Of a stretch of 57,469 bases of DNA, positions 1 through 57,469 are shown piece after piece (positions within the stretch are counted from its first letter, which is position 1; every line of letters begins with the position of its first letter). The notes below the pieces were generated by a model. The model was not told where the DNA came from. It worked only from the letters and a program-made list of their open reading frames with translations, and searched no databases. The translations under genes and the position numbers were made by a program. This DNA is from Thermoproteota archaeon (lineage in GTDB: Archaea > Thermoproteota > Thermoprotei_A > Sulfolobales > Ignisphaeraceae). The stretch is from NCBI GenBank assembly GCA_013154235.1, contig JAADCV010000002.1, forward strand, positions 1-57,469, given 5' to 3'.

Positions 1-253
1 TTCCTAGCGTTCCCCATGTCGATAGCGGTGCTCAGCTCCTAGTTCGACGCACATGCATCCAAGCCTAACCCACCCCCCACACATAGCCGCCTTCATCGCG
101 GCGGTTGGGATCAAGCGGCTCTCCATCCCTCTCAGCGTTGATAGCATCGTGCACACCTCTTAGAGACGCTCTAGCAGCCCTGAACCTCCTAGCCTTCGCA
201 GTCGTGGAGAGCGAGCTAGCGGTGTCAAGAATGGGGTCAGGTTCGTAGCTGCG
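1..253. other. Non-coding or decayed sequence, possible 3' end of a gene
   Basis: No intact gene is visible. Frame 1 reads a short hydrophobic peptide that stops at base 42, which could be the last residues of a membrane protein that begins outside the window. Around 165-235 another short open stretch reads like a fragment of a hydrophobic helix, interrupted by stops. A small GC hairpin (GCCGC/GCGGC) lies near 90-107. Best read as decayed coding DNA. Confidence 0.3.
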
Positions 254-791
254 ATGAGGTTCGTAGCCTCTCTGCTCCTCATGGCTGGGCTCCTAGCGGC
301 GGCCCAGTACTTCATAGACATACCCTGCACCTACCTCGTGGGGATGCACTTCGTCCTACACGAGATGGATCCCGAGCACCATCTCGAGGCCCTTGCGAGC
401 GCTAAGCGGGTATCCAAGAGGATCCTTGCTTTCGAGCCTACGCTCAGCGGTGAAGAGATGTTCGTGAGGCTGTGGAGCATCTGGCGAAACGCTGCGAGAG
501 TGGTTGGGGGTTTCGAGGAGTATAGGCCTCCAGAGTACTGGCTTCAGCTACTGAAGGAGCTGAGCATGAACGTGATCGAGGTGAGGATCATTAGCTGGGG
601 AGACCTACGTGCTCCACGAGATCCTAGAGCGCATGGTGGTGTCGTGGACCGGGAACTGGAGGCGTAGAGGCGTACCCGAGAAGCATATTCGAGAACTCGA
701 GCAGTTCCTCAAAGACGCTGAGAGCAGGCCCCTCAAGTGGTCAGACGATGGTTGCATCGAAGAAAGTTGCAAGGATTGTTGGGGTCTATGA
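254..791 (+). pseudogene. Frameshifted SAM-dependent methyltransferase remnant
   Basis: The 254-667 frame encodes the back half of a class I methyltransferase. The stretch around HFVLHEMDPEHHLEAL resembles the motif after the SAM-binding strand, and VSKRILAFEP resembles the next strand. Near base 600 the recognisable sequence moves to another frame (609-791), which continues with a helical segment (ILERMVVSWTGNW, PEKHIRELEQFLKDAE). The N-terminal half with the glycine-rich SAM motif is missing, so the gene is both truncated and shifted. The exact break point cannot be fixed by eye. An alternative is two short overlapping genes, but the two pieces follow each other as one domain would. Confidence 0.55.
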
Positions 792-1466
792 GGTTGGTCT
801 AGAACCGTCGCTAGCTACTGCAAGAGGTCGACAATCTACTTGTCAAGGTCTTTCAAGGTTCTTGAGAGGCTGCTTAAATGGAATAGAGAGTAATGTAGGC
901 TGCTGCTTCCGGAGAAGGAGGTCGTATACGTAGTGAGATCGGTGTTTAGTCATAGGTACAAGCCCTATCTAGATGCAAGGCGAGGGAGTGGCTTCATAAC
1001 GTGCTTGACTCCTAAAGGGGGGCCGGGGATGATGAGCAGCTTGGGAGGCTTACCCGCGAGGGGATGAGCGAGATCAGGTGTGCTGGCCCTTCCCGACCCC
1101 TCGATCTCTTCGCGCTACTGGCTTATGAGTTACTTGCGTCTCCAGCGATGAGCTACGGTGCTGGAGACACATATCTATGCATTGTGCATACGGCGTACGG
1201 AGCCTGGGACTGCATTTGTTAGTTTCCTGAGTTCGCGACGCGGCTCGGTCTCAGGTATCTCATTAATGCTGTAAGTATCCTTGGTATTCTCAATTTGCTC
1301 TCTACTCTCTTTTAGCATATCGCCTTAGTGTTTGGGGGTCTACGGCTCGGGATATCCTCGATAGCAAGAGTGTAAAGAGGACTTAGCTGAGGTGATGAAA
1401 CATGGGTAGGAGCTGATGAGGAAATGAAGGGGTTGCAAGGGGTTTGTTAGTATAGCAAGGATCTCT
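792..1466. other. Gap with decayed open stretches
   Basis: No convincing intact gene. Around 1095-1220 a plus-strand frame reads an uninterrupted peptide of about 40 residues (LDLFALLAYELLA) that looks protein-like but has no clear start. C-box-like words (ATGATGA near 1029, GTGATGA near 1392) occur without properly spaced D boxes. The region continues the gene decay seen upstream. Confidence 0.3.
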
Positions 1467-1703
1467 TTGGGGGAGGTGGATAATGCTGTAGTTGACTTAA
1501 TAGTGAGGTTGTGGCTAAGCTATGGTGAGGGAGTAGTTGTGGTGAGTAGTACTGTAAAGCTGCGTATCTCTAGGAGGGTTCTCAAAAGACTTCTCTGTGC
1601 AGTAGGTACTAGACCATCCACGGGTCTTGACGAGGTTCTGGAAAAGTACTCTGAGAATGTAGAGAAGGACGTGCTAGAGGAGTTCCTTAGCGAGAGGAGG
1701 TAG
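1467..1703 (+). CDS. Putative antitoxin partner of a PIN toxin
   Basis: This 78-residue protein starts at a TTG and ends 8 bases before the PIN-domain gene that follows on the same strand, the usual layout of a VapBC pair. It has a hydrophobic beta-like N-terminal part (VVVVSSTVKLRISRRVLKRL) and a charged helical C-terminus (EVLEKYSENVEKDVLEEFL). No DNA-binding fold is recognised with confidence. The antitoxin role is inferred only from size, acidic C-terminus and position. Confidence 0.55.
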   Translation: MGEVDNAVVDLIVRLWLSYGEGVVVVSSTVKLRISRRVLKRLLCAVGTRPSTGLDEVLEKYSENVEKDVLEEFLSERR

Positions 1704-1711
1704 TCGCGGTA

Positions 1712-2152
1712 TTGAACCTCGTTATCGATGTATCGGTCTTCATAGATAGGCTATTCATCTACAGCGAAGAGCGTAGCAATAGAGCACGAAACGTGTTTAG
1801 AATCGTAGACCAAAGAGGTTACAACATATTCGAGCCACAGGTATTCGGTATTGAACTAGCTTCCCAGTTGATCCGGAGGAAGCCTAGGAATATAGCTGAG
1901 AGGATATACAACGAAGTGATGGAGAGAATCATCTTAGTTGAGGAGATAGAGTACGACCTACTCCTAGACGTAGCGCTCAAGACCGGTTGTAGAGCTATAG
2001 ACACGTACTACATCGCTACAGCTAGTGTAGTCGATGGGATACTGATTAGCGCTGATAAGGTGATGGTCGCTAATGCGAGGAGGTATGGGATAGATGCGTA
2101 CTATATACACGATGCTAGAGAATACAGCGGGCTAATGTCAAAACTACAGTAA
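1712..2152 (+). CDS. PIN-domain ribonuclease toxin (VapC-like)
   Basis: The 146-residue length is typical of a PIN domain. The four acidic positions expected for metal-dependent RNA cleavage are present: the Asp of VIDVSVFID at the N-terminus, a Glu in the FGIELASQL helix, the Asp of CRAIDTYYIATA and the Asp of ISADKVM near the C-terminus. The TTG start lies 8 bases after the stop of the small upstream gene, consistent with co-transcription as a toxin-antitoxin pair. Nothing points to inactivation. The RNA target cannot be read from the sequence. Confidence 0.85.
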   Translation: MNLVIDVSVFIDRLFIYSEERSNRARNVFRIVDQRGYNIFEPQVFGIELASQLIRRKPRNIAERIYNEVMERIILVEEIEYDLLLDVALKTGCRAIDTYYIATASVVDGILISADKVMVANARRYGIDAYYIHDAREYSGLMSKLQ

Positions 2153-2431
2153 TTCAACTCGTTTCAGCCTTATCTATCGCTACACTAGTATTGCGTTACT
2201 CCCAGGGTCTGTGTAGCCCCTTAACCCCTCCATCCCCAAGTTTCTGAGCCACTTTCTCACAATCTTCAACACTAATCCGCTACCGAGCATCTACACTACT
2301 AAGGACTAGATCTTAGGTTATCGTTCATTAATTGCTAGCCGTATCCGTCACATCAGTACTGATAGTTTAGTGTGTGGAATGCACCCGCTAGACTTATCGT
2401 GCATCGCACGAAGCTGTATGTGGGTAGAGGT

Positions 2432-2539
2432 ATGGCTAGAACTGCTTGTGTTAGATACGAGAACGGTGCGCTCTCTAGGTGTTGTTTAGAGGGTTGCGGC
2501 TCTAGCTACTTGATCGAGGGTTCTATCTATGTAGTTTCT
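2432..2539 (+). pseudogene. Remnant resembling a DUF104-type antitoxin
   Basis: An ATG at 2432 opens a 35-codon frame beginning MARTACVRYENGALSR. The VRYENGAL part resembles the N-terminal beta strand of small archaeal DUF104 antitoxins (irvrYenGvLkPL), but the Pro-Leu and the following acidic turn are replaced by a cysteine-rich stretch, and the frame runs into the 3' end of the opposing suf gene. It looks like a decayed fragment. The preceding 2153-2431 contains no gene I can recognise. Confidence 0.35.
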
Positions 2540-3703
2540 TAGCCTGCTAGGCATGTTCTCGATTCCTATTTCGAGAAAGCCGCGGACGATTATGGATGTA
2601 GCTTCGTTCTCGGAGAATCCCTTGCTCATCAGGTACTCTACTTCGTCTCTCGAGATTGTTCCTATAGCAGCTTCGTGCGTTAGCATAGCTTCCTTAACGA
2701 GGCTTCTTATCGAGGGTATGGCCTCAGCGAGGCTCTCGCTCGAGAGCTTGAGAGCCTTGCAGTCTATGTGTCCTCTACCAACGTTCTTAGCCACTAGCTC
2801 CCCTCTTAGCCATACCCTAGAGCTATCAGCTACCAGGGCTCTCGAAGCTACTTCGCCACGGCTATCCACACCCTCGATGATCACCCTGCCACCGATATCT
2901 AGAGTTGATGAGCTTCGCGCGGATACGATGGATGTTAGGTAGGCTCTAGCGTTAGATCCTCGGAGTATTGCTGTAGGGAACATCTGTAGGCTCCTAGCGC
3001 TCCCGAGATGAACGTAGTAGTTAACGAACTCGCCGCCGTCCTCAACGATAGCTGCAGCTCTAGGCCTAACATCTACACCCTCCCTCCAGCGGTGAACCAT
3101 CGTGAACGTTAGCCTAGCTCCCTTACCAACGTAGAACTCCGATACCCCTATGTGGAGAGCGCGCGTCGGCATTGCCCAGCACGCGGTCACGAGGTTTAGC
3201 TCAGCACCCTCCTCAACAACGACGATGTTGTGAACCAGCTGCGCAGTCCCCGGTCTATGTATGTAGAGGCACGCGCTAATGGGCTCCCTAACTCGGGTGC
3301 CCCTAGGCACGTATATGAAGTAGCCGTGCCTCCCGAAAAGCTCCGTGAACGCCGTATACTTATCGCTGTCGACCAGAATTGCTCTCCAGAGGTATTTCTC
3401 GACCCATGGAAGCTTCGCAGCAGCCTCCTCGATACTCATCACCATTACCCCTAGCTCAGCTAATCTCCTAGACACGGCGGTGTAAACATCTCCGCGATCT
3501 ACCTGTAGGTATGTAGCTGGGCTGCTCTCGAGATCTAGCCCGAGCTCCTTAGCCGAGCTAAGAGCTTCGCGAGGCGCTGAAGATATGTGGCTAGCTACGG
3601 TCCTAGACTCCCCGATTACCGAAGCCGCGACCTTTCCAAGGTCTATGTCTGGGCCGTAGGGAGATGCCTTGGTTAGAGCTCTCCACGCGAGCTCCTTGAG
3701 CAC
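2486..3703 (-). CDS. sufB: SUF system scaffold protein (SufB/SufD family)
   Basis: This 405-residue protein belongs to the SufB/SufD beta-helix family that, with the ATPase SufC, builds Fe-S clusters in the cytoplasm. The C-terminal region carries the family signature: GRGHIDCKALKLSS, then LTHEAAIG, then YLMSKGFSENEA. A cysteine (about residue 315) sits where SufB has a functional Cys, and a histidine lies in the THEA motif, so it is closer to SufB in function even though a separate SufD is not present here. It follows sufC by 4 bases on the minus strand and is the last gene of a three-gene operon. A single SufB/D protein would act as a homodimer, as in minimal archaeal SufBC systems. Confidence 0.85.
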   Translation of the reverse strand: MLKELAWRALTKASPYGPDIDLGKVAASVIGESRTVASHISSAPREALSSAKELGLDLESSPATYLQVDRGDVYTAVSRRLAELGVMVMSIEEAAAKLPWVEKYLWRAILVDSDKYTAFTELFGRHGYFIYVPRGTRVREPISACLYIHRPGTAQLVHNIVVVEEGAELNLVTACWAMPTRALHIGVSEFYVGKGARLTFTMVHRWREGVDVRPRAAAIVEDGGEFVNYYVHLGSARSLQMFPTAILRGSNARAYLTSIVSARSSSTLDIGGRVIIEGVDSRGEVASRALVADSSRVWLRGELVAKNVGRGHIDCKALKLSSESLAEAIPSIRSLVKEAMLTHEAAIGTISRDEVEYLMSKGFSENEATSIIVRGFLEIGIENMPSRLRNYIDRTLDQVARAATL

Positions 3704-3707
3704 GGCT

Positions 3708-4427
3708 CTACGCAGAGCTGCTCACCTTAGCTAGAGCGCTGTAACCCTCGCTAACCACCCTCTCGAGAATAGATGGATCGCCGCTGCACACAATCCTGCC
3801 TCTCACCATTACGTGCACCACGTCTATCCTAGGCAGGAACCTGGCTATGGCGCCACCGTGCGTCACGATGAGTATCGAGGATCCGTGGGAACGGAGCTCC
3901 TCGACAATCCTAGCTATAGCCCTAACCCCCTCGATATCCACACCCGAGTCAGGCTCGTCGAGAAGGGCTACGCGAGGCTTCTGAACGACTAGCGTAAGCA
4001 CCTCGAACTTCTTAGCTTCGCCACCACTAAACCCATGGAAGAGATCCCTATCAAGCAAATGATCTATTCCCAGCGCTCTAGCATAGCTCTCGACATCGCC
4101 TTCGAAGCCGTGGATTTTCCTAAGCCTCTCTAGGAAGTACCTAGCCTTAACGCTAACACGGGGAGGTAGCTGGTGAGCTATGCCGATACCCTTCCTAGCC
4201 CTCTCGTGTGGAGGCAGCCCGCTAACGTCCTCGCCATCAAGCAAGACCCTACCTCCGTGAATAACGTAGCTGCCCACGCCCGCAACGACCCTGAGCAGCG
4301 TAGTCTTGCCAGCGCCATTGGGACCCATAAGCAGGTTGATCTCCCTAGGTCCTAGCTCTAGATCCACGCCTCTCAACACGAGCTTTCCGCTCACCGAAGC
4401 TACGAGCTTCTCGACGCGAAGCCTCAT
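3708..4427 (-). CDS. sufC: SUF system ATPase SufC
   Basis: This 239-residue ABC-class ATPase has the Walker A motif GPNGAGKTT near residue 35, the signature FSGGEAKKFEVL near 135, the Walker B LLDEPDSGVD, and the switch His in VTHGG. SGGEkK and LDEPDSG-D are diagnostic of SufC rather than of transporter ATPases. It would power Fe-S cluster assembly on the SufB/D scaffold encoded just downstream. Its ATG overlaps the stop of the upstream regulator by 4 bases (4424-4427), so the two are almost certainly translated from one message. Confidence 0.93.
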   Translation of the reverse strand: MRLRVEKLVASVSGKLVLRGVDLELGPREINLLMGPNGAGKTTLLRVVAGVGSYVIHGGRVLLDGEDVSGLPPHERARKGIGIAHQLPPRVSVKARYFLERLRKIHGFEGDVESYARALGIDHLLDRDLFHGFSGGEAKKFEVLTLVVQKPRVALLDEPDSGVDIEGVRAIARIVEELRSHGSSILIVTHGGAIARFLPRIDVVHVMVRGRIVCSGDPSILERVVSEGYSALAKVSSSA

Positions 4428-4996
4428 CTAGAACCGCCCGCTAAGCTCCTTAGGCAGCACCCAGGGCACTCGATAGGCTCGAGCCTCATCGGGCATGAGG
4501 AGCAGTCGCATCCGCACCCCCTAAGGGCCCTAGCTACGTCTACCGGTAAGTGCCTAGGCTTGATAATAGCGTCCAGCTCTATGTCAAGGCTCTTAACCCC
4601 TCTGACTCTAGAGAGGATCTTGTTGACAAACGCCTCAACCTCTCTAGGATCCCTGTAGAGTACGAGCATCGAGACGTTCCTGCTACCACCCTTAACGCTA
4701 GCCATAACGATTCGCGGGCACTCGCACAGCTTGGACAGGTCGCTATAAGCAGCGATAACATCCTCGACTAGAGCATTCACGAAAGCTAGCCTAAGGCCTA
4801 GGCTACGGGGATCGACAAGGGCAGAGACCTTTGCAACCCCTGAATCTACGAGCCTCTTAATCCTAGCCCTAACGCTTGGGTGAGTAAGCCCGACAGCGCG
4901 AGCAATATCAACAAGGCTCTTCCTTCCATCTTCCTGAAGCAGCGCGAGTATCTCCAGATCAATCCTATCAATATCTACGACTCTCGAAGTACTCAC
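4424..4996 (-). CDS. Lrp/AsnC-type regulator with cysteine-rich tail
   Basis: From the GTG at 4996 the protein is about 190 residues: an AsnC-type HTH (DRIDLEILALLQEDGRKS, then LTHPSVRARIKRLV) and a ligand-binding-like domain. The tail holds seven cysteines in 22 residues (C-x-C-x-C-x2-C-x8-C-x2-C-C). The ORF track starts at 5086, but a TATA box at 5031-5040 lies inside that extension, so the GTG at 4996 is the better start. Gene overlap with sufC and the Cys tail suggest a metal- or Fe-S-responsive regulator of its own SUF operon. The HTH is clear, whereas the sensing role is inference. The Cys pattern is not the classical TRASH motif. Confidence 0.8.
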   Translation of the reverse strand: MSTSRVVDIDRIDLEILALLQEDGRKSLVDIARAVGLTHPSVRARIKRLVDSGVAKVSALVDPRSLGLRLAFVNALVEDVIAAYSDLSKLCECPRIVMASVKGGSRNVSMLVLYRDPREVEAFVNKILSRVRGVKSLDIELDAIIKPRHLPVDVARALRGCGCDCSSCPMRLEPIECPGCCLRSLAGGSR

Positions 4997-5028
4997 CCTA
5001 GATACACCTACAAATCGTAGGGGAGACA

Positions 5029-5042
5029 CCCTATAAATCTTT
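5029..5042 (-). promoter_or_regulatory. TATA-box promoter of the regulator-sufC-sufB operon
   Basis: On the minus strand the sequence reads AAAGATTTATAGGG, a good archaeal TATA element. Transcription would begin about 25 bases downstream, near 5010, leaving a leader of roughly 15 bases before the GTG at 4996. This position argues against the longer ORF-track start at 5086. Confidence 0.6.
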
Positions 5043-5436
5043 CCAAATGTAGAACGATCTAAGAAGAGCCTACGCAGAGAATACAATCACCTAGCTAAGC
5101 CTAGCGCCTTCTGCAACCCACTGCCTGCATCTATCGTCGTAGGCTAGCGTAGCGCATGCGAGTTCCCGCGCGTGGAGTCCCTAAGTCTAGTGGTGCGAGG
5201 CTGTGTCCCTCTAGCTACGCTGCTCGCGGCCCCGTTCTCTAGCTCTAGCTATGGGGGTGCTGTGCTCTTGCTCTAGTCCATGTGCGCATCGATATAAATG
5301 CTGGTTTTGCGTGTTTCCCTCTACGTGGAGGAGGTGTGTGAGTGAGTGGATTGGAGTTTTGGTAGGATGCTAGTGGGGATCTATGATGCGTTCGCGTAAA
5401 TATGGATCTTATGCGGGTTAATACCGGTTATATACT

Positions 5437-5498
5437 TGGACATCTGTCCACAGTTATTCAATTCTTGCGCGTGGTGATGTAAGTACATTTGTCCACAT
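5437..5498. promoter_or_regulatory. Candidate operator: inverted repeat plus direct half-site
   Basis: The 5087-5729 gap has no gene I trust, but its second half is AT-rich. At 5437-5450 there is a perfect inverted repeat TGGACA-TC-TGTCCA. A second TGTCCA half-site in a similar context (ACATTTGTCCACATTTAT against ACATCTGTCCACAGTTAT) begins 45 bases later. AT-rich TATA-like stretches follow at about 5545-5590 and 5645-5653. The layout suits control of the HTH gene at 5730. Confidence 0.4.
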
Positions 5499-5729
5499 TT
5501 ATGTAGTTGGATGTGCTTCGCTCGCTCTTTGTCTACTAGGATACTTGTATCGCTTATAGAGTTATATATACAATTATGTGTATATGGTTCCTCGGGTAGA
5601 TATATGCCTTGTTGTGCACTGTGATTAACAACTATGCATAAGACATACTTATACGCATGCGTTTCCAAGGATATAGCGGTGTCTAGGCGGGGGACGTAGA
5701 TCCATGGATGGGTGTGAGGCGGGTGAGAA

Positions 5730-6242
5730 ATGACTCCGGCTCTATCGATGAAGCGCGTGGAGTACGTGAATGCAATGCGCGAGGTGGCTAGGAGCTTGGA
5801 TGTTGTGCTCGAGAACAGCATTAGGAGGTCTATCTACGAGTACACGCTCGCTAACGGCTTTGCGGTATTTAACGAGATCTGGAAGGCTCTAAAGAAGTCG
5901 AAAGCCACTATTAACTGGCACATAAAGATTCTCAAACGGAGCGGCATCGTGGAGGAGATAAGGCTGCTTAAGTACCGCATCATATACGTGAAGAGGTTCG
6001 AGCACGTCGCCATAAAGAGGTTTCTCTGCGAGAAGAAGCCTAGCGGTGGCTACAGATGGGAGAGGATAAGGAGGCTCCTAACGGACCTCTGCTACAACGA
6101 TGATATCGAGAGTCTAGCCGGTAGATACGGGTTGAGCAGCGACGAGGTTGAGGGGCTCAAGAAGCTGCTGAACGCGTTTGTCGACGGGGCTCGCGGCGCT
6201 GCATGCGCTAGGAAGCTAGCTAGGTTATCCTGTAGCGAGTAG
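5730..6242 (+). CDS. Winged-helix (ArsR-like) transcriptional regulator
   Basis: This 170-residue protein has a winged helix in its first half: SIRRSIYEYTLANGFAVFNEIW, then KSKATINWHIKILKRSGIVEE as the recognition helix and wing. The C-terminal half is helical and charged, with a second HTH-like stretch (SLAGRYGLSSDEVEGLKKLL). A few cysteines lie in the second half but form no clear motif. It lies between an AT-rich control region and the convergent hypF gene, whose 3' end it overlaps by 18 bases. Autoregulation through the 5437-5498 repeats is possible. The ligand is unknown. Confidence 0.75.
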   Translation: MTPALSMKRVEYVNAMREVARSLDVVLENSIRRSIYEYTLANGFAVFNEIWKALKKSKATINWHIKILKRSGIVEEIRLLKYRIIYVKRFEHVAIKRFLCEKKPSGGYRWERIRRLLTDLCYNDDIESLAGRYGLSSDEVEGLKKLLNAFVDGARGAACARKLARLSCSE

Positions 6243-8540
6243 CTTCGCAGCTACGTACCCTATTTGCCCCAGCGCTACACCTCCATCGTTTGGCGGCACT
6301 CTCCTCGGCAAACACACCTCTATCCCTCGAGCTCTCAGAACCCTCTCTATCCCTTCAACAATGTAGTCGTTCACGGCTGCGCCACCTCCTAGAACCACAG
6401 TTCTGTACCTAGATGCGTATCTAGCTGCTATCTCGCCAAGTCCCTCGCCTAGGCGTAGCAGGAAGGTTCTAGCGATGTCTTCAGCTCTCTCCCCAGCCTC
6501 TATGGCGCTCACGACAGACTTTATCAGGTCCGAGGTTGATACCCTAGGCACGTCCCCCGCTACGATCCTCGGTCTTGGGAACCACTCTAGCTCCCTCCCT
6601 CTCCTCGCTACAGCTTCTAGCAGTATAGCTGGCTCACCCTCGTAGCTCCTATACCTACACACGCCAAGCATTGCCGACACAGCGTCTACAACCCTACCTG
6701 TAGATGATGAGGGTACGTACCTACCAGCCTCAACGCTTCTAGCAACGGCCTCGATCTCTAGCCAGCCCATGGGGAGCCCCTTCTCGAGCCCTAGGGATCT
6801 AGCGATCTCTAGAGCTCTGCTAGCTCCAAACGCCTTGAGTAGGCAGGCCGCAGCTATTCGGCTTGGGTAGATAGCGTCTCTATCGCTTGTCTGAGGGATG
6901 GGTTCTAGGGACCCTACCCTCCTCCACGAGCCCCACCTAACCTCGATAACCTCACCGCCCCACACGGTTCCGTCAGCGCCGTAGCCAACGCCATCCATCG
7001 CTATGCCGAGCACCTCCAGACCTAGTCCCCGGTCTACAGCTGTGGAGATAACGTGAGCTAGGTGGTGCTGAACCTCGACAACCTCGCACCCATGCCTAGA
7101 GCTAAGCTCCTCAGCTAGGCTCCTAGATGAGTAGCTAGGGTGCATATCTATAGCGATGACGGAGCGACTCAGATCCACTCTATAGCTCCTAGCTAGGAAA
7201 GATACCTCTCGCTCCAGATCCTCTAGAGCTTCAGCGCTATCCAAATCACCTATGTATGGGGTTAGAGCAGCTCTATCACCTATACCTACACCAGCGTTCG
7301 TCTGCAGCTGAGCCCCTAGAGCGATGACTGGCTTAGGCAGCTCGGCGGGTAGCTTGATCCAGGTAGGGGCGTAGCCACGGCCTAGCCTTAGGAGCACTAG
7401 CCTCCCTCGCGTAAACCTAGCTACCGAGTCGTCGACTCTATGAACTATCTCCCTATCGTGGTTAAGCACGTAGTCCACAACATCCCTAAGCCTCTCCCTA
7501 ACGCACTCGCTATCCCTACACATCGGCTCTCCATGAACGTTGCCGCTGGTCATCACCAGAAACCTATCCCTAGTCTCCTGAAGAAGGAGGTAGTGAAGCG
7601 GTGTGTAGGGAAGGAACACGCCCTCTACATCCATCCCTGGCGACACGCTTGGTGCAACCGGGCTACCGCTTCTCTTGGGCAGGAGCAGTATCGGTCTCTC
7701 AGCGCTCTGAAGAATCGCCTTAGCACGATCGCTCATCTCTACGAGCCTAGACGCAACATCTGTATCCAGGGCCATGACCGCGAAGGGCTTCGTAGGCCTA
7801 CGCTTCCTCTCCCTAAGCTTCCTAACAACATCGTCGTCGCTAGCTAGGCAAGCTACGTGGTACCCTCCCAAGCCCTTGACCGCAACTATGAACCCCTCCT
7901 CGATTAGCCTAGCAGCTTCCCTCAGGGGGTCTCTGCACTCTATCCTCTCACCATCTACGGTCTCCAGCCATAGCCTAGGGCCGCATCTAGGGCAGCTAAT
8001 GCCCTGCGCATGAAACCTCCTAACGTTGTTAGGGTCTCTATACTCAGAGAGACACTGCTCGCAGAGCGGGAAGTCGTTCATCGAAGTATTCTCTCTATCA
8101 TACGGAACGCTCCTCATCATCGAGTAGCGCGGGCCGCACCAAGCGCACGAGTTGAAGGGGTATCTAAACCTCCTATCACTAGGGTCGAGAACCTCTCGAA
8201 GGCAGTGCTCACACATAGCTAGATCCGGAGGTATGGCAGAGGGCTTGAAGATCCTCGACTCGCTCCTCAGTATAGAAAACCTGTTGAAACCCCTAGGCTT
8301 CACCCTCTCAACGATAATCTCCTCGATTCTAGCAGGCGGCGGGAGCCACCTAGCGAAACAGGTGAAGAACCTCGAGATATCCTCATCGCTTCCCTCAACC
8401 CATATCTCTACCTCTGAACCACCAACGTTCCTAACGAAACCCTTAACGCCAGAGTCCCTCGCAGCACGATAAACAGCAGGTCTAAACCCAACTCCCTGGA
8501 CAAGCCCTGCAACAACTATCCTCAGGGCGGTTCTAGCCAT
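6225..8540 (-). CDS. hypF: [NiFe]-hydrogenase maturation carbamoyltransferase HypF
   Basis: HypF transfers the carbamoyl group of carbamoyl phosphate to the C-terminal Cys of HypE, the first step in making the cyanide ligands of the NiFe centre. At 771 residues it has the full domain set: acylphosphatase-like (residues 1-90, GVGFRP and VRNVGG), two C4 zinc fingers (about 108-185, CEHC...CAWC and CEQC...CPRC), a YrdC-like domain (about 200-370, KGLGGYHVAC, KRRPTKPFAVM) and a Kae1-like domain (about 390-771, HHLAHV, DGVGYGADGTVWGGE, VVLGGGAAVND). It is 9 bases downstream of hypE in the same operon. The membrane-bound hydrogenase at 42-52 kb is the obvious client. Confidence 0.96.
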   Translation of the reverse strand: MARTALRIVVAGLVQGVGFRPAVYRAARDSGVKGFVRNVGGSEVEIWVEGSDEDISRFFTCFARWLPPPARIEEIIVERVKPRGFNRFSILRSESRIFKPSAIPPDLAMCEHCLREVLDPSDRRFRYPFNSCAWCGPRYSMMRSVPYDRENTSMNDFPLCEQCLSEYRDPNNVRRFHAQGISCPRCGPRLWLETVDGERIECRDPLREAARLIEEGFIVAVKGLGGYHVACLASDDDVVRKLRERKRRPTKPFAVMALDTDVASRLVEMSDRAKAILQSAERPILLLPKRSGSPVAPSVSPGMDVEGVFLPYTPLHYLLLQETRDRFLVMTSGNVHGEPMCRDSECVRERLRDVVDYVLNHDREIVHRVDDSVARFTRGRLVLLRLGRGYAPTWIKLPAELPKPVIALGAQLQTNAGVGIGDRAALTPYIGDLDSAEALEDLEREVSFLARSYRVDLSRSVIAIDMHPSYSSRSLAEELSSRHGCEVVEVQHHLAHVISTAVDRGLGLEVLGIAMDGVGYGADGTVWGGEVIEVRWGSWRRVGSLEPIPQTSDRDAIYPSRIAAACLLKAFGASRALEIARSLGLEKGLPMGWLEIEAVARSVEAGRYVPSSSTGRVVDAVSAMLGVCRYRSYEGEPAILLEAVARRGRELEWFPRPRIVAGDVPRVSTSDLIKSVVSAIEAGERAEDIARTFLLRLGEGLGEIAARYASRYRTVVLGGGAAVNDYIVEGIERVLRARGIEVCLPRRVPPNDGGVALGQIGYVAAKLLATG

Positions 8541-8549
8541 CGAGATCCC

Positions 8550-9584
8550 TCAGCATATCCTAGGGAGGTTGAGCCCCCTTGCCTCGAGAAGAACCCTGCC
8601 CCCGATCTCCGTAACGACAACTACCCTCCCTCGAAGAGCTGGGGACTCCGGCTCTACAACCTCCCCAATAATCGTAGCGCTGCTCTCTCCCAGAGCTCTA
8701 AGCTCCTTCACGACCTCGTCAGCAGCGCTTGGATCCACGGAAAGCACCGCGACCCCCTCGCAAGCTACCTGCATAGGGTCTATCCCAAGAACTTCTAGGA
8801 AGCTCCTCACCTCGTCCCTTACTGGAACCGCGCTACGCTCGATAACAGCCTCGAGCCCGCACTTCTTGCACCACTCGTTTAGTACGGCGGCTAGACCGCC
8901 TCGGGTAGCGTCGCGAGCAGCGTGGATAGCCTCCCCGAACCTCTCGATGACGGGCATGAGGCTTGGGAGCAGCGGCTTAACATCGCTTCTAAGCCCCTTA
9001 GCACTGTCGAGCATGCCCAGCTGGGCAGCTAGGATAGTAGCTCCGTGCTCAGCTACGGGCCCGGTAACAATGATCTTGTCTCCAGGCCTAGGGCTATCAT
9101 CGATTACCCTCTTCGCGACGCCTATGCCTACCGTAGAAATAACGATCTTGTCTAGGCTCCCCCTAGGCATAACCTTAGTGTCGCCCCCGATCAGCGATAT
9201 GCTGAAGCTCCTCAGAATCTCGGTGAAGTCACGCAGAACCCTCTTAACATCGTCGTAGGGCGTTCCCTCCTCAACGAGGAGCGCGTCCATGACGGCGACG
9301 GGTCTAGCACCCATAACAACGAGATCGTTGATTGTTCCGCACGCAGCTAGCTTGCCTAGGCTACCCCCTGGAAACTCGAGAGGCTTAACCGTGTGGCTAT
9401 CCATCGTCAGCACGATATAGGTATCGCCAACCCTTATCCACGCACCGTCATCAAGCCTATCTAGACCGCCTCCGCCGAGAGCGCTACGCAGCTCGGGGGG
9501 TACGAGAGGTAGAAGCACCTCCTCTAGGAACCTAGCGGTATCCTCACCACCACTACCCTCAGCAGCAGTAACAACCCTACTCAC
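8550..9584 (-). CDS. hypE: [NiFe]-hydrogenase maturation protein HypE
   Basis: HypE dehydrates the thiocarbamate delivered by HypF to a thiocyanate for cyanide donation. The 344-residue protein has the PurM/AIR-synthase fold pattern (MDSHTVKPLEFPGG, GTINDLVVMGARP, SLIGGDTKVMPRG, DATRGGLAAVLNEW) and ends in NLPRIC, the conserved terminal Pro-Arg-Ile-Cys whose Cys is the modified residue. It precedes hypF directly on the minus strand. The other hyp genes (A, B, C, D) are not in the window. Confidence 0.96.
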   Translation of the reverse strand: MSRVVTAAEGSGGEDTARFLEEVLLPLVPPELRSALGGGGLDRLDDGAWIRVGDTYIVLTMDSHTVKPLEFPGGSLGKLAACGTINDLVVMGARPVAVMDALLVEEGTPYDDVKRVLRDFTEILRSFSISLIGGDTKVMPRGSLDKIVISTVGIGVAKRVIDDSPRPGDKIIVTGPVAEHGATILAAQLGMLDSAKGLRSDVKPLLPSLMPVIERFGEAIHAARDATRGGLAAVLNEWCKKCGLEAVIERSAVPVRDEVRSFLEVLGIDPMQVACEGVAVLSVDPSAADEVVKELRALGESSATIIGEVVEPESPALRGRVVVVTEIGGRVLLEARGLNLPRIC

Positions 9585-9674
9585 TCACACCCCCCGATAG
9601 CTAGCAGCTCTAGCTAAGACAGCTAAAAGACCGTGAACAGCCGACAGCGGGGATATACCGAAACCACGCAGCTC

Positions 9675-10682
9675 TCAGCTACCGCCCTCGAGGTACCTCC
9701 TCAGCGCTACCCTATAGGCTGGGATCTGCCACGCCCACCTGCTCCCTATGCCCAGCTCTCTACTTGGGTTAGGCACCTGCCCTAGAACCATCGCCCTGTT
9801 CAGCGCTATCATGAGATTCCTATCCTCTAGAGCTCTAGCGAGCTCCGGATCACTGTCGCAATCCTCAACGAGCTTCCACAGACGCTCCCTATCAAGGTCC
9901 TGCACCAGATGCTCAACCCTAGTCTCTACGTAGCTTAGCCACGTCTCGGTGCTCCACCCCAGCTTAGCTAGCTCTATCAGTGCCCGCGGGTTTCCTCCGG
10001 TTAGTATCCACAGCTGCTCGCGATCAAGGTCTCTAGGAGGCTCGAGCTGATCCACGAGATCCTCGAAGCCATCTCTAGGCAGGTTCCACATCATGTATAC
10101 GTGCACGTATGTATGCTTGAATAGCTCTCTCTTCGAGACGCCCTCCGAAGTAGTTAGGATTATCGCCACTCTCTCCACTCCTAAGCTCCTATGAAGATAG
10201 TCTATCCATTCATACATCATTTTCGTGTACCTATCGACGCTATCGAGCCCAATAGCTCTGTAGACATCGTCCACGATAACCACAAGGTTCTTGCCGCGCA
10301 GCGCGAGCTTCTCTACAGCTAGCCTAACGATCTTCATCACTCTCCTAGCTAGCTCGCGCCCCACGGGCACAGCTGAAGACGCTAGCTCTAGCGCTATATC
10401 GATAAGCTCGCTGCGGGTAGCAGCGATGGCCCTCCTAGGATCCCCCTCCTCGAGAGCATCCACGTACACAGCCACCACATTATCATCCGATGATACGGTG
10501 CGCACGAAGCGCTTGAGCAGCGTAGTCTTACCACAGCCCTCCGGACCGTAGACAGCGATTGGAAACACGTATCCCTCAGAGCTAACCCTCTCGAGAAACC
10601 CTAGCTCCGCCGCCCTATCGACAAACCTAATGATCCTTCCAAGCTCCCTCAGCTCTATGAGGTAATCAGCGCTGTACACCAA
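9675..10682 (-). CDS. Archaeal ATPase (ATPase_2 / STAND-like)
   Basis: This 335-residue P-loop protein has Walker A YGPEGCGKTTLLKRF near residue 50 and a Walker B-like VVIVDDVYRAI near 135, followed by a sensor region (AIILTTSEGVSKRELF) and a winged-helix-like C-terminus. The N-terminal FVDRAAELGFLERV is the typical opening of the archaeal ATPase_2 family, which is abundant in crenarchaea and poorly characterised. It stands alone, with a C/D-box RNA directly upstream on the same strand. Its cellular role cannot be assigned. Confidence 0.8.
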   Translation of the reverse strand: MVYSADYLIELRELGRIIRFVDRAAELGFLERVSSEGYVFPIAVYGPEGCGKTTLLKRFVRTVSSDDNVVAVYVDALEEGDPRRAIAATRSELIDIALELASSAVPVGRELARRVMKIVRLAVEKLALRGKNLVVIVDDVYRAIGLDSVDRYTKMMYEWIDYLHRSLGVERVAIILTTSEGVSKRELFKHTYVHVYMMWNLPRDGFEDLVDQLEPPRDLDREQLWILTGGNPRALIELAKLGWSTETWLSYVETRVEHLVQDLDRERLWKLVEDCDSDPELARALEDRNLMIALNRAMVLGQVPNPSRELGIGSRWAWQIPAYRVALRRYLEGGS

Positions 10683-10739
10683 GCACTAGCCCCACCCGCA
10701 GCCTCCTAGAGCTAGGTAATCTGCCTTAGCTCACGCAAG

Positions 10740-10794
10740 GGCTCAGCCCCTAGAAACATCATCACGGCTCAGCGAGCTGCAACATCATCACCTA
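10740..10794 (-). ncRNA. C/D-box guide sRNA (strong)
   Basis: On the minus strand the order is C box GTGATGA (10791-10785), a 12-nt guide TGTTGCAGCTCG, D' CTGA (10772-10769), 3-nt spacer, C' GTGATGA (10765-10759), a 12-nt guide TGTTTCTAGGGG, and D CTGA (10746-10743). All four boxes are perfect and both guides are exactly 12 nt, the archaeal standard. It lies about 60 bases upstream of the ATPase gene on the same strand. Targets should be rRNA or tRNA, but I cannot place them by memory. Confidence 0.9.
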
Positions 10795-10829
10795 TGCACC
10801 AGAGCTATTTACGCTAAGCTAGCTAAGTT

Positions 10830-10910
10830 CTGTTGGCTCCCCCGGCTCCTCGCCACCCCAAGGCCTCCGCGTTCCGGGGGTCGATGAGGGGTGGACCGCC
10901 TTCCCAGCAG
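10830..10910. ncRNA. Possible structured RNA hairpin between two C/D-box RNAs
   Basis: The segment folds on paper: CTGTTGG (10830-10836) with CCAGCAG (10904-10910), including one G-U pair, and CCACCCC (10853-10859) with GGGGTGG (10888-10894), with CCTCC/GGGGG inside. A competing pairing CCCCCGG with CCGGGGG would give a pseudoknot-like order. The shape loosely recalls an H/ACA guide with a pocket loop, but no clear ANA box follows the stem. Strand and identity are uncertain. Confidence 0.3.
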
Positions 10911-10930
10911 TTTACGCTGATAGTGCCGTG

Positions 10931-10987
10931 GCTATGATGGAGACTCCGGGCACTGAGCGGTGATGATTTCAACGGCTGCCTGAGCCC
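10931..10987 (+). ncRNA. C/D-box guide sRNA (strong)
   Basis: Order: C box ATGATGG (10934-10940, one mismatch), 12-nt guide AGACTCCGGGCA, D' CTGA (10953-10956), short spacer, C' GTGATGA (10960-10966), 13-nt guide TTTCAACGGCTGC, D CTGA (10980-10983). It lies just upstream of the alcohol dehydrogenase gene, and the TATA-like CTTTATC for that gene starts about 10 bases after the D box, so the two may be separate transcription units. Confidence 0.85.
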
Positions 10988-11020
10988 CACAGCTTTATCA
11001 GATGGTCTCGCCGAGTGTCT

Positions 11021-12154
11021 ATGGGGCTTGCGATGTTTGCATTCAACAGGTTTGTGGCTAGGGGCTGGGGCTCCCTCCAGCTTCTCCGCGATATCGTTCC
11101 GCAGGTTGGGAGGAGGGTTGCTGTTGTTATTGGTAAGGGGTTTGCTAGGCGTCTCGGCTACGTGGATAGGATAGTGTCTATTCTTAGAGATGGTGGTGTT
11201 GAGGCTAGGGTGTACGAGGGTGTAGAGCCTAACCCGAGCGTCTCTAGGTGCAACGATCTAGGAGCTAGGCTAAGGGAGTGGGGATGCGACGCTGTCGTCG
11301 CTTTCGGTGGCGGCAGCGTTATCGATGCTGCGAAGGCTGGCGCTGCGGTCGCTAAGCTAGGCCGGGGCGTGGAGACGATGTTCTACCCCTCGATTGTAGA
11401 GGACGCGCTTCCAGTCATAGCTATTCCAACTACGTGCGGCACGGGCAGCGAGGTGACTAGATACGCTGTCGTAACCACCGACGACGGCACGAAGAAGCTC
11501 ACTGCCGTAGGCAACCCAATGGTTCCAGTAGCAGCAATCCTCGATCCAGAGCCCCTAACGAACCTGCCCAAGGATCTTCTCGCATACACAGCTATGGATG
11601 CGCTGAGCCACGCTATCGAGGCGTTCACCTCTAGGAGGTGCGGAGCACTATGCGAAGAGCTCTCGCTGACCGCTGCTAGGCTAGTCTTCGAGAACCTTCT
11701 ATGCGCCTTCGAGGGCGTTGGCCTATGTCTGGAGAGGCTGCAGGTAGCAGCTTACCTAGCTGGAGCAGCTATAAACATCGCTGGGACCAACGTTGTTCAC
11801 GCAGCTAGCTACTACCTAACCACGAGGCACAGCGTGCATCACGGCCACGCGTGCGCAGTGATTCTACCTCACGCAGTTGTTCACCTACTAAAGGCGCTAC
11901 CCCTTACGAGAGCGGAGAGACTCATGTCGATAGCTAGGTGTAGCGACGCTGAGTGCGTGAAAATGAGGATAGCTGAGCTCGAGCGCCGCGTTGGCATAGA
12001 GCCTAGCTTGAAGAGGCTAGGGGTCTCGGAGTCCGAGCTCTCTAGGTACGTGGAGGACGTCCTTAGCTACAGGAGGAACCTCGAGAACGCCCCCATGGAG
12101 GTCGATAGGAAGGTCGTTGAGGAGATAGTCAGAGCCTCTTTCCGATCTCCCTAG
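11021..12154 (+). CDS. Iron-containing (group III) alcohol dehydrogenase
   Basis: From the ATG at 11021 the protein is about 377 residues and would interconvert alcohols and aldehydes with NAD(P)H in the cytoplasm. The nucleotide-binding FGGGSVIDAAKAG is near residue 93, IPTTCGTGSEVTRYAV near 128, and the metal-ligand region includes MDALSHAIEAF and HSVHHGHACAVILPH. A TATA-like CTTTATC at about 10992 predicts a start of transcription close to 11020, so this may be a leaderless message. The ORF-track GTG at 11015 is less likely, and ATG 11033 is an alternative. The 3' end overlaps the convergent endonuclease V gene by 26 bases. Confidence 0.9.
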   Translation: MGLAMFAFNRFVARGWGSLQLLRDIVPQVGRRVAVVIGKGFARRLGYVDRIVSILRDGGVEARVYEGVEPNPSVSRCNDLGARLREWGCDAVVAFGGGSVIDAAKAGAAVAKLGRGVETMFYPSIVEDALPVIAIPTTCGTGSEVTRYAVVTTDDGTKKLTAVGNPMVPVAAILDPEPLTNLPKDLLAYTAMDALSHAIEAFTSRRCGALCEELSLTAARLVFENLLCAFEGVGLCLERLQVAAYLAGAAINIAGTNVVHAASYYLTTRHSVHHGHACAVILPHAVVHLLKALPLTRAERLMSIARCSDAECVKMRIAELERRVGIEPSLKRLGVSESELSRYVEDVLSYRRNLENAPMEVDRKVVEEIVRASFRSP

Positions 12155-12797
12155 CAACCCTCTTAGATATGGAGTCAGCTACCTCGATAGGTATCGGAAA
12201 CCTCCTACCGCTCCTCCACAGCGATAGGCTTAGCTCTAGAGCTGTATCCGGATCCACGCGATGCCCGACCGTTACGTAGGTCTTGGCCCCACTCATCCTC
12301 AGCACGTAACCGACCTTCTCCCCAAAGGCATAGAGCGCAACCCTACCGTTCTCAACTCTCTCCTCGCCGAAGAGCCTCTTCTTGGCTATGCCCACGCTGG
12401 GGATGTCTAGAGCTACACCTATGTGGCTAGCTATCCCAAGCCTCCTAGGGTGCGCAAGCCCATGACCGTTAACCATGATCGCGTCCGGCTCAACGCATAG
12501 CCTAGAGAGCTCCCGAAGAGCGGCAACCATTATCGGAGCCTCCCTAAAGGCTAGGAGCCCAGGTACGTAGGGAACCTCAACGCTGCTCTCTACAGCCACG
12601 TGACACAGCTCGCTTCCAGAGCCACGATCTATAGCTACAGCAACAGCGAACCCAACCCCCTTCCTATACCCAACGTCTAGCCCAGCAACGACCCTAACCG
12701 AGGAGATGTCGAGAGGCTCAACAATGACTCTAGAGCTCATCTCTCGCTGGAGCTTTATGGCTATGGAAGCCGAAAACCTGCGCTCGTCGCTAGGCAA
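12129..12797 (-). CDS. nfi: Endonuclease V (DNA repair of deaminated bases)
   Basis: Endonuclease V nicks DNA one base 3' of deoxyinosine and other deaminated bases, valuable at high temperature. The 222-residue protein has the catalytic motifs VAGLDVGYR (first Asp), PGLLAFREAP (Glu), VNGHGLAHPRRLGIASHIGV and IAKKRLFGE. Its start overlaps the end of the proteasome gene by 8 bases, so it is the last member of the minus-strand series that begins with the MFS gene. Confidence 0.93.
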   Translation of the reverse strand: MPSDERRFSASIAIKLQREMSSRVIVEPLDISSVRVVAGLDVGYRKGVGFAVAVAIDRGSGSELCHVAVESSVEVPYVPGLLAFREAPIMVAALRELSRLCVEPDAIMVNGHGLAHPRRLGIASHIGVALDIPSVGIAKKRLFGEERVENGRVALYAFGEKVGYVLRMSGAKTYVTVGHRVDPDTALELSLSLWRSGRRFPIPIEVADSISKRVAREIGKRL

Positions 12798-13395
12798 GGG
12801 GCACGAACTCCTCCTGCACCCTATCCCTAGTAACTATAGCGAGGTCTATGCCGTCGCCAGAGGTAACGTCTCTAGAGGCAGCAGCCTTTATAGCCTTGAC
12901 AGCTAGATCCCTAGCTTTCTCGATGCTCATCTCGGGGCTGTACTCGCTCTCTATGATCCCTATAGCTATGCTAGCACCCGTGCCTACAGCCGCGTAGTCA
13001 TCCTCTATGAGCGACCCGACGAAGTCTAGCACGAATAGGTGGGGCCCATCATCGTCAACGCCCCCAACCAGAACCTCGGAAAGGAAGGGGAAGTACTTGT
13101 AGCTGTATAGTATAGTTGATAGGAGCTTGGCTATGGACCTAACCCTCATCCTCGTCGACGTAAGGAGCTCCCTGTACCTTATCTCCGCCGAGAGGATCCT
13201 GCTTATCGTCTGCATGTCAGCGAAGAGCCCTGCTGCCGCTATCGCAACCCTATCGCTTACCTTAAACACCTTCTTCCCGCTCCTGCTCATGACGTAGCCG
13301 CCGTAGCTAACCCTCTTCTCAGCGGCTAGCACGACCGCATCCCTAAGCTTCAACCCTATGGCTGTCGCCCCGGTTAACAGCCTCTCGTAAGCCAA
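12790..13395 (-). CDS. psmB: 20S proteasome beta subunit lacking the catalytic threonine
   Basis: The 201-residue protein has the proteasome beta fold: short leader, TGATAIGLKLRDAVVLAAEKR, VFKVSDRVAIAAAGLFAD and TGASIAIGIIE near the C-terminus. Active beta subunits are processed at Gly-Thr, leaving Thr1 (GTTTVG). Here the position reads GATAIG, so Thr1 is Ala and the subunit should not be catalytic. Crenarchaea commonly have two beta types, and one with an ATAIG-like start is a familiar pattern. A partner with Thr1 must be encoded elsewhere. The TTG start gives a leader of about nine residues. Confidence 0.92.
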   Translation of the reverse strand: MAYERLLTGATAIGLKLRDAVVLAAEKRVSYGGYVMSRSGKKVFKVSDRVAIAAAGLFADMQTISRILSAEIRYRELLTSTRMRVRSIAKLLSTILYSYKYFPFLSEVLVGGVDDDGPHLFVLDFVGSLIEDDYAAVGTGASIAIGIIESEYSPEMSIEKARDLAVKAIKAAASRDVTSGDGIDLAIVTRDRVQEEFVPLA

Positions 13396-13411
13396 GGAGG
13401 TTCCCCACGAC

Positions 13412-14242
13412 CTAGCTCTGCCCCCAGCTGAAATAAGCCTTCGCCTCGAAGTAGGGAAGCAGGCTCTGTGGGAGGGAGCAGCACGAGTCGTAGAGCTCGC
13501 TGCAGTAATCGAGAGCCCTTGGATGCGGGCTCGCGATCGCGTCTACCAGCCCCTCGCGAGCAGCGTACTCATCTAGCCACCTTCGGCAGCTCCACGGCCT
13601 CATGCACCCAAGAGCTATCTCACCGCTGAAATGGCTAGCAGCCCGAGATAGCCACTCGCCGATAGCTCTAGGAGGCTCACCGCCACCGATAAGCACTAGT
13701 AGCGTAACCCTCCGGAAGCCAAAGCTCTCCACGATCGATAGCTCTGCAAGCACATCGCTTAAGCTTCTCCACGGAGTCCATAGAAAGACGTGCGGAACAA
13801 CGTTTGCGCGAAGCTCTGCGAGCCTCTCTAGGGTCTCTAGGTATCTACGGGGCTCGACGCCCCTAAGTCTTTGGGAGTCTCTCGCGCTAGCTACAAGCTC
13901 GAAGTCCACTACGTCGACAATCCTAGACACCTCCTCGATAACGAGAGGGTTTCTATGCAGCCCTAGGTGAATAGTCATTGCCTTGAGCAGAGCCCTGCAC
14001 TTGCGAAGATCCTCCATGCTCTTCTCAACCGGTAGCGCCATGTCCTTCGTGAAACCCCCGCTCACTAGAACCCCTCTAACGCCTCTAGACACTAGCTCAG
14101 CAACCGTATCTAGAAGTCCCTTGCTGGCGTCAACCATAGAGCTGAGGTACCTAGATCTGCAGAAGGGGCAACTCGCCCAGCACCTACCCCCGGTTATGGA
14201 GATGGAGGTGAAGAGCTTTCGGTGAACGAAGCACCTTACCAT
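13412..14242 (-). CDS. Radical SAM enzyme, possible LipS1-type lipoyl synthase partner
   Basis: The 276-residue protein carries the radical-SAM cluster motif as CWASCPFC (C-x3-C-x2-C) near residue 20, followed by a SAM-contact stretch GVLVSGGF. Later cysteines (CMRPWSCRRW, CSELYDSCCSL) could bind an auxiliary Fe-S cluster. It is separated by only 3 bases from a second radical-SAM gene upstream. Archaea lacking LipA use a two-protein radical-SAM lipoyl synthase (LipS1/LipS2), and this pair fits by size, adjacency and extra cysteines. I am not certain. Another two-enzyme sulfur-insertion or cofactor pathway is possible. Confidence 0.6.
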   Translation of the reverse strand: MVRCFVHRKLFTSISITGGRCWASCPFCRSRYLSSMVDASKGLLDTVAELVSRGVRGVLVSGGFTKDMALPVEKSMEDLRKCRALLKAMTIHLGLHRNPLVIEEVSRIVDVVDFELVASARDSQRLRGVEPRRYLETLERLAELRANVVPHVFLWTPWRSLSDVLAELSIVESFGFRRVTLLVLIGGGEPPRAIGEWLSRAASHFSGEIALGCMRPWSCRRWLDEYAAREGLVDAIASPHPRALDYCSELYDSCCSLPQSLLPYFEAKAYFSWGQS

Positions 14243-14245
14243 GGG

Positions 14246-15172
14246 CTAGAGAGCCCCCACGAGCTCTAGCTCCCTCTCGACAGACTCCCTAAGCCTCTCG
14301 ACCATTCTCAGGCTGGGGAAGTTCATTATTGGTCCTCGCGGGCTCTCATTATAGAAAGGCCTGTTGCATCCAGGGCACCCACTCGTTAGCACGGCCATCA
14401 GCGGGTTTGAGATAGGTGGAGCTCTCCGGAACCTTGGCGTGGGCTCTAGCCTCTCTACGTACGGCTCTGGATCGATTCCCTCTTCAAGGCACTGCCTAGC
14501 TACCTGGAGAAACCGATAGCTAAGCACGTCTATTCCGGGGAACCTAGCGGGCGTCGTAGCTACGTAGCTGAAGAGGGCTACTCTGCAACCCATTGAGTAG
14601 AGCCTCTTCATAACCCTAAGCACATCTGCGACGCTATCGCCTAGCCCCGCAATGATGTGCACGTACACAGCTCCCTTGCCGAAGACCTCCGCGCAGCTCT
14701 CGATGAACTTCATGTACGTGCTCCACGTGAAGGGCTTTCCGCACCTCCTGAAGCTAGCTGGAGAGGGAGCGTCTAGACCTACACCAACGAAGTCGCACAG
14801 CTCGGCAAGGTTACGTAGATAGCTCTTCGGAACAGGGGTTAGAGCTATAGACACATGCCTAGAGACGCTGTGCACAGCCTCGAGGATGCGCGTAGCCTCC
14901 TCAACCCACCCTCTCTTCAACACCGTCTGGAGGCAAACTCTTTGGAAGCGGCGTAGCTCTGGAAGCAGCACCTCTAGCTCGGTTCTAGGCCACGTGACTC
15001 TAGCTATCCTATCCATACCGTAGCTAAGGCCGCAGAACGCGCATCTAGCTAAGCACCTTTCGCAGTCTTGAAGGAGGTACGCTGTTGTAGGAGCATCGTC
15101 TAGCCTAGCATCTAAGATACCTACAGCTGCTAGAGTCCCTATCGAAGCTCTAACCCTCACGAGCCCACCCAA
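14246..15172 (-). CDS. Radical SAM enzyme, possible LipS2-type lipoyl synthase partner
   Basis: The 308-residue protein has the cluster motif CLARCAFC near residue 40 preceded by another Cys (DCERC), a biotin-synthase-like barrel (VGVGLDAPSPASFRRC, HIIAGLGDSVADVLRVM) and a C-terminal TSGCPGCNRPFYNESPRG motif that may bind an auxiliary cluster. The 3' end abuts the second radical-SAM gene and the 5' end overlaps the MFS gene by 23 bases, so all are co-transcribed. LipS2 is my best guess. Biotin synthase is less likely because no other bio genes are nearby. Confidence 0.6.
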   Translation of the reverse strand: MGGLVRVRASIGTLAAVGILDARLDDAPTTAYLLQDCERCLARCAFCGLSYGMDRIARVTWPRTELEVLLPELRRFQRVCLQTVLKRGWVEEATRILEAVHSVSRHVSIALTPVPKSYLRNLAELCDFVGVGLDAPSPASFRRCGKPFTWSTYMKFIESCAEVFGKGAVYVHIIAGLGDSVADVLRVMKRLYSMGCRVALFSYVATTPARFPGIDVLSYRFLQVARQCLEEGIDPEPYVERLEPTPRFRRAPPISNPLMAVLTSGCPGCNRPFYNESPRGPIMNFPSLRMVERLRESVERELELVGAL

Positions 15173-16316
15173 GGGTCGAGTAGATCGCTGAGGACGCTAC
15201 GAGGAACCCCACAGCTGCAAGAGGTAGGAGCCTTGGATCGACCTGCACGAGTAGCCCGCTGTAGAGGCCGCACGCTAGCCACGCGACTCCGAAGAGGAAG
15301 TAAGCTAGGCCGTAGGCAGCTGCCCTAGCGCTCGGCTCAACGAGCTCAGCTACAGCAGCCCTGAACACGGACTCCATTATCCCCATGCACGCGCCCCACG
15401 ATATAGCGCATAGGTATAGGCCTAGAGTGCTCCCGCTGAGGATAAGCACGGGCGCCGCTATGCACGCTAGCGGCGCCACGAGCATGACGCGCGGCCCGAA
15501 CCTATCGTAGAGCCAGCCCGCTGGGAAGGCTATAGCAGCGTCGACGCCCATAGCTAGGGCGTAGGCTGTGGCTAGAACCCCTATACCTATGCCGAGCCTA
15601 GCACCCTCGTAGGATAGCACGGTCCACGGAACGAAGCCTAGGCCTAGAAGGATCGTCGCTATAACGAACCTGAGAAACCTTCCCCTCCTAACGAGCCCTC
15701 CAATGCTTATCCTAGGCCCCTTAACCTCTATGCTCCTAACGTGCGGATACGTCACGTAGGCGCTTAGGACGAGTGCCATAGACACCGCGGCTGGGATAGC
15801 TAGCCATAGAAACGCGTGTCTAACCCCTAGGAAGCTAGCTATCGCAGCGACGATGATGGGGCCAGCTATAGCCCCAACCTGATCAGCAGCCTCGTGAATC
15901 CCAAACCCCTTCCCCCTCCCGATAGCCTCTGACACCTCGGCGAGCACAACATCCCTCGTCGGGGTTCTCAAGCCCTTGCCAACCCTCTCAGCTATCACGA
16001 GCCCGAGAACCTGCTGCCATCCTCTAGCGAGCGCTAGCGGCGGCACCGAGAAGAGGTTTATCGCGTAGCCACCTATTGTGAATAGCCATAGAGCTCTGGA
16101 GCTTCTAGCTCTAGACACCAGAACTCCGCTCCATAGCCTAGCTACGTATCCTAGGAGATCCCCTATGGTTAGAAGCCCAGCTATTATCGCTGAAGCCCCT
16201 AGGATCTCTAGGTAGGGCCCTATTACGGACCTAGCACCCTCGTACGTCATGTCAGCCGTTAGCGATACTAGGCATAGCAGCGCGAAGGTTAGGAGCCTCC
16301 GATCCAATCCGGTCAC
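15150..16316 (-). CDS. Major facilitator superfamily transporter
   Basis: The 388-residue protein is hydrophobic throughout with about 12 predicted membrane segments. The MFS loop motif appears as GDLLGYVARLWSGVLVSRAR between helices 2 and 3 and again, weaker, as PAGWLYDRFGPRV in the second half. It is the first gene of the minus-strand series ending with endonuclease V. The substrate is unknown. Its overlap with the radical-SAM pair could mean a cofactor or metabolite related to them, but operons of unrelated genes are common in crenarchaea. Confidence 0.85.
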   Translation of the reverse strand: MTGLDRRLLTFALLCLVSLTADMTYEGARSVIGPYLEILGASAIIAGLLTIGDLLGYVARLWSGVLVSRARSSRALWLFTIGGYAINLFSVPPLALARGWQQVLGLVIAERVGKGLRTPTRDVVLAEVSEAIGRGKGFGIHEAADQVGAIAGPIIVAAIASFLGVRHAFLWLAIPAAVSMALVLSAYVTYPHVRSIEVKGPRISIGGLVRRGRFLRFVIATILLGLGFVPWTVLSYEGARLGIGIGVLATAYALAMGVDAAIAFPAGWLYDRFGPRVMLVAPLACIAAPVLILSGSTLGLYLCAISWGACMGIMESVFRAAVAELVEPSARAAAYGLAYFLFGVAWLACGLYSGLLVQVDPRLLPLAAVGFLVASSAIYSTLGWAREG

Positions 16317-16364
16317 GCCTAGGGTGAGAAGGGGTGCGATGCACCGATTTAGGTCTTCAAAAAG

Positions 16365-16424
16365 CGCTCAGCGTAGCTCAGCCACATCATTGCCTAGGCT
16401 CAGCGCCTTTACCATCATCACTGC
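16365..16424 (-). ncRNA. C/D-box guide sRNA overlapping the 3' end of the decarboxylase gene
   Basis: Minus strand: C GTGATGA (16421-16415), 11-nt guide TGGTAAAGGCG, D' CTGA (16403-16400), 9-nt spacer, C' ATGATGT (16390-16384), 12-nt guide GGCTGAGCTACG, D CTGA (16371-16368). The first half is also the last coding codons of the decarboxylase gene, and the C' box contains its TGA stop. The D guide is complementary to CGTAGCTCAGCC, the usual start of the tRNA D-arm (U8 to about 17). The fifth-nucleotide rule would place a methyl on G10. The tRNA match is from memory of consensus tRNAs and supports a real RNA. Confidence 0.65.
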
Positions 16425-16797
16425 TCCCCATCCTTATCGCTCCGAAGCTACTCCTGTCAGCGTAGTTAACAGTGTAGTACCTAGGCCTCAGTGCCTTGAC
16501 TATGTAGTCGAACGCTGCCCACGGATCGCTGTTCTCCCCGCACGTATAGACGTCTACCGTTGCGTAGCGGTACTCAACCCATGTATGAACAGCTATGTGG
16601 CTCTCGAGCACTAGCGCGATCACTGAAACCCCTCCCTTCCTACCCCCAAAGCTCCAGCTCTTGACGTCGTAGAGAGTCATGTTGGCTATCCTAGCAGCCT
16701 CGACAACAACCTCCCTAAGCTTCTCCTCGCTACCAGCTAGCACGGTATCCACATCGTATAGGTTTCCATATACGTGCTTACCCACGACCCTATCCAT
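16387..16797 (-). CDS. speD: S-adenosylmethionine decarboxylase family (AdoMetDC or ArgDC)
   Basis: The 136-residue proenzyme has the self-cleavage site in [12 protein letters not shown], where the Ser of ESH becomes the pyruvoyl group, and the catalytic Cys in VDVYTCGE. It makes either decarboxylated SAM for polyamine synthesis or, if it is the crenarchaeal paralogue, agmatine from arginine. In Sulfolobus two such paralogues differ in substrate and are hard to tell apart by eye. The last codons coincide with a C/D-box RNA. A TATA box lies at 16851-16860. Confidence 0.85.
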
Positions 16798-16848
16798 TAC
16801 TCCCAGCTCCCATACCCCACATCTACAGTCGTGTTAAGGGGGTCGAGA

Positions 16849-16861
16849 AGCTCTTATAAAC
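16849..16861 (-). promoter_or_regulatory. TATA-box promoter of the decarboxylase gene
   Basis: On the minus strand the sequence reads GTTTATAAGAGC at about 16850-16860, a strong archaeal TATA element, with a second AT-rich candidate (TTTTATGCGC) just upstream. Transcription would begin near 16828, about 30 bases before the ATG at 16797. Confidence 0.5.
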
Positions 16862-16929
16862 CCTTCGCGCATAAAACCACTGAGAGAATTGAAGGCGGGT
16901 ATAAAACCCTCCTAGCTTATACGTAGGGC

Positions 16930-17379
16930 TTATACGTAGGCACCTATAGACCCCCTAAGCACCTCCTCGAGAGCCCTGGACCTCGAAGCCATGAACCTTG
17001 CTAGCCTCCTAGCCCTCTCCACAGCACCAACACTACTGCAGCTCCTACCAGCCGATACGCATAGAGCTGCAGCAGCTCTAGCAACAGCGTAAGCAAGCTC
17101 GAAGCTAGCTATCTCGCTACGCTCGATTTCAGCAACAACATCGTCTAGCATAGATGCTAGCTCCTCAACAACCCTCCTAGGAGCAGCCATAGGCACAACG
17201 TCGCTAACCCTAACATCCGAGCCCCTAAGCCACATCACAGCGATCTCCTCGATAGCCCTACCAATGTCTATAGCCCTCCTAGGAGGCTCGACAAACACGT
17301 AGGAGTTGCTAGGTATCGACCCTATAGCCCTCCTAACAATCGAGTTGAGCACCGTGAACACATCGGGCAAGCGCACCAC
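16930..17379 (-). CDS. Hypothetical helical protein
   Basis: I do not recognise this 149-residue protein. It looks entirely alpha-helical and soluble, rich in Ala, Arg and Val, with helices such as VEELASMLDDVVAEIER and AVARAAAALCVSAGRSC. Two cysteines lie close together near residue 110. It is a single-gene unit between the decarboxylase promoter and a possible C/D-box RNA that sits just upstream of its start on the same strand. Codon use matches the neighbours, so it is probably native. Confidence 0.6.
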   Translation of the reverse strand: MVRLPDVFTVLNSIVRRAIGSIPSNSYVFVEPPRRAIDIGRAIEEIAVMWLRGSDVRVSDVVPMAAPRRVVEELASMLDDVVAEIERSEIASFELAYAVARAAAALCVSAGRSCSSVGAVERARRLARFMASRSRALEEVLRGSIGAYV

Positions 17380-17388
17380 CCCCGATGC

Positions 17389-17447
17389 TCGTCAGTGAAG
17401 GGGAGTGACTCCTCATCGCATCGGGACACCGTGAAGCTCATCACCTA
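17389..17447 (-). ncRNA. Possible C/D-box sRNA with degenerate inner boxes
   Basis: Minus strand: perfect C GTGATGA (17444-17438), 13-nt stretch GCTTCACGGTGTC, a D'-like CCGA, 4-nt spacer, a C'-like ATGAGGA, 14 nt, then perfect D CTGA (17395-17392). Degenerate D'/C' boxes are common in real sRNAs, but two imperfect boxes and a 14-nt guide make this weaker than the others. It ends about 12 bases upstream of the hypothetical gene starting at 17379. Confidence 0.4.
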
Positions 17448-17536
17448 AGCTGAGTAGAGCTGTAGAGAGGGTATAAACCATTTGCTAGCTCGGAAGCACA
17501 GTAGCGAGCCCATCCCCCATCGCAGCGCGCTTCAAG

Positions 17537-17881
17537 CTAGATGCATTCTCTCTCGCTACGCATAGAGATGATGGGGTAAGCCTCTACAAGCCTAAGCCTC
17601 TTAGCTATGGGGCCAGGAGCTAAGCCCAGCAAACAGACATCGCCTTCTCCAAACACTACTGGGTCACCCTAGCTCGATACCAACTTCACCCAAGGCTTCT
17701 CAACATTCTTTCCATCCGCTAACCGAAGCTTTATCCATCTAGTCGGCTTAACCCCAAGCTCTTCCAGCATGTTCGACGTCAAGAGAGTGTACATAGCTCC
17801 AGTATCAATCAATAGCTCAACCTCTATAGACTTACTTAGGTCATCAGGGCTCCGCACCTCGGCACTAACCTTAGAATAGCC
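17537..17881 (-). pseudogene. Broken retropepsin-like (clan AA) aspartic protease gene
   Basis: The middle piece (17669-17857) encodes VELLIDTGAMYTLLTSNMLEELG, the catalytic Asp-Thr-Gly and following helix of a small archaeal retropepsin-like protease. The recognisable sequence extends upstream of the ORF start (GYSKVSAEV) to an in-frame stop with no normal start codon. Downstream it ends early at LVSS and resumes in another frame as DPVVFGEGDVCLLGLAPG, the expected C-terminal strand, ending at 17537. A lost start, a premature stop and a frameshift together mark a decayed gene. Confidence 0.65.
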
Positions 17882-17971
17882 TCACGAGTTTCACTCGCCT
17901 AAGCGAAAGCCTTAGCCGCTAGGTCACTCTGCAGTACTGCTAAGGAGTATCAAGAAGTTGAGCATCTATAG

Positions 17972-18103
17972 CTAGGTCATGGTATTCGTGGCTGCGGAGC
18001 GCGAACACCCTCCGAGGATCTTCTTAACCTCTAGCTCCGAGGCGCTGCGACGCTCTTGGACGTAGCGTTCGGCTGTCTCTCCATGCGCTTTCCGGAAGTG
18101 TGT
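17972..18103 (-). other. Open stretch without a start codon, probable gene remnant
   Basis: In the 305-base gap 17881-18185 the only protein-like signal is a minus-strand open frame of about 43 codons (FRKAHGETAERYVQERR, then SASELEVKKILGG) bounded by stops with no ATG, GTG or TTG at its head. The charged helical composition recalls small DNA-binding antitoxins. It precedes the broken protease gene on the same strand, so both may be remains of one old unit. Confidence 0.3.
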
Positions 18104-18185
18104 TTACGTGCCTTCGCGAGGTGCGTAGTGCTAAGGGTAAGAGCCTTATTGCCTTGCTTACACGGGTGGTCTTGGGCGATGAGAT

Positions 18186-18872
18186 TTGGATACCTCTAGG
18201 GACTTTCGCATACTGGTTGCTGAGGATGCTGTTTCTAGGTTGGAGAAGAGGGTGAGGGTCTGGAGCCTTCCTTACCCTATAAACAAGGGGCGGGCTATGG
18301 AGCTCGTTAAGAGGGCTAGGTCTAGGGTTATGGAGATCAAGTACAGCTTTCTGCCTCTTGATATGCTTCTGCAGAGCGATGCCCTTAGGGATCTAGAGGC
18401 TGTTGCTAGCGAGTTGGCGAAGCTCTTGCTGCCCCCCAAAGGCGTTAGGATCGAATCGATTGCTCATAGGCTAGCTGTTGCCGAGATTAGGTACTGCCTA
18501 TGGGTGCTGATGGGTCTTCGAGGTAGGCTTGGGCTAGGTGAGGAGAATCGCGCTGAGTACGCTCTAGACGTTATAGCTATGGAGGTTGGTAGCGTTGAGA
18601 AGCATCCTAGAGCTGAGAGGCTTTGGGTTCTTAGGGTGGGTACGGAGAGGTTTGGGCTAACCGTTGTTACCAACGTTAGCAGTGTGAAGCGTGGCGAGGT
18701 TAGGGGTTTCGCCATAGCGCCACCGACAGAGTTCTTCGGGGTGGTTAGCGAGGGTATGCTGTGCACCGAGCCCCTGCCTAAGGAGCTCAAGGGTAGGAGG
18801 GTTCCCCTAGACTCCATTCATCATAGAGCCGAGCTTATCAACCTCGTGAACTCCATCGTTGGAAGGAGGTAG
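18186..18872 (+). CDS. Protein with C-terminal tRNA-binding OB-fold domain
   Basis: The 228-residue protein has an N-terminal helical part of about 125 residues and a C-terminal domain resembling the OB-fold of CsaA, the MetRS C-terminus and EMAP-II: VGSVEKHPRAERLWVLRVG, TVVTNVSSVKRGEVRGFAIAPP, VVSEGMLC. Such domains bind the tRNA elbow in trans. The N-terminal part is not recognised and could dock on a synthetase. The TTG start is the first in this frame. It lies 8 bases ahead of the GNAT gene, so the two are likely co-transcribed. Confidence 0.75.
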   Translation: MDTSRDFRILVAEDAVSRLEKRVRVWSLPYPINKGRAMELVKRARSRVMEIKYSFLPLDMLLQSDALRDLEAVASELAKLLLPPKGVRIESIAHRLAVAEIRYCLWVLMGLRGRLGLGEENRAEYALDVIAMEVGSVEKHPRAERLWVLRVGTERFGLTVVTNVSSVKRGEVRGFAIAPPTEFFGVVSEGMLCTEPLPKELKGRRVPLDSIHHRAELINLVNSIVGRR

Positions 18873-18880
18873 CTGTAGCC

Positions 18881-19780
18881 ATGCTGCGCATCGTCGAGGG
18901 GTATGATGGTAGCGACCCTAGTGTCAACGAGGAGATAGCTAGGCTTGTCAACAGGTATAGGAGGGCTGTTAACCCAGCTCTCTACGGTGAAGAGGATCCG
19001 TCTAGGGTTAGCGAATGGTTCGACGAGGACTCCCTTGCCTGCCTAGCCTACTTAGGTTCGCAGCTTGTTGGAATAGCGTTCCTGCGCGAGGCAGCTATGT
19101 ACACGCACCTCTGGCTAGCTGTAGACCCTAGCTATGAGCCGAGCTACGTAGCTAGCGAGGTGGTTGAGTGGGGAGCTAGGGAGAAGGTGAGGAGAGGGTT
19201 TAGGAAGCCTCTACGCGTATCAGCTGGCTATGAGAGCAGCCACGTTGCTAGAGCCGTTAGGGATGCGCTGTGCAGCTACGCTGTTAGGTACGACACGACG
19301 CTGATGAGGCTGACTAGAGCTCCTCCAAGTATCGAGAGGCCCGAGGGGTACTCGTTTAGGATTGCTAGCCCTAGCGATGCTGAGCAGCTATCGAGGGTCT
19401 ACAACGATGCGTTCTCTAGGTACCCGTGGTTTAGGCCTAGCAACCCATCGAGGTTCGAGGAGGGGCTTAGGCGCGAGGGGTCTCTATGCCTAGTTGCGGA
19501 GAGAGGTGGCGAGGTCGCGGCGTTCTGCCTCAGCCGAGTGTATAGGGCTCTAGATGGCGAGCTCAGTGGATACGTGGCGCTGCTAGCGGTATCGTCTAGC
19601 CACCGCGGTAGAGGGCTCGGGCGATACCTGCTGAAGCTATCTGTAGAGGAGATGGTTTCAAGGGGTGTCGATATTCGCAGGGTGTTTCTGGATAGCGTTG
19701 AGGGGTTGGAGGGGTACTATAGGGCTATGGGGTTCGTGGACGTCGATAGGTACGTGACCTTCCTACTCCCCTACCCATAG
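18881..19780 (+). CDS. GNAT-family N-acetyltransferase, two-domain
   Basis: The 299-residue protein has a clear GNAT fold in its second half: VALLAVSSSHRGRGLGRYLLK holds the acetyl-CoA-binding R-G-x-G-x-G/A motif, followed by VFLDSVEGLEGYYRAMGFV. The first half (to about 145) looks like a diverged second GNAT domain (YLGSQLVGIAFLRE, LWLAVDPSYEPSYVASEVVE) without the intact CoA loop. Such double-GNAT proteins usually have one active site. The acceptor could be a protein N-terminus, an amine or a small molecule. The upstream partner has a tRNA-binding domain. Confidence 0.82.
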   Translation: MLRIVEGYDGSDPSVNEEIARLVNRYRRAVNPALYGEEDPSRVSEWFDEDSLACLAYLGSQLVGIAFLREAAMYTHLWLAVDPSYEPSYVASEVVEWGAREKVRRGFRKPLRVSAGYESSHVARAVRDALCSYAVRYDTTLMRLTRAPPSIERPEGYSFRIASPSDAEQLSRVYNDAFSRYPWFRPSNPSRFEEGLRREGSLCLVAERGGEVAAFCLSRVYRALDGELSGYVALLAVSSSHRGRGLGRYLLKLSVEEMVSRGVDIRRVFLDSVEGLEGYYRAMGFVDVDRYVTFLLPYP

Positions 19781-19850
19781 ATAGTTTCGCCCGGGTGCGT
19801 CCTTATCAACTAGGCAAGGACCCGAAGCTATCGGTAGCGGACTGGTAGCT

Positions 19851-21497
19851 TTGAGGAGGGTAGTGTTCAGGATCAGCGAGTGGATAGATAGGGACGACTT
19901 CGCTAAGCTCATGAGGTTCTGCAGGTACCTAGGGAGAGACGGTAGCGCTAGCGTCTTCGAGGTGGATCTCAATAGGCTAGCTGCATCCATTAGGGAGGGG
20001 GAGCTGAGGCCCGAGGAAGTGCTTGATCTCGTCGAGGGGTACGAGGCTGAGTTCGAGGAGGGTAGCCTCGAGGATCTGGAGAGGCTTGTTGAGGAGTACA
20101 TGCCTAGGGTCGTGGTTAGGAGGCTGGGCAAGGAAATCATCTTCGAGCCTAGGGCATACCTAGGGGATGCTGTTAGAGATCTTCGCGAGGCTGGGATCCT
20201 TAGATACGATAGGGATAGGAGAGTGTTCGTGCTCGTCAAACCCATGTACCTCTTCGAGGCCATGAATAGGCTGAGGGCTAGGGGGATACGGGTCGTCGAC
20301 GAGACTGGGATCAAGCCTAGGCAGGAGCTTCCCCTAAAGCTATCGTTTAGAGGCGAGCTAAGGCCTTACCAAGCAGAGGCTCTGGAGAAGTGGAGGGGGA
20401 ACGGGTATCGAGGCGTTGTCTCGCTACCGACGGGCTCGGGCAAGACCATCGTTGCTATAGCTGCCATAGCCGAGCTGAGCGTTAGAACCCTCATCGTTGC
20501 GTTCACTAAGGAGCAGATGTTTCAGTGGAGAGACAAGATACTGGAGTTCACCGACGCTCCGCCAAACATGGTGGGGCTGTTCTACGGTGAGGAGAAGAGG
20601 GTTGCGCCCATAACCGTAACTACGTACCAGTCGGCGTTTAGGTACATAGACCAGCTCTACCCCTACTACAGCTTCCTCATAGTGGACGAGGTCCATCACC
20701 TCCCGGCTGAGAAGTTTAGGTACATAGCTGAGCACAGCGTAGCCATATACCGCATGGGGCTCTCAGCCACGGTTGTTAGGGAGGACGGTAAGCACGTGGA
20801 GCTATTCCCGCTTATGGGAGGGCTAGTGTATCACAAGAGCGCTAGCGAGCTAGCTGAGGAGGGCTACCTAGCTAGGTACAAGCTGATAGTTATCAAGGTT
20901 GATCTAACGCCAGAGGAGAGAGCTAGGTATAGGAAGCTCTTAGACGAGTACCGGAAGCTTGCTAGGGGTAGAACCTTCGAGCAGCTCCTAGCTGCTGCAA
21001 GGCATGGAGATGCCGAGGCGATCAAGGCGATAAAGATAAGGACCGAGATCAGGCAGCTAGTGCACAACGCTAGGAGAAAGATCGAGATCGTGCAGAAGAT
21101 AGTGAGCGAGGAGCTCCAGAAGGGAAGCAAGATCCTCGTCTTCACCCAGTACGTCGACCAGGCTAAGAAGCTAGCTGAGATCCTAGCAGCTCCATACATA
21201 ACTGGGGAGCTCGACGAGACCACGAGGAAGGCTAGGCTGGAGGCCTTCAAGGCCTCGAAGAGCGGAGTCCTCGTTCTCACAACAGTTGGAGACGAAGGGA
21301 TAGACATCCCCGATGCTAACGTGGGGATCATAGTTGCAGGCACCGGCTCGAGGAGGCAGTACCTCCAGAGGCTAGGTAGGTTGCTTAGACCAGCTCCGGG
21401 TAAGGAGGCTAGGCTCTACGAGATAGTGGTTAAGAATACGTTCGAGGAGTTCGAGTCTAGGAAGAGGAGAAGCGTTCTAGCATCGCTAGGCATGTGA
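19851..21497 (+). CDS. xpb: XPB/Ssl2-type DNA helicase
   Basis: The 548-residue SF2 helicase has, in order, an N-terminal damage-recognition-like region (about 1-170), motif I LPTGSGKTIVA, motif II (VDEVHH), motif III with the adjacent RED triplet (GLSATVVREDGKH), and motif VI (RRQYLQRLGRLLRP). DEVHH and the RED element are typical of archaeal XPB. It acts in repair and possibly transcription-bubble opening. In many archaea it pairs with the nuclease Bax1, which is not adjacent here. The TTG start at 19851 gives MRRVVFRISEW. Its stop codon lies inside the C box of a guide RNA. Confidence 0.92.
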   Translation: MRRVVFRISEWIDRDDFAKLMRFCRYLGRDGSASVFEVDLNRLAASIREGELRPEEVLDLVEGYEAEFEEGSLEDLERLVEEYMPRVVVRRLGKEIIFEPRAYLGDAVRDLREAGILRYDRDRRVFVLVKPMYLFEAMNRLRARGIRVVDETGIKPRQELPLKLSFRGELRPYQAEALEKWRGNGYRGVVSLPTGSGKTIVAIAAIAELSVRTLIVAFTKEQMFQWRDKILEFTDAPPNMVGLFYGEEKRVAPITVTTYQSAFRYIDQLYPYYSFLIVDEVHHLPAEKFRYIAEHSVAIYRMGLSATVVREDGKHVELFPLMGGLVYHKSASELAEEGYLARYKLIVIKVDLTPEERARYRKLLDEYRKLARGRTFEQLLAAARHGDAEAIKAIKIRTEIRQLVHNARRKIEIVQKIVSEELQKGSKILVFTQYVDQAKKLAEILAAPYITGELDETTRKARLEAFKASKSGVLVLTTVGDEGIDIPDANVGIIVAGTGSRRQYLQRLGRLLRPAPGKEARLYEIVVKNTFEEFESRKRRSVLASLGM

Positions 21498-21548
21498 TGA
21501 GGCGCTTTAGGACTGAGGAGTGATGATAATCGGCCTCTGCTGATCTAT
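21490..21548 (+). ncRNA. C/D-box guide sRNA overlapping the helicase stop codon
   Basis: C GTGATGA (21494-21500, containing the helicase TGA), 12-nt guide GGCGCTTTAGGA, D' CTGA (21513-21516), spacer, C' GTGATGA (21520-21526), 13-nt guide TAATCGGCCTCTG, D CTGA (21540-21543). Every box is perfect. The D' guide is complementary to CCTAAAGCGCC, which I recall from archaeal 16S rRNA near E. coli position 570 (GGCCTAAAGCGCCCG). That makes 16S the likely target. It runs tail to tail into another sRNA on the minus strand. Confidence 0.92.
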
Positions 21549-21602
21549 CAGCAATTGGTCGGCTCATCACTTCCTCAGCCTCGAAGAACTTCATCACCAG
21601 CC
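21543..21602 (-). ncRNA. C/D-box guide sRNA, convergent with the previous one
   Basis: Minus strand: C GTGATGA (21597-21591), 12-nt guide AGTTCTTCGAGG, D' CTGA (21578-21575), 4-nt spacer, C' GTGATGA (21570-21564), 12-nt guide GCCGACCAATTG, D CTGA (21551-21548). All boxes are perfect and spacing is canonical. It lies about 30 bases beyond the stop of the radical-SAM gene on the same strand, so it may be processed from that message. Its D box is only 4 bases from the D box of the opposing sRNA. Confidence 0.92.
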
Positions 21603-21626
21603 CTCGCCTACCCCAAGTCTTCCGCT

Positions 21627-22769
21627 CTACCTACTTATATCCCTCCAGAGGAGCCCTAGCGAGTCCGCGTAGCTGTACGCCTCCTCGAGCTCTCTAGGCC
21701 TAGGCCTTCGAGCGATGTCCCTGTAGCTATAGGCTCTGTGCTCCGGTCTGTACTGATCCATTATGTTCACTAGGACTCTATCCCTAGGCAGGTTATCGGC
21801 TATCATCTTGAGCACGGGCTTGGTGCAGCACTCTACGTGGTTAGGCAGCACGAGGTGCCTAATGATCATGTCCCCCCACTCGGTAGCTACCCTAAGGTTT
21901 CGAACCACGGTCTCTACGTATCTATCGACTCCGGATAGCCTCTTGGCGCACTCGTCGTTTCCGTACTTGAAGTCTGGGAGCCAGATATCCATCACGTGAA
22001 TCAGCAGCTCCATGGTCTCCGGAGTCATGTAGAAGTTGCTGTTCCACAGCTGCGCTATGTTCACGTCTAGGTACTCGAGGCTCTCGAGTACGGTGTGGGT
22101 ATTAGGTATGGGGTCTCCGCCAACGTGATTAATGTTCCTAGCTCCCCTAGAGGCGAGCTCCTTCTGTATAAGCGCTAGCCTCCTAGCATCAACCACAGCC
22201 CCTTCCCGGGGACTAACCTGCGAGATGTCCCAGTTCTGGCAGTAGACGCAAGCGAAGTTGCACCCACCGTAGAAAATGGTTCCGCTGGGAACGAGTGGAG
22301 CTTCCTCGCCTAGGTGTAGGAACCAGCTATGCACGTAGGTCCTTCCATCCACTCTGCAAGCCCCTATCGCTCCCGAAGCCCTATCAACGCCGCACCTACG
22401 CTCGCAGAAGCAGCACCTCCTAATTATCCTACGCGCTATCTCAGCCTTTAGAGTCACGAAGCTTGGGCTTGCAGACCCGTACCTCTGGACGAACTCGCTG
22501 TACCTAGTCCCCTCCTCCCTAACCTCCCTCCACCTAGACTCGAACTCGCGAGCTAGAGCTCTGTGAAGATCCCAGAGCTCCTCTAGCGAAGCCCTAGAGA
22601 TGTCCGCCTCTACAGGTATGCTCCTAGCGATCACGAACTTCGCTGGGTAGCCCTCGAGAAGAACACTGTAGTACCACCTTAGCGCGCTCCTAAACGTCTC
22701 GTTGTGAATAGCCTCGACTGCATCCGGCCTAACCAAGTGCCAGTACCTCTCCCGATCCCACCAAGCCAC
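21627..22769 (-). CDS. Radical SAM protein of the PFL-activase-like group
   Basis: The 380-residue protein has the SAM cluster motif in GGCNFACVYCQNWDISQ (C-x3-C-x2-C) near residue 175, preceded by a four-Cys region (CCFCERRCGVDR...GAC) that may bind zinc or another cluster. CNxxCxxCQNxxIS is typical of the archaeal pyruvate-formate-lyase-activating-enzyme-like family, related to AmmeMemoRadiSam proteins. The first 120 residues are an extra helical domain. Its substrate is unknown. It is a single gene convergent with the helicase, with two guide RNAs between. Confidence 0.8.
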   Translation of the reverse strand: MAWWDRERYWHLVRPDAVEAIHNETFRSALRWYYSVLLEGYPAKFVIARSIPVEADISRASLEELWDLHRALAREFESRWREVREEGTRYSEFVQRYGSASPSFVTLKAEIARRIIRRCCFCERRCGVDRASGAIGACRVDGRTYVHSWFLHLGEEAPLVPSGTIFYGGCNFACVYCQNWDISQVSPREGAVVDARRLALIQKELASRGARNINHVGGDPIPNTHTVLESLEYLDVNIAQLWNSNFYMTPETMELLIHVMDIWLPDFKYGNDECAKRLSGVDRYVETVVRNLRVATEWGDMIIRHLVLPNHVECCTKPVLKMIADNLPRDRVLVNIMDQYRPEHRAYSYRDIARRPRPRELEEAYSYADSLGLLWRDISR

Positions 22770-22878
22770 TCCCTAGCCCCTACACGGGGATTGTGGTAGG
22801 AGGGCTATAGGTGAGCATAGCCTTGGCATACACGGATATAGCTCTAGCAGCGCAAACCATCGATGCGGTGGAGCTCAG

Positions 22879-23814
22879 GTGATTGTTGCTGCGGGTAGGG
22901 TAAACATCGACACGGTTATCGAGCTAAGCACTAGCCTCGTTCTAGGAGGCAAGGCTCTCGCGAGGAGAGTTATTAGAGTGCTGGGAGGCTCCGGCCTCAA
23001 CGCCGCTATAGCCCTCAAGAGGGTAGTGCCGGGTGAGGAGGTTGCTCTGGTTGGGTGCGTTGGTAGCGACTGGGAGGGTAGGGAGGCTCTAGAGCTCCTT
23101 AGACGGGAGGGGGTCTCAACGATCTTCGTCTCGGTTCTCGAGGGCTCTACGGGTAGAGCCTTTGTTATAGTTGAGCCTAGCGGAGAGTCAACATCGATAA
23201 CGCTCCCCGGGGTTAACTACAGCTGCGTAGCTCCAGAAGCGCTTAGCGAGGTTAGGAGCTTATCGCTAGCTGTAGTCATGAATCCCCCTCCAGAGATCCT
23301 AAGGGCTATCATAGGCCTATGCACGAGGCTGGGAGCCCCGCTCTTCTGCGACTTCGGAACTGAGCTACCGAAGCTGCTACCCATAGTCGAGGAGGCTAGG
23401 TACCGAAACTGCGTCCTAGTTCCCACGCTCCACGAGATAGGGTCTATAGATAGGGGTCTCGAGCTATCGCGCAGGCTAGAAACACCGATAGTAGTCAAGG
23501 CTGGTGAGCGCGGGGCCATCGTAATCGACCCCGGGTCTAGGAGAATCTATAGAGTTCCTAGGCTCGACCCGAGAGCCCTTGGTCTAGAGCCTAGGTCTAG
23601 CTCGGGCTGCGGAGACGTCTTCACAGCTACTCTAGCAGCATACGCATCGATGGGGTACAGCTTGGTAGAAGCTGCAGCTAGGGCTATCGTCGCAGCGGCT
23701 ATCAAGGCCTCTAGGCTGGAGCCCTACGCTGCCCCCTACCGAGGCGAGCTCGAGGAGGCGTTCAACAGGGTCGGTAGAAGCATTTTGAGCAGGGTTTCCG
23801 TAGAGAGCCTATAG
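22879..23814 (+). CDS. PfkB-family (ribokinase-like) sugar or nucleoside kinase
   Basis: The 311-residue protein has the two PfkB signatures: GGSGLNAAIALKR near residue 35 and the C-terminal SSGCGDVFTATLAAY, where the Asp is the catalytic base. The usual GAGD is GCGD here. It would phosphorylate a sugar, sugar phosphate or nucleoside with ATP. The GTG at 22879 follows a short purine-rich stretch. No neighbour identifies the substrate. Confidence 0.85.
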   Translation: MIVAAGRVNIDTVIELSTSLVLGGKALARRVIRVLGGSGLNAAIALKRVVPGEEVALVGCVGSDWEGREALELLRREGVSTIFVSVLEGSTGRAFVIVEPSGESTSITLPGVNYSCVAPEALSEVRSLSLAVVMNPPPEILRAIIGLCTRLGAPLFCDFGTELPKLLPIVEEARYRNCVLVPTLHEIGSIDRGLELSRRLETPIVVKAGERGAIVIDPGSRRIYRVPRLDPRALGLEPRSSSGCGDVFTATLAAYASMGYSLVEAAARAIVAAAIKASRLEPYAAPYRGELEEAFNRVGRSILSRVSVESL

Positions 23815-24183
23815 GAACCGATGACTGCAGTCATGCCCCCTGACCAGTGATGAAGATCGGGGTAGAGGAGGTTAACCCTCTAGCTGCCTAGATACGACTC
23901 GCTCTACAACCGCTTCCACCTAGGTCTGCAGGCATCACTCTCGTTCTAGCCAAGAACAGCCAGCTCGCCTCCTCAATTCCTGGAAACCGTCTACGTACCT
24001 ACAACCCGTTTCTACCGAGTAGACCCGGGTCTCCTGCACGTAGCTAGCGCGAACGGTTTCTAGGCTTTCGCTGCTGCTCAGCAAGGTCTCGTGGCTAGGC
24101 TATGGGGTTGGGGGAGGGTTAGGGCGGACAAATCGGTATGAATAGTTATAGCTGAGTGCACCGAGTAGTGCTGTGGGGGCTCC
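23815..24183. other. Intergenic region with a 14-bp palindrome
   Basis: No gene is seen in this 369-base stretch. At 23821-23834 there is a perfect palindrome ATGACTGCAGTCAT just after the PfkB stop. Nearby CTGA and GTGATGA words (about 23840-23852) recall a C/D RNA, but the C box before them is poor and no D box follows. A TATA-like TAGTTATAG near 24146 could serve the AbrB-PhoU gene. Confidence 0.4.
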
Positions 24184-25161
24184 GTGCCTAATGCACTTAC
24201 AAACGTTCGCAAGATCATCAAGATCGGGGAGAGGAGCGCTGGCATAACGATTCCTAAGGAATGGCTCCCGATGCTCGGCCTATCCATAGGCTCGAGCGTT
24301 GAGGTCTCCCTCGGCTCTGGCTACATAATGATTAAGCCCCTCAACGTGACTAAGCCCAAGCCCCTCTACTACGTGAAGATCCGTGGACGCGACGTCGACA
24401 CCCTCTCTAGGCTAATCATCGCTGGGTACATAGAGGGCTACGATATGATCATCGTTGAGGACTCTAGAGACATCGCTAGGAAGGCCTTCTACAGCGTCGC
24501 CATGAGGCTTCCCGGAGCCATAGCTATGGACGGGGCTAGGTTCACGATAAAGATCAGTGTCGATGAGATGAACACGAAGGTGGAGGAGGTCATATCATCG
24601 ATGAAGACAACGATAGACACCATGTTCGACCTGTTGATGGACTACTTCCAGAGCGGGGACAAGACGAAGCTCGAGCAGCTAATAAGGCTAGACGACGATC
24701 TAGATAGGCTCCACTTCCTAGGGGTTCGCACGATTAAGAGAACCTCGTTTAGGAATCCGCAGGATTCGCTAGACAACCTCATAGTGATTAAGAGCCTCGA
24801 GCACATTGGGGATGCTCTCGATAGGGCCTCCAGCACGCTGCTGAAGCTAGGGACAAACTTCGGTGAGGAGTGCAAGAAGAGGTTTAGGGATATCTTCGCT
24901 AGGGTAGCAGCATACATGTCTAAGGCGATAAACGCGTTCATGAGCCTCAACCTCGATCTGGCCATAAGGGTGCTTACGGAGCGCGAGCCTCTATCCAGAA
25001 CAATATTCTCGCTCGCAAGCAACTGCGCAGCAACTCCAGAGACTCTAGCGCTGATACACGAGGCCACGGTTATACTATACGAGGCTGCTGAGATAGCGGA
25101 GATAGCTACGGCGAAGATGATTAGGCACAGCGAGGAGAGGAGCGTAGAGCTCTCGACTTAG
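24184..25161 (+). CDS. AbrB-PhoU fusion regulator
   Basis: The 325-residue protein joins an N-terminal SpoVT/AbrB-type swapped-hairpin DNA-binding domain (VRKIIKIGERSAGITIPKEW, about residues 1-55) to a C-terminal all-helical PhoU domain (about 110-320, LEHIGDALDRASSTLLKLG and a second bundle near ILYEAAEIAEIA). PhoU proteins monitor phosphate uptake, and this archaeal fusion is thought to couple that to transcription. No pst genes are adjacent. The GTG start opens directly on the AbrB strand. Confidence 0.88.
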   Translation: MPNALTNVRKIIKIGERSAGITIPKEWLPMLGLSIGSSVEVSLGSGYIMIKPLNVTKPKPLYYVKIRGRDVDTLSRLIIAGYIEGYDMIIVEDSRDIARKAFYSVAMRLPGAIAMDGARFTIKISVDEMNTKVEEVISSMKTTIDTMFDLLMDYFQSGDKTKLEQLIRLDDDLDRLHFLGVRTIKRTSFRNPQDSLDNLIVIKSLEHIGDALDRASSTLLKLGTNFGEECKKRFRDIFARVAAYMSKAINAFMSLNLDLAIRVLTEREPLSRTIFSLASNCAATPETLALIHEATVILYEAAEIAEIATAKMIRHSEERSVELST

Positions 25162-25239
25162 GGCTTAGGAATCGTTAGTAAGGCGTAGCAACACTTTTGG
25201 CTTAGCGGCTAACCCTAGTTGACTCCCTAACGCTAGGCG

Positions 25240-26283
25240 GTGCGCCTAGCTTTGAGGGTAGGTGTAGCGATAGCTCTTGCGCTAACAACCATACTTTTGC
25301 TCCCAATCCTCATCCCAATACCCCATATCCACCGACCGCTGGTTCTAACCTACTACTACGTGTGGTACGGTAGGGGTCTAGGGCATAGGCACTGGAACGA
25401 TACTCCAGCTGGCGAAGTTATCGATGTGCCGCTGCTAGGGTTCTACAGTAGCTACAGCACCCTAACGATAGTTACTCAGCTAGCGCTGATGAAGCTAGCC
25501 GGTATAGATGGTGTGATCGTATCGTGGTGGGGCCCCGGAAGCTACGAGGATAGAGTTGCTAAGAGAGTGTTTAGGTACCTAAGGATCTTCGGGTTGAAGG
25601 GCTGCATAATGATCGAGCCCTTCATAACGGGTAGCGTGACTAGAGCTAGAGATGTATATAACTCCTCCTTCTGGAGCCACGTGCTTAGCTACATCGAGAA
25701 GAACTTCATAGAGCCCTACCCCCACACCTACATAAGAATCGATGGAAAGCCCTTGGTACTAGCATTCGCTCCCGTAGGAGTGTTCTACAGACCTCACCCC
25801 AAGAACCTCGTGATTCGCATCGTTGGCCTCTTCGTCGACCAGGTTAACCAGCTATCTTCCATAACAGGCGCTAGGCTTGACTGGGACCTGTGGCCATGGT
25901 ACATACCCTTATCGCGGGGGTTCCACGGGCTTAGGATTAGGGTAGGGGGATACGTAGCGCTATCCCCTAGGTACGACCCAGCTATAGAGGTTGTTGAGGG
26001 AACCGATAGAGAGGATCCTCTCGTAATGGATCGCAGCTACACGCACCTAACGTACCTAATGGAGTGGATCTGGGTTGTGAAGCACCTCGATAGTGTGAGG
26101 ATAGTCGCTATCTACAGCTGGAACGAGTACCACGAGAGGAGCGAGATAGAGCCACATATAGACGCAACTGGCTTCAGTGGGCTCTACCCATACATAGCAA
26201 CGCTCGTCTTCGCTAACCTAGCCCACCTACTAGGCTCTTGGCTCAGCGCAGCTAATCTACTAGCTCAAGCCAATAGCTACTAG
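25240..26283 (+). CDS. Secreted or anchored GH99-like glycoside hydrolase
   Basis: The 347-residue protein has an N-terminal membrane segment (about residues 7-28, signal or anchor) and a barrel-type domain. YYYVWYG near the start, GIDGVIVSWWGPG, MIEPF and particularly YSWNEYHERSEIEP match the pattern of GH99/GH71-like enzymes, in which the WNE-xHE stretch carries the catalytic residues. GH99 enzymes act on alpha-mannosides. The substrate here, possibly S-layer glycans or environmental polysaccharide, is inferred. The GTG start at 25240 fits the signal peptide. Confidence 0.72.
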   Translation: MRLALRVGVAIALALTTILLLPILIPIPHIHRPLVLTYYYVWYGRGLGHRHWNDTPAGEVIDVPLLGFYSSYSTLTIVTQLALMKLAGIDGVIVSWWGPGSYEDRVAKRVFRYLRIFGLKGCIMIEPFITGSVTRARDVYNSSFWSHVLSYIEKNFIEPYPHTYIRIDGKPLVLAFAPVGVFYRPHPKNLVIRIVGLFVDQVNQLSSITGARLDWDLWPWYIPLSRGFHGLRIRVGGYVALSPRYDPAIEVVEGTDREDPLVMDRSYTHLTYLMEWIWVVKHLDSVRIVAIYSWNEYHERSEIEPHIDATGFSGLYPYIATLVFANLAHLLGSWLSAANLLAQANSY

Positions 26284-26293
26284 GTGAGGCTCC

Positions 26294-26752
26294 CTGGGCG
26301 AAGAGGCTGTAGCTAGATTCTATGTTAGAGCTGTGAACAGAGAGGGGTTTAGAGTCGTTAATAGGTGCGGTGAGGGTCATCAGATAGTTGCTGACGAGCC
26401 TAAAGAGCTAGGGGGCTCTGGCCAGGGGCCTAATCCTATAGAGCTCTTCCTCGCATCGCTAGCTAGCTGCTTCGCGATAACAACGAGGATATTCGCTAGC
26501 AAGATGGGTATAGAGGTGGGCCTCATCGAGGTCGATGCCTATGCAGAGCTCGACCTGAGGTCTATGGCTATAGAGAGCGACGTCGAGCCTGGGCTACGGA
26601 GCGTGATCCTGAAAGCTAGGATTTCGTCGAGCGCGAAGTGCAGCGACCTCGATAAACTCGTGGAGGCTGTGCTCCGTAGATGGGTTGTGGGGGCAACCGT
26701 AGCTAAATCCGGTGTTCTACGGGTTGAGGTTGAGAAGATGTGCTTAGAGTAA
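26294..26752 (+). CDS. OsmC-family peroxiredoxin-like protein
   Basis: The two OsmC cysteines are present, in LASLASCFAITTR and SSAKCSDLDKLV, with the GGSGQGPNPIELF turn. The protein would reduce organic hydroperoxides. The ORF track starts at GTG 26333, which removes the first beta strand. The frame is open upstream to a stop at 26285-26287, and EEAVARFYVRAVNREG reads like the missing strand. A GGTGAG ribosome-binding site at 26283-26288 is 5 bases before CTG 26294, so I prefer CTG as start (152 residues). This near-cognate start is inference. Confidence 0.8.
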   Translation: MGEEAVARFYVRAVNREGFRVVNRCGEGHQIVADEPKELGGSGQGPNPIELFLASLASCFAITTRIFASKMGIEVGLIEVDAYAELDLRSMAIESDVEPGLRSVILKARISSSAKCSDLDKLVEAVLRRWVVGATVAKSGVLRVEVEKMCLE

Positions 26753-26758
26753 GAGCCT

Positions 26759-27247
26759 CTAGCGCTCTCCAGCCACTAGGTCCCGAACCCTCTTCAGCGC
26801 TTCGATAACGTAGTGCTCCTTAGACACAACGCTTGACGGGGGTAGGTAAACGACCTTAACACCGTAGGTCTCAGCTGTTCTAGCTAGCTTCTTATCGCCC
26901 GTAACGAGCACAGCCCCTAGCTTCCTTGCCCACGTGAGCACATCTAGATCATCCTTTATTGGTAAGAGCGTCGACTCACCGCCCCTACTAACCTCTGTAA
27001 CGGATGTCGAGACCTCGTAGACCTCAACATCTATTCCAAAATCGCGCGCAACCCTCTTAGCTATGCTACCCACGTCCCTAACGGTCTCGTCGAACACTAT
27101 AGGTACCCTACCTCTAGGTCCTGTAGAGGGAGTAGCTGTAGCTACCCTAGCCTCTAGCCTAGGTGATTCGCCTAGCTGCTGGAGAAGCTCTGCCAGCTTC
27201 CTCCTCAGATCCTCTATGTCGCGGAACTCGATTATCAGTTTGTACAA
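26759..27247 (-). CDS. PIN-like protein with coiled N-terminus
   Basis: The 162-residue protein begins with a strand and helix (YKLIIEFRDIEDLRRKLAELL), then a Pro/Thr-rich linker, then a segment resembling the second half of a PIN-type fold: VRDVGSIAKRVARDFGID, LDVLTWARKLGAVLVTGDKKLARTAETYGV. The TGDKK Asp and the LDVLTWA Asp match late PIN acidic positions, but the early ones are not clear. It could be a VapC-like nuclease or an inactive relative. A 40-codon gene with its own promoter lies 43 bases upstream on the same strand. Confidence 0.6.
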   Translation of the reverse strand: MYKLIIEFRDIEDLRRKLAELLQQLGESPRLEARVATATPSTGPRGRVPIVFDETVRDVGSIAKRVARDFGIDVEVYEVSTSVTEVSRGGESTLLPIKDDLDVLTWARKLGAVLVTGDKKLARTAETYGVKVVYLPPSSVVSKEHYVIEALKRVRDLVAGER

Positions 27248-27290
27248 GGCTTCACCTAGGGCTCGGCTGGGAAAGCGGGTTTTTATGGGG

Positions 27291-27413
27291 TTAGGCTGCG
27301 GGGAAGCCTAGCTCTAGAAGCATGTATATCTCTAGCTCTAGCCTATCGATGTTCTTAGGCGCCTCCGCCCTCTTCCTTCGGGGGATGCGGGGGATTCTCA
27401 CTGCGAGCGCCAT
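27291..27413 (-). CDS. Small basic 40-residue protein (not in ORF track)
   Basis: An ATG at 27413 opens a 40-codon frame starting MALAVRIPRIPRRKRAE, with a C-terminal helix IDRLELEIYMLLELG. A strong TATA element (AGATATATAAAG) lies about 32 bases upstream and a GGGTG ribosome-binding site just before the ATG, which is unusually good support for so small a gene. The basic N-terminus suggests nucleic-acid binding. It precedes the PIN-like gene, so an antitoxin-like role is possible, but no family is recognised. Confidence 0.6.
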   Translation of the reverse strand: MALAVRIPRIPRRKRAEAPKNIDRLELEIYMLLELGFPAA

Positions 27414-27444
27414 TCTCTACACCCAGTAAGACAATAGTTTCCAG

Positions 27445-27456
27445 CTTTATATATCT
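27445..27456 (-). promoter_or_regulatory. Strong TATA-box promoter
   Basis: The minus strand reads AGATATATAAAG, a near-ideal archaeal TATA box. Transcription would start near 27423, giving a leader of about 10 bases before the small gene at 27413. Confidence 0.65.
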
Positions 27457-27549
27457 CAGCCCGAGACCCTCTAAGGCGAGTGCCTAACACTCGTCGCGCC
27501 GCTAGAGCTTTTCATGGAGAGCTGCTGACGACACTGCGGTGGAGATACC

Positions 27550-28236
27550 TTGGGCAAGCTCCTAGAGCTAGCTAGGTCTAGACCCCTCCTGCAGGTAGCT
27601 ATAGACCTGACTAGCATCGGTAGGGCAATGGCTGTAGCCCTAGAGGCGTCTAGAGCTGGCGCTCATGTGATCGAGGTTGGAACCCCTCTGATCAAGGTGT
27701 GGGGAGCAGCTGCTGTCGAAGCTGTTAGCCAGGGGGTTGGTGAGCGGAGCGTGGTTCTAGCGGATACGAAGACTGCTGACGCTGCTAGGGTAGAGCTAGA
27801 GCCGCTGATTAGGGCTGGTGCCTCGGCAGTAACCGTTCTAGGGCTATGCAGCCCAGAGATCATCGAGGAGGCTCTATCGATAGCTAGCGAGATGGGTGCC
27901 GACCTAGTCGTGGATCTGATACACGTGGATAACCCAGTTGATAGGGCTCTCAAGCTAGCTGAGCTAGGAGCTAGGGTGTTCGAGCTTCACGTAGGTGTAG
28001 ACGTCCAGAAGCGCAGAGGTCTAGACGCTAGAGCTCTTCTCAGCGAGGTTGAGGAGCTCTCGAGGAGCGGCATCGTTGTAGCGGTAGCTGGAGGGATCAA
28101 GCCTAGCAACGCTGGAGAGTTCGTTGCGAGAGGGGCTAGGATCGTGGTTATAGGGGGAGCTATCTACAGAGCTGAGAACCCCTTCGAGGCGACTAGAAGG
28201 GCTCTAGAGAGCATCGAGGCCGCTGCCTCTAGATAG
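27550..28236 (+). CDS. hps: 3-hexulose-6-phosphate synthase (OMP decarboxylase-like barrel)
   Basis: The 228-residue TIM barrel carries VVLADTKTADA, the D-x-K-x-x-D motif of the OMP decarboxylase suprafamily as found in hexulose-phosphate synthase, plus VIEVGTPLIKVWG at the substrate end and VAGGIKPSN near the phosphate site. In archaea lacking the oxidative pentose pathway, HPS with PHI makes ribulose 5-phosphate from fructose 6-phosphate, releasing formaldehyde. A PHI gene is not adjacent. True OMP decarboxylase is less likely given the motif context. The 3' end overlaps the convergent ASCH gene by 33 bases. Confidence 0.88.
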   Translation: MGKLLELARSRPLLQVAIDLTSIGRAMAVALEASRAGAHVIEVGTPLIKVWGAAAVEAVSQGVGERSVVLADTKTADAARVELEPLIRAGASAVTVLGLCSPEIIEEALSIASEMGADLVVDLIHVDNPVDRALKLAELGARVFELHVGVDVQKRRGLDARALLSEVEELSRSGIVVAVAGGIKPSNAGEFVARGARIVVIGGAIYRAENPFEATRRALESIEAAASR

Positions 28237-28662
28237 CTCGAGAACTAGCGAGAACACCCTATCGTCTCTAGCGTAGCTGATAGGAGGTCTGTACCCAGGT
28301 ATGTATCTACGCACCTCTGCTAGAGGCACAGCCCGGGGGAGCCTGCGAGCGCTACCCCTCTCGATAGCTATGACCACGAGCCTCCTCCTAGACCCAACGT
28401 AGTGCTGCTCCACGAACCTCCAGTTCTCCTCGTCGAAGAGCTCGCAGCACTGCCTAAGCCACTCTATAGCTTCGGAGGCCCACCCGACGAACACCTCTCT
28501 AACACTGAATAGCCCTGTGAAGGCTTTCACCGGTGTGGATTCGTAGACGAGGATCTCCTCCCCGGGCTCGATCGGGCCGAAGTAGGTTCTTATCTCGCAG
28601 TCCTTCATCCCCCTGAGTATCTGCTCAGCGTAGATGGGCTTGAACGACATCACTATCCCCAT
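28204..28662 (-). CDS. ASCH-domain protein
   Basis: The 152-residue protein opens with MSFKPIYAEQILRGMKDCEIR, the typical ASCH start (a PUA-like fold with the K-x-x-E/R substrate loop), followed by PGEEILVYESTPVKAFTGLFSV. ASCH proteins bind RNA or nucleotides, and some are amidohydrolases of modified nucleosides. The C-terminal half adds a helical region. A TATA-like TTCTTATATAG on the minus strand near 28700 could drive it. Confidence 0.75.
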   Translation of the reverse strand: MGIVMSFKPIYAEQILRGMKDCEIRTYFGPIEPGEEILVYESTPVKAFTGLFSVREVFVGWASEAIEWLRQCCELFDEENWRFVEQHYVGSRRRLVVIAIERGSARRLPRAVPLAEVRRYIPGYRPPISYARDDRVFSLVLELSRGSGLDAL

Positions 28663-28791
28663 ACTCTAGCCACCTCCCCTACATCGCGCAGCCAAACTAT
28701 ATAAGAATTGAGATGCTCTAAACTTATGTACTAAACCCTTAATAGTCTACAGCGTAGGCGATTAACGCGCTACAGCGCGGGGGTGAGGAGC

Positions 28792-29175
28792 ATGGGTAGC
28801 GAGCTGGGGCTACTGCTATCCATTAGCTTGAGCGGGTACGGAATGGCCTTCGCGATAATATCGCTCATCGTCGCGATACCCTACTTCCTGCTACGCAGAG
28901 AGGTAGCTCCCAAACCAACGGCTAGAGCTGAGCAGCCGAGCGCAGCTGGAGCTAAGGAGGTTGCTGGAGCTTCTGAGGAGGAGGCTATGCTGCTAGCAGC
29001 TGCCGTGGCTGCCGCTATGCACGTGCACACCTCCCTTAGGAGGAGAGCCCCCGCGGCTAGAGCCTACACGGGCTACGCACCCGTCTCCGGATGGATCGTA
29101 GCTGCTAGGATCGACCAGATGACCTCGCTCGAGAGGGGATGGGGTGGTAGAGCATGGCGAACGTATCGCTCCTAG
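28792..29175 (+). CDS. Sodium-pump decarboxylase gamma-type subunit (OadG-like)
   Basis: The 127-residue protein (from ATG 28792, with GGGGTGAGG ahead of it) has one N-terminal membrane segment (GMAFAIISLIVAIPYFLL), an Ala/Pro-rich linker and a region EEEAMLLAAAVAAAMHVH followed by a basic tail. Size, single helix and position directly before the beta subunit, overlapping it by 22 bases, fit the gamma subunit that anchors the biotin-dependent decarboxylase. Sequence conservation in this family is weak, so the call rests mostly on context. Confidence 0.72.
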   Translation: MGSELGLLLSISLSGYGMAFAIISLIVAIPYFLLRREVAPKPTARAEQPSAAGAKEVAGASEEEAMLLAAAVAAAMHVHTSLRRRAPAARAYTGYAPVSGWIVAARIDQMTSLERGWGGRAWRTYRS

Positions 29176-30458
29176 AGGTGCTGTTTAAGCAGAGCGGTTT
29201 CAACGTGTTTACGCACCCAGTTGAGGCAGGGATAAGGATACTGTTCATGGCGTGGGGCCTAGCGCTCTTTCTGCTGGGGATCAAGAAGAGGGTAGAGCCC
29301 CTGCTGCTGATGCCCCTAGGCCTAGCGATGTTCCTCGCCAACGCTCCAGGGCTTCACCTAGCGGCTTACCAGTGCAAGATAGTTGCTAGCAAGGCCCAGC
29401 TAGCGGGGCTCGGAGGCATAGTCAACATCGTTAAGATAGGCAGCGTCTACAAGGTGTGTAGCCCCGAGAGAACAGCTATTCTAGCATGGATATTCCACTA
29501 CGTTGTCAAGACCGAGATAGGGCCCATACTCATATTCTTCGGCATAGGAGCGCTATCGGACTTCAGGCCGATGCTGTCCTACCCCATAGCATCGATAGTT
29601 GGTGCAGCTGCCCAGCTCGGAATCATCGTCGTGTCGGCGATAGCGCTAAGCCTAGGGTTCCCAATGGGGCAGGCGATGGCTATAGGTGTCGTGGGTGGAG
29701 CTGACGGGCCTACAACGATATACACGGCGATAAATATCGCTCCAGAGCTCGTTGGGCCTCTAACCATAGCTGTCTACAGCTACATAGCGTTGATACCAGT
29801 CATACAGCCCCCGATAGCGAGGCTGCTCATTCCGAAGAAGTACCGTGCCGTTAAGATGCCTCCGCCCAAGCCAGTATCCTCTAGAACTATAATACTCTTC
29901 TGGATCGTTACGGTGCTAGCTGTAGCGTTCCTGGTACCCAACGCCCTCCCGCTGATCCTAGCGCTAGCCGCTGGCAACATAATTAGGGAGTGCGGCATTA
30001 CCGAGGTGCTCTCTAGGTACGGCAAGACCGTGCCCGAGGCGCTGCTAGACATAGCCACAATCCTAACTATGTTCGGCGTAGGCGCTACGCTGAGCTACGA
30101 CTTCCTGAGTCAGTTCGTAATCGGCGGCACTGCTGGATACATACACTTCATAGAGAGAGCGTTCCTAGCGCTAGGCCTAGGGCTCCTAGCATTCATAATA
30201 TCCACCGTGGGCGGCATTAGCTTCGCGTGGATACTCTACTTCGTCACGAAGGGCAAGGTCAACCCGCTGATAGGGTGTGCGGGTGTCTCAGCGGTACCCA
30301 TATCCGCTAGGGTTGCGCAGAGAGAGGCTAGCAGGGTGGATCCATCGACGTACATACTGTACCACGCGCTAGGGCCTAACGTAGCTGGAGTGATAGGCAC
30401 TGCTATAGTTGCTGGCACGTACATAGGGGCGTTCAAGGCCCTCATGCTGATGCACTAA
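29154..30458 (+). CDS. oadB: Sodium-translocating decarboxylase beta subunit
   Basis: The 434-residue multi-pass membrane protein couples decarboxylation of an acyl-CoA or oxaloacetate to Na+ export. It has the key region GGADGPTTIYTAI, where the Asp is needed for sodium transport, and the C-terminal GCAGVSAVPISARVAQRE plus YHALGPNVAGVIG, which hold further Na+-site residues. Length and about nine to eleven helices match the family. Carboxyltransferase and biotin carrier subunits are not in the window. In archaea the likely substrate is methylmalonyl-CoA, but this is inference. Confidence 0.93.
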   Translation: MANVSLLEVLFKQSGFNVFTHPVEAGIRILFMAWGLALFLLGIKKRVEPLLLMPLGLAMFLANAPGLHLAAYQCKIVASKAQLAGLGGIVNIVKIGSVYKVCSPERTAILAWIFHYVVKTEIGPILIFFGIGALSDFRPMLSYPIASIVGAAAQLGIIVVSAIALSLGFPMGQAMAIGVVGGADGPTTIYTAINIAPELVGPLTIAVYSYIALIPVIQPPIARLLIPKKYRAVKMPPPKPVSSRTIILFWIVTVLAVAFLVPNALPLILALAAGNIIRECGITEVLSRYGKTVPEALLDIATILTMFGVGATLSYDFLSQFVIGGTAGYIHFIERAFLALGLGLLAFIISTVGGISFAWILYFVTKGKVNPLIGCAGVSAVPISARVAQREASRVDPSTYILYHALGPNVAGVIGTAIVAGTYIGAFKALMLMH

Positions 30459-30492
30459 AGCTTTTTCTCGCTGAGCTTCATTTCTCCACCTC

Positions 30493-30559
30493 TAGATGAT
30501 GTGGAAAGAGCCGGCTGAGCAGCGAGCGCGTAGGTGATGAGGCAAACGCGGCTGATAGG
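30493..30559 (+). ncRNA. C/D-box guide sRNA, probable 23S target
   Basis: C-like ATGATGT (30496-30502, last base off), 12-nt guide GGAAAGAGCCGG, D' CTGA (30515-30518), a longer 15-nt spacer, C' GTGATGA (30534-30540), 11-nt guide GGCAAACGCGG, D CTGA (30552-30555). The D' guide complements CCGGCTCTTTCC, close to the conserved TCGGCTCTT(T)CC of 23S rRNA in the peptidyl-transferase region as I remember it. The spacer is longer than usual. It lies between the decarboxylase and surface-protein genes. Confidence 0.7.
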
Positions 30560-30648
30560 GTGCTACGCTTGTTCTTCTCGAACGATTGTTTAAGCCGCTT
30601 TACTTATTAGGGGCAATACGCAGAGCTGGCTACTAGGTGTAGTTCGAA

Positions 30649-32334
30649 ATGGGTATCCGCCTAGCTACTCTGCTTGTAGTACCTATAGTCGTTGTGCTGG
30701 CTCTATCTCCACTAGCCCTAGCAGCATCTCCGGCGCTAACGCTTAAGTTGGTGATGAAGAGGTACGATAATAGCGTGCTCATGGATCTATACCTCAACTA
30801 CATCAATGCATCTGCGAGAGTCCTCTCGCACGGGCTTAGAGTCGATGCTGAGGTAACAACAGAGGTCGTTCACAACAGCACGATGATCGCTAGGTACAGG
30901 GTTTCCGTGGTGCAGTTCCTAGCATCTTCACCACCGTTCGAGGCGGCGAATAAGTTCCACATAGTGGTTAGGAGCCGTAGCCCCAACGCGACGACGTCTC
31001 TAATCACGGTAAGCGGAGTCATGACTACGTTCTCGCAGCAGGCCTCTGGAAACGTCAGCTTCTACGCGAAGGGAAGTCTGAAGCTGACGAGGAGCCTAGT
31101 CTACCTAGTTAGCTTCAGGGGGCTGGTAGCGATACAGAAGTCTGCTATACCCAAGGACCAGAGGAAGGAGTTCCTGAACAACCTCGAGATGGTTAGCGCG
31201 CTGCTCAGCCCAGCATTCGTGAACGCTATGCTGGATCGAGCGAACATCACGTGGATAAAGGTTAGGGGGCTCAGCGTTGATGTGGGACAGAACTCGAGCT
31301 ACATAAACCTTAGGTACTCGGTCACAGCTGCTATCAGCATCCTAGGCTACGCGCAGTGGATCAAGAGCTCTAGGGTAAGCGCCCAGACCCCGCTAGGGCC
31401 GCTAGCTAGAGTTGCTCGAGCTAGCCCCGAGGCTATCGTTGATCTAGCTAGGGAGCTGCTGAAGCTAAACATCACTAGGTCTAGCTATGCTACGATAGAC
31501 GCTAGGATAGTTCCTGGCTACCTCATCAGCGTTAGCATCGTTGGCAACGTGAGCGCTCGGGGCAACATAACTGGGTACTACAGGTTCTACGCTAAGTACG
31601 CCTCGTCTATGCTGTTGAGAAACGTGAACAGCTCTACCGTATCTAGGTACCTATCGGAGCTCGTGATACTGCCCTACAACACAACGATGAAGCTAGCTAT
31701 GAGGGAGTCGAGAGGCAGCGGGCTAGAGGTATCGCTAGGAATCATCAACCTGAGAGTCGGCCACGCCTACCTGAAGGGTGAGGAGGGTGTCGAGAGGGTA
31801 GCAACGATACTGTCCTCCATGATCTCCGGGCTCAAGATAGCTTGCGCGAAGCTAGGGCTTCCAGCAAGCATAAGCTACTCCACTCAGGGGGTCAGCTTCT
31901 CTCCAAACCCAAGCATAGCCCAGGCTTTCGCAAAGGCTTTCATCAGGGCGCTGTCTAGGGTGAGGCCGCCAACGATAGCGACAACAGTGACTATAACCAG
32001 GAGCCATTCTCCTCCACCGCCACTAGTGCAGACAACAACTAGCATCGCTCCGCAGCAGACAACCACGCTACCCGCTTCAAGCACGCCATCGCTAACCACG
32101 GTACTCAAGGAGATTACGGTGTCTATAAGGAGCTACATCACCAAGACCGTGGTATCGAGAGAGACCCTTACGAGGACCGTTACCACGACCTACACGTCAA
32201 CGATAACCGTCACGATCCCGCACACCGTGATTAAGGAGGTTAAGGTCGCTAGCTACGGGCTAGCCATAGCCCTACTGATAGTCGGTCTCGCGGTTGGAGG
32301 CGGTGTCGCTTACGCTCTAGCTAGAAGAAGGTGA
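30649..32334 (+). CDS. Surface-anchored secreted protein
   Basis: The 561-residue protein has a signal peptide (LLVVPIVVVLALSPLALAAS), a long extracellular beta-rich domain with many N-x-S/T sites, a Ser/Thr/Pro-rich stalk at about 440-500 (TTTSIAPQQTTTLPASST) and a single C-terminal membrane helix (ALLIVGLAVGGGVAYAL) followed by Arg residues. This architecture is typical of crenarchaeal cell-surface proteins tethered through or under the S-layer. I recognise no enzymatic domain, and a binding or structural role is only a guess. Confidence 0.75.
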   Translation: MGIRLATLLVVPIVVVLALSPLALAASPALTLKLVMKRYDNSVLMDLYLNYINASARVLSHGLRVDAEVTTEVVHNSTMIARYRVSVVQFLASSPPFEAANKFHIVVRSRSPNATTSLITVSGVMTTFSQQASGNVSFYAKGSLKLTRSLVYLVSFRGLVAIQKSAIPKDQRKEFLNNLEMVSALLSPAFVNAMLDRANITWIKVRGLSVDVGQNSSYINLRYSVTAAISILGYAQWIKSSRVSAQTPLGPLARVARASPEAIVDLARELLKLNITRSSYATIDARIVPGYLISVSIVGNVSARGNITGYYRFYAKYASSMLLRNVNSSTVSRYLSELVILPYNTTMKLAMRESRGSGLEVSLGIINLRVGHAYLKGEEGVERVATILSSMISGLKIACAKLGLPASISYSTQGVSFSPNPSIAQAFAKAFIRALSRVRPPTIATTVTITRSHSPPPPLVQTTTSIAPQQTTTLPASSTPSLTTVLKEITVSIRSYITKTVVSRETLTRTVTTTYTSTITVTIPHTVIKEVKVASYGLAIALLIVGLAVGGGVAYALARRR

Positions 32335-32339
32335 TTTTT

Positions 32340-33182
32340 CTACTCCTCTCTGCCCGCCTCAACAGGTATCTCCTCTCTAGCTATGTCGCTAGCCCTCGTA
32401 ACCCTCCTAGGCTTCTCTGCAACTATGTACCCGATCTCGCCCTCCTCAACAACGCTAACCCGCTGAAAGAACGTCCATAGCATAGCTGCTATCCCACCTA
32501 TGCTCCATGGATGTATCTCGAGCTCCTCCATATCCCCGCTGCAGACATCCACCAGAACAACCTTTATCGCGCCCCTACTAGGATCGTAGTCTCCAGGCTC
32601 GTGGAGCGCTATCAGGACTCTCCCGCTAGCTATCCTAGCGAGGCTAACGTCTTTCAGCCCTCTCGAAACGTACTTGTAGAGCCTATCGATCTCCTCCATG
32701 ATGAACACCCCATCGTCTCGGAGGATCTCTGAGATAGCTGCACTCAGCTTAACCATTCTCCACGGATCGAAGTGTATGGAGCTGAACCCAGCCATTATAG
32801 CGATGTCGAACCTCTCCCCTACTCTAAACACCTCCTCAGCATCTAGTATCGCGGACCTCGTATCAACCCTAAGCTCGCTCCTAACGAAGCTCTCAGCGAA
32901 CTCCACAGCCTCCCGACGCCTATCGACTAGAGTAACCCTAGGCTCTATACCTAGGGACCTAAGGGCCTCGACGAGGGCAGCTGCACCGATCCCCCTTCCA
33001 CAGCAGACATCTATAGCATCGACGCTCCCCCTCTCGCTCCACCTGCTGGCGAAAGGCTCGAGGATCCTCCTAAACACCTCGCTTAGGAAAGCTATCCTAG
33101 CCCTACCCTTGGGCGTCACGGGATCGTAGAGCTCGTAGTCAAGGAACCTGTAGACCGAGCACACAGCGCAGCACCTCTGCAA
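32340..33182 (-). CDS. Class I SAM-dependent methyltransferase
   Basis: The 280-residue protein has SAM-binding motif I in VDAIDVCCGRGIGAAAL (about residue 53-70), an acidic strand end VTLVDRRREAVEF, and later LRDDGVFIMEEID as the post-motif strand. The N-terminus has a Cys cluster (RCCAVC) and a conserved-looking DYELYDPVTPKGRARI. The substrate is unknown. It is followed on the same strand by nothing and preceded by the nucleotidyltransferase gene 27 bases upstream, so the two may form an operon. Confidence 0.78.
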   Translation of the reverse strand: MQRCCAVCSVYRFLDYELYDPVTPKGRARIAFLSEVFRRILEPFASRWSERGSVDAIDVCCGRGIGAAALVEALRSLGIEPRVTLVDRRREAVEFAESFVRSELRVDTRSAILDAEEVFRVGERFDIAIMAGFSSIHFDPWRMVKLSAAISEILRDDGVFIMEEIDRLYKYVSRGLKDVSLARIASGRVLIALHEPGDYDPSRGAIKVVLVDVCSGDMEELEIHPWSIGGIAAMLWTFFQRVSVVEEGEIGYIVAEKPRRVTRASDIAREEIPVEAGREE

Positions 33183-33209
33183 GGCTTGCTCAAGCGAAAA
33201 TGATAAGCG

Positions 33210-33923
33210 CTAACATAGCCCGTGCCTAGCGACGCGCTGCCTAAACAACCTGTTCTCCCTGCAAAGCTCCCTCACAACCTCCTCAACGCTTCGCTGGGGC
33301 GGCACCTCGATCTCTATGAATAGCCCGGTGTGCCCCTCCTCAGCTCTTCTAGTTAGCGCCCTAACCCTATCTAGCACAACCTGAATAGACACGCCTAGGA
33401 ACCTAGCAACAACCCCCTCGTTACCCACGACCGGCGCCTCCACGTGTCCCCGAGGCGTGGGGACTATGAGCATCAGCCTCTTGTCTACACCTGGAACGCG
33501 CTCGTCCCTAAGGAGCTGGTCTAGCGCTAGGGAGCCGCTGAACCTATAGAACTCCTTCTCTATAGGCTCGAGCTCCACCAAGGGTAGGGATACGACTCTC
33601 TCCTCGAAGGGGTCTAGGTATAGATAGACCTTTGGGCTGTGCACAGGCGTTGGCTGAACAAGCACCCTCGAGAACACCCTTAGCCCAGCTCTCTCGAGGC
33701 ATAGCTCCACAAGGCCTACCGGAGCCGGGCTCAGCACCGCAACATCAACATCGCTATCCTCATCAACATCGCCTCTAGCAACGCTGCCATGAACAACAAA
33801 GTCTCGAAACCCGCACGCCGCTAAAGCCCTAGCGATCTCCTTAGCTATCTCCCTCTTCCTCCTCAGAACCCTCCACCTACGCTCATCGTAAACAACCTCG
33901 ATCCCGCCTATGGGGCTCTCCAA
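33210..33923 (-). CDS. Nucleotidyltransferase (Pol beta superfamily)
   Basis: The 237-residue protein carries the nucleotidyltransferase signature VVHGSVARGDVDEDSDVDVAV (Gly-Ser followed by Asp-x-Asp) near residue 42-62, the metal- and NTP-binding site. The remaining residues are not recognised but are too long for a minimal MNT antitoxin and lack the CCA-adding domain order. A role in nucleotidylating a small molecule or RNA end is possible. It is the upstream partner of the methyltransferase gene on the minus strand. Confidence 0.72.
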   Translation of the reverse strand: MESPIGGIEVVYDERRWRVLRRKREIAKEIARALAACGFRDFVVHGSVARGDVDEDSDVDVAVLSPAPVGLVELCLERAGLRVFSRVLVQPTPVHSPKVYLYLDPFEERVVSLPLVELEPIEKEFYRFSGSLALDQLLRDERVPGVDKRLMLIVPTPRGHVEAPVVGNEGVVARFLGVSIQVVLDRVRALTRRAEEGHTGLFIEIEVPPQRSVEEVVRELCRENRLFRQRVARHGLC

Positions 33924-34058
33924 CAGCCTCCCCAGCGCCGCGCTACGCAGTACAGCAAGAGTATAGAGTGTATCGCTGATAACAGCGCAGCTCGCATAGG
34001 GCTTTAGCTATAGCTGCAGCGAGAGCTGATAAACCAGCGTCAGTCTCTCGAAGCTCTG

Positions 34059-34115
34059 GGCGTGATGAAGGCCCGATATAGTGATCCTGTGATCGAGCGG
34101 AGCTGGACTGACCCC
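34059..34115 (+). ncRNA. C/D-box guide sRNA
   Basis: C GTGATGA (34062-34068), 12-nt guide AGGCCCGATATA, D'-like GTGA (34081-34084), 4-nt spacer, C'-like GTGATCG (34089-34095), 12-nt guide AGCGGAGCTGGA, D CTGA (34108-34111). Outer boxes are perfect, inner boxes are diverged, and all spacings are canonical. It lies in the 365-base gap 33924-34288, which also contains a CCCGG/CCGGG hairpin near 34170-34190, a repeated GATGATC and a TATA-like stretch near 34232, but no gene. Confidence 0.72.
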
Positions 34116-34288
34116 CTCCGCGGGATGATCTCAGCTCGAAGAAGTCGATGATCCGTGATTGGAGACCCGGCTCGAGACCGCGCCCCGGGAACCCCTTGCG
34201 GCGAGGCGGTGTTGGGAGGTGTTTCCGTGGTAGAGTATTTTACCTCGGTTCGCTGAAGCTGTTTCCCAGCTAGCGGGGTGAATCCATC

Positions 34289-35188
34289 TTGGAGGGCTCG
34301 GTTAGCTACAGCTACGTGGTTGAGCTTAGCTGCGTAGCGCAGCCCCTAGACCCCTGGGTGAGCCCGGAGTTCACTGGGAAAGTGGTTAAGAGCTTCATCT
34401 ACCTAGTGCCCGAGCTAGGCTACGTCAAGAACATCTACAGTCTCCCCTCTAAGCCCAAGCCCGTGTCCGTATCCCCACTGATATCCGAGGGAAGAGCCCT
34501 CGTAGGGTCTCAGAAGACTCCGGTGGCTCCAGGAACGAGGCTCAGCTTCTTCATTAGGGTCGCGGTGCCGTCAATGGATGAGGTAACGATGTTTCCCAGC
34601 TTCGATACCGAGGTTGTGTTCGGCAAGACGAGGTTTCGCGTGTGGCTCGAGAGTATGGAGGTCGTGAGCGTCGACGCGATAAGGGCTGGGCTCGACGAGG
34701 GTAAGCTAGCTAGGCTAAGGTTTCTTAGCCCCGTGCTCCTATCGAGCAAGCTCATGGCTCCACCCCTTCCGAGCTTCCTCAAGAGGGTTGCGAGCATCGA
34801 CAACTTCGTGCTGTATCCATCCCTAGGACACATATTCAGCTACTTAGCGAGGCTCTGGAACTCGCTGTTCCCCCACAAGCCCATATCGCGCAAGTACACC
34901 TCGGAATGGAGCGCTTACTTCATAGGGAGGCTCGCTGAGGTGCTGATCAAGGTCGTCGACTATAGGAGCAGGCCCCTAACCGTGGTCTACGACGCAACGA
35001 GGAGGCCTAGGGGCTTCGTAGGCTGGCTACTGATCGATATCCCCAAGCTAGGGAGCGATAGAGGGTCTAGGAGGATTCGCGAGATATTCGATAGGCTCCT
35101 AGGGCTAGCTAGGGTAATGGGAATAGGTCGCTCGAGAGCAATAGGCTTCGGATACACAATTGTAGAGCTAATCGACAGAAAGAGATAG
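34289..35188 (+). CDS. cas6: Cas6-like CRISPR RNA endoribonuclease
   Basis: The 299-residue protein resembles crenarchaeal Cas6: an N-terminal RAMP-type half (TGKVVKSFIYLV, PKPVSVSPLI) and a C-terminal glycine-rich loop RVMGIGRSRAIGFGYTIVEL, the best Cas6 landmark. Cas6 cuts CRISPR repeat RNA to make crRNAs. No repeat array and no other cas gene are visible in this window, so it is a solitary gene acting on distant arrays, or a relic. The catalytic His is not conserved across the family and cannot be assigned. The TTG start follows a GGGGTGAA site. Confidence 0.75.
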   Translation: MEGSVSYSYVVELSCVAQPLDPWVSPEFTGKVVKSFIYLVPELGYVKNIYSLPSKPKPVSVSPLISEGRALVGSQKTPVAPGTRLSFFIRVAVPSMDEVTMFPSFDTEVVFGKTRFRVWLESMEVVSVDAIRAGLDEGKLARLRFLSPVLLSSKLMAPPLPSFLKRVASIDNFVLYPSLGHIFSYLARLWNSLFPHKPISRKYTSEWSAYFIGRLAEVLIKVVDYRSRPLTVVYDATRRPRGFVGWLLIDIPKLGSDRGSRRIREIFDRLLGLARVMGIGRSRAIGFGYTIVELIDRKR

Positions 35189-35248
35189 TTCGTACATTTG
35201 TAGGGCTCGCTAAACCCAGCATTGAGATATTCTTGCGGGTGGCCATTG

Positions 35249-35262
35249 AAATATTTATTTAC
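35249..35262 (+). promoter_or_regulatory. TATA-box promoter of the secreted-protein island
   Basis: AAATATTTATTT at 35249-35260 is a good TATA element. Transcription near 35282 would give a short leader containing AGGGGAT (35284-35290) ahead of the GTG at 35297. The ORF-track start at 35222 lies upstream of this promoter. Confidence 0.55.
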
Positions 35263-35296
35263 TCACTTACATATTCTCTGTGAAGGGGATTCAAAG

Positions 35297-37744
35297 GTGG
35301 GCCTGCGCACTATATGCATATCTTTGCTAAACATGTTATTGATCATAATGATACTAACTATTAATGTAGCGTTAGTGTCAGTAACTCCAAGCTTTGGTAC
35401 AAATAGTTATCAAATACCTAATCAGTATCTATTCATCTCAACTAATTCTGATCGAAATGTACTAGAATTACTGCACCGTGTCATGGAGCGCGATGCTAGG
35501 TTACTTAGCTACATAGAATTCTATTCAATTTACATAGCTGGAAGAACTATAGAAATCGATGCACGCAATGTCCCGCAGCTCATAGGTGTCAACCCTAGGC
35601 ACCTCCACTTCCTAGCCTACGTACCTAACCGTGGATGGATTGAAGTTCCTGTTGAAGTCTTCGATAAGTGCTTAAACATCGGCGAGGATATGAAGTACTG
35701 CTTAGTACCTCAAAGGATAGATCGTGATACTAGGGTGCTTGTGAAGGCACCACCATCTATATCTATGTCTTTGTCCATAGCGTTAAGGTATATAGCATCA
35801 TTGCAAAGGATTGTTGGTAAAATTGAGAGGGCATTCACCTTGTCGCTTAAAATTGTAGCCGCTGGAAAAATATATACAGTAAGCTATCTAGTGGTAGTCT
35901 CTAGATATGTCAATAAATGGGTTCTAGAGGGTGAGGTTAAGGTGAACAATGTAGAGAACGACTTTACGGCTTGGGGCCTACAGAATACTTACCATAGGTT
36001 AAGGCAGCTACTAGGGTTCGCTTTAGGAACGTCGCTAGCTGAGATACTACGAGTATACTCAGTATACCCAATGAAGCCCTCATTCATCGAGGTAAAGCCG
36101 CTTAGCGTAGGCGAGGTTCGGAAAGCGCAATCGGGAGATTCGAGTAGCACGTACGTGCTCGAGTTTGTGCCGCTCCTACGTTCATGGAGTGCAAACGGTT
36201 CAGCATCGCCTTCACCTCTCGTAATCGATGCTATGTATCAGTTCCTTCCAGAGGGCAAGCTCTCGAAGTATATCATTGGGTATCCGGTTACCCAATCGGT
36301 AACGCTATCCATAACCGTTAAGAGACTAGAAGGGAGTGGGGAAGCGTCTCTAACCGTGGAATTAGTATGCAGTAATAACGTTGTTTATAGTAAGAGCTAC
36401 GTTGTATACATGGATTACGCGAGGATTAAGCCAACGTTCTACTGGCCACCGTGTAACACGGCTGAATTCAAAGTATTGCTGAGAGGAGGCGGCAAATGGT
36501 CTGTATCCATAGCCGGCATGGTAGTAGTGCACCTAGTAGAGAGTAACGCATTGAAGAATTCTAAGTTGCGTAAGGAACTGAGGCTATATGTACTAGGTTC
36601 CCCGAGCAGCAATGGACCATCATCGTTCATTACCTTACCACTCGGCTCCACGCGAGGGGACTACATAGCTCTGCTACTCGTACCTTTCAATCTGGCATTG
36701 ATACCTAGCAAATTCTACGACGGAAGCAGCAGCAAGCTGCTGACGATACGCGTAAGCAACCTTGGTAGCACCGGAGCGTACATAACATTGTGTTTTGCTG
36801 GAGCGTGTAGCAATAAGGTCTTTGTAGGTGCTCGGTCGTCTACAGACATCGCCATAGATATATGGGCGTCGTCAATAGGATCCTACTTCTGGTACCTGCA
36901 ACCCGTCCCACTATTCATAGAGGTAGAGAAGGCTTCGAATGACGGTACTGCCGTACTGGAGCTACAGCCAGAGAACTCGCTGACACTACTTGCGAGACCC
37001 GTGAGACCCTTCTATCCTGGCATGCTTGGAAGCAACCCCTACATAGTTACTACACTGCTTAGCGATAACTGTGTAGCTGCTTGGCAAAGCGGTGTCCAGG
37101 AGTTCAGGGGAGGGATAGACTTTACGGCTATGGGCTACTCAGGGAGTAGAGGAGGATTTGCAAGTGTGTTTGCATGGTTTGGAACTAGTGTTGAGAATAC
37201 AGTTGGTGGTAGTCAGCCGAGAATTGACATAGCTATACTGTTTTCGGGCAACCTTGTCGAGAAGTACGTACCTTACGAAATCCTCGAGCTCGTAACGACG
37301 CTATCAGGAGAGTGGGTTGGGAAAGGGATTCCCGAAGCCTTATCCTACAACAAGGGATCTAACCTACCCAAGCTTCCAGAAGTACCTCCACCCCTAGCCA
37401 TAGGCACGGGACTCATAGCCTCTGCCACCCTTCCAGCACTTGATAGCATTGTAGGTATGTACGATCTCGCTGCCTGGCTATGGAACCAGCTACTTAAGTA
37501 TGCGAAGAACGAAGTCGAGATACATAAGTCAGACGAAAGTGTTACATACAGGTGGGTTCATGGACCTTACGCACCTCCCGTAGAGACAATGTTCTTCGAG
37601 GTAGTTGATGAAGAGACTCCCATACCCTCTTACGTTCATACGCTAAACGTAACCATACGTGTACACGGTGCAGAAGAGTACGGTCCTTATCAATCCCTAG
37701 ATGCGTATCTAAAGAGCAACCTGAGGTTAGCTACGCTACCCTAG
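35297..37744 (+). CDS. Large secreted protein of unknown function
   Basis: From GTG 35297 the protein is 815 residues with a signal peptide (ISLLNMLLIIMILTINVALV) at the very start, which supports this start over 35222. The rest is a beta-rich extracellular chain with several Ser/Gly-rich turns and few charged helices. I see no known domain and no C-terminal anchor. Codon use differs from the neighbours: more AT-ending codons and noticeably fewer CTAG words, suggesting recent acquisition. It is followed 9 bases later by a multi-pass membrane protein, so the two probably work together at the membrane. Confidence 0.7.
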   Translation: MGLRTICISLLNMLLIIMILTINVALVSVTPSFGTNSYQIPNQYLFISTNSDRNVLELLHRVMERDARLLSYIEFYSIYIAGRTIEIDARNVPQLIGVNPRHLHFLAYVPNRGWIEVPVEVFDKCLNIGEDMKYCLVPQRIDRDTRVLVKAPPSISMSLSIALRYIASLQRIVGKIERAFTLSLKIVAAGKIYTVSYLVVVSRYVNKWVLEGEVKVNNVENDFTAWGLQNTYHRLRQLLGFALGTSLAEILRVYSVYPMKPSFIEVKPLSVGEVRKAQSGDSSSTYVLEFVPLLRSWSANGSASPSPLVIDAMYQFLPEGKLSKYIIGYPVTQSVTLSITVKRLEGSGEASLTVELVCSNNVVYSKSYVVYMDYARIKPTFYWPPCNTAEFKVLLRGGGKWSVSIAGMVVVHLVESNALKNSKLRKELRLYVLGSPSSNGPSSFITLPLGSTRGDYIALLLVPFNLALIPSKFYDGSSSKLLTIRVSNLGSTGAYITLCFAGACSNKVFVGARSSTDIAIDIWASSIGSYFWYLQPVPLFIEVEKASNDGTAVLELQPENSLTLLARPVRPFYPGMLGSNPYIVTTLLSDNCVAAWQSGVQEFRGGIDFTAMGYSGSRGGFASVFAWFGTSVENTVGGSQPRIDIAILFSGNLVEKYVPYEILELVTTLSGEWVGKGIPEALSYNKGSNLPKLPEVPPPLAIGTGLIASATLPALDSIVGMYDLAAWLWNQLLKYAKNEVEIHKSDESVTYRWVHGPYAPPVETMFFEVVDEETPIPSYVHTLNVTIRVHGAEEYGPYQSLDAYLKSNLRLATLP

Positions 37745-37753
37745 GTGTAATTG

Positions 37754-38563
37754 ATGGGTACTGCTATGCGTATCCGCGCAATAGTGTTTTTACTTGCCTA
37801 TATTGCTATGTACGTAGTTCTCTTCAATTGGTACCCGTTCTTTAAGTCGAAGCCCCTAGCTTACGAGCTTATAATACCGTCTGTCCCCGCTATTCGAGCC
37901 CTAACAATATCCCTCATAATCTGGAACTTCGTCTACGTGACTTACCTATACGTGCTTACAGCATCCCTAGTGAAGATGGTTTCGCTACGTGGACTAGGTA
38001 AGGTCACGATCTTCGGAATAGTGCTGGGGCTCGCCTCGACGTGCATAGCTCTAGCGATTGCCTACCCGTACCTAGTATCTACGGGTAGACAGCTAGTTGA
38101 GCTAGCGCGAAGTGTTTACGGGTTCGCTAAGGCGATGCACTTAGGGATCGCTAGCTACGTACTGAACTTCTTCGTGATTCCAGCGCTCGTACCCATCGCT
38201 ACGCTCTACGCAATCAAGGGCCTCACAATGATTAGAGAGCTGGCCAAGGCTCGTCCAGTTCGCTTAGCGCTACTCCTAGTGATCTCAGTGTTGACCCACG
38301 ACTTTCTAGAGCCTTTGGTGAACATCGCAGCTACCCAAGCACTACTAAGCGTTGGTGGAGCAATGGCCGCCTTACCCTACTATCGAGGCTACGATCCTAG
38401 AACACTAGAATTCTTAACTAACGCGCTTAGAGAAGGAGGAACACTAACTCCACCGCCCTGGGGCATGGTGCTGGGCTCGGTAGTGTTTGCAATCGTCGTA
38501 GCGATGAGCATCGAGAAGCTAGTCCTGGACTCTCAACGCTACTCAGCTCCCAGATCGGCGTAG
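37754..38563 (+). CDS. Multi-pass membrane protein of unknown function
   Basis: The 269-residue protein (ATG 37754 preferred over TTG 37751) has about six membrane segments, for example IVFLLAYIAMYVVLF, ALTISLIIWNFVYVTYLYVL, FGIVLGLASTCIALAIAYPYLV and GMVLGSVVFAIVVAMSIE. I recognise no family. It directly follows the large secreted protein and may anchor or export it. Composition returns toward the window average along its length. Confidence 0.65.
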   Translation: MGTAMRIRAIVFLLAYIAMYVVLFNWYPFFKSKPLAYELIIPSVPAIRALTISLIIWNFVYVTYLYVLTASLVKMVSLRGLGKVTIFGIVLGLASTCIALAIAYPYLVSTGRQLVELARSVYGFAKAMHLGIASYVLNFFVIPALVPIATLYAIKGLTMIRELAKARPVRLALLLVISVLTHDFLEPLVNIAATQALLSVGGAMAALPYYRGYDPRTLEFLTNALREGGTLTPPPWGMVLGSVVFAIVVAMSIEKLVLDSQRYSAPRSA

Positions 38564-38603
38564 ATAGCTTAGCCTTGAGAAACGTGCTGAAGTAGCGGGA
38601 GAG

Positions 38604-38662
38604 GAGATGATGAATTGGGAGTTGCGAGGATTCCGTGACGATAGTTCGTCCCTTGCTGACCT
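38604..38662 (+). ncRNA. Possible C/D-box guide sRNA
   Basis: C ATGATGA (38607-38613), then 12-13 nt ATTGGGAGTTGCG, a poor D' (AGGA), C'-like GTGACGA (38635-38641, one mismatch), a 14-nt guide and D CTGA (38656-38659). Outer boxes are good, the D' box is weak and the second guide is slightly long. It occupies most of the gap before the ABC transporter promoter. Confidence 0.5.
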
Positions 38663-38710
38663 ACTCGAGATGGGTTTTCACTGCTAGAGACTGGTTGCTA
38701 TCGAAACGCA

Positions 38711-38745
38711 CTTATATCAGCTTTGCGTGGCTAGCGAACGGTGAT
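38711..38745 (+). promoter_or_regulatory. TATA box and ribosome-binding site of the ABC exporter operon
   Basis: CTTATAT at 38711-38717 is the TATA element. A GGTGAT Shine-Dalgarno follows at 38740-38745, close to the predicted transcript start, and is 5 bases from an in-frame ATA (38751). No ATG, GTG or TTG in the correct frame lies between the upstream stop and 38799. Confidence 0.5.
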
Positions 38746-38750
38746 TTGTT

Positions 38751-39671
38751 ATAGATGTACTTGTTCTAGAGAGCATTGTTAAGAAGTTTGGAAGGGTTGT
38801 GGCGCTAAACGGCTTGAGTCTCTCAATGGGTAGAGGAGAGTCGCTAGGGCTCGTGGGCCCTAACGGAGCTGGGAAGACAACTACGGTAAGGGTCTCGATA
38901 GGCATCCTACGCAGAGACTCTGGGACCGTGAAGCTCTTTGATGAAGACCCTTGGCTTAGCCCCTGGGTCAGGAAAAGGATTGGTGTCGTTCACGATAAGC
39001 CAGCTATTCCTGGAGGCATGAAATGCATTGACTGGCTCTACCGGGTATGCGACATCTATGGAATTGATAGGTCTGAGGCCAAGAGGGCTCTAGAGCTCGT
39101 CGAACTATGGGACGCTAGGCACAGGAGGATAAAGGGTCTCTCGGCAGGAATGAAGCAGAGGCTAGCTCTAGCCCAAGCCCTCGTGCATAACCCAGAGCTG
39201 CTTCTCCTCGACGAGCCATTCACTAACCTAGACCCTCCCTCTAGAGCGAGGTTCTCGGAGCTTCTCGCTAGGATTAGGGATGAGCGTGGGGTAGCAATAT
39301 TCATAACGTCCCACACTCTATCCGATGTGCTCAACCTCTCGAGCAGGATAGCGATCATCCACCGCGGCCGTGTTATCTTTGAGGGGTCTCCTAGCGATGT
39401 TGAGCGCGAGCTACGGGTGTCAGTAATAAGGATTAGGTGCTCGAGCTCGAGAGCTCTTGCTGAGGCTCTAGCTGGTGCTGAGGGTGTTGTCCGCGCTAGG
39501 GTTGTAGATGAGCAGACTCTGATTCTAGAGGTGGAGCCCTCTTGTAAGGGTAGGGCGATAAAGGCTGTTGTGGATGCTAGCGAGTCTCGAGGAATCGAGA
39601 TCTTCGATATAGAGACGCGGGCGCCGGGAATCGAGGAGTTCCTAAAGAGGCTTGGGGGAGAGCGAGGGTGA
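38751..39671 (+). CDS. ABC transporter ATP-binding protein
   Basis: Walker A (GPNGAGKTTT), signature LSAGMKQRLALAQAL and Walker B LLLLDEP are intact, followed by the H-loop VAIFITSHTLSD. The ORF track begins at GTG 38799, which cuts off the first strand. The upstream frame reads DVLVLESIVKKFGRVVALNG, the standard N-terminus of such ATPases. The only initiator placed correctly is ATA 38751, 5 bases after GGTGAT, giving 306 residues. A sequencing error is an alternative. It overlaps the permease gene by 4 bases and resembles ABC-2/Ccm-type exporters. Confidence 0.9.
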   Translation: MDVLVLESIVKKFGRVVALNGLSLSMGRGESLGLVGPNGAGKTTTVRVSIGILRRDSGTVKLFDEDPWLSPWVRKRIGVVHDKPAIPGGMKCIDWLYRVCDIYGIDRSEAKRALELVELWDARHRRIKGLSAGMKQRLALAQALVHNPELLLLDEPFTNLDPPSRARFSELLARIRDERGVAIFITSHTLSDVLNLSSRIAIIHRGRVIFEGSPSDVERELRVSVIRIRCSSSRALAEALAGAEGVVRARVVDEQTLILEVEPSCKGRAIKAVVDASESRGIEIFDIETRAPGIEEFLKRLGGERG

Positions 39672-40435
39672 GGAGGCTCAGTGCTCTCGGAGATGTTGTG
39701 CTTAGGAGTGTAAGGTTCCCTATTATTGAGGTCGCGCTCGCTGTAGCGATGCTCTCGGTTGTTGGTAGCGGTGGGCTGCTAGCCCTGTCGATCCCGCCGT
39801 TCGCTAAGGGTATTGGAGACGAGCTGTGGACAGTTTCGTCATCTTGCGGGATAGCGGTGTTCATCACGGTGATAGTGTCTATGGTGTGCGGATGGAGTTT
39901 CGCATCCATGGTTAGCCACGGAGAGGCTGTGAATGTGCTCTCGATGCCTGTGGGCCGGAGAACCCTCCTCACTCTCGCTGCAGCTGGCTGCGTCGTTGCT
40001 CCGGTATCGATCCTAGCTACGTGTGCTAGCGTAGCGGCAGCTGTCTACTCATCTAGCCCAACACCTTCGGGAGTAGCGGTAGCTACACTAGCTGAGGTGG
40101 CTGTGCCCACGCTCGTATTCTCCATAATCCTAGCGGTGTCAGCTATAGCTAAGAGCCGGTGGGGTGCTGTAGCAGCTGGCTTCGCCTCATGGATAGGCCT
40201 CTCTTTCGCTGGATCCGTAGCCTCCCTAATCCTTAGAACAACGAGGATCAGCCTCGGCGAGGCCATAGCGGTATCGTGTCTCAGCCCAGCTAGCGGGGCA
40301 GTAATGCTCTACAGCGCGGCGAGCGCGAAGCCTATAGACATAGCGCTACCGTCATCGCTCATAGACATCGGGGTAGCTGCAGCCATCGTCCTCTACGTCG
40401 TTCTGATCCATAGCAGGAGGTGGGAGCCCGTATGA
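39668..40435 (+). CDS. ABC-2 type transporter permease
   Basis: The 255-residue protein has about six membrane segments and a typical ABC-2 exporter profile (LAVAMLSVVGSGGLLALS, IAVFITVIVSMVCGWSFASM, VGRRTLLTLAAAGC, LVFSIILAVSAIAKSRWG). Its GTG or ATG overlaps the ATPase stop, and its own stop overlaps the ATG of the next gene, so it is the middle gene of a tight export operon. The substrate is not evident. Confidence 0.8.
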   Translation: MRRLSALGDVVLRSVRFPIIEVALAVAMLSVVGSGGLLALSIPPFAKGIGDELWTVSSSCGIAVFITVIVSMVCGWSFASMVSHGEAVNVLSMPVGRRTLLTLAAAGCVVAPVSILATCASVAAAVYSSSPTPSGVAVATLAEVAVPTLVFSIILAVSAIAKSRWGAVAAGFASWIGLSFAGSVASLILRTTRISLGEAIAVSCLSPASGAVMLYSAASAKPIDIALPSSLIDIGVAAAIVLYVVLIHSRRWEPV

Positions 40436-41064
40436 ACCTTCTATCTAGGGTGGGGATCTGCGTAGCGATAGTGGCGGTGATACTCCTAGCGTTCTCGGGA
40501 GTGAGCATAACGGTGTCGACGTTCGCTGGAGGATACACAACGTCAGCGTGGATACACCTGAAGGGCGTTGGCTACGTGTACGCCACGTTCATCTACGTCA
40601 ACTCGGTTAGCGCACCTCTAGCTAGAGCGAAGTACGTGATACTCAACGTCAGCGTAGAGCCCCCGAGCTGCAGAGCTCTGGTAATAGGTGTTCCTAGCGG
40701 AATGATGTGGGTCGCTAAGAGGCTAGCTCCGGTATCGATGCAAGTGGTTAACAGTACGCTGTTGCAGAAGCTCGCTAGCGATGTGAGGAACCTAACCGTG
40801 TGCTCCGGTATCGGCGAAGCGGTTTGCAGATTGCTCGCTAAGAGGGTAGCTAGCTACACGGCTATCGTGGCTGCAGCTGCGTGCGCTAGCCCACCATCTA
40901 CGGTTAGCGTTAACTATAGCGCAAGCGTACTAGCATCACTCGTTCCACGCGCTCCGAGACCGGTGCTAGCAACAGCCATAGCTGCTGGAGTCGCTGCCGC
41001 AGCGATAGGCCTAGCTATAGAGAGGAGGGGGCTTCGTACAGAGGCAAAAGATAGATTTAGCTAG
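40432..41064 (+). CDS. Membrane-anchored exported protein of the ABC operon
   Basis: The 210-residue protein (ATG 40432, overlapping the upstream stop as ATGA) has an N-terminal membrane helix (VGICVAIVAVILLAFSGVS), an extracytoplasmic domain of about 150 residues with several N-x-S/T sites and paired cysteines, and a C-terminal helix (VLATAIAAGVAAAAIGLAIE) with a cytoplasmic RRGLR tail. It probably forms a complex with the ABC permease or helps export outside the membrane. No known family is recognised. Confidence 0.65.
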   Translation: MNLLSRVGICVAIVAVILLAFSGVSITVSTFAGGYTTSAWIHLKGVGYVYATFIYVNSVSAPLARAKYVILNVSVEPPSCRALVIGVPSGMMWVAKRLAPVSMQVVNSTLLQKLASDVRNLTVCSGIGEAVCRLLAKRVASYTAIVAAAACASPPSTVSVNYSASVLASLVPRAPRPVLATAIAAGVAAAAIGLAIERRGLRTEAKDRFS

Positions 41065-41099
41065 CTCTGCTAACCTTGGTCTAGTACGCTCGCGGGGCG

Positions 41100-41768
41100 A
41101 TGCAGATGAGCGAGCTGCCGAAGGGGCTGAGAAAGGTTTTCGATGCGCTAAGCCAGTGCTACGGTGTCGAGCTATCGGTTATCTCGCACGAGGGTCTTCT
41201 CTACGAGTATCGAGGCGATGTGTCTAGAGCTGAGAGCCTAGCAGCGTGGAGCCCGACGATGATGAGCGGTGGGAAGGAGCTTAGCTTCGCCCTAGTGCAT
41301 AGGGAGGGGGCTACGGTGCTAGCGGTTAGGATGGGTGAGTACACAGTTGCTTTCGAGGGTGATGAGAAGGCTCTCTCAGCCTATCTAAAGCCAGTTACTA
41401 GAATAGCTAGCGAGAGGGAGGCGAAGTGCGGCTTCTGCGGCTTCGAGCTAGACTCGGCTGTCGTGACGTGCCCTAGGTGCGGCGCCAGCTACCCGTTCAC
41501 GCTCCATAGCTGTCCGAAGTGTGGCTACACGACGCTTGTAAGGAGGTGCCCTAAGTGCGGTAGGAGCATCGATGAGGATGGTAGGAGGGTCTCGGTCTCG
41601 AAGCTGCCTCTAGCTACAGCGCTAGGGGCTGTGGCTGGCGTGGTTCTAGCGCTAACGAGCTTCTTCCTGTTCCCCTCGCCCACGCTGATATCAGCGTCGT
41701 TCATAGTGCCCACGGTTCTAGGAGGGGTAGCGGACCTAGCTACAAAGCCTAGGGTTAGAGTTGAGTAG
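41100..41768 (+). CDS. Zinc-ribbon membrane protein
   Basis: The 222-residue protein has an N-terminal alpha/beta domain of about 105 residues (LRKVFDALSQCYGVELSVIS, FALVHREGATVLAVRMGEY) that faintly recalls a Roadblock/LC7 fold. Then come two rubredoxin-like zinc ribbons (CGFCGFELDSAVVTCPRCG and CPKCGYTTLVRRCPKCG) and two C-terminal membrane helices. It ends 55 bases before the hydrogenase operon on the same strand but has no visible link to it. A regulatory or assembly scaffold role at the membrane is a guess. Confidence 0.65.
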   Translation: MQMSELPKGLRKVFDALSQCYGVELSVISHEGLLYEYRGDVSRAESLAAWSPTMMSGGKELSFALVHREGATVLAVRMGEYTVAFEGDEKALSAYLKPVTRIASEREAKCGFCGFELDSAVVTCPRCGASYPFTLHSCPKCGYTTLVRRCPKCGRSIDEDGRRVSVSKLPLATALGAVAGVVLALTSFFLFPSPTLISASFIVPTVLGGVADLATKPRVRVE

Positions 41769-41782
41769 CTACCTAGCCTAAT

Positions 41783-41792
41783 ACTTATATCC
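41783..41792 (+). promoter_or_regulatory. TATA-box promoter of the hydrogenase operon
   Basis: ACTTATATC at 41783-41791 lies about 33 bases before the TTG at 41824 that opens the first hydrogenase gene. The transcript would begin near 41814 with a very short leader. A T-rich run (ACTTTTTC) just after may instead mark the end of the upstream transcript. Confidence 0.5.
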
Positions 41793-41823
41793 ACACTTTT
41801 TCACGCTTCTTCGGGGCGACGCC

Positions 41824-42108
41824 TTGAATCTAGCTACGTGGGTCACCGACTTCATAGTTTTCTCGATGCCCTTCTACTTCGCTGCCTTCGCCCTCTACAT
41901 AGCTAGGGCAATAAAGGGGCCCACGGTCCCAGACATGGTTCTCGCCGTCGACGCCCTAAGCTACGACCTAGCTGCCTTCCTCGTACTCCTAGGTATCTTG
42001 TTTAGGGCGCCGATAATGATTCCCTGCGCTATCGTGCTCGTGCTCTGGGTGTACGCCCTAGACATATACATGGCTAAGTACTTCGAGGCGGGTGAGATAG
42101 GTGAGTAG
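41824..42108 (+). CDS. mbhB: Hydrogenase antiporter module, MrpF/MbhB-like subunit
   Basis: The 94-residue protein has three membrane helices (FIVFSMPFYFAAFALYIARAI, DLAAFLVLLGILF, IPCAIVLVLWVYALDIYMA) and the MrpF pattern with KGPTVPDMVLAVDAL. It is the first gene of the operon and overlaps the MrpG gene by 8 bases. MrpF helps form the ion-translocating membrane arm. Confidence 0.85.
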   Translation: MNLATWVTDFIVFSMPFYFAAFALYIARAIKGPTVPDMVLAVDALSYDLAAFLVLLGILFRAPIMIPCAIVLVLWVYALDIYMAKYFEAGEIGE

Positions 42109-42484
42109 CCTAGTTAGCTGGATCCTCGTAGGCGTGGGGCAGGCGCTGGTGATAATAGGGATATTCTGCGACCTAGCTGCCTCCATAATGATGCTTCGCC
42201 TACCCAACTTCTTCGCTAGGCTCCACGCACTGACCGTGGGAAGCGTTGGAGGAGCATTCATTCCGTTAATAGGCGCTGCGCTGATAGCTGCTGGATGCGA
42301 CTTCCTAGGCCCCTACCGCTGGTTCATGGCCGGGGGAGCGGTGGTTACAGCGATAATAGAGTACGTGCTAGCTGGAGCTGGCACGCACGCTATCGCGAGA
42401 GCTGTCTACAGAGCTAAGGCCGCCCCGCTCAAGCCTATCGTTGCCGACAAGCTAGCTGAGGACCGAGGGGGTGAGGAGCGTTGA
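42101..42484 (+). CDS. mbhC: Hydrogenase antiporter module, MrpG/MbhC-like subunit
   Basis: The 127-residue protein with three helices has the MrpG signature MLRLPNFFARLHALTVGSVGGAFIPLIG near residue 25-55. The GTG start overlaps MrpF. Its stop (TGA 42482-42484) overlaps the next ATG by one base. It belongs to the small-subunit cluster E/F/G of Mrp antiporters that is shared with Mbh hydrogenases. Confidence 0.88.
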   Translation: MSSLVSWILVGVGQALVIIGIFCDLAASIMMLRLPNFFARLHALTVGSVGGAFIPLIGAALIAAGCDFLGPYRWFMAGGAVVTAIIEYVLAGAGTHAIARAVYRAKAAPLKPIVADKLAEDRGGEER

Positions 42485-42738
42485 TGGCTGTAGACATCGT
42501 TATGGGTCTACTAGCTGCCTCAGCCCTCATCTCCGTCATAGCTACGGTGCTCGCTGTGCAGGCTAGGGATCTGCTGAAGGCCGTGATCTTCTCAGCTCTT
42601 CAGAGCGTTGCCTACACGCTCATGTACTTCATGCTCATGGCGCCAGACATCGTGCTTGTCTACGCTGCTGTAGCCGTAGGTATCTATCCCCTGATACTCA
42701 TACTCTTGATTAAGAAGGTCGGTAGGTACGAGGTGTAG
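42484..42738 (+). CDS. mbhD: Hydrogenase antiporter module, MbhD-like (DUF4040) subunit
   Basis: The 84-residue hydrophobic protein has three helices and the DUF4040/MbhD motif ARDLLKAVIFSALQSVAYTLMYFMLMAPD, equivalent to part of MrpA C-terminal or MrpB. ATG 42484 overlaps the upstream stop (TGATG), so TTG 42481 of the ORF track is not needed. It lies 4 bases before the next gene. Confidence 0.85.
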   Translation: MAVDIVMGLLAASALISVIATVLAVQARDLLKAVIFSALQSVAYTLMYFMLMAPDIVLVYAAVAVGIYPLILILLIKKVGRYEV

Positions 42739-42742
42739 AGCC

Positions 42743-43561
42743 TTGCTCCGAGACGTAGCCTTCGCCGTAACCCTCGTGGTGTTCATCGTGCTCCTAGCTG
42801 TAGCTACAGGTCTAGGGGGCCTAGGCCCTCTACCACCGCCTAGGCTGAGGCCGCTAGCGGTAAACGTGCTGAACACCACCTACAACCCGTACTACGCCGC
42901 TAGGAACTTCACCGCGGATGCGCCAGAGGCTGTAACAGCTGTCGTCTGGGACTACAGAGGCCTCGACACCGTGTTCGAGACAGCCGTGTTCTACGGAGCT
43001 ATCATAGGGGCCCTAGCGCTGTACCGAGAGGTGTCTAAGAGGGTCGAGGAGTCGAGGCCGAGGGGGCTATCGACCATAGTCAAGGTGTCTACGGCGGTGA
43101 TGGTCGTAGCTATAGCTGCTGTAGGAGTCTCGACAGCGATGCACGGTCAGCTGACTCCAGGAGGAGGATTCCAAGCTGGTAGCATAATAGCGGTGGCGCC
43201 AGTCGTGCTCCTCGTGGTCTTCTCCAAGTCCTTCCTGGAGAAGGCTGGGGTTAGGTACGCTAAGATGGTTGCGCTCAGGAGCGCTGCCCTCGTAGGGATA
43301 GGGCTAGCAGCCCTCGCGGTAGCAATAGCTGCTGGAGCCATGGGTTGCTGGGGCTACGTGCTCCAGAACCAGCCTAAGCCCGATGCCCCGCTAGGCTACC
43401 CGCCTAGAGCGCTGGACGTGCCCTCGGGAGGCTCACTCATGGTATTCAACGTGCTCGAGATGCTTGCGGTAGCAGCTGGGTTCACGGTGGTGTTCCTCGT
43501 GCTCTCGACGAGCGAGAAGCTAGCTAAGGAGGAGGTTGTTGGTGAGGAGCATGGATACTGA
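42743..43561 (+). CDS. Hydrogenase antiporter module, MrpB-like subunit (MbhE+F)
   Basis: The 272-residue protein combines an N-terminal MbhE-like part (first helix and a loop ending VVWDYRGLDTVFETAVFYGAI) with a C-terminal MrpB/MbhF domain (STAMHGQLTPGGGFQAGSIIAVAPVVL). In Pyrococcus these are two genes (mbhE, mbhF), so this looks like a natural fusion. GQLTPGGGFQAG is the diagnostic MrpB loop. TTG start. It overlaps the MrpC gene by 11 bases. Confidence 0.85.
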   Translation: MLRDVAFAVTLVVFIVLLAVATGLGGLGPLPPPRLRPLAVNVLNTTYNPYYAARNFTADAPEAVTAVVWDYRGLDTVFETAVFYGAIIGALALYREVSKRVEESRPRGLSTIVKVSTAVMVVAIAAVGVSTAMHGQLTPGGGFQAGSIIAVAPVVLLVVFSKSFLEKAGVRYAKMVALRSAALVGIGLAALAVAIAAGAMGCWGYVLQNQPKPDAPLGYPPRALDVPSGGSLMVFNVLEMLAVAAGFTVVFLVLSTSEKLAKEEVVGEEHGY

Positions 43562-43982
43562 GTTCGTTAGAGTAGCGTACATGATAGTCGTGCTATCTAT
43601 GTACGTAAACATAGGTGTGTCGCTCTACGCAGCCCTAGCAAAGCCCAACCTCGTCAAGAAGATAATAGCGCTGACAATACTCGGGGACTCGGTCAACACA
43701 TTCATAATACTCGTGGGCTACAGGTTCTGGAGACCTGGAGTATTCCTACAGCCACCCGTGCTAACGAATCTTAGGCCTACGAGCGAGGTCATTAGGCAGT
43801 TCCTAGAGAAGGCGGTTGACCCGATACCGCAGGCGCTCGTGCTCACAGCCATAGTGATCAACCTCGCTGTAACAGTGTTCCTAGCCACCGTAGCCCTGCA
43901 CATGTATAGGCACTTCGGAACCGTTAACATGGATGTTGTTGGGAGGTTGAAGAGGTATGAGGTCAGGAAGGAGATGGCTTAG
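43551..43982 (+). CDS. mbhG: Hydrogenase antiporter module, MrpC/NuoK-like subunit (MbhG)
   Basis: The 143-residue protein is MrpC/NuoK-like: three helices with KPNLVKKIIALTILGDSVNTFIILVGY, and the conserved loop ending PIPQALVLTAIVINLAVT (DPLPQALVLTAIVI in the family). ATG 43551 is preceded by GGTGAGG, so I use it instead of the ORF-track start at 43536. It belongs to the channel-forming core between the pump and redox arms. Confidence 0.9.
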   Translation: MDTEFVRVAYMIVVLSMYVNIGVSLYAALAKPNLVKKIIALTILGDSVNTFIILVGYRFWRPGVFLQPPVLTNLRPTSEVIRQFLEKAVDPIPQALVLTAIVINLAVTVFLATVALHMYRHFGTVNMDVVGRLKRYEVRKEMA

Positions 43983-44472
43983 GTGCGTAGCTCCAGCGAT
44001 AATGGCGTTCGTGGTCTACATAGTGTACACTGGAGCTGCTAGGCTCTACGACATAACTACGGGTGCTATAGCTGCCGTGGCTGTCGGGGCGCTCATGGGC
44101 ACGCTGGTGGTCGCGGACTGGAGGAAGAGCCTTAGCATTAGGAGGCTTGGGTGGCTAGCCCTCTACACGCTTAAGTACTTCTTCGTTCACGAGGTTAGGG
44201 CTCACGCGGAGATGATCCGGAAGTGCCTAGGCCCAAAGATGGACATATCTCCATCGATAGTGAGGGTCCCGATAAGGTCTAGAACGGGGTTCGGGGTAAC
44301 GATGGTCTCGATAGCGATAACGAACACCCCGGGGACCGTGGTCGTGGACCTCGATGAGGAGAAGGGGGTGCTGTACGTGCACTGGCTCTTCACCAAGACG
44401 CTTGTTGACTCCGAAGCGTATCGCGAGGTTGCGGAGGACTTCGATAGGTACGCCCAGAGGGTGTTCGAGTAA
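43957..44472 (+). CDS. mbhA: Hydrogenase antiporter module, MrpE/MbhA-like subunit
   Basis: The 171-residue protein has two N-terminal helices and the MrpE C-terminal cytoplasmic part, with VSIAITNTPGTVVVDLDEEKGVLYVHWL, the conserved MrpE strand pair. In Pyrococcus mbh the E-type subunit comes first, whereas here it follows MrpC, so gene order is rearranged. The ATG at 43957 lies inside the MrpC gene (26-base overlap). The stop overlaps the next ATG by one base (TAATG). Confidence 0.85.
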   Translation: MRSGRRWLRCVAPAIMAFVVYIVYTGAARLYDITTGAIAAVAVGALMGTLVVADWRKSLSIRRLGWLALYTLKYFFVHEVRAHAEMIRKCLGPKMDISPSIVRVPIRSRTGFGVTMVSIAITNTPGTVVVDLDEEKGVLYVHWLFTKTLVDSEAYREVAEDFDRYAQRVFE

Positions 44473-46139
44473 TGGATCCCTGGCTCCAGCTCCTAGCGGC
44501 GACACCCATAGTGCTTCTCGTAGCTAGCTTCGCGACTCCGCTGATATCGGCTAGGGTTAGGAGCCCGAGGTTCTACTCCTCCTACCTAACAGCGCTTGCT
44601 CTCCTAACCGTCGTAACAACGTGGGGTGTCGCGATAGACTACGCGACGAGGATGAAGCCCCTCGTCTACCCCTTCGGCGGGTGGCCACCGCCTCTAGGCA
44701 TAAGCTTCGAGGTTGATGGGCTTAACGCGTTCGTCGGCCCCATAGTCTCGCTCGTGTTTCTAGCGGCTGCGGTGTTCTGCTTCTGGTACTTCGAGAGGAT
44801 GGGTAAGGGGTGCGAGTGGCTAACAGCCCTAGCTATGCTGATGATGGCTGGGAGCCTAGGCTGCATATACACTGGAGACGTCTTCAACTTCTTCGTCATG
44901 CTGGAGGTGGCGTGCATATCGAGCTACGCCATGGTAGCGTTCTTCAGGAAGAGGAGGTGGGCTATCGAGGCAGCTGCTAGCTACGCGTTCGTTGGAGCGC
45001 TTGCAACAACGCTCTTCCTCCTAGGCGCTGTATACATCTACGCATCCTTCGGAACGCTGAACATGGCTGACATAGCGGCTAAGAGCCTAGGCCTCCACCT
45101 AAGCGCCTTCACGCGCCTCTCGGGCTCGTGCTCGTCGGGGATGTGCTTCGGGAACGCTGCTGTTGGGATAGCTGTAGCTGTAGCGCTTATGCTCTGGGCG
45201 CTCACCTTCGAGGCCGGTATATTCCCCAACAACTTCTGGGTTCCGAGCGCTTACAGCGAGGCTCCTAGCCCAGCCTCAGCGATGTTCGCTGGCATCGTGG
45301 ATAAGGTCGGTACCTACGGTGTTCTGAGGATAGTGCTTACGCTGCTACCAATAGGGGCGAGCACCATAGCCGTGAGGATATGGGGCGCTCCCTACAGGGA
45401 TGTTGTTCTAGAGGTGCTAGCGTTCCTAGGGATAGTCACGGGGTACCTAGGAGCCTTCCTAATGGCCGTGCAGAACGACGTTAAGAGGCTCCTAGCCTAC
45501 AGCACGATTAGCCACATAGGGATAATGTTCTCGACCCTAGCGGCAGCGACCATACCTAGCGTAGCTGCCCTCGCAACAGCCTCGATAGTGTTCCACATGG
45601 CTACCCACGCATTTGGAGAGGCGATGCTCTTCATAGCCCTAGGAGCTATCGCCACGGTGGTAGGATCGAGGAGGCTGAGCGACATGGCTGGACTAGGGCG
45701 GAGGCATCCGGGGATAGCTGTGCTTGTAGCCATAGCGCTCCTGAGCCTCCTAGGAATGCCGCCGCTAGGAGGCTTCTTCAGCAAGTACATGATGTTCCTA
45801 GCTCTCGTAGAGGCTGGGTACATACCCTACGCAGTATCGATCGTGATCATATCTGGGATCTCGGCTGTGGGATACTTCAGGATAATGTACTCGCTGTTCA
45901 TGCCTAGGGCCAGCGGCTCTAGCGAGAGCCCGAGCGCGGGCTCTGGATCGGTTGGGAGAAGCACGTACGTAGCAACATCTATCCTAGCCGCGGCGATCAT
46001 AGCGCTTGGAATAGCGTTCGTCTGCGGCTACCTAGCAACCCCGCTAGTGAAGTACGTTGGGATTGCGGCAACGCATAAGGGAGTCGAGCTCTACGCTAGG
46101 ACAGCAGCTGAGGTCGCTGCAAAGCTCCTCCCTAGGTGA
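44472..46139 (+). CDS. mbhH: First MrpD/NuoL-like ion-pump subunit (MbhH)
   Basis: The 555-residue protein has about 14 helices. It keeps the key charged residues of antiporter-like pumps: Glu in FNFFVMLEVACISSY (helix 5), Lys in AGIVDKVGTYGVLRI (helix 7) and Lys in AVQNDVKRLLAYSTISHIG (helix 8). WVPSAYSEAPSPASAMFAG is the usual proton-antiporter signature. Intact residues predict active Na+/H+ pumping. It is followed by a 103-base gap with a promoter, then a second pump of the same class. Confidence 0.93.
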   Translation: MDPWLQLLAATPIVLLVASFATPLISARVRSPRFYSSYLTALALLTVVTTWGVAIDYATRMKPLVYPFGGWPPPLGISFEVDGLNAFVGPIVSLVFLAAAVFCFWYFERMGKGCEWLTALAMLMMAGSLGCIYTGDVFNFFVMLEVACISSYAMVAFFRKRRWAIEAAASYAFVGALATTLFLLGAVYIYASFGTLNMADIAAKSLGLHLSAFTRLSGSCSSGMCFGNAAVGIAVAVALMLWALTFEAGIFPNNFWVPSAYSEAPSPASAMFAGIVDKVGTYGVLRIVLTLLPIGASTIAVRIWGAPYRDVVLEVLAFLGIVTGYLGAFLMAVQNDVKRLLAYSTISHIGIMFSTLAAATIPSVAALATASIVFHMATHAFGEAMLFIALGAIATVVGSRRLSDMAGLGRRHPGIAVLVAIALLSLLGMPPLGGFFSKYMMFLALVEAGYIPYAVSIVIISGISAVGYFRIMYSLFMPRASGSSESPSAGSGSVGRSTYVATSILAAAIIALGIAFVCGYLATPLVKYVGIAATHKGVELYARTAAEVAAKLLPR

Positions 46140-46186
46140 TGCCTATGGTGAGGCCCAGCGTATCGGTGTGTATAAGCAAGGGTCTA

Positions 46187-46210
46187 CAGCTATTTATACA
46201 CTTATTTATC
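46187..46210 (+). promoter_or_regulatory. Internal promoter within the hydrogenase cluster
   Basis: TATTTATAC at 46191-46199 and CTTATTTAT at 46201-46209 are overlapping TATA candidates about 35-45 bases before the ATG at 46243. This is the only sizeable gap in the 14-gene cluster. The second half (second pump plus the redox module) could be transcribed separately. Confidence 0.45.
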
Positions 46211-46242
46211 GCTGAGCTCAGAGAGCTGTAAGGGGCTAGGCC

Positions 46243-47763
46243 ATGGACTTGCTGGACCCCCGCATCTTCGTCTACGCGGTTGTTTCGGCAGCCTTCGCCA
46301 TAGTGCTCGCCGCCGACTCCCGCAAGTGGAGAGGATCGATACCTCTGAAGATGGTTGGCTACGGCCTCCTCCTAGCTATAGCTGTAGAGAGCCTCATAAC
46401 TAGGTACCCGATGGACTGGCTCTCCGGATTCTTCTCTCTCCTAGCAGCGATAGTCTCCATAGCTGTGACTACCTACGTCGAGGGCTACGAGGAGAAGAAG
46501 TTTCCGGGGAGGAACCTCCGGTCTCTGATAGACCTCTTCGCAATCAGCATATACGCCGTGTTCGCGTCCCCCAACCTCATAGCGTTCATAATGTTCTGGA
46601 TAATGGCTGAGATAGCGGGCTTCTTCGCAATAGTCTTCGAGATGAGTAGGAGAACGCTGGTCGCAGGCCTTAGGTACCTCATAGTGTCTATGATACCAGC
46701 CGACATATCACTGATAGCGCTCCTAGCCCTATCAGCTATGAAGGTCGGGTTCACTAGAGCGCTGACCCTACCCATGAGCTCCCTCCACCAGGTGCTGGGA
46801 ACGATCTCGGTAGCGCTAGGGATCATAATGGCGCTGGGATTCATGGCTAAGGCTGCGGTAGCCCCCCTCCACTTCTGGTTACCGGATGCCCATGCACTTG
46901 CTCCAGCGCCAGCATCGGCTCTGCTCAGCGGGATAATGGTGAAGATGGGTATTTACGGAATACTTAGGATAGCTCCCTGCCTACCCAAGCTATCGCTAGC
47001 GGTGATCATGGGCCTAGCGTGCATAACCGTTGTCTACGGAGGGCTGCAGGCCATCGTGCAGGGAGACATCAAGAGGCTCCTTGCCTACAGCACCATAGAG
47101 AACACGAGCCTCATGGTTATGGCTGCTGCGCTAGGCAGCTACCTAGGTCTCCACAGCGCATTCATAGCTACCTACCTCCTAGCAGCTAGCCATGCTCTGT
47201 TCAAGGCTAGCCTATTCATGGACTCCGGCATCGTGGAGATCTCTGCCCACACTAGGGAGGTCTACAGGCTAGGATTCCTATCTAGGTACCTAACAACACC
47301 GTCGCTATCCTCGCTAATCTCGGTGCTCTCACTGATGGGTGTCCCACCGACGATAGGGTTCCTAGCGAAGCTCTACCTATTCATGTGCCTCATAGACGCT
47401 ATCTACAAGTCGACTGTTGTCGGGATACCGCTGATAGTGGTCACGGCGGTAGGCACAGCTCTAGCCATAGCCTACGGCTTGAAGTACCTAACGATATACT
47501 GGGGCTCGCTCGAGAGGGAGGGCGAGGTCGAGAAAGTCGAGGACAACAGGCTGCTGGGAAGCGAGCTAGGGCTCGCTGCCACAAGCATAGGGCTAGCGAT
47601 ACCGATGTACGTAGCTATAGCTGGCCTAGCTCCGGAGGCGATGGTGTACGTAGTGCCATTCGCATTCGTGCAGGTGTTCTTCGTAGCGCTGCTGTACTTC
47701 GTGTATAGCCACATACGCGTAATAGCTAGAGAGAGGCAGTGGATGGGTGGAGCAATACCATGA
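46243..47763 (+). CDS. Second MrpD/NuoN-like ion-pump subunit
   Basis: The 506-residue protein is a second antiporter-like pump with Glu in FIMFWIMAEIAGFFAIV, Lys in SGIMVKMGIYGILRI, Lys in AIVQGDIKRLLAYSTIENTS and the signature FWLPDAHALAPAPASALLSG. It has about 14 helices and an extended polar loop near the C-terminus. Two pump subunits in one complex resemble the membrane-bound sulfane reductase (Mbs/Mbx) layout more than the one-pump Mbh hydrogenase. Its stop overlaps the next start (ATGA). Confidence 0.92.
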   Translation: MDLLDPRIFVYAVVSAAFAIVLAADSRKWRGSIPLKMVGYGLLLAIAVESLITRYPMDWLSGFFSLLAAIVSIAVTTYVEGYEEKKFPGRNLRSLIDLFAISIYAVFASPNLIAFIMFWIMAEIAGFFAIVFEMSRRTLVAGLRYLIVSMIPADISLIALLALSAMKVGFTRALTLPMSSLHQVLGTISVALGIIMALGFMAKAAVAPLHFWLPDAHALAPAPASALLSGIMVKMGIYGILRIAPCLPKLSLAVIMGLACITVVYGGLQAIVQGDIKRLLAYSTIENTSLMVMAAALGSYLGLHSAFIATYLLAASHALFKASLFMDSGIVEISAHTREVYRLGFLSRYLTTPSLSSLISVLSLMGVPPTIGFLAKLYLFMCLIDAIYKSTVVGIPLIVVTAVGTALAIAYGLKYLTIYWGSLEREGEVEKVEDNRLLGSELGLAATSIGLAIPMYVAIAGLAPEAMVYVVPFAFVQVFFVALLYFVYSHIRVIARERQWMGGAIP

Positions 47764-48128
47764 GCTCGGCTAGGGCAACCCTCGTCTCCCGGATAGAGGA
47801 CTACCTCCTTAGAGTGCTGCGCAGGCTAGCTCCAGGAGTGGACAAGCTTATGATGGTCTACGTCGCTGGCCAGAGCTTCGAGAGTGTCGAGAGGGAGCTC
47901 ACGAGAAAGATAACGATGGGCACCCTAAAGGCCTACAGAGTGTTCGGAGGAGTCGAGGGTAGCGCCGTGAGGATATACCGGAGGTTCACCTCGGCGCTAG
48001 CAGCCCTCCAGTCCTCCCTCGAGGACATAGTTTCCTTCTCCTCTAGCTACATGAGCCTCCTCTTCGTAGTATCCATGCTTGCGGTGGTGGTGACAGCTTG
48101 GACTCTACACCTGTTTCCGCATCCCTAG
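47760..48128 (+). CDS. mbhI: MbhI-like connector subunit
   Basis: The 122-residue protein (ATG 47760, overlapping the upstream stop) has a long charged amphipathic helical region (SRIEDYLLRVLRRLAPGVDKL, FESVERELTRKITMGTLKAY) and one C-terminal membrane helix (LLFVVSMLAVVVTAWTLHLF). This matches MbhI, the counterpart of the C-terminal lateral helix of NuoL that braces the membrane arm. Sequence conservation is low, so position and shape carry the call. Confidence 0.7.
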   Translation: MSSARATLVSRIEDYLLRVLRRLAPGVDKLMMVYVAGQSFESVERELTRKITMGTLKAYRVFGGVEGSAVRIYRRFTSALAALQSSLEDIVSFSSSYMSLLFVVSMLAVVVTAWTLHLFPHP

Positions 48129-48979
48129 CAGCTGCGCTAGCTGCAGCATCCTTCCTCCTCCCTCCGCTGCTCGACGGTGTTGAGAGGAAGATTAGGGCTG
48201 CTATACACAGCAGGATAGGGCCTCCCCTCACGCAGACCTGGTTCGATATACTGAAGCTCTGGTCTAAGGAGGCTAAGCTTCCTAGGGGTGCGGAGCTAGC
48301 TGGGCTAACCGTGCTCATAGGGCTGTCCATAGCTCTAGCTCTAGCAGCCACCCTATCGACCTTCGCAGCCTTCGGCCTCGTGGGCGTCGGGCCCGTGGTG
48401 GCGGTCATGGTTATGGTGTTCGCACTGCACAGCATCTCTATGGCTACGGGCTGCGCATCATCGAACCCCTTCGCAACCATAGGGAGCTTTAGAAGGGTGT
48501 TCCTAAACGTTGTTAACGAGGTTGGCCTAGCGCTATCCGTAGCCCTAGCCCTAGTCTCTAGATGGTTCATACCAAGCTGGAAAGGGTGGGCTCTCCTAGG
48601 CATATCCACGGGGATGATGCTCGTAGCGTGCTTCTGCGCTAGCGGTAGGCTCCCCTACGATATTCACGAGGCTGAGCCAGAGCTAGCGTCTGGGACAGTG
48701 ATAGAGCTCAGCGGCCCGCTCCTAGCAGCAGAGCTCTACAGCCACCTCATCGAGAGGTGGGTTCTAGCAGCCTTACCATTCTACGTGTCTCTAGCACCCT
48801 TCCTTCCCTCAGCGTGGGCTAGGTGCCTAGCCCTAGTCCTAGGCTCCTCAGGGCTCTGGACGCTCTTCGCCGTGACCAGCGCTACGCTGGGGAGGAGCAG
48901 GGCTGACCTAGCTCTGAGGAGCTTGGGAGCGATCTACACAGCCTCTACAATTGCTTGGGTGGGAGTATGGCTAGCGTGA
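48098..48979 (+). CDS. mbhM: NuoH/MbhM-like membrane subunit
   Basis: The 293-residue protein has eight or so helices and the NuoH signatures DGVERKIRAAIHSRIGPPLTQTWFDILKLW near the N-terminus and ASGRLPYDIHEAEPELASG in the middle. In complex I and Mbh this subunit links the redox module to the membrane arm. The TTG start at 48098 overlaps the MbhI gene by 31 bases. A slightly later start is possible, but the DGVERK motif must be kept. Confidence 0.92.
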   Translation: MDSTPVSASLAAALAAASFLLPPLLDGVERKIRAAIHSRIGPPLTQTWFDILKLWSKEAKLPRGAELAGLTVLIGLSIALALAATLSTFAAFGLVGVGPVVAVMVMVFALHSISMATGCASSNPFATIGSFRRVFLNVVNEVGLALSVALALVSRWFIPSWKGWALLGISTGMMLVACFCASGRLPYDIHEAEPELASGTVIELSGPLLAAELYSHLIERWVLAALPFYVSLAPFLPSAWARCLALVLGSSGLWTLFAVTSATLGRSRADLALRSLGAIYTASTIAWVGVWLA

Positions 48980-50628
48980 GCGAGATACTGAAGGAGCTAG
49001 AGGTCGAGCTAGGGACGAAGGTGCTGAACATATCTAGGATAGAGGGAGGAGTGATAGTATCTATAGAGCCCTCCGCGCTCCCCCGCGCATCGCTGATACT
49101 GGTTTCGAAGGGTGCTAGGCACCGAATGATGGTTGCTAGCGACGATAGGGAGTGGCTAGGGAGGTTCTCGCTCTACTACATCTTCGGAATCGATAGAGAG
49201 GGCCAGAACATAGTGATTCACCTACCTCTAGACCCCGATAACCCAGTTGCCCCAAGCGTTGTCGATATCGTTAGGGCTGTGGACTGGTACGAGCTAGAGG
49301 CCAAGGACTTGATGGGTATCGAGTTCGAGGGCAGGTACCCAGTGCCTAGGCTCATAATGCCGGACACGTGGCCCGAGGGTGTCTACCCGCTTAGAAAGGA
49401 CGTTAGCGTTGAGGAGCTTAGGAGGCTCTCGGAGCCCTGGATAAGCGAGAGGATAAAGCTCGAGGAGGTTGAGGAGATCGTCAGGATACCCATAGGTCCC
49501 TACCACCCAGCGCTCCACGAGCCAGAGTACTTCGAGCTTTACGTTAGGGGGGAGAAGGTTGTTGGCGCTAGGTACGTAGGGTTCATGGTTCACCGCGGGA
49601 TCGAGAAGCTCGCGGAGAGAATGAAGTACGATCAAGTGCCGTTCATAGCCGAGAGGATATGCGGTATATGCGGCTTCGTCCACTCCACGAGCTACTGCCA
49701 GGCAGCTGAGGCAGCTCTAGGGATAGAAGTTCCTGAGAGGGCTGAGTTCATCAGGAGCATCATGCTCGAGGTGGAGAGGATACACAGCCACCTCCTATGG
49801 GTTGGAGTAGCGCTCCACCTGCTAGGCTACGACACGGGCTTCATGCACGTGTGGAGGATTAGGGAGAGGATCATGAGGGTTGCGGAGATGCTCAGCGGCA
49901 GCAGGAAGACCTACGGCCTCAACGTTCTAGGCGGCGTTAGGAGGGACTTCGATAGGGATAGGCTCGAGAAGGCTGTTAGGGAGGCTGAGGAGATAGGGAA
50001 GGAGTTCGCCGAGCTGGTCAAGATATCTATAGACGTTCCGCAGGTTAGGGCTAGGCTTAGGGGAACCGGAATACTCTCTCCTGGCGAGGCTAGGGCCTTC
50101 GCTGTTGTTGGGCCAACGGCTAGGGGATCGGGTATAGACATCGACGTGAGGAAGGACTTTCCCTACGCTGCCTACAAGAGGATCAAGCCTAGGGTGCCGG
50201 TCTACAGCGAGGGAGATAACCTCGCTAGAACGCTGGTGAGAGTAGACGAGGTCTTCGAGAGCATCGAGCTACTCAAGCATCTAGCGGATCAGATCCCGAG
50301 CGGGTCGATAAGGGCTGAGCTACCACCTAGCTTCGAGCCCTACCGCATAGGGATAGGGGCTGTCGAGGCCCCGAGGGGAGAGGTCATACACATGGTCATA
50401 ACCGGTAGGTACACACCGTATAGATGGAGGGTTAGAGCACCCACGTACCAGAACCTCATAGCTGTGCCAACAATGCTCAGAGGAGTTGAGCTAGCGGACG
50501 CAGCCCTAACAATAGCTAGCATAGATCCCTGCTTCTCGTGCACCGACAGAGCCATAGTCATTGACCTTAGGAGGGGGAGCGTCGAGAGGATCCCGCTCAG
50601 AAAGATTGTTTCGAGGTGGAGACCATGA
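48967..50628 (+). CDS. Fused NuoC-NuoD type hydrogenase large subunit (MbhK+MbhL)
   Basis: The 553-residue protein (ATG 48967 after GGTGGGAG, not the upstream TTG of the ORF track) joins an N-terminal NuoC-like domain (about 1-150, DLMGIEFEGRYP, PDTWPEGVYPLRK) to a NuoD-like catalytic domain. Both NiFe-binding pairs are intact: ERICGICGFVHS (about 235) and DPCFSCTDR (about 525), followed by a short C-terminal extension that a maturation protease could remove. This marks a true group 4 hydrogenase, not a complex I or sulfane reductase subunit. HycE of group 4a has the same fusion, whereas Pyrococcus Mbh has separate genes. Confidence 0.93.
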   Translation: MASVSEILKELEVELGTKVLNISRIEGGVIVSIEPSALPRASLILVSKGARHRMMVASDDREWLGRFSLYYIFGIDREGQNIVIHLPLDPDNPVAPSVVDIVRAVDWYELEAKDLMGIEFEGRYPVPRLIMPDTWPEGVYPLRKDVSVEELRRLSEPWISERIKLEEVEEIVRIPIGPYHPALHEPEYFELYVRGEKVVGARYVGFMVHRGIEKLAERMKYDQVPFIAERICGICGFVHSTSYCQAAEAALGIEVPERAEFIRSIMLEVERIHSHLLWVGVALHLLGYDTGFMHVWRIRERIMRVAEMLSGSRKTYGLNVLGGVRRDFDRDRLEKAVREAEEIGKEFAELVKISIDVPQVRARLRGTGILSPGEARAFAVVGPTARGSGIDIDVRKDFPYAAYKRIKPRVPVYSEGDNLARTLVRVDEVFESIELLKHLADQIPSGSIRAELPPSFEPYRIGIGAVEAPRGEVIHMVITGRYTPYRWRVRAPTYQNLIAVPTMLRGVELADAALTIASIDPCFSCTDRAIVIDLRRGSVERIPLRKIVSRWRP

Positions 50629-51176
50629 GCTTCCTCAAGGTTCTAGCTGTAGCAGCTAAGCGCGGCAGAGCAACCATTAGGTACCCCCTCGAGCCACCCC
50701 TAGTAACACCCTTCTTCAGGGGGAAGATCAGCGTAGACCCCTCTAAGTGCATTGGCTGCGGAGCATGTGCAAGGATATGCCCCCCGAGAGCTATAGAGCT
50801 CGTTAGGGAGGACAACCGGTTCGTGCTGAGGTACTTCATAGGCAGATGCATCTTCTGCGGCATGTGCGCAGACACGTGCCCTCAGCAAGCTATCGAGGTT
50901 AGCCACGAGTTTGAGCTAGCAACGCCTAGGCTAGAGGATCTCTACGAAGAGGTTATCCATAGGCCAGCTACGTGTAGCGTGTGCGGAGAGCCCTACCTGC
51001 CTAGGAAGCTCGTCGAGAAAGCTATCGAGAGCTCGGGTATGGAGGTAGCTAGGGAGAGGCTAGAGATGTGTCCCCAATGCAGAAGGATCAGCACGGCTCA
51101 GGTTATAGCTAGCTCTAGACTTAGGTTCGGAAGCGACCTTCTTGAGGCTGGCGAGGTTGAGGAGCGTAGATCTTAG
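50625..51176 (+). CDS. mbhN: NuoI/MbhN-like 2[4Fe-4S] subunit with extra C-terminal Cys motif
   Basis: The 183-residue protein (ATG 50625, overlapping the upstream stop) has two ferredoxin motifs, CIGCGACARICPP and CIFCGMCADTCPQ, for electron entry from ferredoxin. It also carries an additional four-Cys set near the C-terminus (CSVCGEPYLPRK...MCPQCRR), like a zinc ribbon. HycF-type subunits have similar tails. The start of the NuoB gene lies inside its last 35 bases. Confidence 0.92.
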   Translation: MSFLKVLAVAAKRGRATIRYPLEPPLVTPFFRGKISVDPSKCIGCGACARICPPRAIELVREDNRFVLRYFIGRCIFCGMCADTCPQQAIEVSHEFELATPRLEDLYEEVIHRPATCSVCGEPYLPRKLVEKAIESSGMEVARERLEMCPQCRRISTAQVIASSRLRFGSDLLEAGEVEERRS

Positions 51177-51729
51177 AAAGGCTCTCGAGAGGATCAAGAG
51201 AAGTATCTGGGTCTTCCACCTGAACACAGGTAGCTGCAACGGGTGCGACATAGAGATCCTAGACGCTCTAACACCGTACTTCGACGTTGAGCGCTTCGGA
51301 ATCAAGCTCGTTGGAAGCCCTCGCCACGCTGACGTAGCGCTGCTGACGGGGCCCATAACCCTTAGGGCGCTGCCAAAGGTTGTTAGAGCTCTCGAGGCTA
51401 TGCCTAGGCCAAGGCTCGTTCTAGCGATAGGCGCTTGCGCTGTCGGGGGCGGAATATGGTTCGATTCCTACACGCTTCTAGGAGGGTTTCCGAGGCTTCT
51501 AAGGGTTCTGAAGAGCGCTGGGATCGAGATAGACGGTGTTGTGTACGTACCTGGGTGCCCAGCTAGGCCTGAGGCGATAATATATGGTGTGTGCGTACTG
51601 CTGGGGGTTGTGAAGCCCAAGGTGTCTAGAAGAGCTGTTGAAGCCCCTATACAGCTAGAGGTGACTCAAGCTGGTGAGGTACGTAGCGTACCTATGCATC
51701 GAGAGGGAGGTGCGGACACCCGTACCTAG
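51142..51729 (+). CDS. mbhJ: NuoB/MbhJ-like small subunit
   Basis: The 195-residue protein holds the proximal [4Fe-4S] cluster next to the NiFe site. The four ligands appear in TGSCNGCDIEILDAL, AIGACAVGGGIW and VPGCPARPEAIIYG. It belongs to the small-subunit family of group 4 hydrogenases, lacking the twin-Arg signal of uptake hydrogenases. TTG 51151 is an alternative start, both overlapping the upstream gene. Last recognisable redox subunit of the operon. Confidence 0.93.
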   Translation: MRLARLRSVDLRKALERIKRSIWVFHLNTGSCNGCDIEILDALTPYFDVERFGIKLVGSPRHADVALLTGPITLRALPKVVRALEAMPRPRLVLAIGACAVGGGIWFDSYTLLGGFPRLLRVLKSAGIEIDGVVYVPGCPARPEAIIYGVCVLLGVVKPKVSRRAVEAPIQLEVTQAGEVRSVPMHREGGADTRT

Positions 51730-51940
51730 ACACTTCTTAGCTCCCCTAGCCCTATGCCGAGAGGCTGTCGAGCTTAGCGAGAGCGATGTTGAGCAGCTCC
51801 CTAGCGAGGTTAGGGATAGGCTTAGGGGCAGGGGAGAAGTTACTGTTCCTATAGATAGGTGCCGCGCGCTCCTCCACAGAATCTCTAAGCTTAACCCGCC
51901 CCCCGAGAGCTACGTAAAGATAGTTGCTGTGCTCGACTAG
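51674..51940 (+). CDS. Small conserved-looking protein ending the hydrogenase operon
   Basis: I do not recognise this 88-residue soluble protein. It overlaps the NuoB-like gene by 56 bases in another frame and continues well past it, so the overlap is genuine only if this is a real gene. The later part, LSESDVEQLPSEVRDRLRGRG and VTVPIDRCRALLHRISKL, is charged and helical. An accessory or assembly factor is possible. Confidence is limited by the overlap. Confidence 0.5.
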   Translation: MRYVAYLCIEREVRTPVPRHFLAPLALCREAVELSESDVEQLPSEVRDRLRGRGEVTVPIDRCRALLHRISKLNPPPESYVKIVAVLD

Positions 51941-52042
51941 CGCTGGAACCCTATTAGGTAGCTCGATGTGAAACCCCTCTACGCCCTAAGCCCTTATTCA
52001 CGGGGATCCGGCTTTTTGTGCCCTACCTAGCCCCTCTCCTCG

Positions 52043-53194
52043 GTGCTTGAATTGAGTAGCCGGAGGCTCGTAGCGCTATCCCTTGTTTTCGTAGCGTGTG
52101 TTGTAGCTGCCTCAGCTCTGATAGCTGCCCACCTATTTAGGCATGGGGCTAGCGCCCCGGTTACCGCAGTAACCACGAGCATCACGAGGGTAGCGAGCAC
52201 TACAATTAGCACCACCCTAGCTAGAAGCGCTATCGCAACAACGACCTCAAGCACCCTAGGGCTCCAGCCTATCCCGAGCTGGAGGTACGTGAAGATCATG
52301 GGCGTCGGCGTAAACGTTGACTGGCTGAGCTTCGGGTGGGTTGAGCGCCAGTACTTCTACTGGAGGCAGCACGGAGTATCTATACCCAAGCTCTTCAAGG
52401 AGAGAGGCTTCGACAATGTTAGGATTAGGGTCTGCGGCGACGTGGTTAGCAACGCTACCCTCCTCGAGATGCTGAAGGAGGTTGTGAACGACTGCCTTAA
52501 GGCCGGGATAGTGCCGATAATATCGTACTGCGCGAACGAACTCCGTGAGCACCCAACAGATCCGAGCGCGCTTCACCACTTCGTGGAGTGGTGGGTAACT
52601 GTAGCTAAGGCGTTTAAGGGATACCCATACACCCTATCCTACGACCTTATAATCGAGACAAGCGGCCCCATAAAGAGCTACCCAGAGGTTCTCAACAAGG
52701 CCTACACCGAGGTCATCAAGGCGATTAGGTCGATAGATAGGTACAGGATAATAATTGTTACTCCAGCCAACGTCTCCAAGCCCTGGGCCCTGAAATACCT
52801 TCGCATACCGATAGACCAGTACATCATCGCGGAGTGGCACGTATTCGCGGGAGGCCCCTGCCACAGGAATAGGTTCGTGGGCATGGAGGTGTGCAGGAGC
52901 GTGATCCAGCAAGCAGTGAACGCAGCCCTGAACTGGTCTAAGCGAACAGGCGTACCTACGTGGGTAGGGGCTTGGAGACCCAACTGCTACCCGAAGAAGG
53001 GTAAGGGTCGCGGCCCGATACTTCCTGAGGATGTAGCGATAGAGTTCTCTAAGCTTATGGTTAGCGAGCTGTGTAGCCGCGGGATACCCTACGACGTTAA
53101 CGCCGATACGAAGTTCTTCGACTACTACAACCTCAGCTGGTACCCATCGCAGCGAGAGCTGCTGAACGTGGTACTGAACTGCAGCTATAGGTAG
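52043..53194 (+). CDS. Secreted GH5-like protein with unusual active-site region
   Basis: The 383-residue protein has an N-terminal membrane anchor (ALSLVFVACVVAASALIAAHLF), a Thr/Ser-rich linker (about 38-75) and a TIM-barrel domain resembling GH5 cellulases: IMGVGVNVDWLSFGWVE, FKERGFDNVRIRVC, SYDLIIETSG and YIIAEWHVFAGGP. The canonical Asn-Glu acid/base reads IET, and the usual nucleophile GEFG region reads WVGAWRPNCY with no Glu, so activity is uncertain. It may be a diverged enzyme or a binding protein. It is convergent with the ABC-class ATPase gene, ending 13 bases from it. Confidence 0.72.
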   Translation: MLELSSRRLVALSLVFVACVVAASALIAAHLFRHGASAPVTAVTTSITRVASTTISTTLARSAIATTTSSTLGLQPIPSWRYVKIMGVGVNVDWLSFGWVERQYFYWRQHGVSIPKLFKERGFDNVRIRVCGDVVSNATLLEMLKEVVNDCLKAGIVPIISYCANELREHPTDPSALHHFVEWWVTVAKAFKGYPYTLSYDLIIETSGPIKSYPEVLNKAYTEVIKAIRSIDRYRIIIVTPANVSKPWALKYLRIPIDQYIIAEWHVFAGGPCHRNRFVGMEVCRSVIQQAVNAALNWSKRTGVPTWVGAWRPNCYPKKGKGRGPILPEDVAIEFSKLMVSELCSRGIPYDVNADTKFFDYYNLSWYPSQRELLNVVLNCSYR

Positions 53195-53207
53195 CTTCGC
53201 GCGGGAT

Positions 53208-54839
53208 CTACCTCTGGATAACCTCTATAGGCATCCTATTGATTAGGTACGCAACGTCGATAGCCCTAACCTCGCCTAGGTCTGGTCCAGGCTCCTTGCC
53301 TAGAAGGGCTTCGAAGCCCTCGCTAAGTATCGTCCTCTCGATTCTTCGAGCGATCTCCGCTACGCTAGCTCCCTCGAACCTAGGCAAGATCTTTGCCACG
53401 ACGCGAAGAGTGTTGAGCTGAGTCTCCTCGTAGAGCTGGGCGTTGCTACACAGGTTTATGGGTGTGTCGAGCTCTCTATCCTCGAGTAGGCATCCCCTAA
53501 CCCTAGGCTTGTAGAGTCTTGGAGCTCTAGCGAGGATCCTCTCCCTAGGCGCTGAGTAGCTTCGGTGAGCAACCCTAGTGTCTCTAGCTAGCTCGCGACA
53601 CTCCTCGGTAACGTCTCTAGGTATGTACTTGAGCATGGATATGACTGTCTTAGCGACTCTCAGGAGCTGCCTATGGCCAGAGGAGGCTACGATTATCGAG
53701 ACCCCGAAGCTCTCTAGACCCTGGGCGAGGCTCGGTAGGGGAACTACTGTTCTAGCTCTATACAGCCTCTCAACGATCTCTAGATCCTCGAAGAGCACGT
53801 TCGTGGCTACGGTATCCTCGTCTAGGAGGATTAGCTTTGCGCCAACCTCAATAGCTTCCTGGATAGAGGCAGCGACGCTCGTAGCGCCACTAGCGTCACG
53901 CGTGCTAAAGCACCTAGGGTCCATTTTTGGCGGTGGCTCGTCTATGAATGGCGATATGTCTACGCAGGTAACGAACCTACCCTCCTCACTAGCTATGAGC
54001 ACGGTGTCTCTAAGGGAGACTACGAGCTCCCTACCGTCTCCCGGAACGTGGTTGTAGACCCCAGCAGCTATGGCCTCGATGAGCGTAGTCTTTCCATGGA
54101 ACGCAGCTCCAGTAACCACCGTCAAGCCTCGGGGGATACCTGCACCGCTAACCGCTCTACCGGTAGGCAACTCTATCTCTATCCTTAGGCTAGGGGGAGA
54201 CTCGAAAGGCACAGCACCCTCTAGAGGCTCCTCAGAACCCCCGTGCTTGCGAGGAAGGATGCTTCCATCCCCAACGAAAGCCACTAGCCTCTTCCTAGGT
54301 AGTAGCTCCCTAATGTACTCCTGCTCGATCCACGCATCGACGTACCTCCTCAGCTCAGACTCGCAACCCCTCCAGCTAGCAGCTCTAGCAACAGCTCTAG
54401 GCAACTTCCTCAGAAGAATCTCGATAGCCTCATCGCCTAGAACCCTTCGATGCCTAGATGGTAGCCCAACCCAAACCCTAGCAACGAGCCTAGAGCCACG
54501 AATCTCTACAGCACTACGACGAATCATCACCGGGCTAGGCTTTGGAACCCCTAGAAACCCGCTCCAACCCTCACCAACCCTCCTAGAGACTCTCTTCAGC
54601 TCGCGAAAGAGCCTCCTAAGAACCCAGTCAGCATACGCAACCGGATGCCGAAGAGCCCAGCTAGGACCATCGAGAACAAGCTCAACCCTAGCAACGCTAG
54701 GAGGAGCATAGGGATCCCCCTGAACACGAACAACCTCAACAGCAACACCATCAACAACCTGCCTAGCACCAACAAGCCTCCTATAAGCCCCATAGCCACG
54801 ACCATCAATCTCCCTAAGAACCCTCTCAATCAATACCAA
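53208..54839 (-). CDS. ABC-class predicted ATPase (PF09818-like)
   Basis: The 543-residue protein matches the uncharacterised ABC_ATPase family: Walker A TVVTGAAFHGKTTLIEAIAAG (about residue 240), LILLDEDTVATN as Walker B, and the extended N-terminal domain GRGYGAYRRLVGARQ that opens members of this family. It is not a transporter ATPase, as no partner permease or typical signature is nearby. The biological role is unknown. The apparent plus-strand ORFs across 54.0-55.0 kb are its antisense shadows. Confidence 0.82.
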   Translation of the reverse strand: MVLIERVLREIDGRGYGAYRRLVGARQVVDGVAVEVVRVQGDPYAPPSVARVELVLDGPSWALRHPVAYADWVLRRLFRELKRVSRRVGEGWSGFLGVPKPSPVMIRRSAVEIRGSRLVARVWVGLPSRHRRVLGDEAIEILLRKLPRAVARAASWRGCESELRRYVDAWIEQEYIRELLPRKRLVAFVGDGSILPRKHGGSEEPLEGAVPFESPPSLRIEIELPTGRAVSGAGIPRGLTVVTGAAFHGKTTLIEAIAAGVYNHVPGDGRELVVSLRDTVLIASEEGRFVTCVDISPFIDEPPPKMDPRCFSTRDASGATSVAASIQEAIEVGAKLILLDEDTVATNVLFEDLEIVERLYRARTVVPLPSLAQGLESFGVSIIVASSGHRQLLRVAKTVISMLKYIPRDVTEECRELARDTRVAHRSYSAPRERILARAPRLYKPRVRGCLLEDRELDTPINLCSNAQLYEETQLNTLRVVAKILPRFEGASVAEIARRIERTILSEGFEALLGKEPGPDLGEVRAIDVAYLINRMPIEVIQR

Positions 54840-55066
54840 TACCCACCACCCATCGACATACCGATATACACAGCAAGCAACTCCTTAAAGCAACCCATAC
54901 ACCACCTCCACCACAACCCCCTAAATATCGAAGTGCCTAGCACAAGGCCACGGTACATTACAGCAAACGCGCAACTTCTCACACCCAAGCTCTTCCCTAA
55001 CCTGCTTACCTAAGCTCCGAAACTCTATCGCACCTCTCCATAACAAATCTCATCTCTATCGGCTAC

Positions 55067-55090
55067 CGAATATTCTATTCGTTACGAATA
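55067..55090. repeat. Alternating CGAATA/TATTCG repeat, candidate operator
   Basis: CGAATA-TTC-TATTCG-TTA-CGAATA: three 6-base arms in alternating orientation with 3-base spacers, so two overlapping inverted repeats. It lies in the 373-base gap 54840-55212, which has no gene I trust, about 120 bases upstream of the wHTH-like gene at 55213 and 230 bases from the ATPase start. Such a layout suits cooperative binding of a dimeric regulator. Confidence 0.45.
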
Positions 55091-55212
55091 CTACAGCGCC
55101 TGATACCTGCGCTTGAATTCACTTCGCTCACCTCAACCCCTTACGGCATCAAAGCTGAGTAGTGAACCTCATAATAGCTACTTGCGATGTCTAATCCACT
55201 ACGCTTGAGGAG

Positions 55213-55482
55213 GTGCTCAGAGACATGGAGAAGCTCGTTGGTAGGGAGGAGGCTGAGAGGATTGTGTCGCTAGTGTGTAGAATCGCATTTGGGGAGGGCT
55301 ATACCCTCGACGAATTGGCTAACTTACTGAGCCTCTCGCGACCCTATCGCCGTAGGAATGCATCCAGAGATTCCAGAGAACTCGCATCGAAGGGACTCAT
55401 GAAGAGACGCGAGGCACCATCCATAGAGCTAAGCAATAGAGAGGTGCTCAGGTGCGCACGCAAACTAGTGAGCACGGAGTGA
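55213..55482 (+). CDS. Small wHTH-like protein
   Basis: The 89-residue protein contains a likely winged-helix pattern: TLDELANLLSLSRPYRRRN, then SRELASKGLMKRREAP as wing. The N-terminus (MEKLVGREEAERIVSLVCRIA) is a leading helix. It could be the regulator that uses the 55067-55090 repeat. The recognition helix is unusually basic. It may be a shortened copy of a longer regulator. Confidence 0.5.
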   Translation: MLRDMEKLVGREEAERIVSLVCRIAFGEGYTLDELANLLSLSRPYRRRNASRDSRELASKGLMKRREAPSIELSNREVLRCARKLVSTE

Positions 55483-55587
55483 CTAGATCTAGGCAGTGAG
55501 CATAGAGGATGACTATGGAAGAGCTTAAAGATCGGTTTGCTAAGCTTGGGAATTCTCAATATCTCTGCTTAGATCTCTCCGATTGTT

Positions 55588-55791
55588 TTAGGTTGCTAGT
55601 TTTTCCTCGAGCGTGAGTATGGTGTCTACAGCTTCCTCAAAGCTCGTCTCTCCTCTCTTCCACTTCTCGATGAGCTCCATAGCCTTGCTCCGCTGTTCAG
55701 AAGGTAGCTCTTGCGCGAGAGATAGCAGTAGGCTTAGCTTTCTCCTAAACCTGATGAACTCCTCGCTATCCCTAAACATCGCTATACCCAT
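55588..55791 (-). CDS. Small coiled partner of the PIN protein (putative antitoxin)
   Basis: The 67-residue protein is helical and charged (FRRKLSLLLSLAQELPSEQR, MELIEKWKRGETSFEEAVDTIL). It overlaps the end of the PIN gene by 10 bases and follows it. In most VapBC loci the antitoxin comes first, so the order is reversed. An antitoxin role is inferred from size and linkage. Confidence 0.5.
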   Translation of the reverse strand: MGIAMFRDSEEFIRFRRKLSLLLSLAQELPSEQRSKAMELIEKWKRGETSFEEAVDTILTLEEKLAT

Positions 55792-56213
55792 CCATACCTA
55801 GGGTTGTAAGCTTTTAGACCTATCCTCCTAGCGAATCTAAGCATCTTCCGATCGAAGCTAGCTACGATGCTACACCTAGCGTCTCTAGCTATCAGCACGT
55901 GTGCAACATCGATGAGCCTCGAGTACGATAAGCCAAGGGATTCTACTACGCGTCTAGCTCTCCTCAGATACTCCTCGACATCCACCTCGATGACGGGTAT
56001 ACCAAACCTCTTCAAAGCATCTAAAGCCATTCCCTCGCTAGGCGTAGACCTAACCTCTTCTAGAAGCAGATTGCTAGCCCTACAGAGCTTACGACTGAGA
56101 CACACCTCTTCGAGAAACCTAACCGCGTATCCATGGTTAGGATCGCTAGGATATATACTAGCCACAATAACCGAAGTATTCACGTAGGTAAGCTCACGTA
56201 CCTCGATCGCCAA
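55782..56213 (-). CDS. PIN-domain protein with altered first acidic residue
   Basis: The 143-residue protein has the PIN outline: TYVNTSVIVASIYP, LLLEEVRS, SRLIDVAHVLIARDA and IVASFDRKML. The usual first catalytic Asp (xDTS) is Asn here, while the later Glu and two Asp residues remain. It may be inactive, weakly active, or metal binding in a changed way. It is followed by the small helical gene. TTG start. Confidence 0.72.
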   Translation of the reverse strand: MAIEVRELTYVNTSVIVASIYPSDPNHGYAVRFLEEVCLSRKLCRASNLLLEEVRSTPSEGMALDALKRFGIPVIEVDVEEYLRRARRVVESLGLSYSRLIDVAHVLIARDARCSIVASFDRKMLRFARRIGLKAYNPRYGWV

Positions 56214-56669
56214 GAGACTATCCCTCCCTAGGTATGTAGATGTAGACGATCACCTTCTCACCATTCAAAGTCCCTTCCTCAAGCTTCCTCGATATCCGAA
56301 ACGATCGCGCCTAGCCTATCATCAGCAACCTTAGCTAAGAAGGTTGCTACGCTAGCCATCGCTCTAGACAATCATGTACTTCGCAGCGTTTTCACCTCTC
56401 GATACCTCTTCGAAACGTAGATCGTGAAGCGCTTAAGAACGAGATGTATAGGGAGCTCGAAGAGCTTGAGAAAGAGCTTTCGAGATCTAGGAGGCAGCGA
56501 TCTAGGCTCGTTTACGCAAATCCTGCGGAGCGCTGATCGCTAGACGCGCTGCACGTCGCTCGAGCCTATCGAGGAATCTTTGAATGTGTATCCATTCGAG
56601 CTACACTGCATCCCCTAGCCGAGTTTTTAGGCTTGTCTCGACGTAGATGCGTAGCTAGGGGATCTAGCT
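56214..56669. other. Gap with a gene remnant
   Basis: No intact gene. From about 56400 to 56538 a plus-strand frame reads a charged helix (VDREALKNEMYRELEELEKE, then SRSRRQRSRLVYANPAER) with no suitable start upstream; from its internal ATG it is only 29 codons. It looks like the tail of a lost antitoxin or coiled protein. The rest has no recognisable signal. Confidence 0.35.
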
Positions 56670-56933
56670 ATGGCTGTGACGATCAGGGCTGTTGTTTCTC
56701 TAGCTCTAGCTGCGCTCTTTATCGTGACTCTGGTTACGGGTGCTATTCTCTTCGTCGAGAAGTTTGTTCTAGCTGATCCAGGTCGGGGTAGAGGGCTAGG
56801 TGCTGGTGGCTACCTCGGTGCGCTCCATGCCTACGCTGCGATAGGTATGGGTGTCCTGGGGCTGGTGCACATGGGGTTGAACTGGAGGTGCTTAGCGAGC
56901 TACGTTAGGAGCCTGGGTAGGTCTAGCCGCTAG
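56670..56933 (+). CDS. Small DUF4405-like membrane protein
   Basis: The 87-residue protein has two membrane helices (VVSLALAALFIVTLVTGAILFV and YAAIGMGVLGLVHMGLNW) with His residues in GALHAYAAIG and LVHMGLNW, spaced as in DUF4405 and related cytochrome-b561-like proteins where such His pairs may bind heme. It precedes an Fe-S protein gene by 40 bases on the same strand, so it may be the membrane partner of a redox complex extending beyond the window. Confidence 0.6.
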   Translation: MAVTIRAVVSLALAALFIVTLVTGAILFVEKFVLADPGRGRGLGAGGYLGALHAYAAIGMGVLGLVHMGLNWRCLASYVRSLGRSSR

Positions 56934-56973
56934 CGTTTTTACTCAGTTTATGTAGCGAGGGCGGGGGCTAGCT

Positions 56974-57469
56974 TTGGCTAGCGATAAGATGGTTAGGCTC
57001 ATAGACTTCGAGATATGCATAGGGTGCTTCACGTGCGAGGAGGTGTGCTCGTTTCTTCACGATGATAGGCCCTTCATCAAGCTCTACGAGGCTTTCCCCG
57101 GGCTCAAGAGGCCTATAAGCTGCTTCCACTGCGCTAACGCTCCCTGCGTAGCTGCGTGCCCTACGGGTGCTATGCATAGGGATAGGGATGGAGCTGTAAC
57201 TGTGGATATCGCTAGGTGCATTGGCTGCCTATCGTGCCTAGCTGCGTGCCCCTTCGGGATTCCAGAGCTCGTGCCGCCGGGCTACGTTGCTAAGTGCGAC
57301 CTGTGCTCGAAGCTGAGGCAGCAGGGGCTGGAGCCCGGGTGCGTAGCAATGTGCCCAGCTAGAGCGATATCGTTCAACAAGAGCCCAGAGGTTAGTGAGG
57401 GTGTTAGGAAGAGAGCTCTATCGAAGATATTCACGAAGCTCCTAGGTCCTTCAGCTGTCGAGGCGAGGG
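56974..57469 (+). CDS. Ferredoxin-like beta subunit of a molybdopterin-type oxidoreductase (partial)
   Basis: A TTG at 56974 opens a frame that runs off the window end, so it is missing from the ORF track. The about 165 residues seen carry four Cys clusters: CIGCFTCEEVC, CFHCANAPCVAACP, CIGCLSCLAACP and CDLCSKLRQQGLEPGCVAMCP. This is the pattern of NrfC/HybA/DmsB-type proteins that wire electrons to a catalytic subunit. The partner and substrate lie outside. The upstream small membrane protein may be its membrane anchor. Confidence 0.85.
   Translation, partial: MASDKMVRLIDFEICIGCFTCEEVCSFLHDDRPFIKLYEAFPGLKRPISCFHCANAPCVAACPTGAMHRDRDGAVTVDIARCIGCLSCLAACPFGIPELVPPGYVAKCDLCSKLRQQGLEPGCVAMCPARAISFNKSPEVSEGVRKRALSKIFTKLLGPSAVEAR

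Follow-up and report, generated by a model that had tools for sequence, protein, structure and literature searches.

Two C/D box sRNA genes arranged tail to tail in a convergent gene gap of an Ignisphaera-family genome

Two C/D box sRNAs face each other tail to tail in the 57,469-nt stretch of DNA analysed here (the window), which is contig C38 of a MAG (G000; 1.6 Mb, 107 contigs, 79% complete). It is very probable that these RNAs, A and B, are ordinary archaeal C/D box sRNAs, independent of one another, that came to face each other because gene 3′ ends and convergent gaps are where C/D genes settle in this lineage. This reading draws on their boxes, their positions, their homologues, the complementarity of their guides to the rRNA of relatives and the lack of conservation of the pair. 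It provides two more guide RNAs with predicted targets for an uncultured genus of the Ignisphaera family whose C/D sRNAs of strict consensus are plentiful, as well as a small test case of C/D gene movement, since the gene ends at which the same guides are found differ between sister species.

Boxes, flanking genes and chance controls

The original prediction called for two C/D box sRNAs with four exact boxes each and guides of 12-13 nt, and pattern matching bore this out. A (21494..21543, + strand) reads GTGATGA ggcgctttagga CTGA gga GTGATGA taatcggcctctg CTGA, with box C at 21494-21500 (GTGATGA), box D′ at 21513-21516 (CTGA), box C′ at 21520-21526 (GTGATGA) and box D at 21540-21543 (CTGA). 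B (21548..21597, − strand) reads GTGATGA agttcttcgagg CTGA ggaa GTGATGA gccgaccaattg CTGA, with box C at 21597-21591, D′ at 21578-21575, C′ at 21570-21564 and D at 21551-21548. All eight boxes are perfect: the RUGAUGA (C/C′) and CUGA (D/D′) motifs of the class follow one another in due order with no mismatch, and the guides (12 and 13 nt in A, 12 and 12 nt in B) agree with the usual length of about 10-12 nt. The tail-to-tail arrangement was likewise confirmed by the coordinates, as only 4 nt (TCTA, 21544-21547) separate the D boxes of A and B. An Rfam scan of the window returned no family at the gathering score; according to PMC7994747, the C/D class is under-represented in annotations, hence an Rfam match is not a defining feature.

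Both D boxes are contained in the predicted palindrome, TGCTGAT-CT-ATCAGCA (21538..21553), which as RNA would form a 6-bp hairpin of about −7 kcal/mol at 37 °C. Since two facing CTGA boxes necessarily yield CTGA...TCAG, this palindrome is largely forced and only three more pairs per arm are free. It is thus mostly a side effect of the facing boxes, and the hairpin could matter in precursors. Overlap between the mature 3′ ends of A and B is no more than a possibility.

The two flanking ORFs converge on the pair. An XPB/Rad25-like helicase gene (19851..21497, + strand; Pfam ResIII, ERCC3_RAD25_C and Helicase_C) ends within A, its TGA stop codon (21495-21497) lying inside the C box (21494-21500) exactly as anticipated. 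On the other side, B follows a gene coding for a radical-SAM protein (21627..22769, − strand; Pfam Radical_SAM), also as anticipated, its C box beginning 29 nt past the stop (21627); its closest matches are genes of Desulfurococcales and Ignisphaera MAGs. Upstream of B, where a promoter was looked for, we found GATATAAG, and the same letters encode the residues DIS near the C terminus of the radical-SAM-side protein. A would probably be transcribed with the 3′ end of the helicase mRNA and B with the radical-SAM mRNA; L7Ae, Nop5 and fibrillarin would bind at the boxes of both RNAs, and nucleases would trim each to about 50-60 nt.

Twenty order-2 Markov simulations of the window, totalling 1.15 Mb, contained no four-box match, either perfect or with one mismatch, and in the G000 genome strict C-D′-C′ and D′-C′-D patterns gave 54 and 73 matches, respectively, compared to none for the reversed patterns. 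The 54 matches against no reversed ones, together with the empty simulations, establish the A/B pair as real sequence structure; a chance origin of the box patterns is excluded, and the pair is one of many such genes in G000. The same strict pattern matched 61-75 times in each of G000, G001 and G005 compared to 14-26 times in genomes of the Ignisphaera-like genus g5, which reflects either more sRNAs or stricter boxes in the former three. Patterns as strict as these miss some sRNAs whose boxes are imperfect, chiefly in AT-rich relatives.

Guide targets and homologues in relatives

The 16S and 23S rRNA genes are absent from the G000 MAG and from the same-genus genomes tested; for this reason, guide targets were judged on the rRNA of relatives from the same family. 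The D′ guide of A (21501..21512, + strand) forms 11 contiguous Watson-Crick pairs with Ignisphaera-family 16S rRNA at GCCTAAAGCGCC, a match equalled by 0 of 300 shuffled guides, and its N+5 nucleotide corresponds to E. coli A572, in keeping with the prediction that one guide would fit 16S rRNA near position 570. The D guide of A (21527..21539, + strand) has a probable 16S target at GAGAGGCCGA (N+5 at about E. coli G666), with 9 contiguous pairs in the relatives that 51 of 300 shuffles equalled, a match not significant alone. This target gains support from its position 94 nt away from the A-D′ target and from D guides of other families that pair with adjacent 16S sequence: C/D-like sequences from two other families also carry the D′ guide of A, together with D guides that pair with 16S rRNA just downstream of the A-D target. 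Since the 16S rRNA of G045 itself gave a differing motif, GCTTAAAGCGCC, when the A-like ortholog was checked, 16S genes other than that of G045 served to assess the D guides from these families. The recurrence of the D′ guide with such D guides supports a predicted conserved double guide for the A572/G666 region of 16S rRNA. A would direct 2′-O-methylation at approximately these two positions; it may also hold the two nearby 16S segments during folding.

The D guide of B (21552..21563, − strand) forms 10 contiguous Watson-Crick pairs with the relatives' 23S rRNA at AAATTGGTCGGG, equalled by 2 of 300 shuffles, and would direct methylation of 23S rRNA at this site, for which poor alignment makes the E. 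coli numbering uncertain. For the D′ guide of B (21579..21590, − strand), no target was found, the relatives' 16S and 23S rRNA giving no significant match (282 of 300 shuffles did as well). Comparison of A-D, B-D′ and B-D with the 30 tRNA genes of G000 itself gave nothing convincing; tRNA targets proposed for B-D′ in a first pass were rejected, as the matches fell in flanks outside the tRNAs. Alignment of the guides to rRNA, suggested at the outset as a check and carried out here on the rRNA of relatives, thus returned complementarity with the N+5 nucleotide paired that is significant for A-D′ and B-D, probable for A-D and lacking for B-D′.

Both sRNAs have homologues with the same guides in G001, a genome of the same genus. 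The homologue of A is on contig C60, with both guides 83% identical. The homologue of B is on C227, with D′ and D guides 67% and 91% identical, the core of the D guide kept and 80% blastn identity over the RNA (E 6e-5); a different ORF ends within it, with the stop codon in the C′ box. Given that the two homologues are on separate contigs and not tail to tail, each guide is conserved, unlike their pairing. Comparison of the gap with close relatives, likewise suggested at the outset, showed no such pair in the relatives looked at. Conserved synteny of the gap was considered and rejected, since the helicase and radical-SAM genes of G001 are on different contigs and no sRNA adjoins either; in the same-genus or near relatives looked at, no sRNA was found downstream of the helicase gene or of the radical-SAM gene (loci L059 and L060).

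Frequency and origin of tail-to-tail pairs

Placement at gene ends is common among the 27 G000 sRNAs that we examined: 12 lie at the 3′ end of a same-strand gene, whose stop codon is part of the C box in 4 cases, and opposite-strand gene ends occur near the D box in 14 of the 27. A search for two facing half-sRNAs in 214 genomes of the order revealed symmetric facing pairs in G000 (the window pair), G001 (n = 4), G007 (gap of 13 nt), G029 and G039. The four G001 pairs carry other guides and are located on C399, C417, C481 and C502, with D-box gaps of 8, 7, 8 and 3 nt, respectively. If sRNAs were placed uniformly, G000 and G001 would be expected to hold 0.008 and 0.007 pairs within 10 nt, against the 1 and 4 seen; tandem and head-to-head sRNA neighbours also exceed the uniform-placement expectation. 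With settlement allowed for and the gene count assumed to be roughly one per kb, a rough estimate comes to 0.39-0.78 tail-to-tail pairs in G000 and 0.35-0.71 in G001. Within 100 nt, G000 has two tail-to-tail pairs, which is unremarkable against this estimate, and G001 has five, which is still above it. Settlement in convergent gaps thus explains one pair per genome and does not fully explain four. In the C481 pair, both sRNAs hold the stop codons of convergent genes in their C boxes; the C399 and C502 pairs are not between convergent gene ends. The latter observation, the four further tight pairs of G001 and the D′ guide of B that lacks a target count against settlement of ordinary C/D genes as the explanation. 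The excess of pairs with gaps of 3-8 nt in one genome offers a lead on how new C/D genes originate or end.

Such an excess could also mean that the tight layout is selected in the genus, the D-box palindrome hairpin marking or shaping the 3′ ends of both precursors, with each trailer masking its own D box until trimmed. Five pairs with gaps of 3-8 nt in two genomes compared to about 0.015 expected under uniform placement would fit this idea, as would the 6-bp hairpin of the window pair and the 7-bp arms of the C502 pair (GTCTGAT-C-ATCAGAC). However, the other three G001 pairs hold little beyond the box-forced 4-bp arms, the partners are not conserved as pairs, and placement preference covers much of the excess, so that we regard selection of the layout as improbable. 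It is just as improbable that tight pairing is a recurrent selected architecture of the genus in which facing D boxes serve as a shared bidirectional 3′-end element.

Inverted duplication was raised as a possible origin in the original prediction; the pair would then derive from a single sRNA gene whose copies diverged in their guides. Although A and B share the identical run CTGAGGA(A)GTGATGA, it is almost wholly box sequence, and the homologues of A and B in G001 are on different contigs. Moreover, guide identity is 0.42 for D′-D′ and 0.25 for D-D compared to a random mean of 0.27; because the guides of A resemble those of B no better than random guides do, a recent inverted duplication is disfavoured. 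From the sequences compared, this origin appears largely refuted, and we consider it very unlikely. Mutual antisense regulation between A and B, or between their precursors, is equally unlikely: read-through of either transcript would produce a full-length antisense RNA to the other, and the 4-nt gap is such that the tails of the mature RNAs could have a few nucleotides in common, but with short tails the mature overlap would be limited to a few bases and the pairing of A and B is not conserved. Cross-regulation of processing found no support, and the arrangement is not conserved in the relatives. The data require neither inverted duplication nor antisense regulation. The original reading therefore held for the two C/D sRNAs, for the helicase stop inside a C box, for the location of B after the radical-SAM gene and for the 16S target near 570, whereas inverted duplication and cross-regulation found no support.

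Known systems and other C/D loci

Archaeal C/D sRNA clusters or dicistronic units have reportedly been described by Tripp et al. in 2017. According to PMC7994747, such clusters and units likewise place two or three sRNA genes near one another; unlike dicistronic units, A and B are on opposite strands, making co-transcription impossible. The same review reports that 25% of archaeal C/D genes overlap a gene 3′ end and that in about half of these the stop falls within the C box; most are devoid of their own promoter, maturation depending on the boxes and not on the flanks. The A/B pair fits this pattern and shares with archaeal C/D sRNAs the overlap with a gene 3′ end, the stop codon of the gene falling within the C box (PMC7994747). 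In boxes, spacing, guide lengths and predicted N+5 targets in 16S and 23S rRNA, A and B match the methylation-guide sRNAs of the sR families, from which the RNAs themselves do not differ as those are presented in the accessible parts of PMC7994747 and PMC4644070. The same parts of the two papers make no mention of two C/D genes packed tail to tail 4 nt apart. With guides fitting 16S sites 94 nt apart, A resembles the double-guide C/D sRNAs for two nearby rRNA sites presented in the available text of PMC4644070, from which it differs in that its second target (about G666) is only moderately supported.

Several other C/D loci were observed. A candidate symmetric facing pair at G029:C5:13737-13797 and G039:C128:8184-8245 is kept in two genomes of one genus from another family. 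The G000 sRNA at C24:61711-61760 (− strand; locus L152) resembles by eye the minus member of the G001 C399 pair (D′ guides GCCTCCACCGGCT and ACCTCCACCGGCT) and stands without a tail-to-tail partner among the listed G000 matches. Within the window, a D′-C′-D match at 1387-1416 (+ strand), CTGAGGTGATGAAACATGGGTAGGAGCTGA, is missing a good C box upstream, and a divergent C/D pair occupies 10743-10791 (− strand) and 10934-10983 (+ strand), 142 nt apart, the plus-strand member having one C-box mismatch (ATGATGG). At locus L148 (G000:C14:24802-24897, − strand), four C/D units carrying four guides follow one another in a chain with separations of 1-3 nt, an arrangement that would represent either two abutting sRNAs or one four-guide RNA. 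Possible shorter chains occur at C11:27212-27273, C17:5510-5568 and C25:5546-5605 in G000 and at G002:C153:11832-11888. Finally, L060 (G001:C170) carries two perfect C/D sRNAs head to head at 5744-5841, their C boxes abutting as TCATCAC|GTGATGA, and three further perfect C/D sRNAs within about 2 kb.

Follow-up and report, generated by a model that had tools for sequence, protein, structure and literature searches.

A multi-pump, Mrp-linked [NiFe] hydrogenase gene cluster from an Ignisphaeraceae archaeon, with a relocated TM5 acid in one pump subunit

A contig from a member of the Ignisphaeraceae (Thermoproteota) was found to carry a gene cluster whose probable product is a group 4 [NiFe] hydrogenase that evolves H2 and translocates ions. 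The enzyme would belong to the HycE/Mch/Mfh lineage, near HydDB group 4b, and would have no formate or CO dehydrogenase dedicated to it. The cluster is a further case of a known multi-pump, Mrp-linked hydrogenase design. Its most interesting point, as natural evidence on the pump mechanism, is that one of its two pump subunits (PumpB) has a relocated acidic residue in TM5. We prefer this explanation of the cluster because the gene set is complete, the Ni-Fe ligands are invariant, HypF and a probable HypE are encoded in the same window, the large subunit falls in this lineage, the set recurs in about 30 relatives, PumpB has an antiporter fold, and homologs in Thermococcus onnurineus evolve H2 with CO or formate as the substrate and establish a Na+ gradient (PMC4731540, PMC5662883). 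The window, meaning the whole stretch of 57,469 nucleotides that was analyzed, is an entire contig (C38) of a 1.6 Mb genome that is 79% complete. Its named near relatives are Ignisphaera, Zestosphaera, and MAGs of other Desulfurococcales.

The cluster (41824-51940) consists of 14 co-directional genes on the + strand, all overlapping or adjacent. It opens with genes for an MrpF/MbhB-like subunit (41824-42108; Pfam MrpF_PhaF, 5.8e-13), an MrpG/MbhC-like subunit (42101-42484; PhaG_MnhG_YufB, 9.1e-13), an MbhD-like subunit corresponding to the C-terminal part of MrpA (42481-42738; MbhD, 1e-12), an MbhE-MbhF fusion (42743-43561) with an MbhE-like N-terminal part and MnhB (2.8e-15) at residues 112-248, the NuoK-like MrpC/MbhG (43536-43982; Oxidored_q2, 4.8e-17), and MrpE/MbhA (43957-44472; MNHE, 8.7e-33). 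Two Proton_antipo_M proteins follow: PumpA, which is MrpD/MbhH/MbsH-like (44472-46139; 2.8e-47), and PumpB, a NuoL/HycC/MrpA/MbsH'-like protein of 506 aa (46243-47763; 1.3e-42). The Pfam matches thus bear out the complete Mrp-like set and two MrpD/NuoL-like pumps proposed in a preliminary description of this DNA. That description had also singled out the MbhE-MbhF fusion and a displaced MrpE. Both are real, MrpE lying between MrpC and PumpA, a position common to relatives, but they do not distinguish this cluster, as they are clade-wide and also occur in Thermococcus.

The second half of the cluster encodes a 129-aa ORF (47739-48128), a NuoH/HycD/MbhM-like membrane anchor (48098-48979; NADHdh, 1e-29), a HycE-type [NiFe] hydrogenase large subunit in which NuoC and NuoD are fused (48955-50628; Complex1_30kDa, Complex1_49kDa, and NiFeSe_Hases), a NuoI/HycF-like protein with two [4Fe-4S] motifs and a C-terminal CxxC...CxxC (50616-51176; Fer4_7, 3.3e-14), and a NuoB/HycG-like small subunit with CNGCD...GAC...GCP motifs (51142-51729; Oxidored_q6, 1.1e-24). 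The NuoH-, NuoI-, and NuoB-like partners are those of a membrane-bound group 4 enzyme. The last gene, an 88-aa ORF (51674-51940), has no Pfam match; weak phmmer matches to it lie at the equivalent place, after NuoB, in many relatives. Chance or misassembly was ruled out as the origin of this gene set, which is shared by many independent genomes.

The large subunit is a NuoC-NuoD fusion as in HycE, as had been suggested, both by its Pfam domains and by its best PDB match, E. coli HycE (406 bits), which scored above P. furiosus MbhL (271 bits) and MBS (6u8y_L, 156 bits). Both NiFe CxxC motifs are kept, as RICGICG (C236/C239) and DPCFSCTDR (C526/C529), and the four Ni-Fe ligand cysteines were invariant in an alignment of 10 sequences. 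In a large-subunit tree of 95 rows, the window fell inside an archaeal clade of 43 rows (SH-aLRT 98), nested in a HycE-type set of 78 rows (support 99) together with HycE/HyfG and FDH- and CODH-linked enzymes. Mbh-type subunits with separate NuoC and NuoD, MBS-like subunits, and Fpo/Nuo-like subunits were placed outside this set. The window's subunit stands beside CODH/Mrp-linked Thermococcus and Desulfurococcales rows, joined by a branch with a support of only 83. The base of the tree, with deep long branches that include P. furiosus MbhL, is unsure, which leaves the placement of the window unaffected. By this placement, the large subunit appears to be close to HydDB group 4b, the formate- and CO-respiring Mrp-linked enzymes; of the features of that group, Mrp genes are present in the operon, while an FDH or CODH partner is not.

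It had also been suggested that the cluster is intermediate in evolution between Mbh and MBS/Mbx, a view that would agree with its two pumps, its MBS-like membrane arm, its intact Ni-Fe site, and the best PDB match of PumpA to MbsH, narrowly above MbhH (170.7 and 162.4 bits). However, because the catalytic subunit belongs to the HycE lineage, with classical Mbh-type and MBS-like subunits outside it, the large-subunit tree rules against such an intermediate, and TM5 is derived in a way peculiar to the PumpB clade. We therefore consider this reading very improbable.

Membership in three characterized groups was rejected as well. The P. furiosus Mbh (group 4d) shares the Ni-Fe site, the Mrp module, and a separate MbhI, but has one pump and separate MbhK (NuoC) and MbhL (NuoD), the latter with the lower score given above; the fused NuoCD, the two pumps, and the separate tree placement exclude the window from this group. 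The P. furiosus MBS/Mbx shares two pumps, an Mrp-like module, and, in MbsH, a Glu at the TM7 Lys site, but it has no Ni-Fe site, all four cysteines of which are present in the window, and its lateral helix is fused to MbsH'. E. coli FHL-1 and FHL-2 (HycE, HyfG; group 4a) provide the closest solved catalytic subunit, with the same NuoCD fusion, but are formate-linked and lack Mrp genes. The HycE-type large subunit would fit group 4a, but the presence of Mrp and the lack of a formate dehydrogenase family match do not.

The preliminary description regarded the combination of these parts as new. The same set with a third pump was, however, published in 2009 for Staphylothermus marinus (Smar_1055-1071; PMC2678158). 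In that work, Anderson et al. listed a complete Mnh set, NuoH, NuoI, NuoB, a NuoCD fusion (Smar_1061), and three proteins of the MnhD/NuoLMN kind. They found that the cluster groups with hydrogenases 3 and 4 of E. coli and suggested a membrane-bound hydrogenase (PMC2678158). Our locus L152 matches this cluster, with the gene order exactly as published. This S. marinus cluster (Smar3) has the same PumpA and PumpB types as the window and the same HycE-type fusion, Mnh set, and partners; it differs in its second PumpB, in an adjoining SudA-like flavoprotein and 4Fe-4S protein, and in its Mrp block, which comes after the hydrogenase block, whereas the window has Mrp first. The window's cluster thus falls in an already described multi-pump hydrogenase clade, that of Smar_1057-1071 (PMC2678158 Table 4) and the CODH- and FDH-linked Thermococcus complexes.

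Among the latter, T. litoralis fdh-mhy and the CODH- and formate-linked complexes of T. onnurineus have an equivalent design. The CODH-linked type is represented by the Codh-Mch-Mnh3 complex of T. onnurineus (HydDB 4b), which makes H2 from CO (PMC4731540). CODH-linked clusters homologous to it combine a HycE-type fused large subunit and all Mrp genes with a single PumpA and a single PumpB. In contrast to the window, they contain CooS, CooF, and CooC, their PumpB is long (about 640 aa, with a fused C-terminal extension) and has the canonical TM5 Glu, and their PumpA keeps the TM7 Lys. The formate hydrogenlyases of Thermococcus and P. abyssi (fdh2-mfh2-mnh2, fdh-mhy; PMC2432063, PMC5662883) share the HycE-type catalytic subunit, the Mrp genes, and several pumps, but they carry a formate dehydrogenase as well, and those of P. 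abyssi and locus L122 have three or more pumps; the P. abyssi enzyme has been described with three pumps and a fused NuoCD (PMC2678158). Of the loci that we fetched, about 30 combine a complete or nearly complete Mrp set with a single PumpA and a single PumpB, and three pumps occur in at least five; both counts include near-duplicates. The cluster therefore adds to a known type of hydrogenase with several pumps and an Mrp module, and two pumps are not confined to MBS. Related catalytic modules with one, two, or three pumps also offer sets for comparing the ion yield per H2.

Each pump had been thought to have intact Glu and Lys residues, which did not hold in a joint alignment: each departs at one site from the canonical NuoL/M and MrpA/D residue set of TM5 Glu, TM7 Lys, TM8 Lys, and TM12 Lys/Glu. 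This departure and the placement in a described clade both go against the preliminary description by the checks that it had itself proposed. PumpA has Glu145 in TM5, Lys278 in TM8, and Lys438 in TM12, but its TM7 site, where Lys is canonical, holds Glu247, a substitution also present in MbsH and in 8 of 8 distinct close relatives. In PumpB, Lys203, Lys234, and Lys376 are intact, while Ile120 occupies the canonical TM5 Glu site and Glu123 lies three residues on. These residues belong to an IMAE motif (46600-46611, + strand), in which the canonical Glu codon (46600-46602) encodes Ile and the relocated Glu is encoded at 46609-46611. The lysines of TM8 and TM12 are intact in both pumps. A structural model of PumpB (pLDDT 90.4, pTM 0.92) keeps the broken TM7 and TM12 and aligns with HycC and MbsH' at a Z of about 38, as expected of a full antiporter fold. 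The proposed MBS-like character of the membrane arm agrees with this: MbsH is the top PDB match of PumpA, and the fold of PumpB resembles those of NuoL, HycC, and MbsH'.

The relocated acid is shared by all short PumpB proteins (about 500 aa). An acid was present at i+3 in 61 of 61 rows (56 Glu, 5 Asp), the canonical position being taken by Leu, Ile, Thr, Phe, or Ser, and by Glu in none (0/61). The comparison set of 33 long pumps was picked for the canonical Glu, and a few long pumps beyond it have Gln or Ser at this site. In a tree built with the TM5 columns excluded, a single branch with a support of 100 set the shifted pumps (41 after thinning) apart from all others. Misalignment as the source of the shift is disfavoured by this single clade and by a profile alignment that has no gaps across TM5 and reaches the top posterior confidence there. 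The pattern is that of a conserved shift, compatible with a single origin, rather than of decay. No description of the relocated acid was found in the searchable papers, a set from which most subscription journals are excluded.

It may be asked whether PumpB no longer pumps and serves as a structural or coupling element, leaving one working pump and Mrp as in an ordinary Mbh. The canonical TM5 Glu is missing from every short PumpB row, and replacement of the equivalent Glu in NuoL and NuoM impairs complex I function, as summarised in PMC3046159. NuoN, however, tolerates the loss of its Glu133, the i+3 acid occurs without exception, and the window's PumpB keeps the TM7, TM8, and TM12 lysines. 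As the acid and these lysines are kept, relaxed constraint is unlikely to be the cause of the shift, and we consider a silent PumpB doubtful; the retained residues instead favour a PumpB that pumps. We give about even chances to a more specific proposal: that the PumpB clade forms a functional class of its own among complex I-type antiporter subunits. Its TM5 carboxylate would have moved once from i to i+3, would then have been fixed, and would still support pumping via a rewired proton path, combined in the window's subclade with the Lys-to-Glu change in TM7 of PumpA. The TM5 Glu is taken as a defining feature of NuoL, NuoM, NuoN, and Mrp subunits; in the present case, it is displaced by one turn throughout a clade in which the lysines are mostly kept. 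If pumps of the PumpB type work, they would reveal what geometry pumping demands of the charged axis.

The shortness of PumpB bears on the 129-aa ORF that follows it. The structure alignments of PumpB stop at residue 548 of HycC and residue 553 of MbsH', chains of about 603 residues whose C-termini hold the lateral helix and the last TM (PMC9474812, PMC7684303). Nearly all short-PumpB loci have an ORF of about 95-145 aa between PumpB and NuoH, whose C-terminal segment is hydrophobic in almost every case, and the split point is marked by a conserved W..G motif. The 129-aa ORF was modelled as two long helices, an amphipathic helix and a C-terminal TM. It had no Pfam match, and a sequence search against the lateral-helix (HL) region of long PumpB proteins gave no match. 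From its position and size, the W..G motif, and the limits of the structure alignments, rather than from sequence homology, we infer that it is the MbhI equivalent and would supply the lateral helix absent from PumpB.

The gene content, the Ni-Fe ligands, the relationships, and the pump residues were observed directly, whereas donor, direction, subunit order, and ion stoichiometry are extrapolated from MBS, FHL, and the T. onnurineus complexes. By this analogy, electrons, probably from reduced ferredoxin, would travel first along the two [4Fe-4S] clusters of the NuoI-like subunit, then by way of the proximal cluster in the NuoB-like one, and at the Ni-Fe site would reduce protons to H2. The energy would enter the membrane through the NuoH-like subunit. 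PumpB and its separate lateral-helix partner would lie beside NuoH, followed by PumpA, with the Mrp module at the far end exporting Na+ in exchange for H+.

No electron donor is encoded in the cluster. It contains neither a formate dehydrogenase nor a CODH; the 79%-complete genome has no Molybdopterin-family gene, and its sole Prismane-family gene (459 aa) looks, from its sequence, like that of a hybrid-cluster protein. In most close relatives, a Pyr_redox_2 protein (about 355 aa) and a 4Fe-4S protein adjoin the cluster, and a SudA-like link of this kind to NAD(P)H has been proposed for Thermosphaera and Staphylothermus (PMC3035292, PMC2678158). In the present genome, the pair is found at the end of contig C31, with a flavoprotein 60% identical, so that NAD(P)H might be the donor, or might exchange with H2, through these proteins. 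The pair is absent from the window's cluster, however, and NADPH-dependent H2 formation is uphill at standard conditions without other input; we therefore regard NAD(P)H as an unlikely donor. With no FDH or CODH found and the SudA-like pair outside the cluster, ferredoxin is the most likely one.

Group 4 enzymes are reversible, and the complex could instead use the ion gradient to oxidize H2 and reduce ferredoxin for biosynthesis, with H2 evolution left to a second hydrogenase of the genome, a one-pump Mbh-type enzyme on contig C11 (L047). As the best-studied relatives evolve H2 (PMC4731540, PMC5662883), we consider uptake improbable and H2 evolution the probable direction.

Genes for maturation lie elsewhere in the window on the - strand: HypF, the [NiFe] maturation carbamoyltransferase (6228-8540; HypF_C_2 and zf-HYPF), and an adjoining AIRS-family protein (8553-9584; AIRS and AIRS_C) that is probably HypE. 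HycI, the usual maturation protease, was found neither in this 79%-complete genome nor in some near-complete relatives, and its presence varies among relatives. Besides HycI and the lack of an encoded donor, the points that speak against the proposed H2-evolving enzyme are the two substituted pump residues and the absence, in the literature found, of a report on a purified enzyme of the exact window subclade. The genome encodes a further NiFe enzyme on contig C47, adjoining a Complex1_51K protein. In the window, the hydrogenase cluster is followed by a gene for a GH5 cellulase, in place of the SudA-like pair of the relatives.

In TM5 of PumpB, the NuoL/HycC/MbsH'-like antiporter subunit of the hydrogenase cluster, the canonical glutamate is substituted and the acid is instead fixed at position i+3 (window 46600-46611), an arrangement shared with 61 short PumpB sequences (around 500 aa) from relatives. 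The PumpB proteins carrying this i+3 acid form a single clade.

Related clusters combined other sets of pumps and partners. Loci L064, L065, L031, L093, and L152 encoded three pumps, one MrpD-like PumpA and two PumpB, along with an Mrp set that was complete or close to it. In Zestosphaera tikiterensis, a short PumpB with the shifted acid was found in a CODH-linked cluster (L062/L161), near which no Mrp genes were detected; the same genome also contains a SudA-linked cluster with Mrp genes (L160).

A SudA-like flavoprotein and a 4Fe-4S protein are encoded as a pair that adjoins the hydrogenase cluster in most relatives, while in G000, the genome carrying the window, it lies at the end of a separate contig (C31:60655-61701 and L151:8447-8956). 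G000 further encodes a second, Mbh-type hydrogenase on contig C11 (L047:8549-15379), in which NuoC and NuoD are separate proteins; it has a single pump, an Mrp set, and an MbhD-E-F fusion. On contig C47, a NiFe large-subunit gene interrupted by the contig end (L048:1-3517) was found near a Complex1_51K/FMN protein, and probably belongs to a soluble NAD(P)-linked hydrogenase.

A search for the HycI protease family found no member in G000 or in some near-complete relatives, although the large subunit of the window hydrogenase retains a C-terminal tail beyond DPCFSCTDR. The NuoI-like subunit (50616-51176) carries an additional C-terminal CxxC...CxxC, possibly a zinc ribbon.

Elsewhere in the window, a gene resembling the beta-subunit of Na+-transporting oxaloacetate decarboxylase (29154-30455) is an additional sign of sodium energetics. 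A Cas6-like gene is followed by ORFs of 840 and 270 aa, neither of which had Pfam matches (34289-38560), and a 4Fe-4S dicluster protein is encoded at the extreme contig end (56974-57469).
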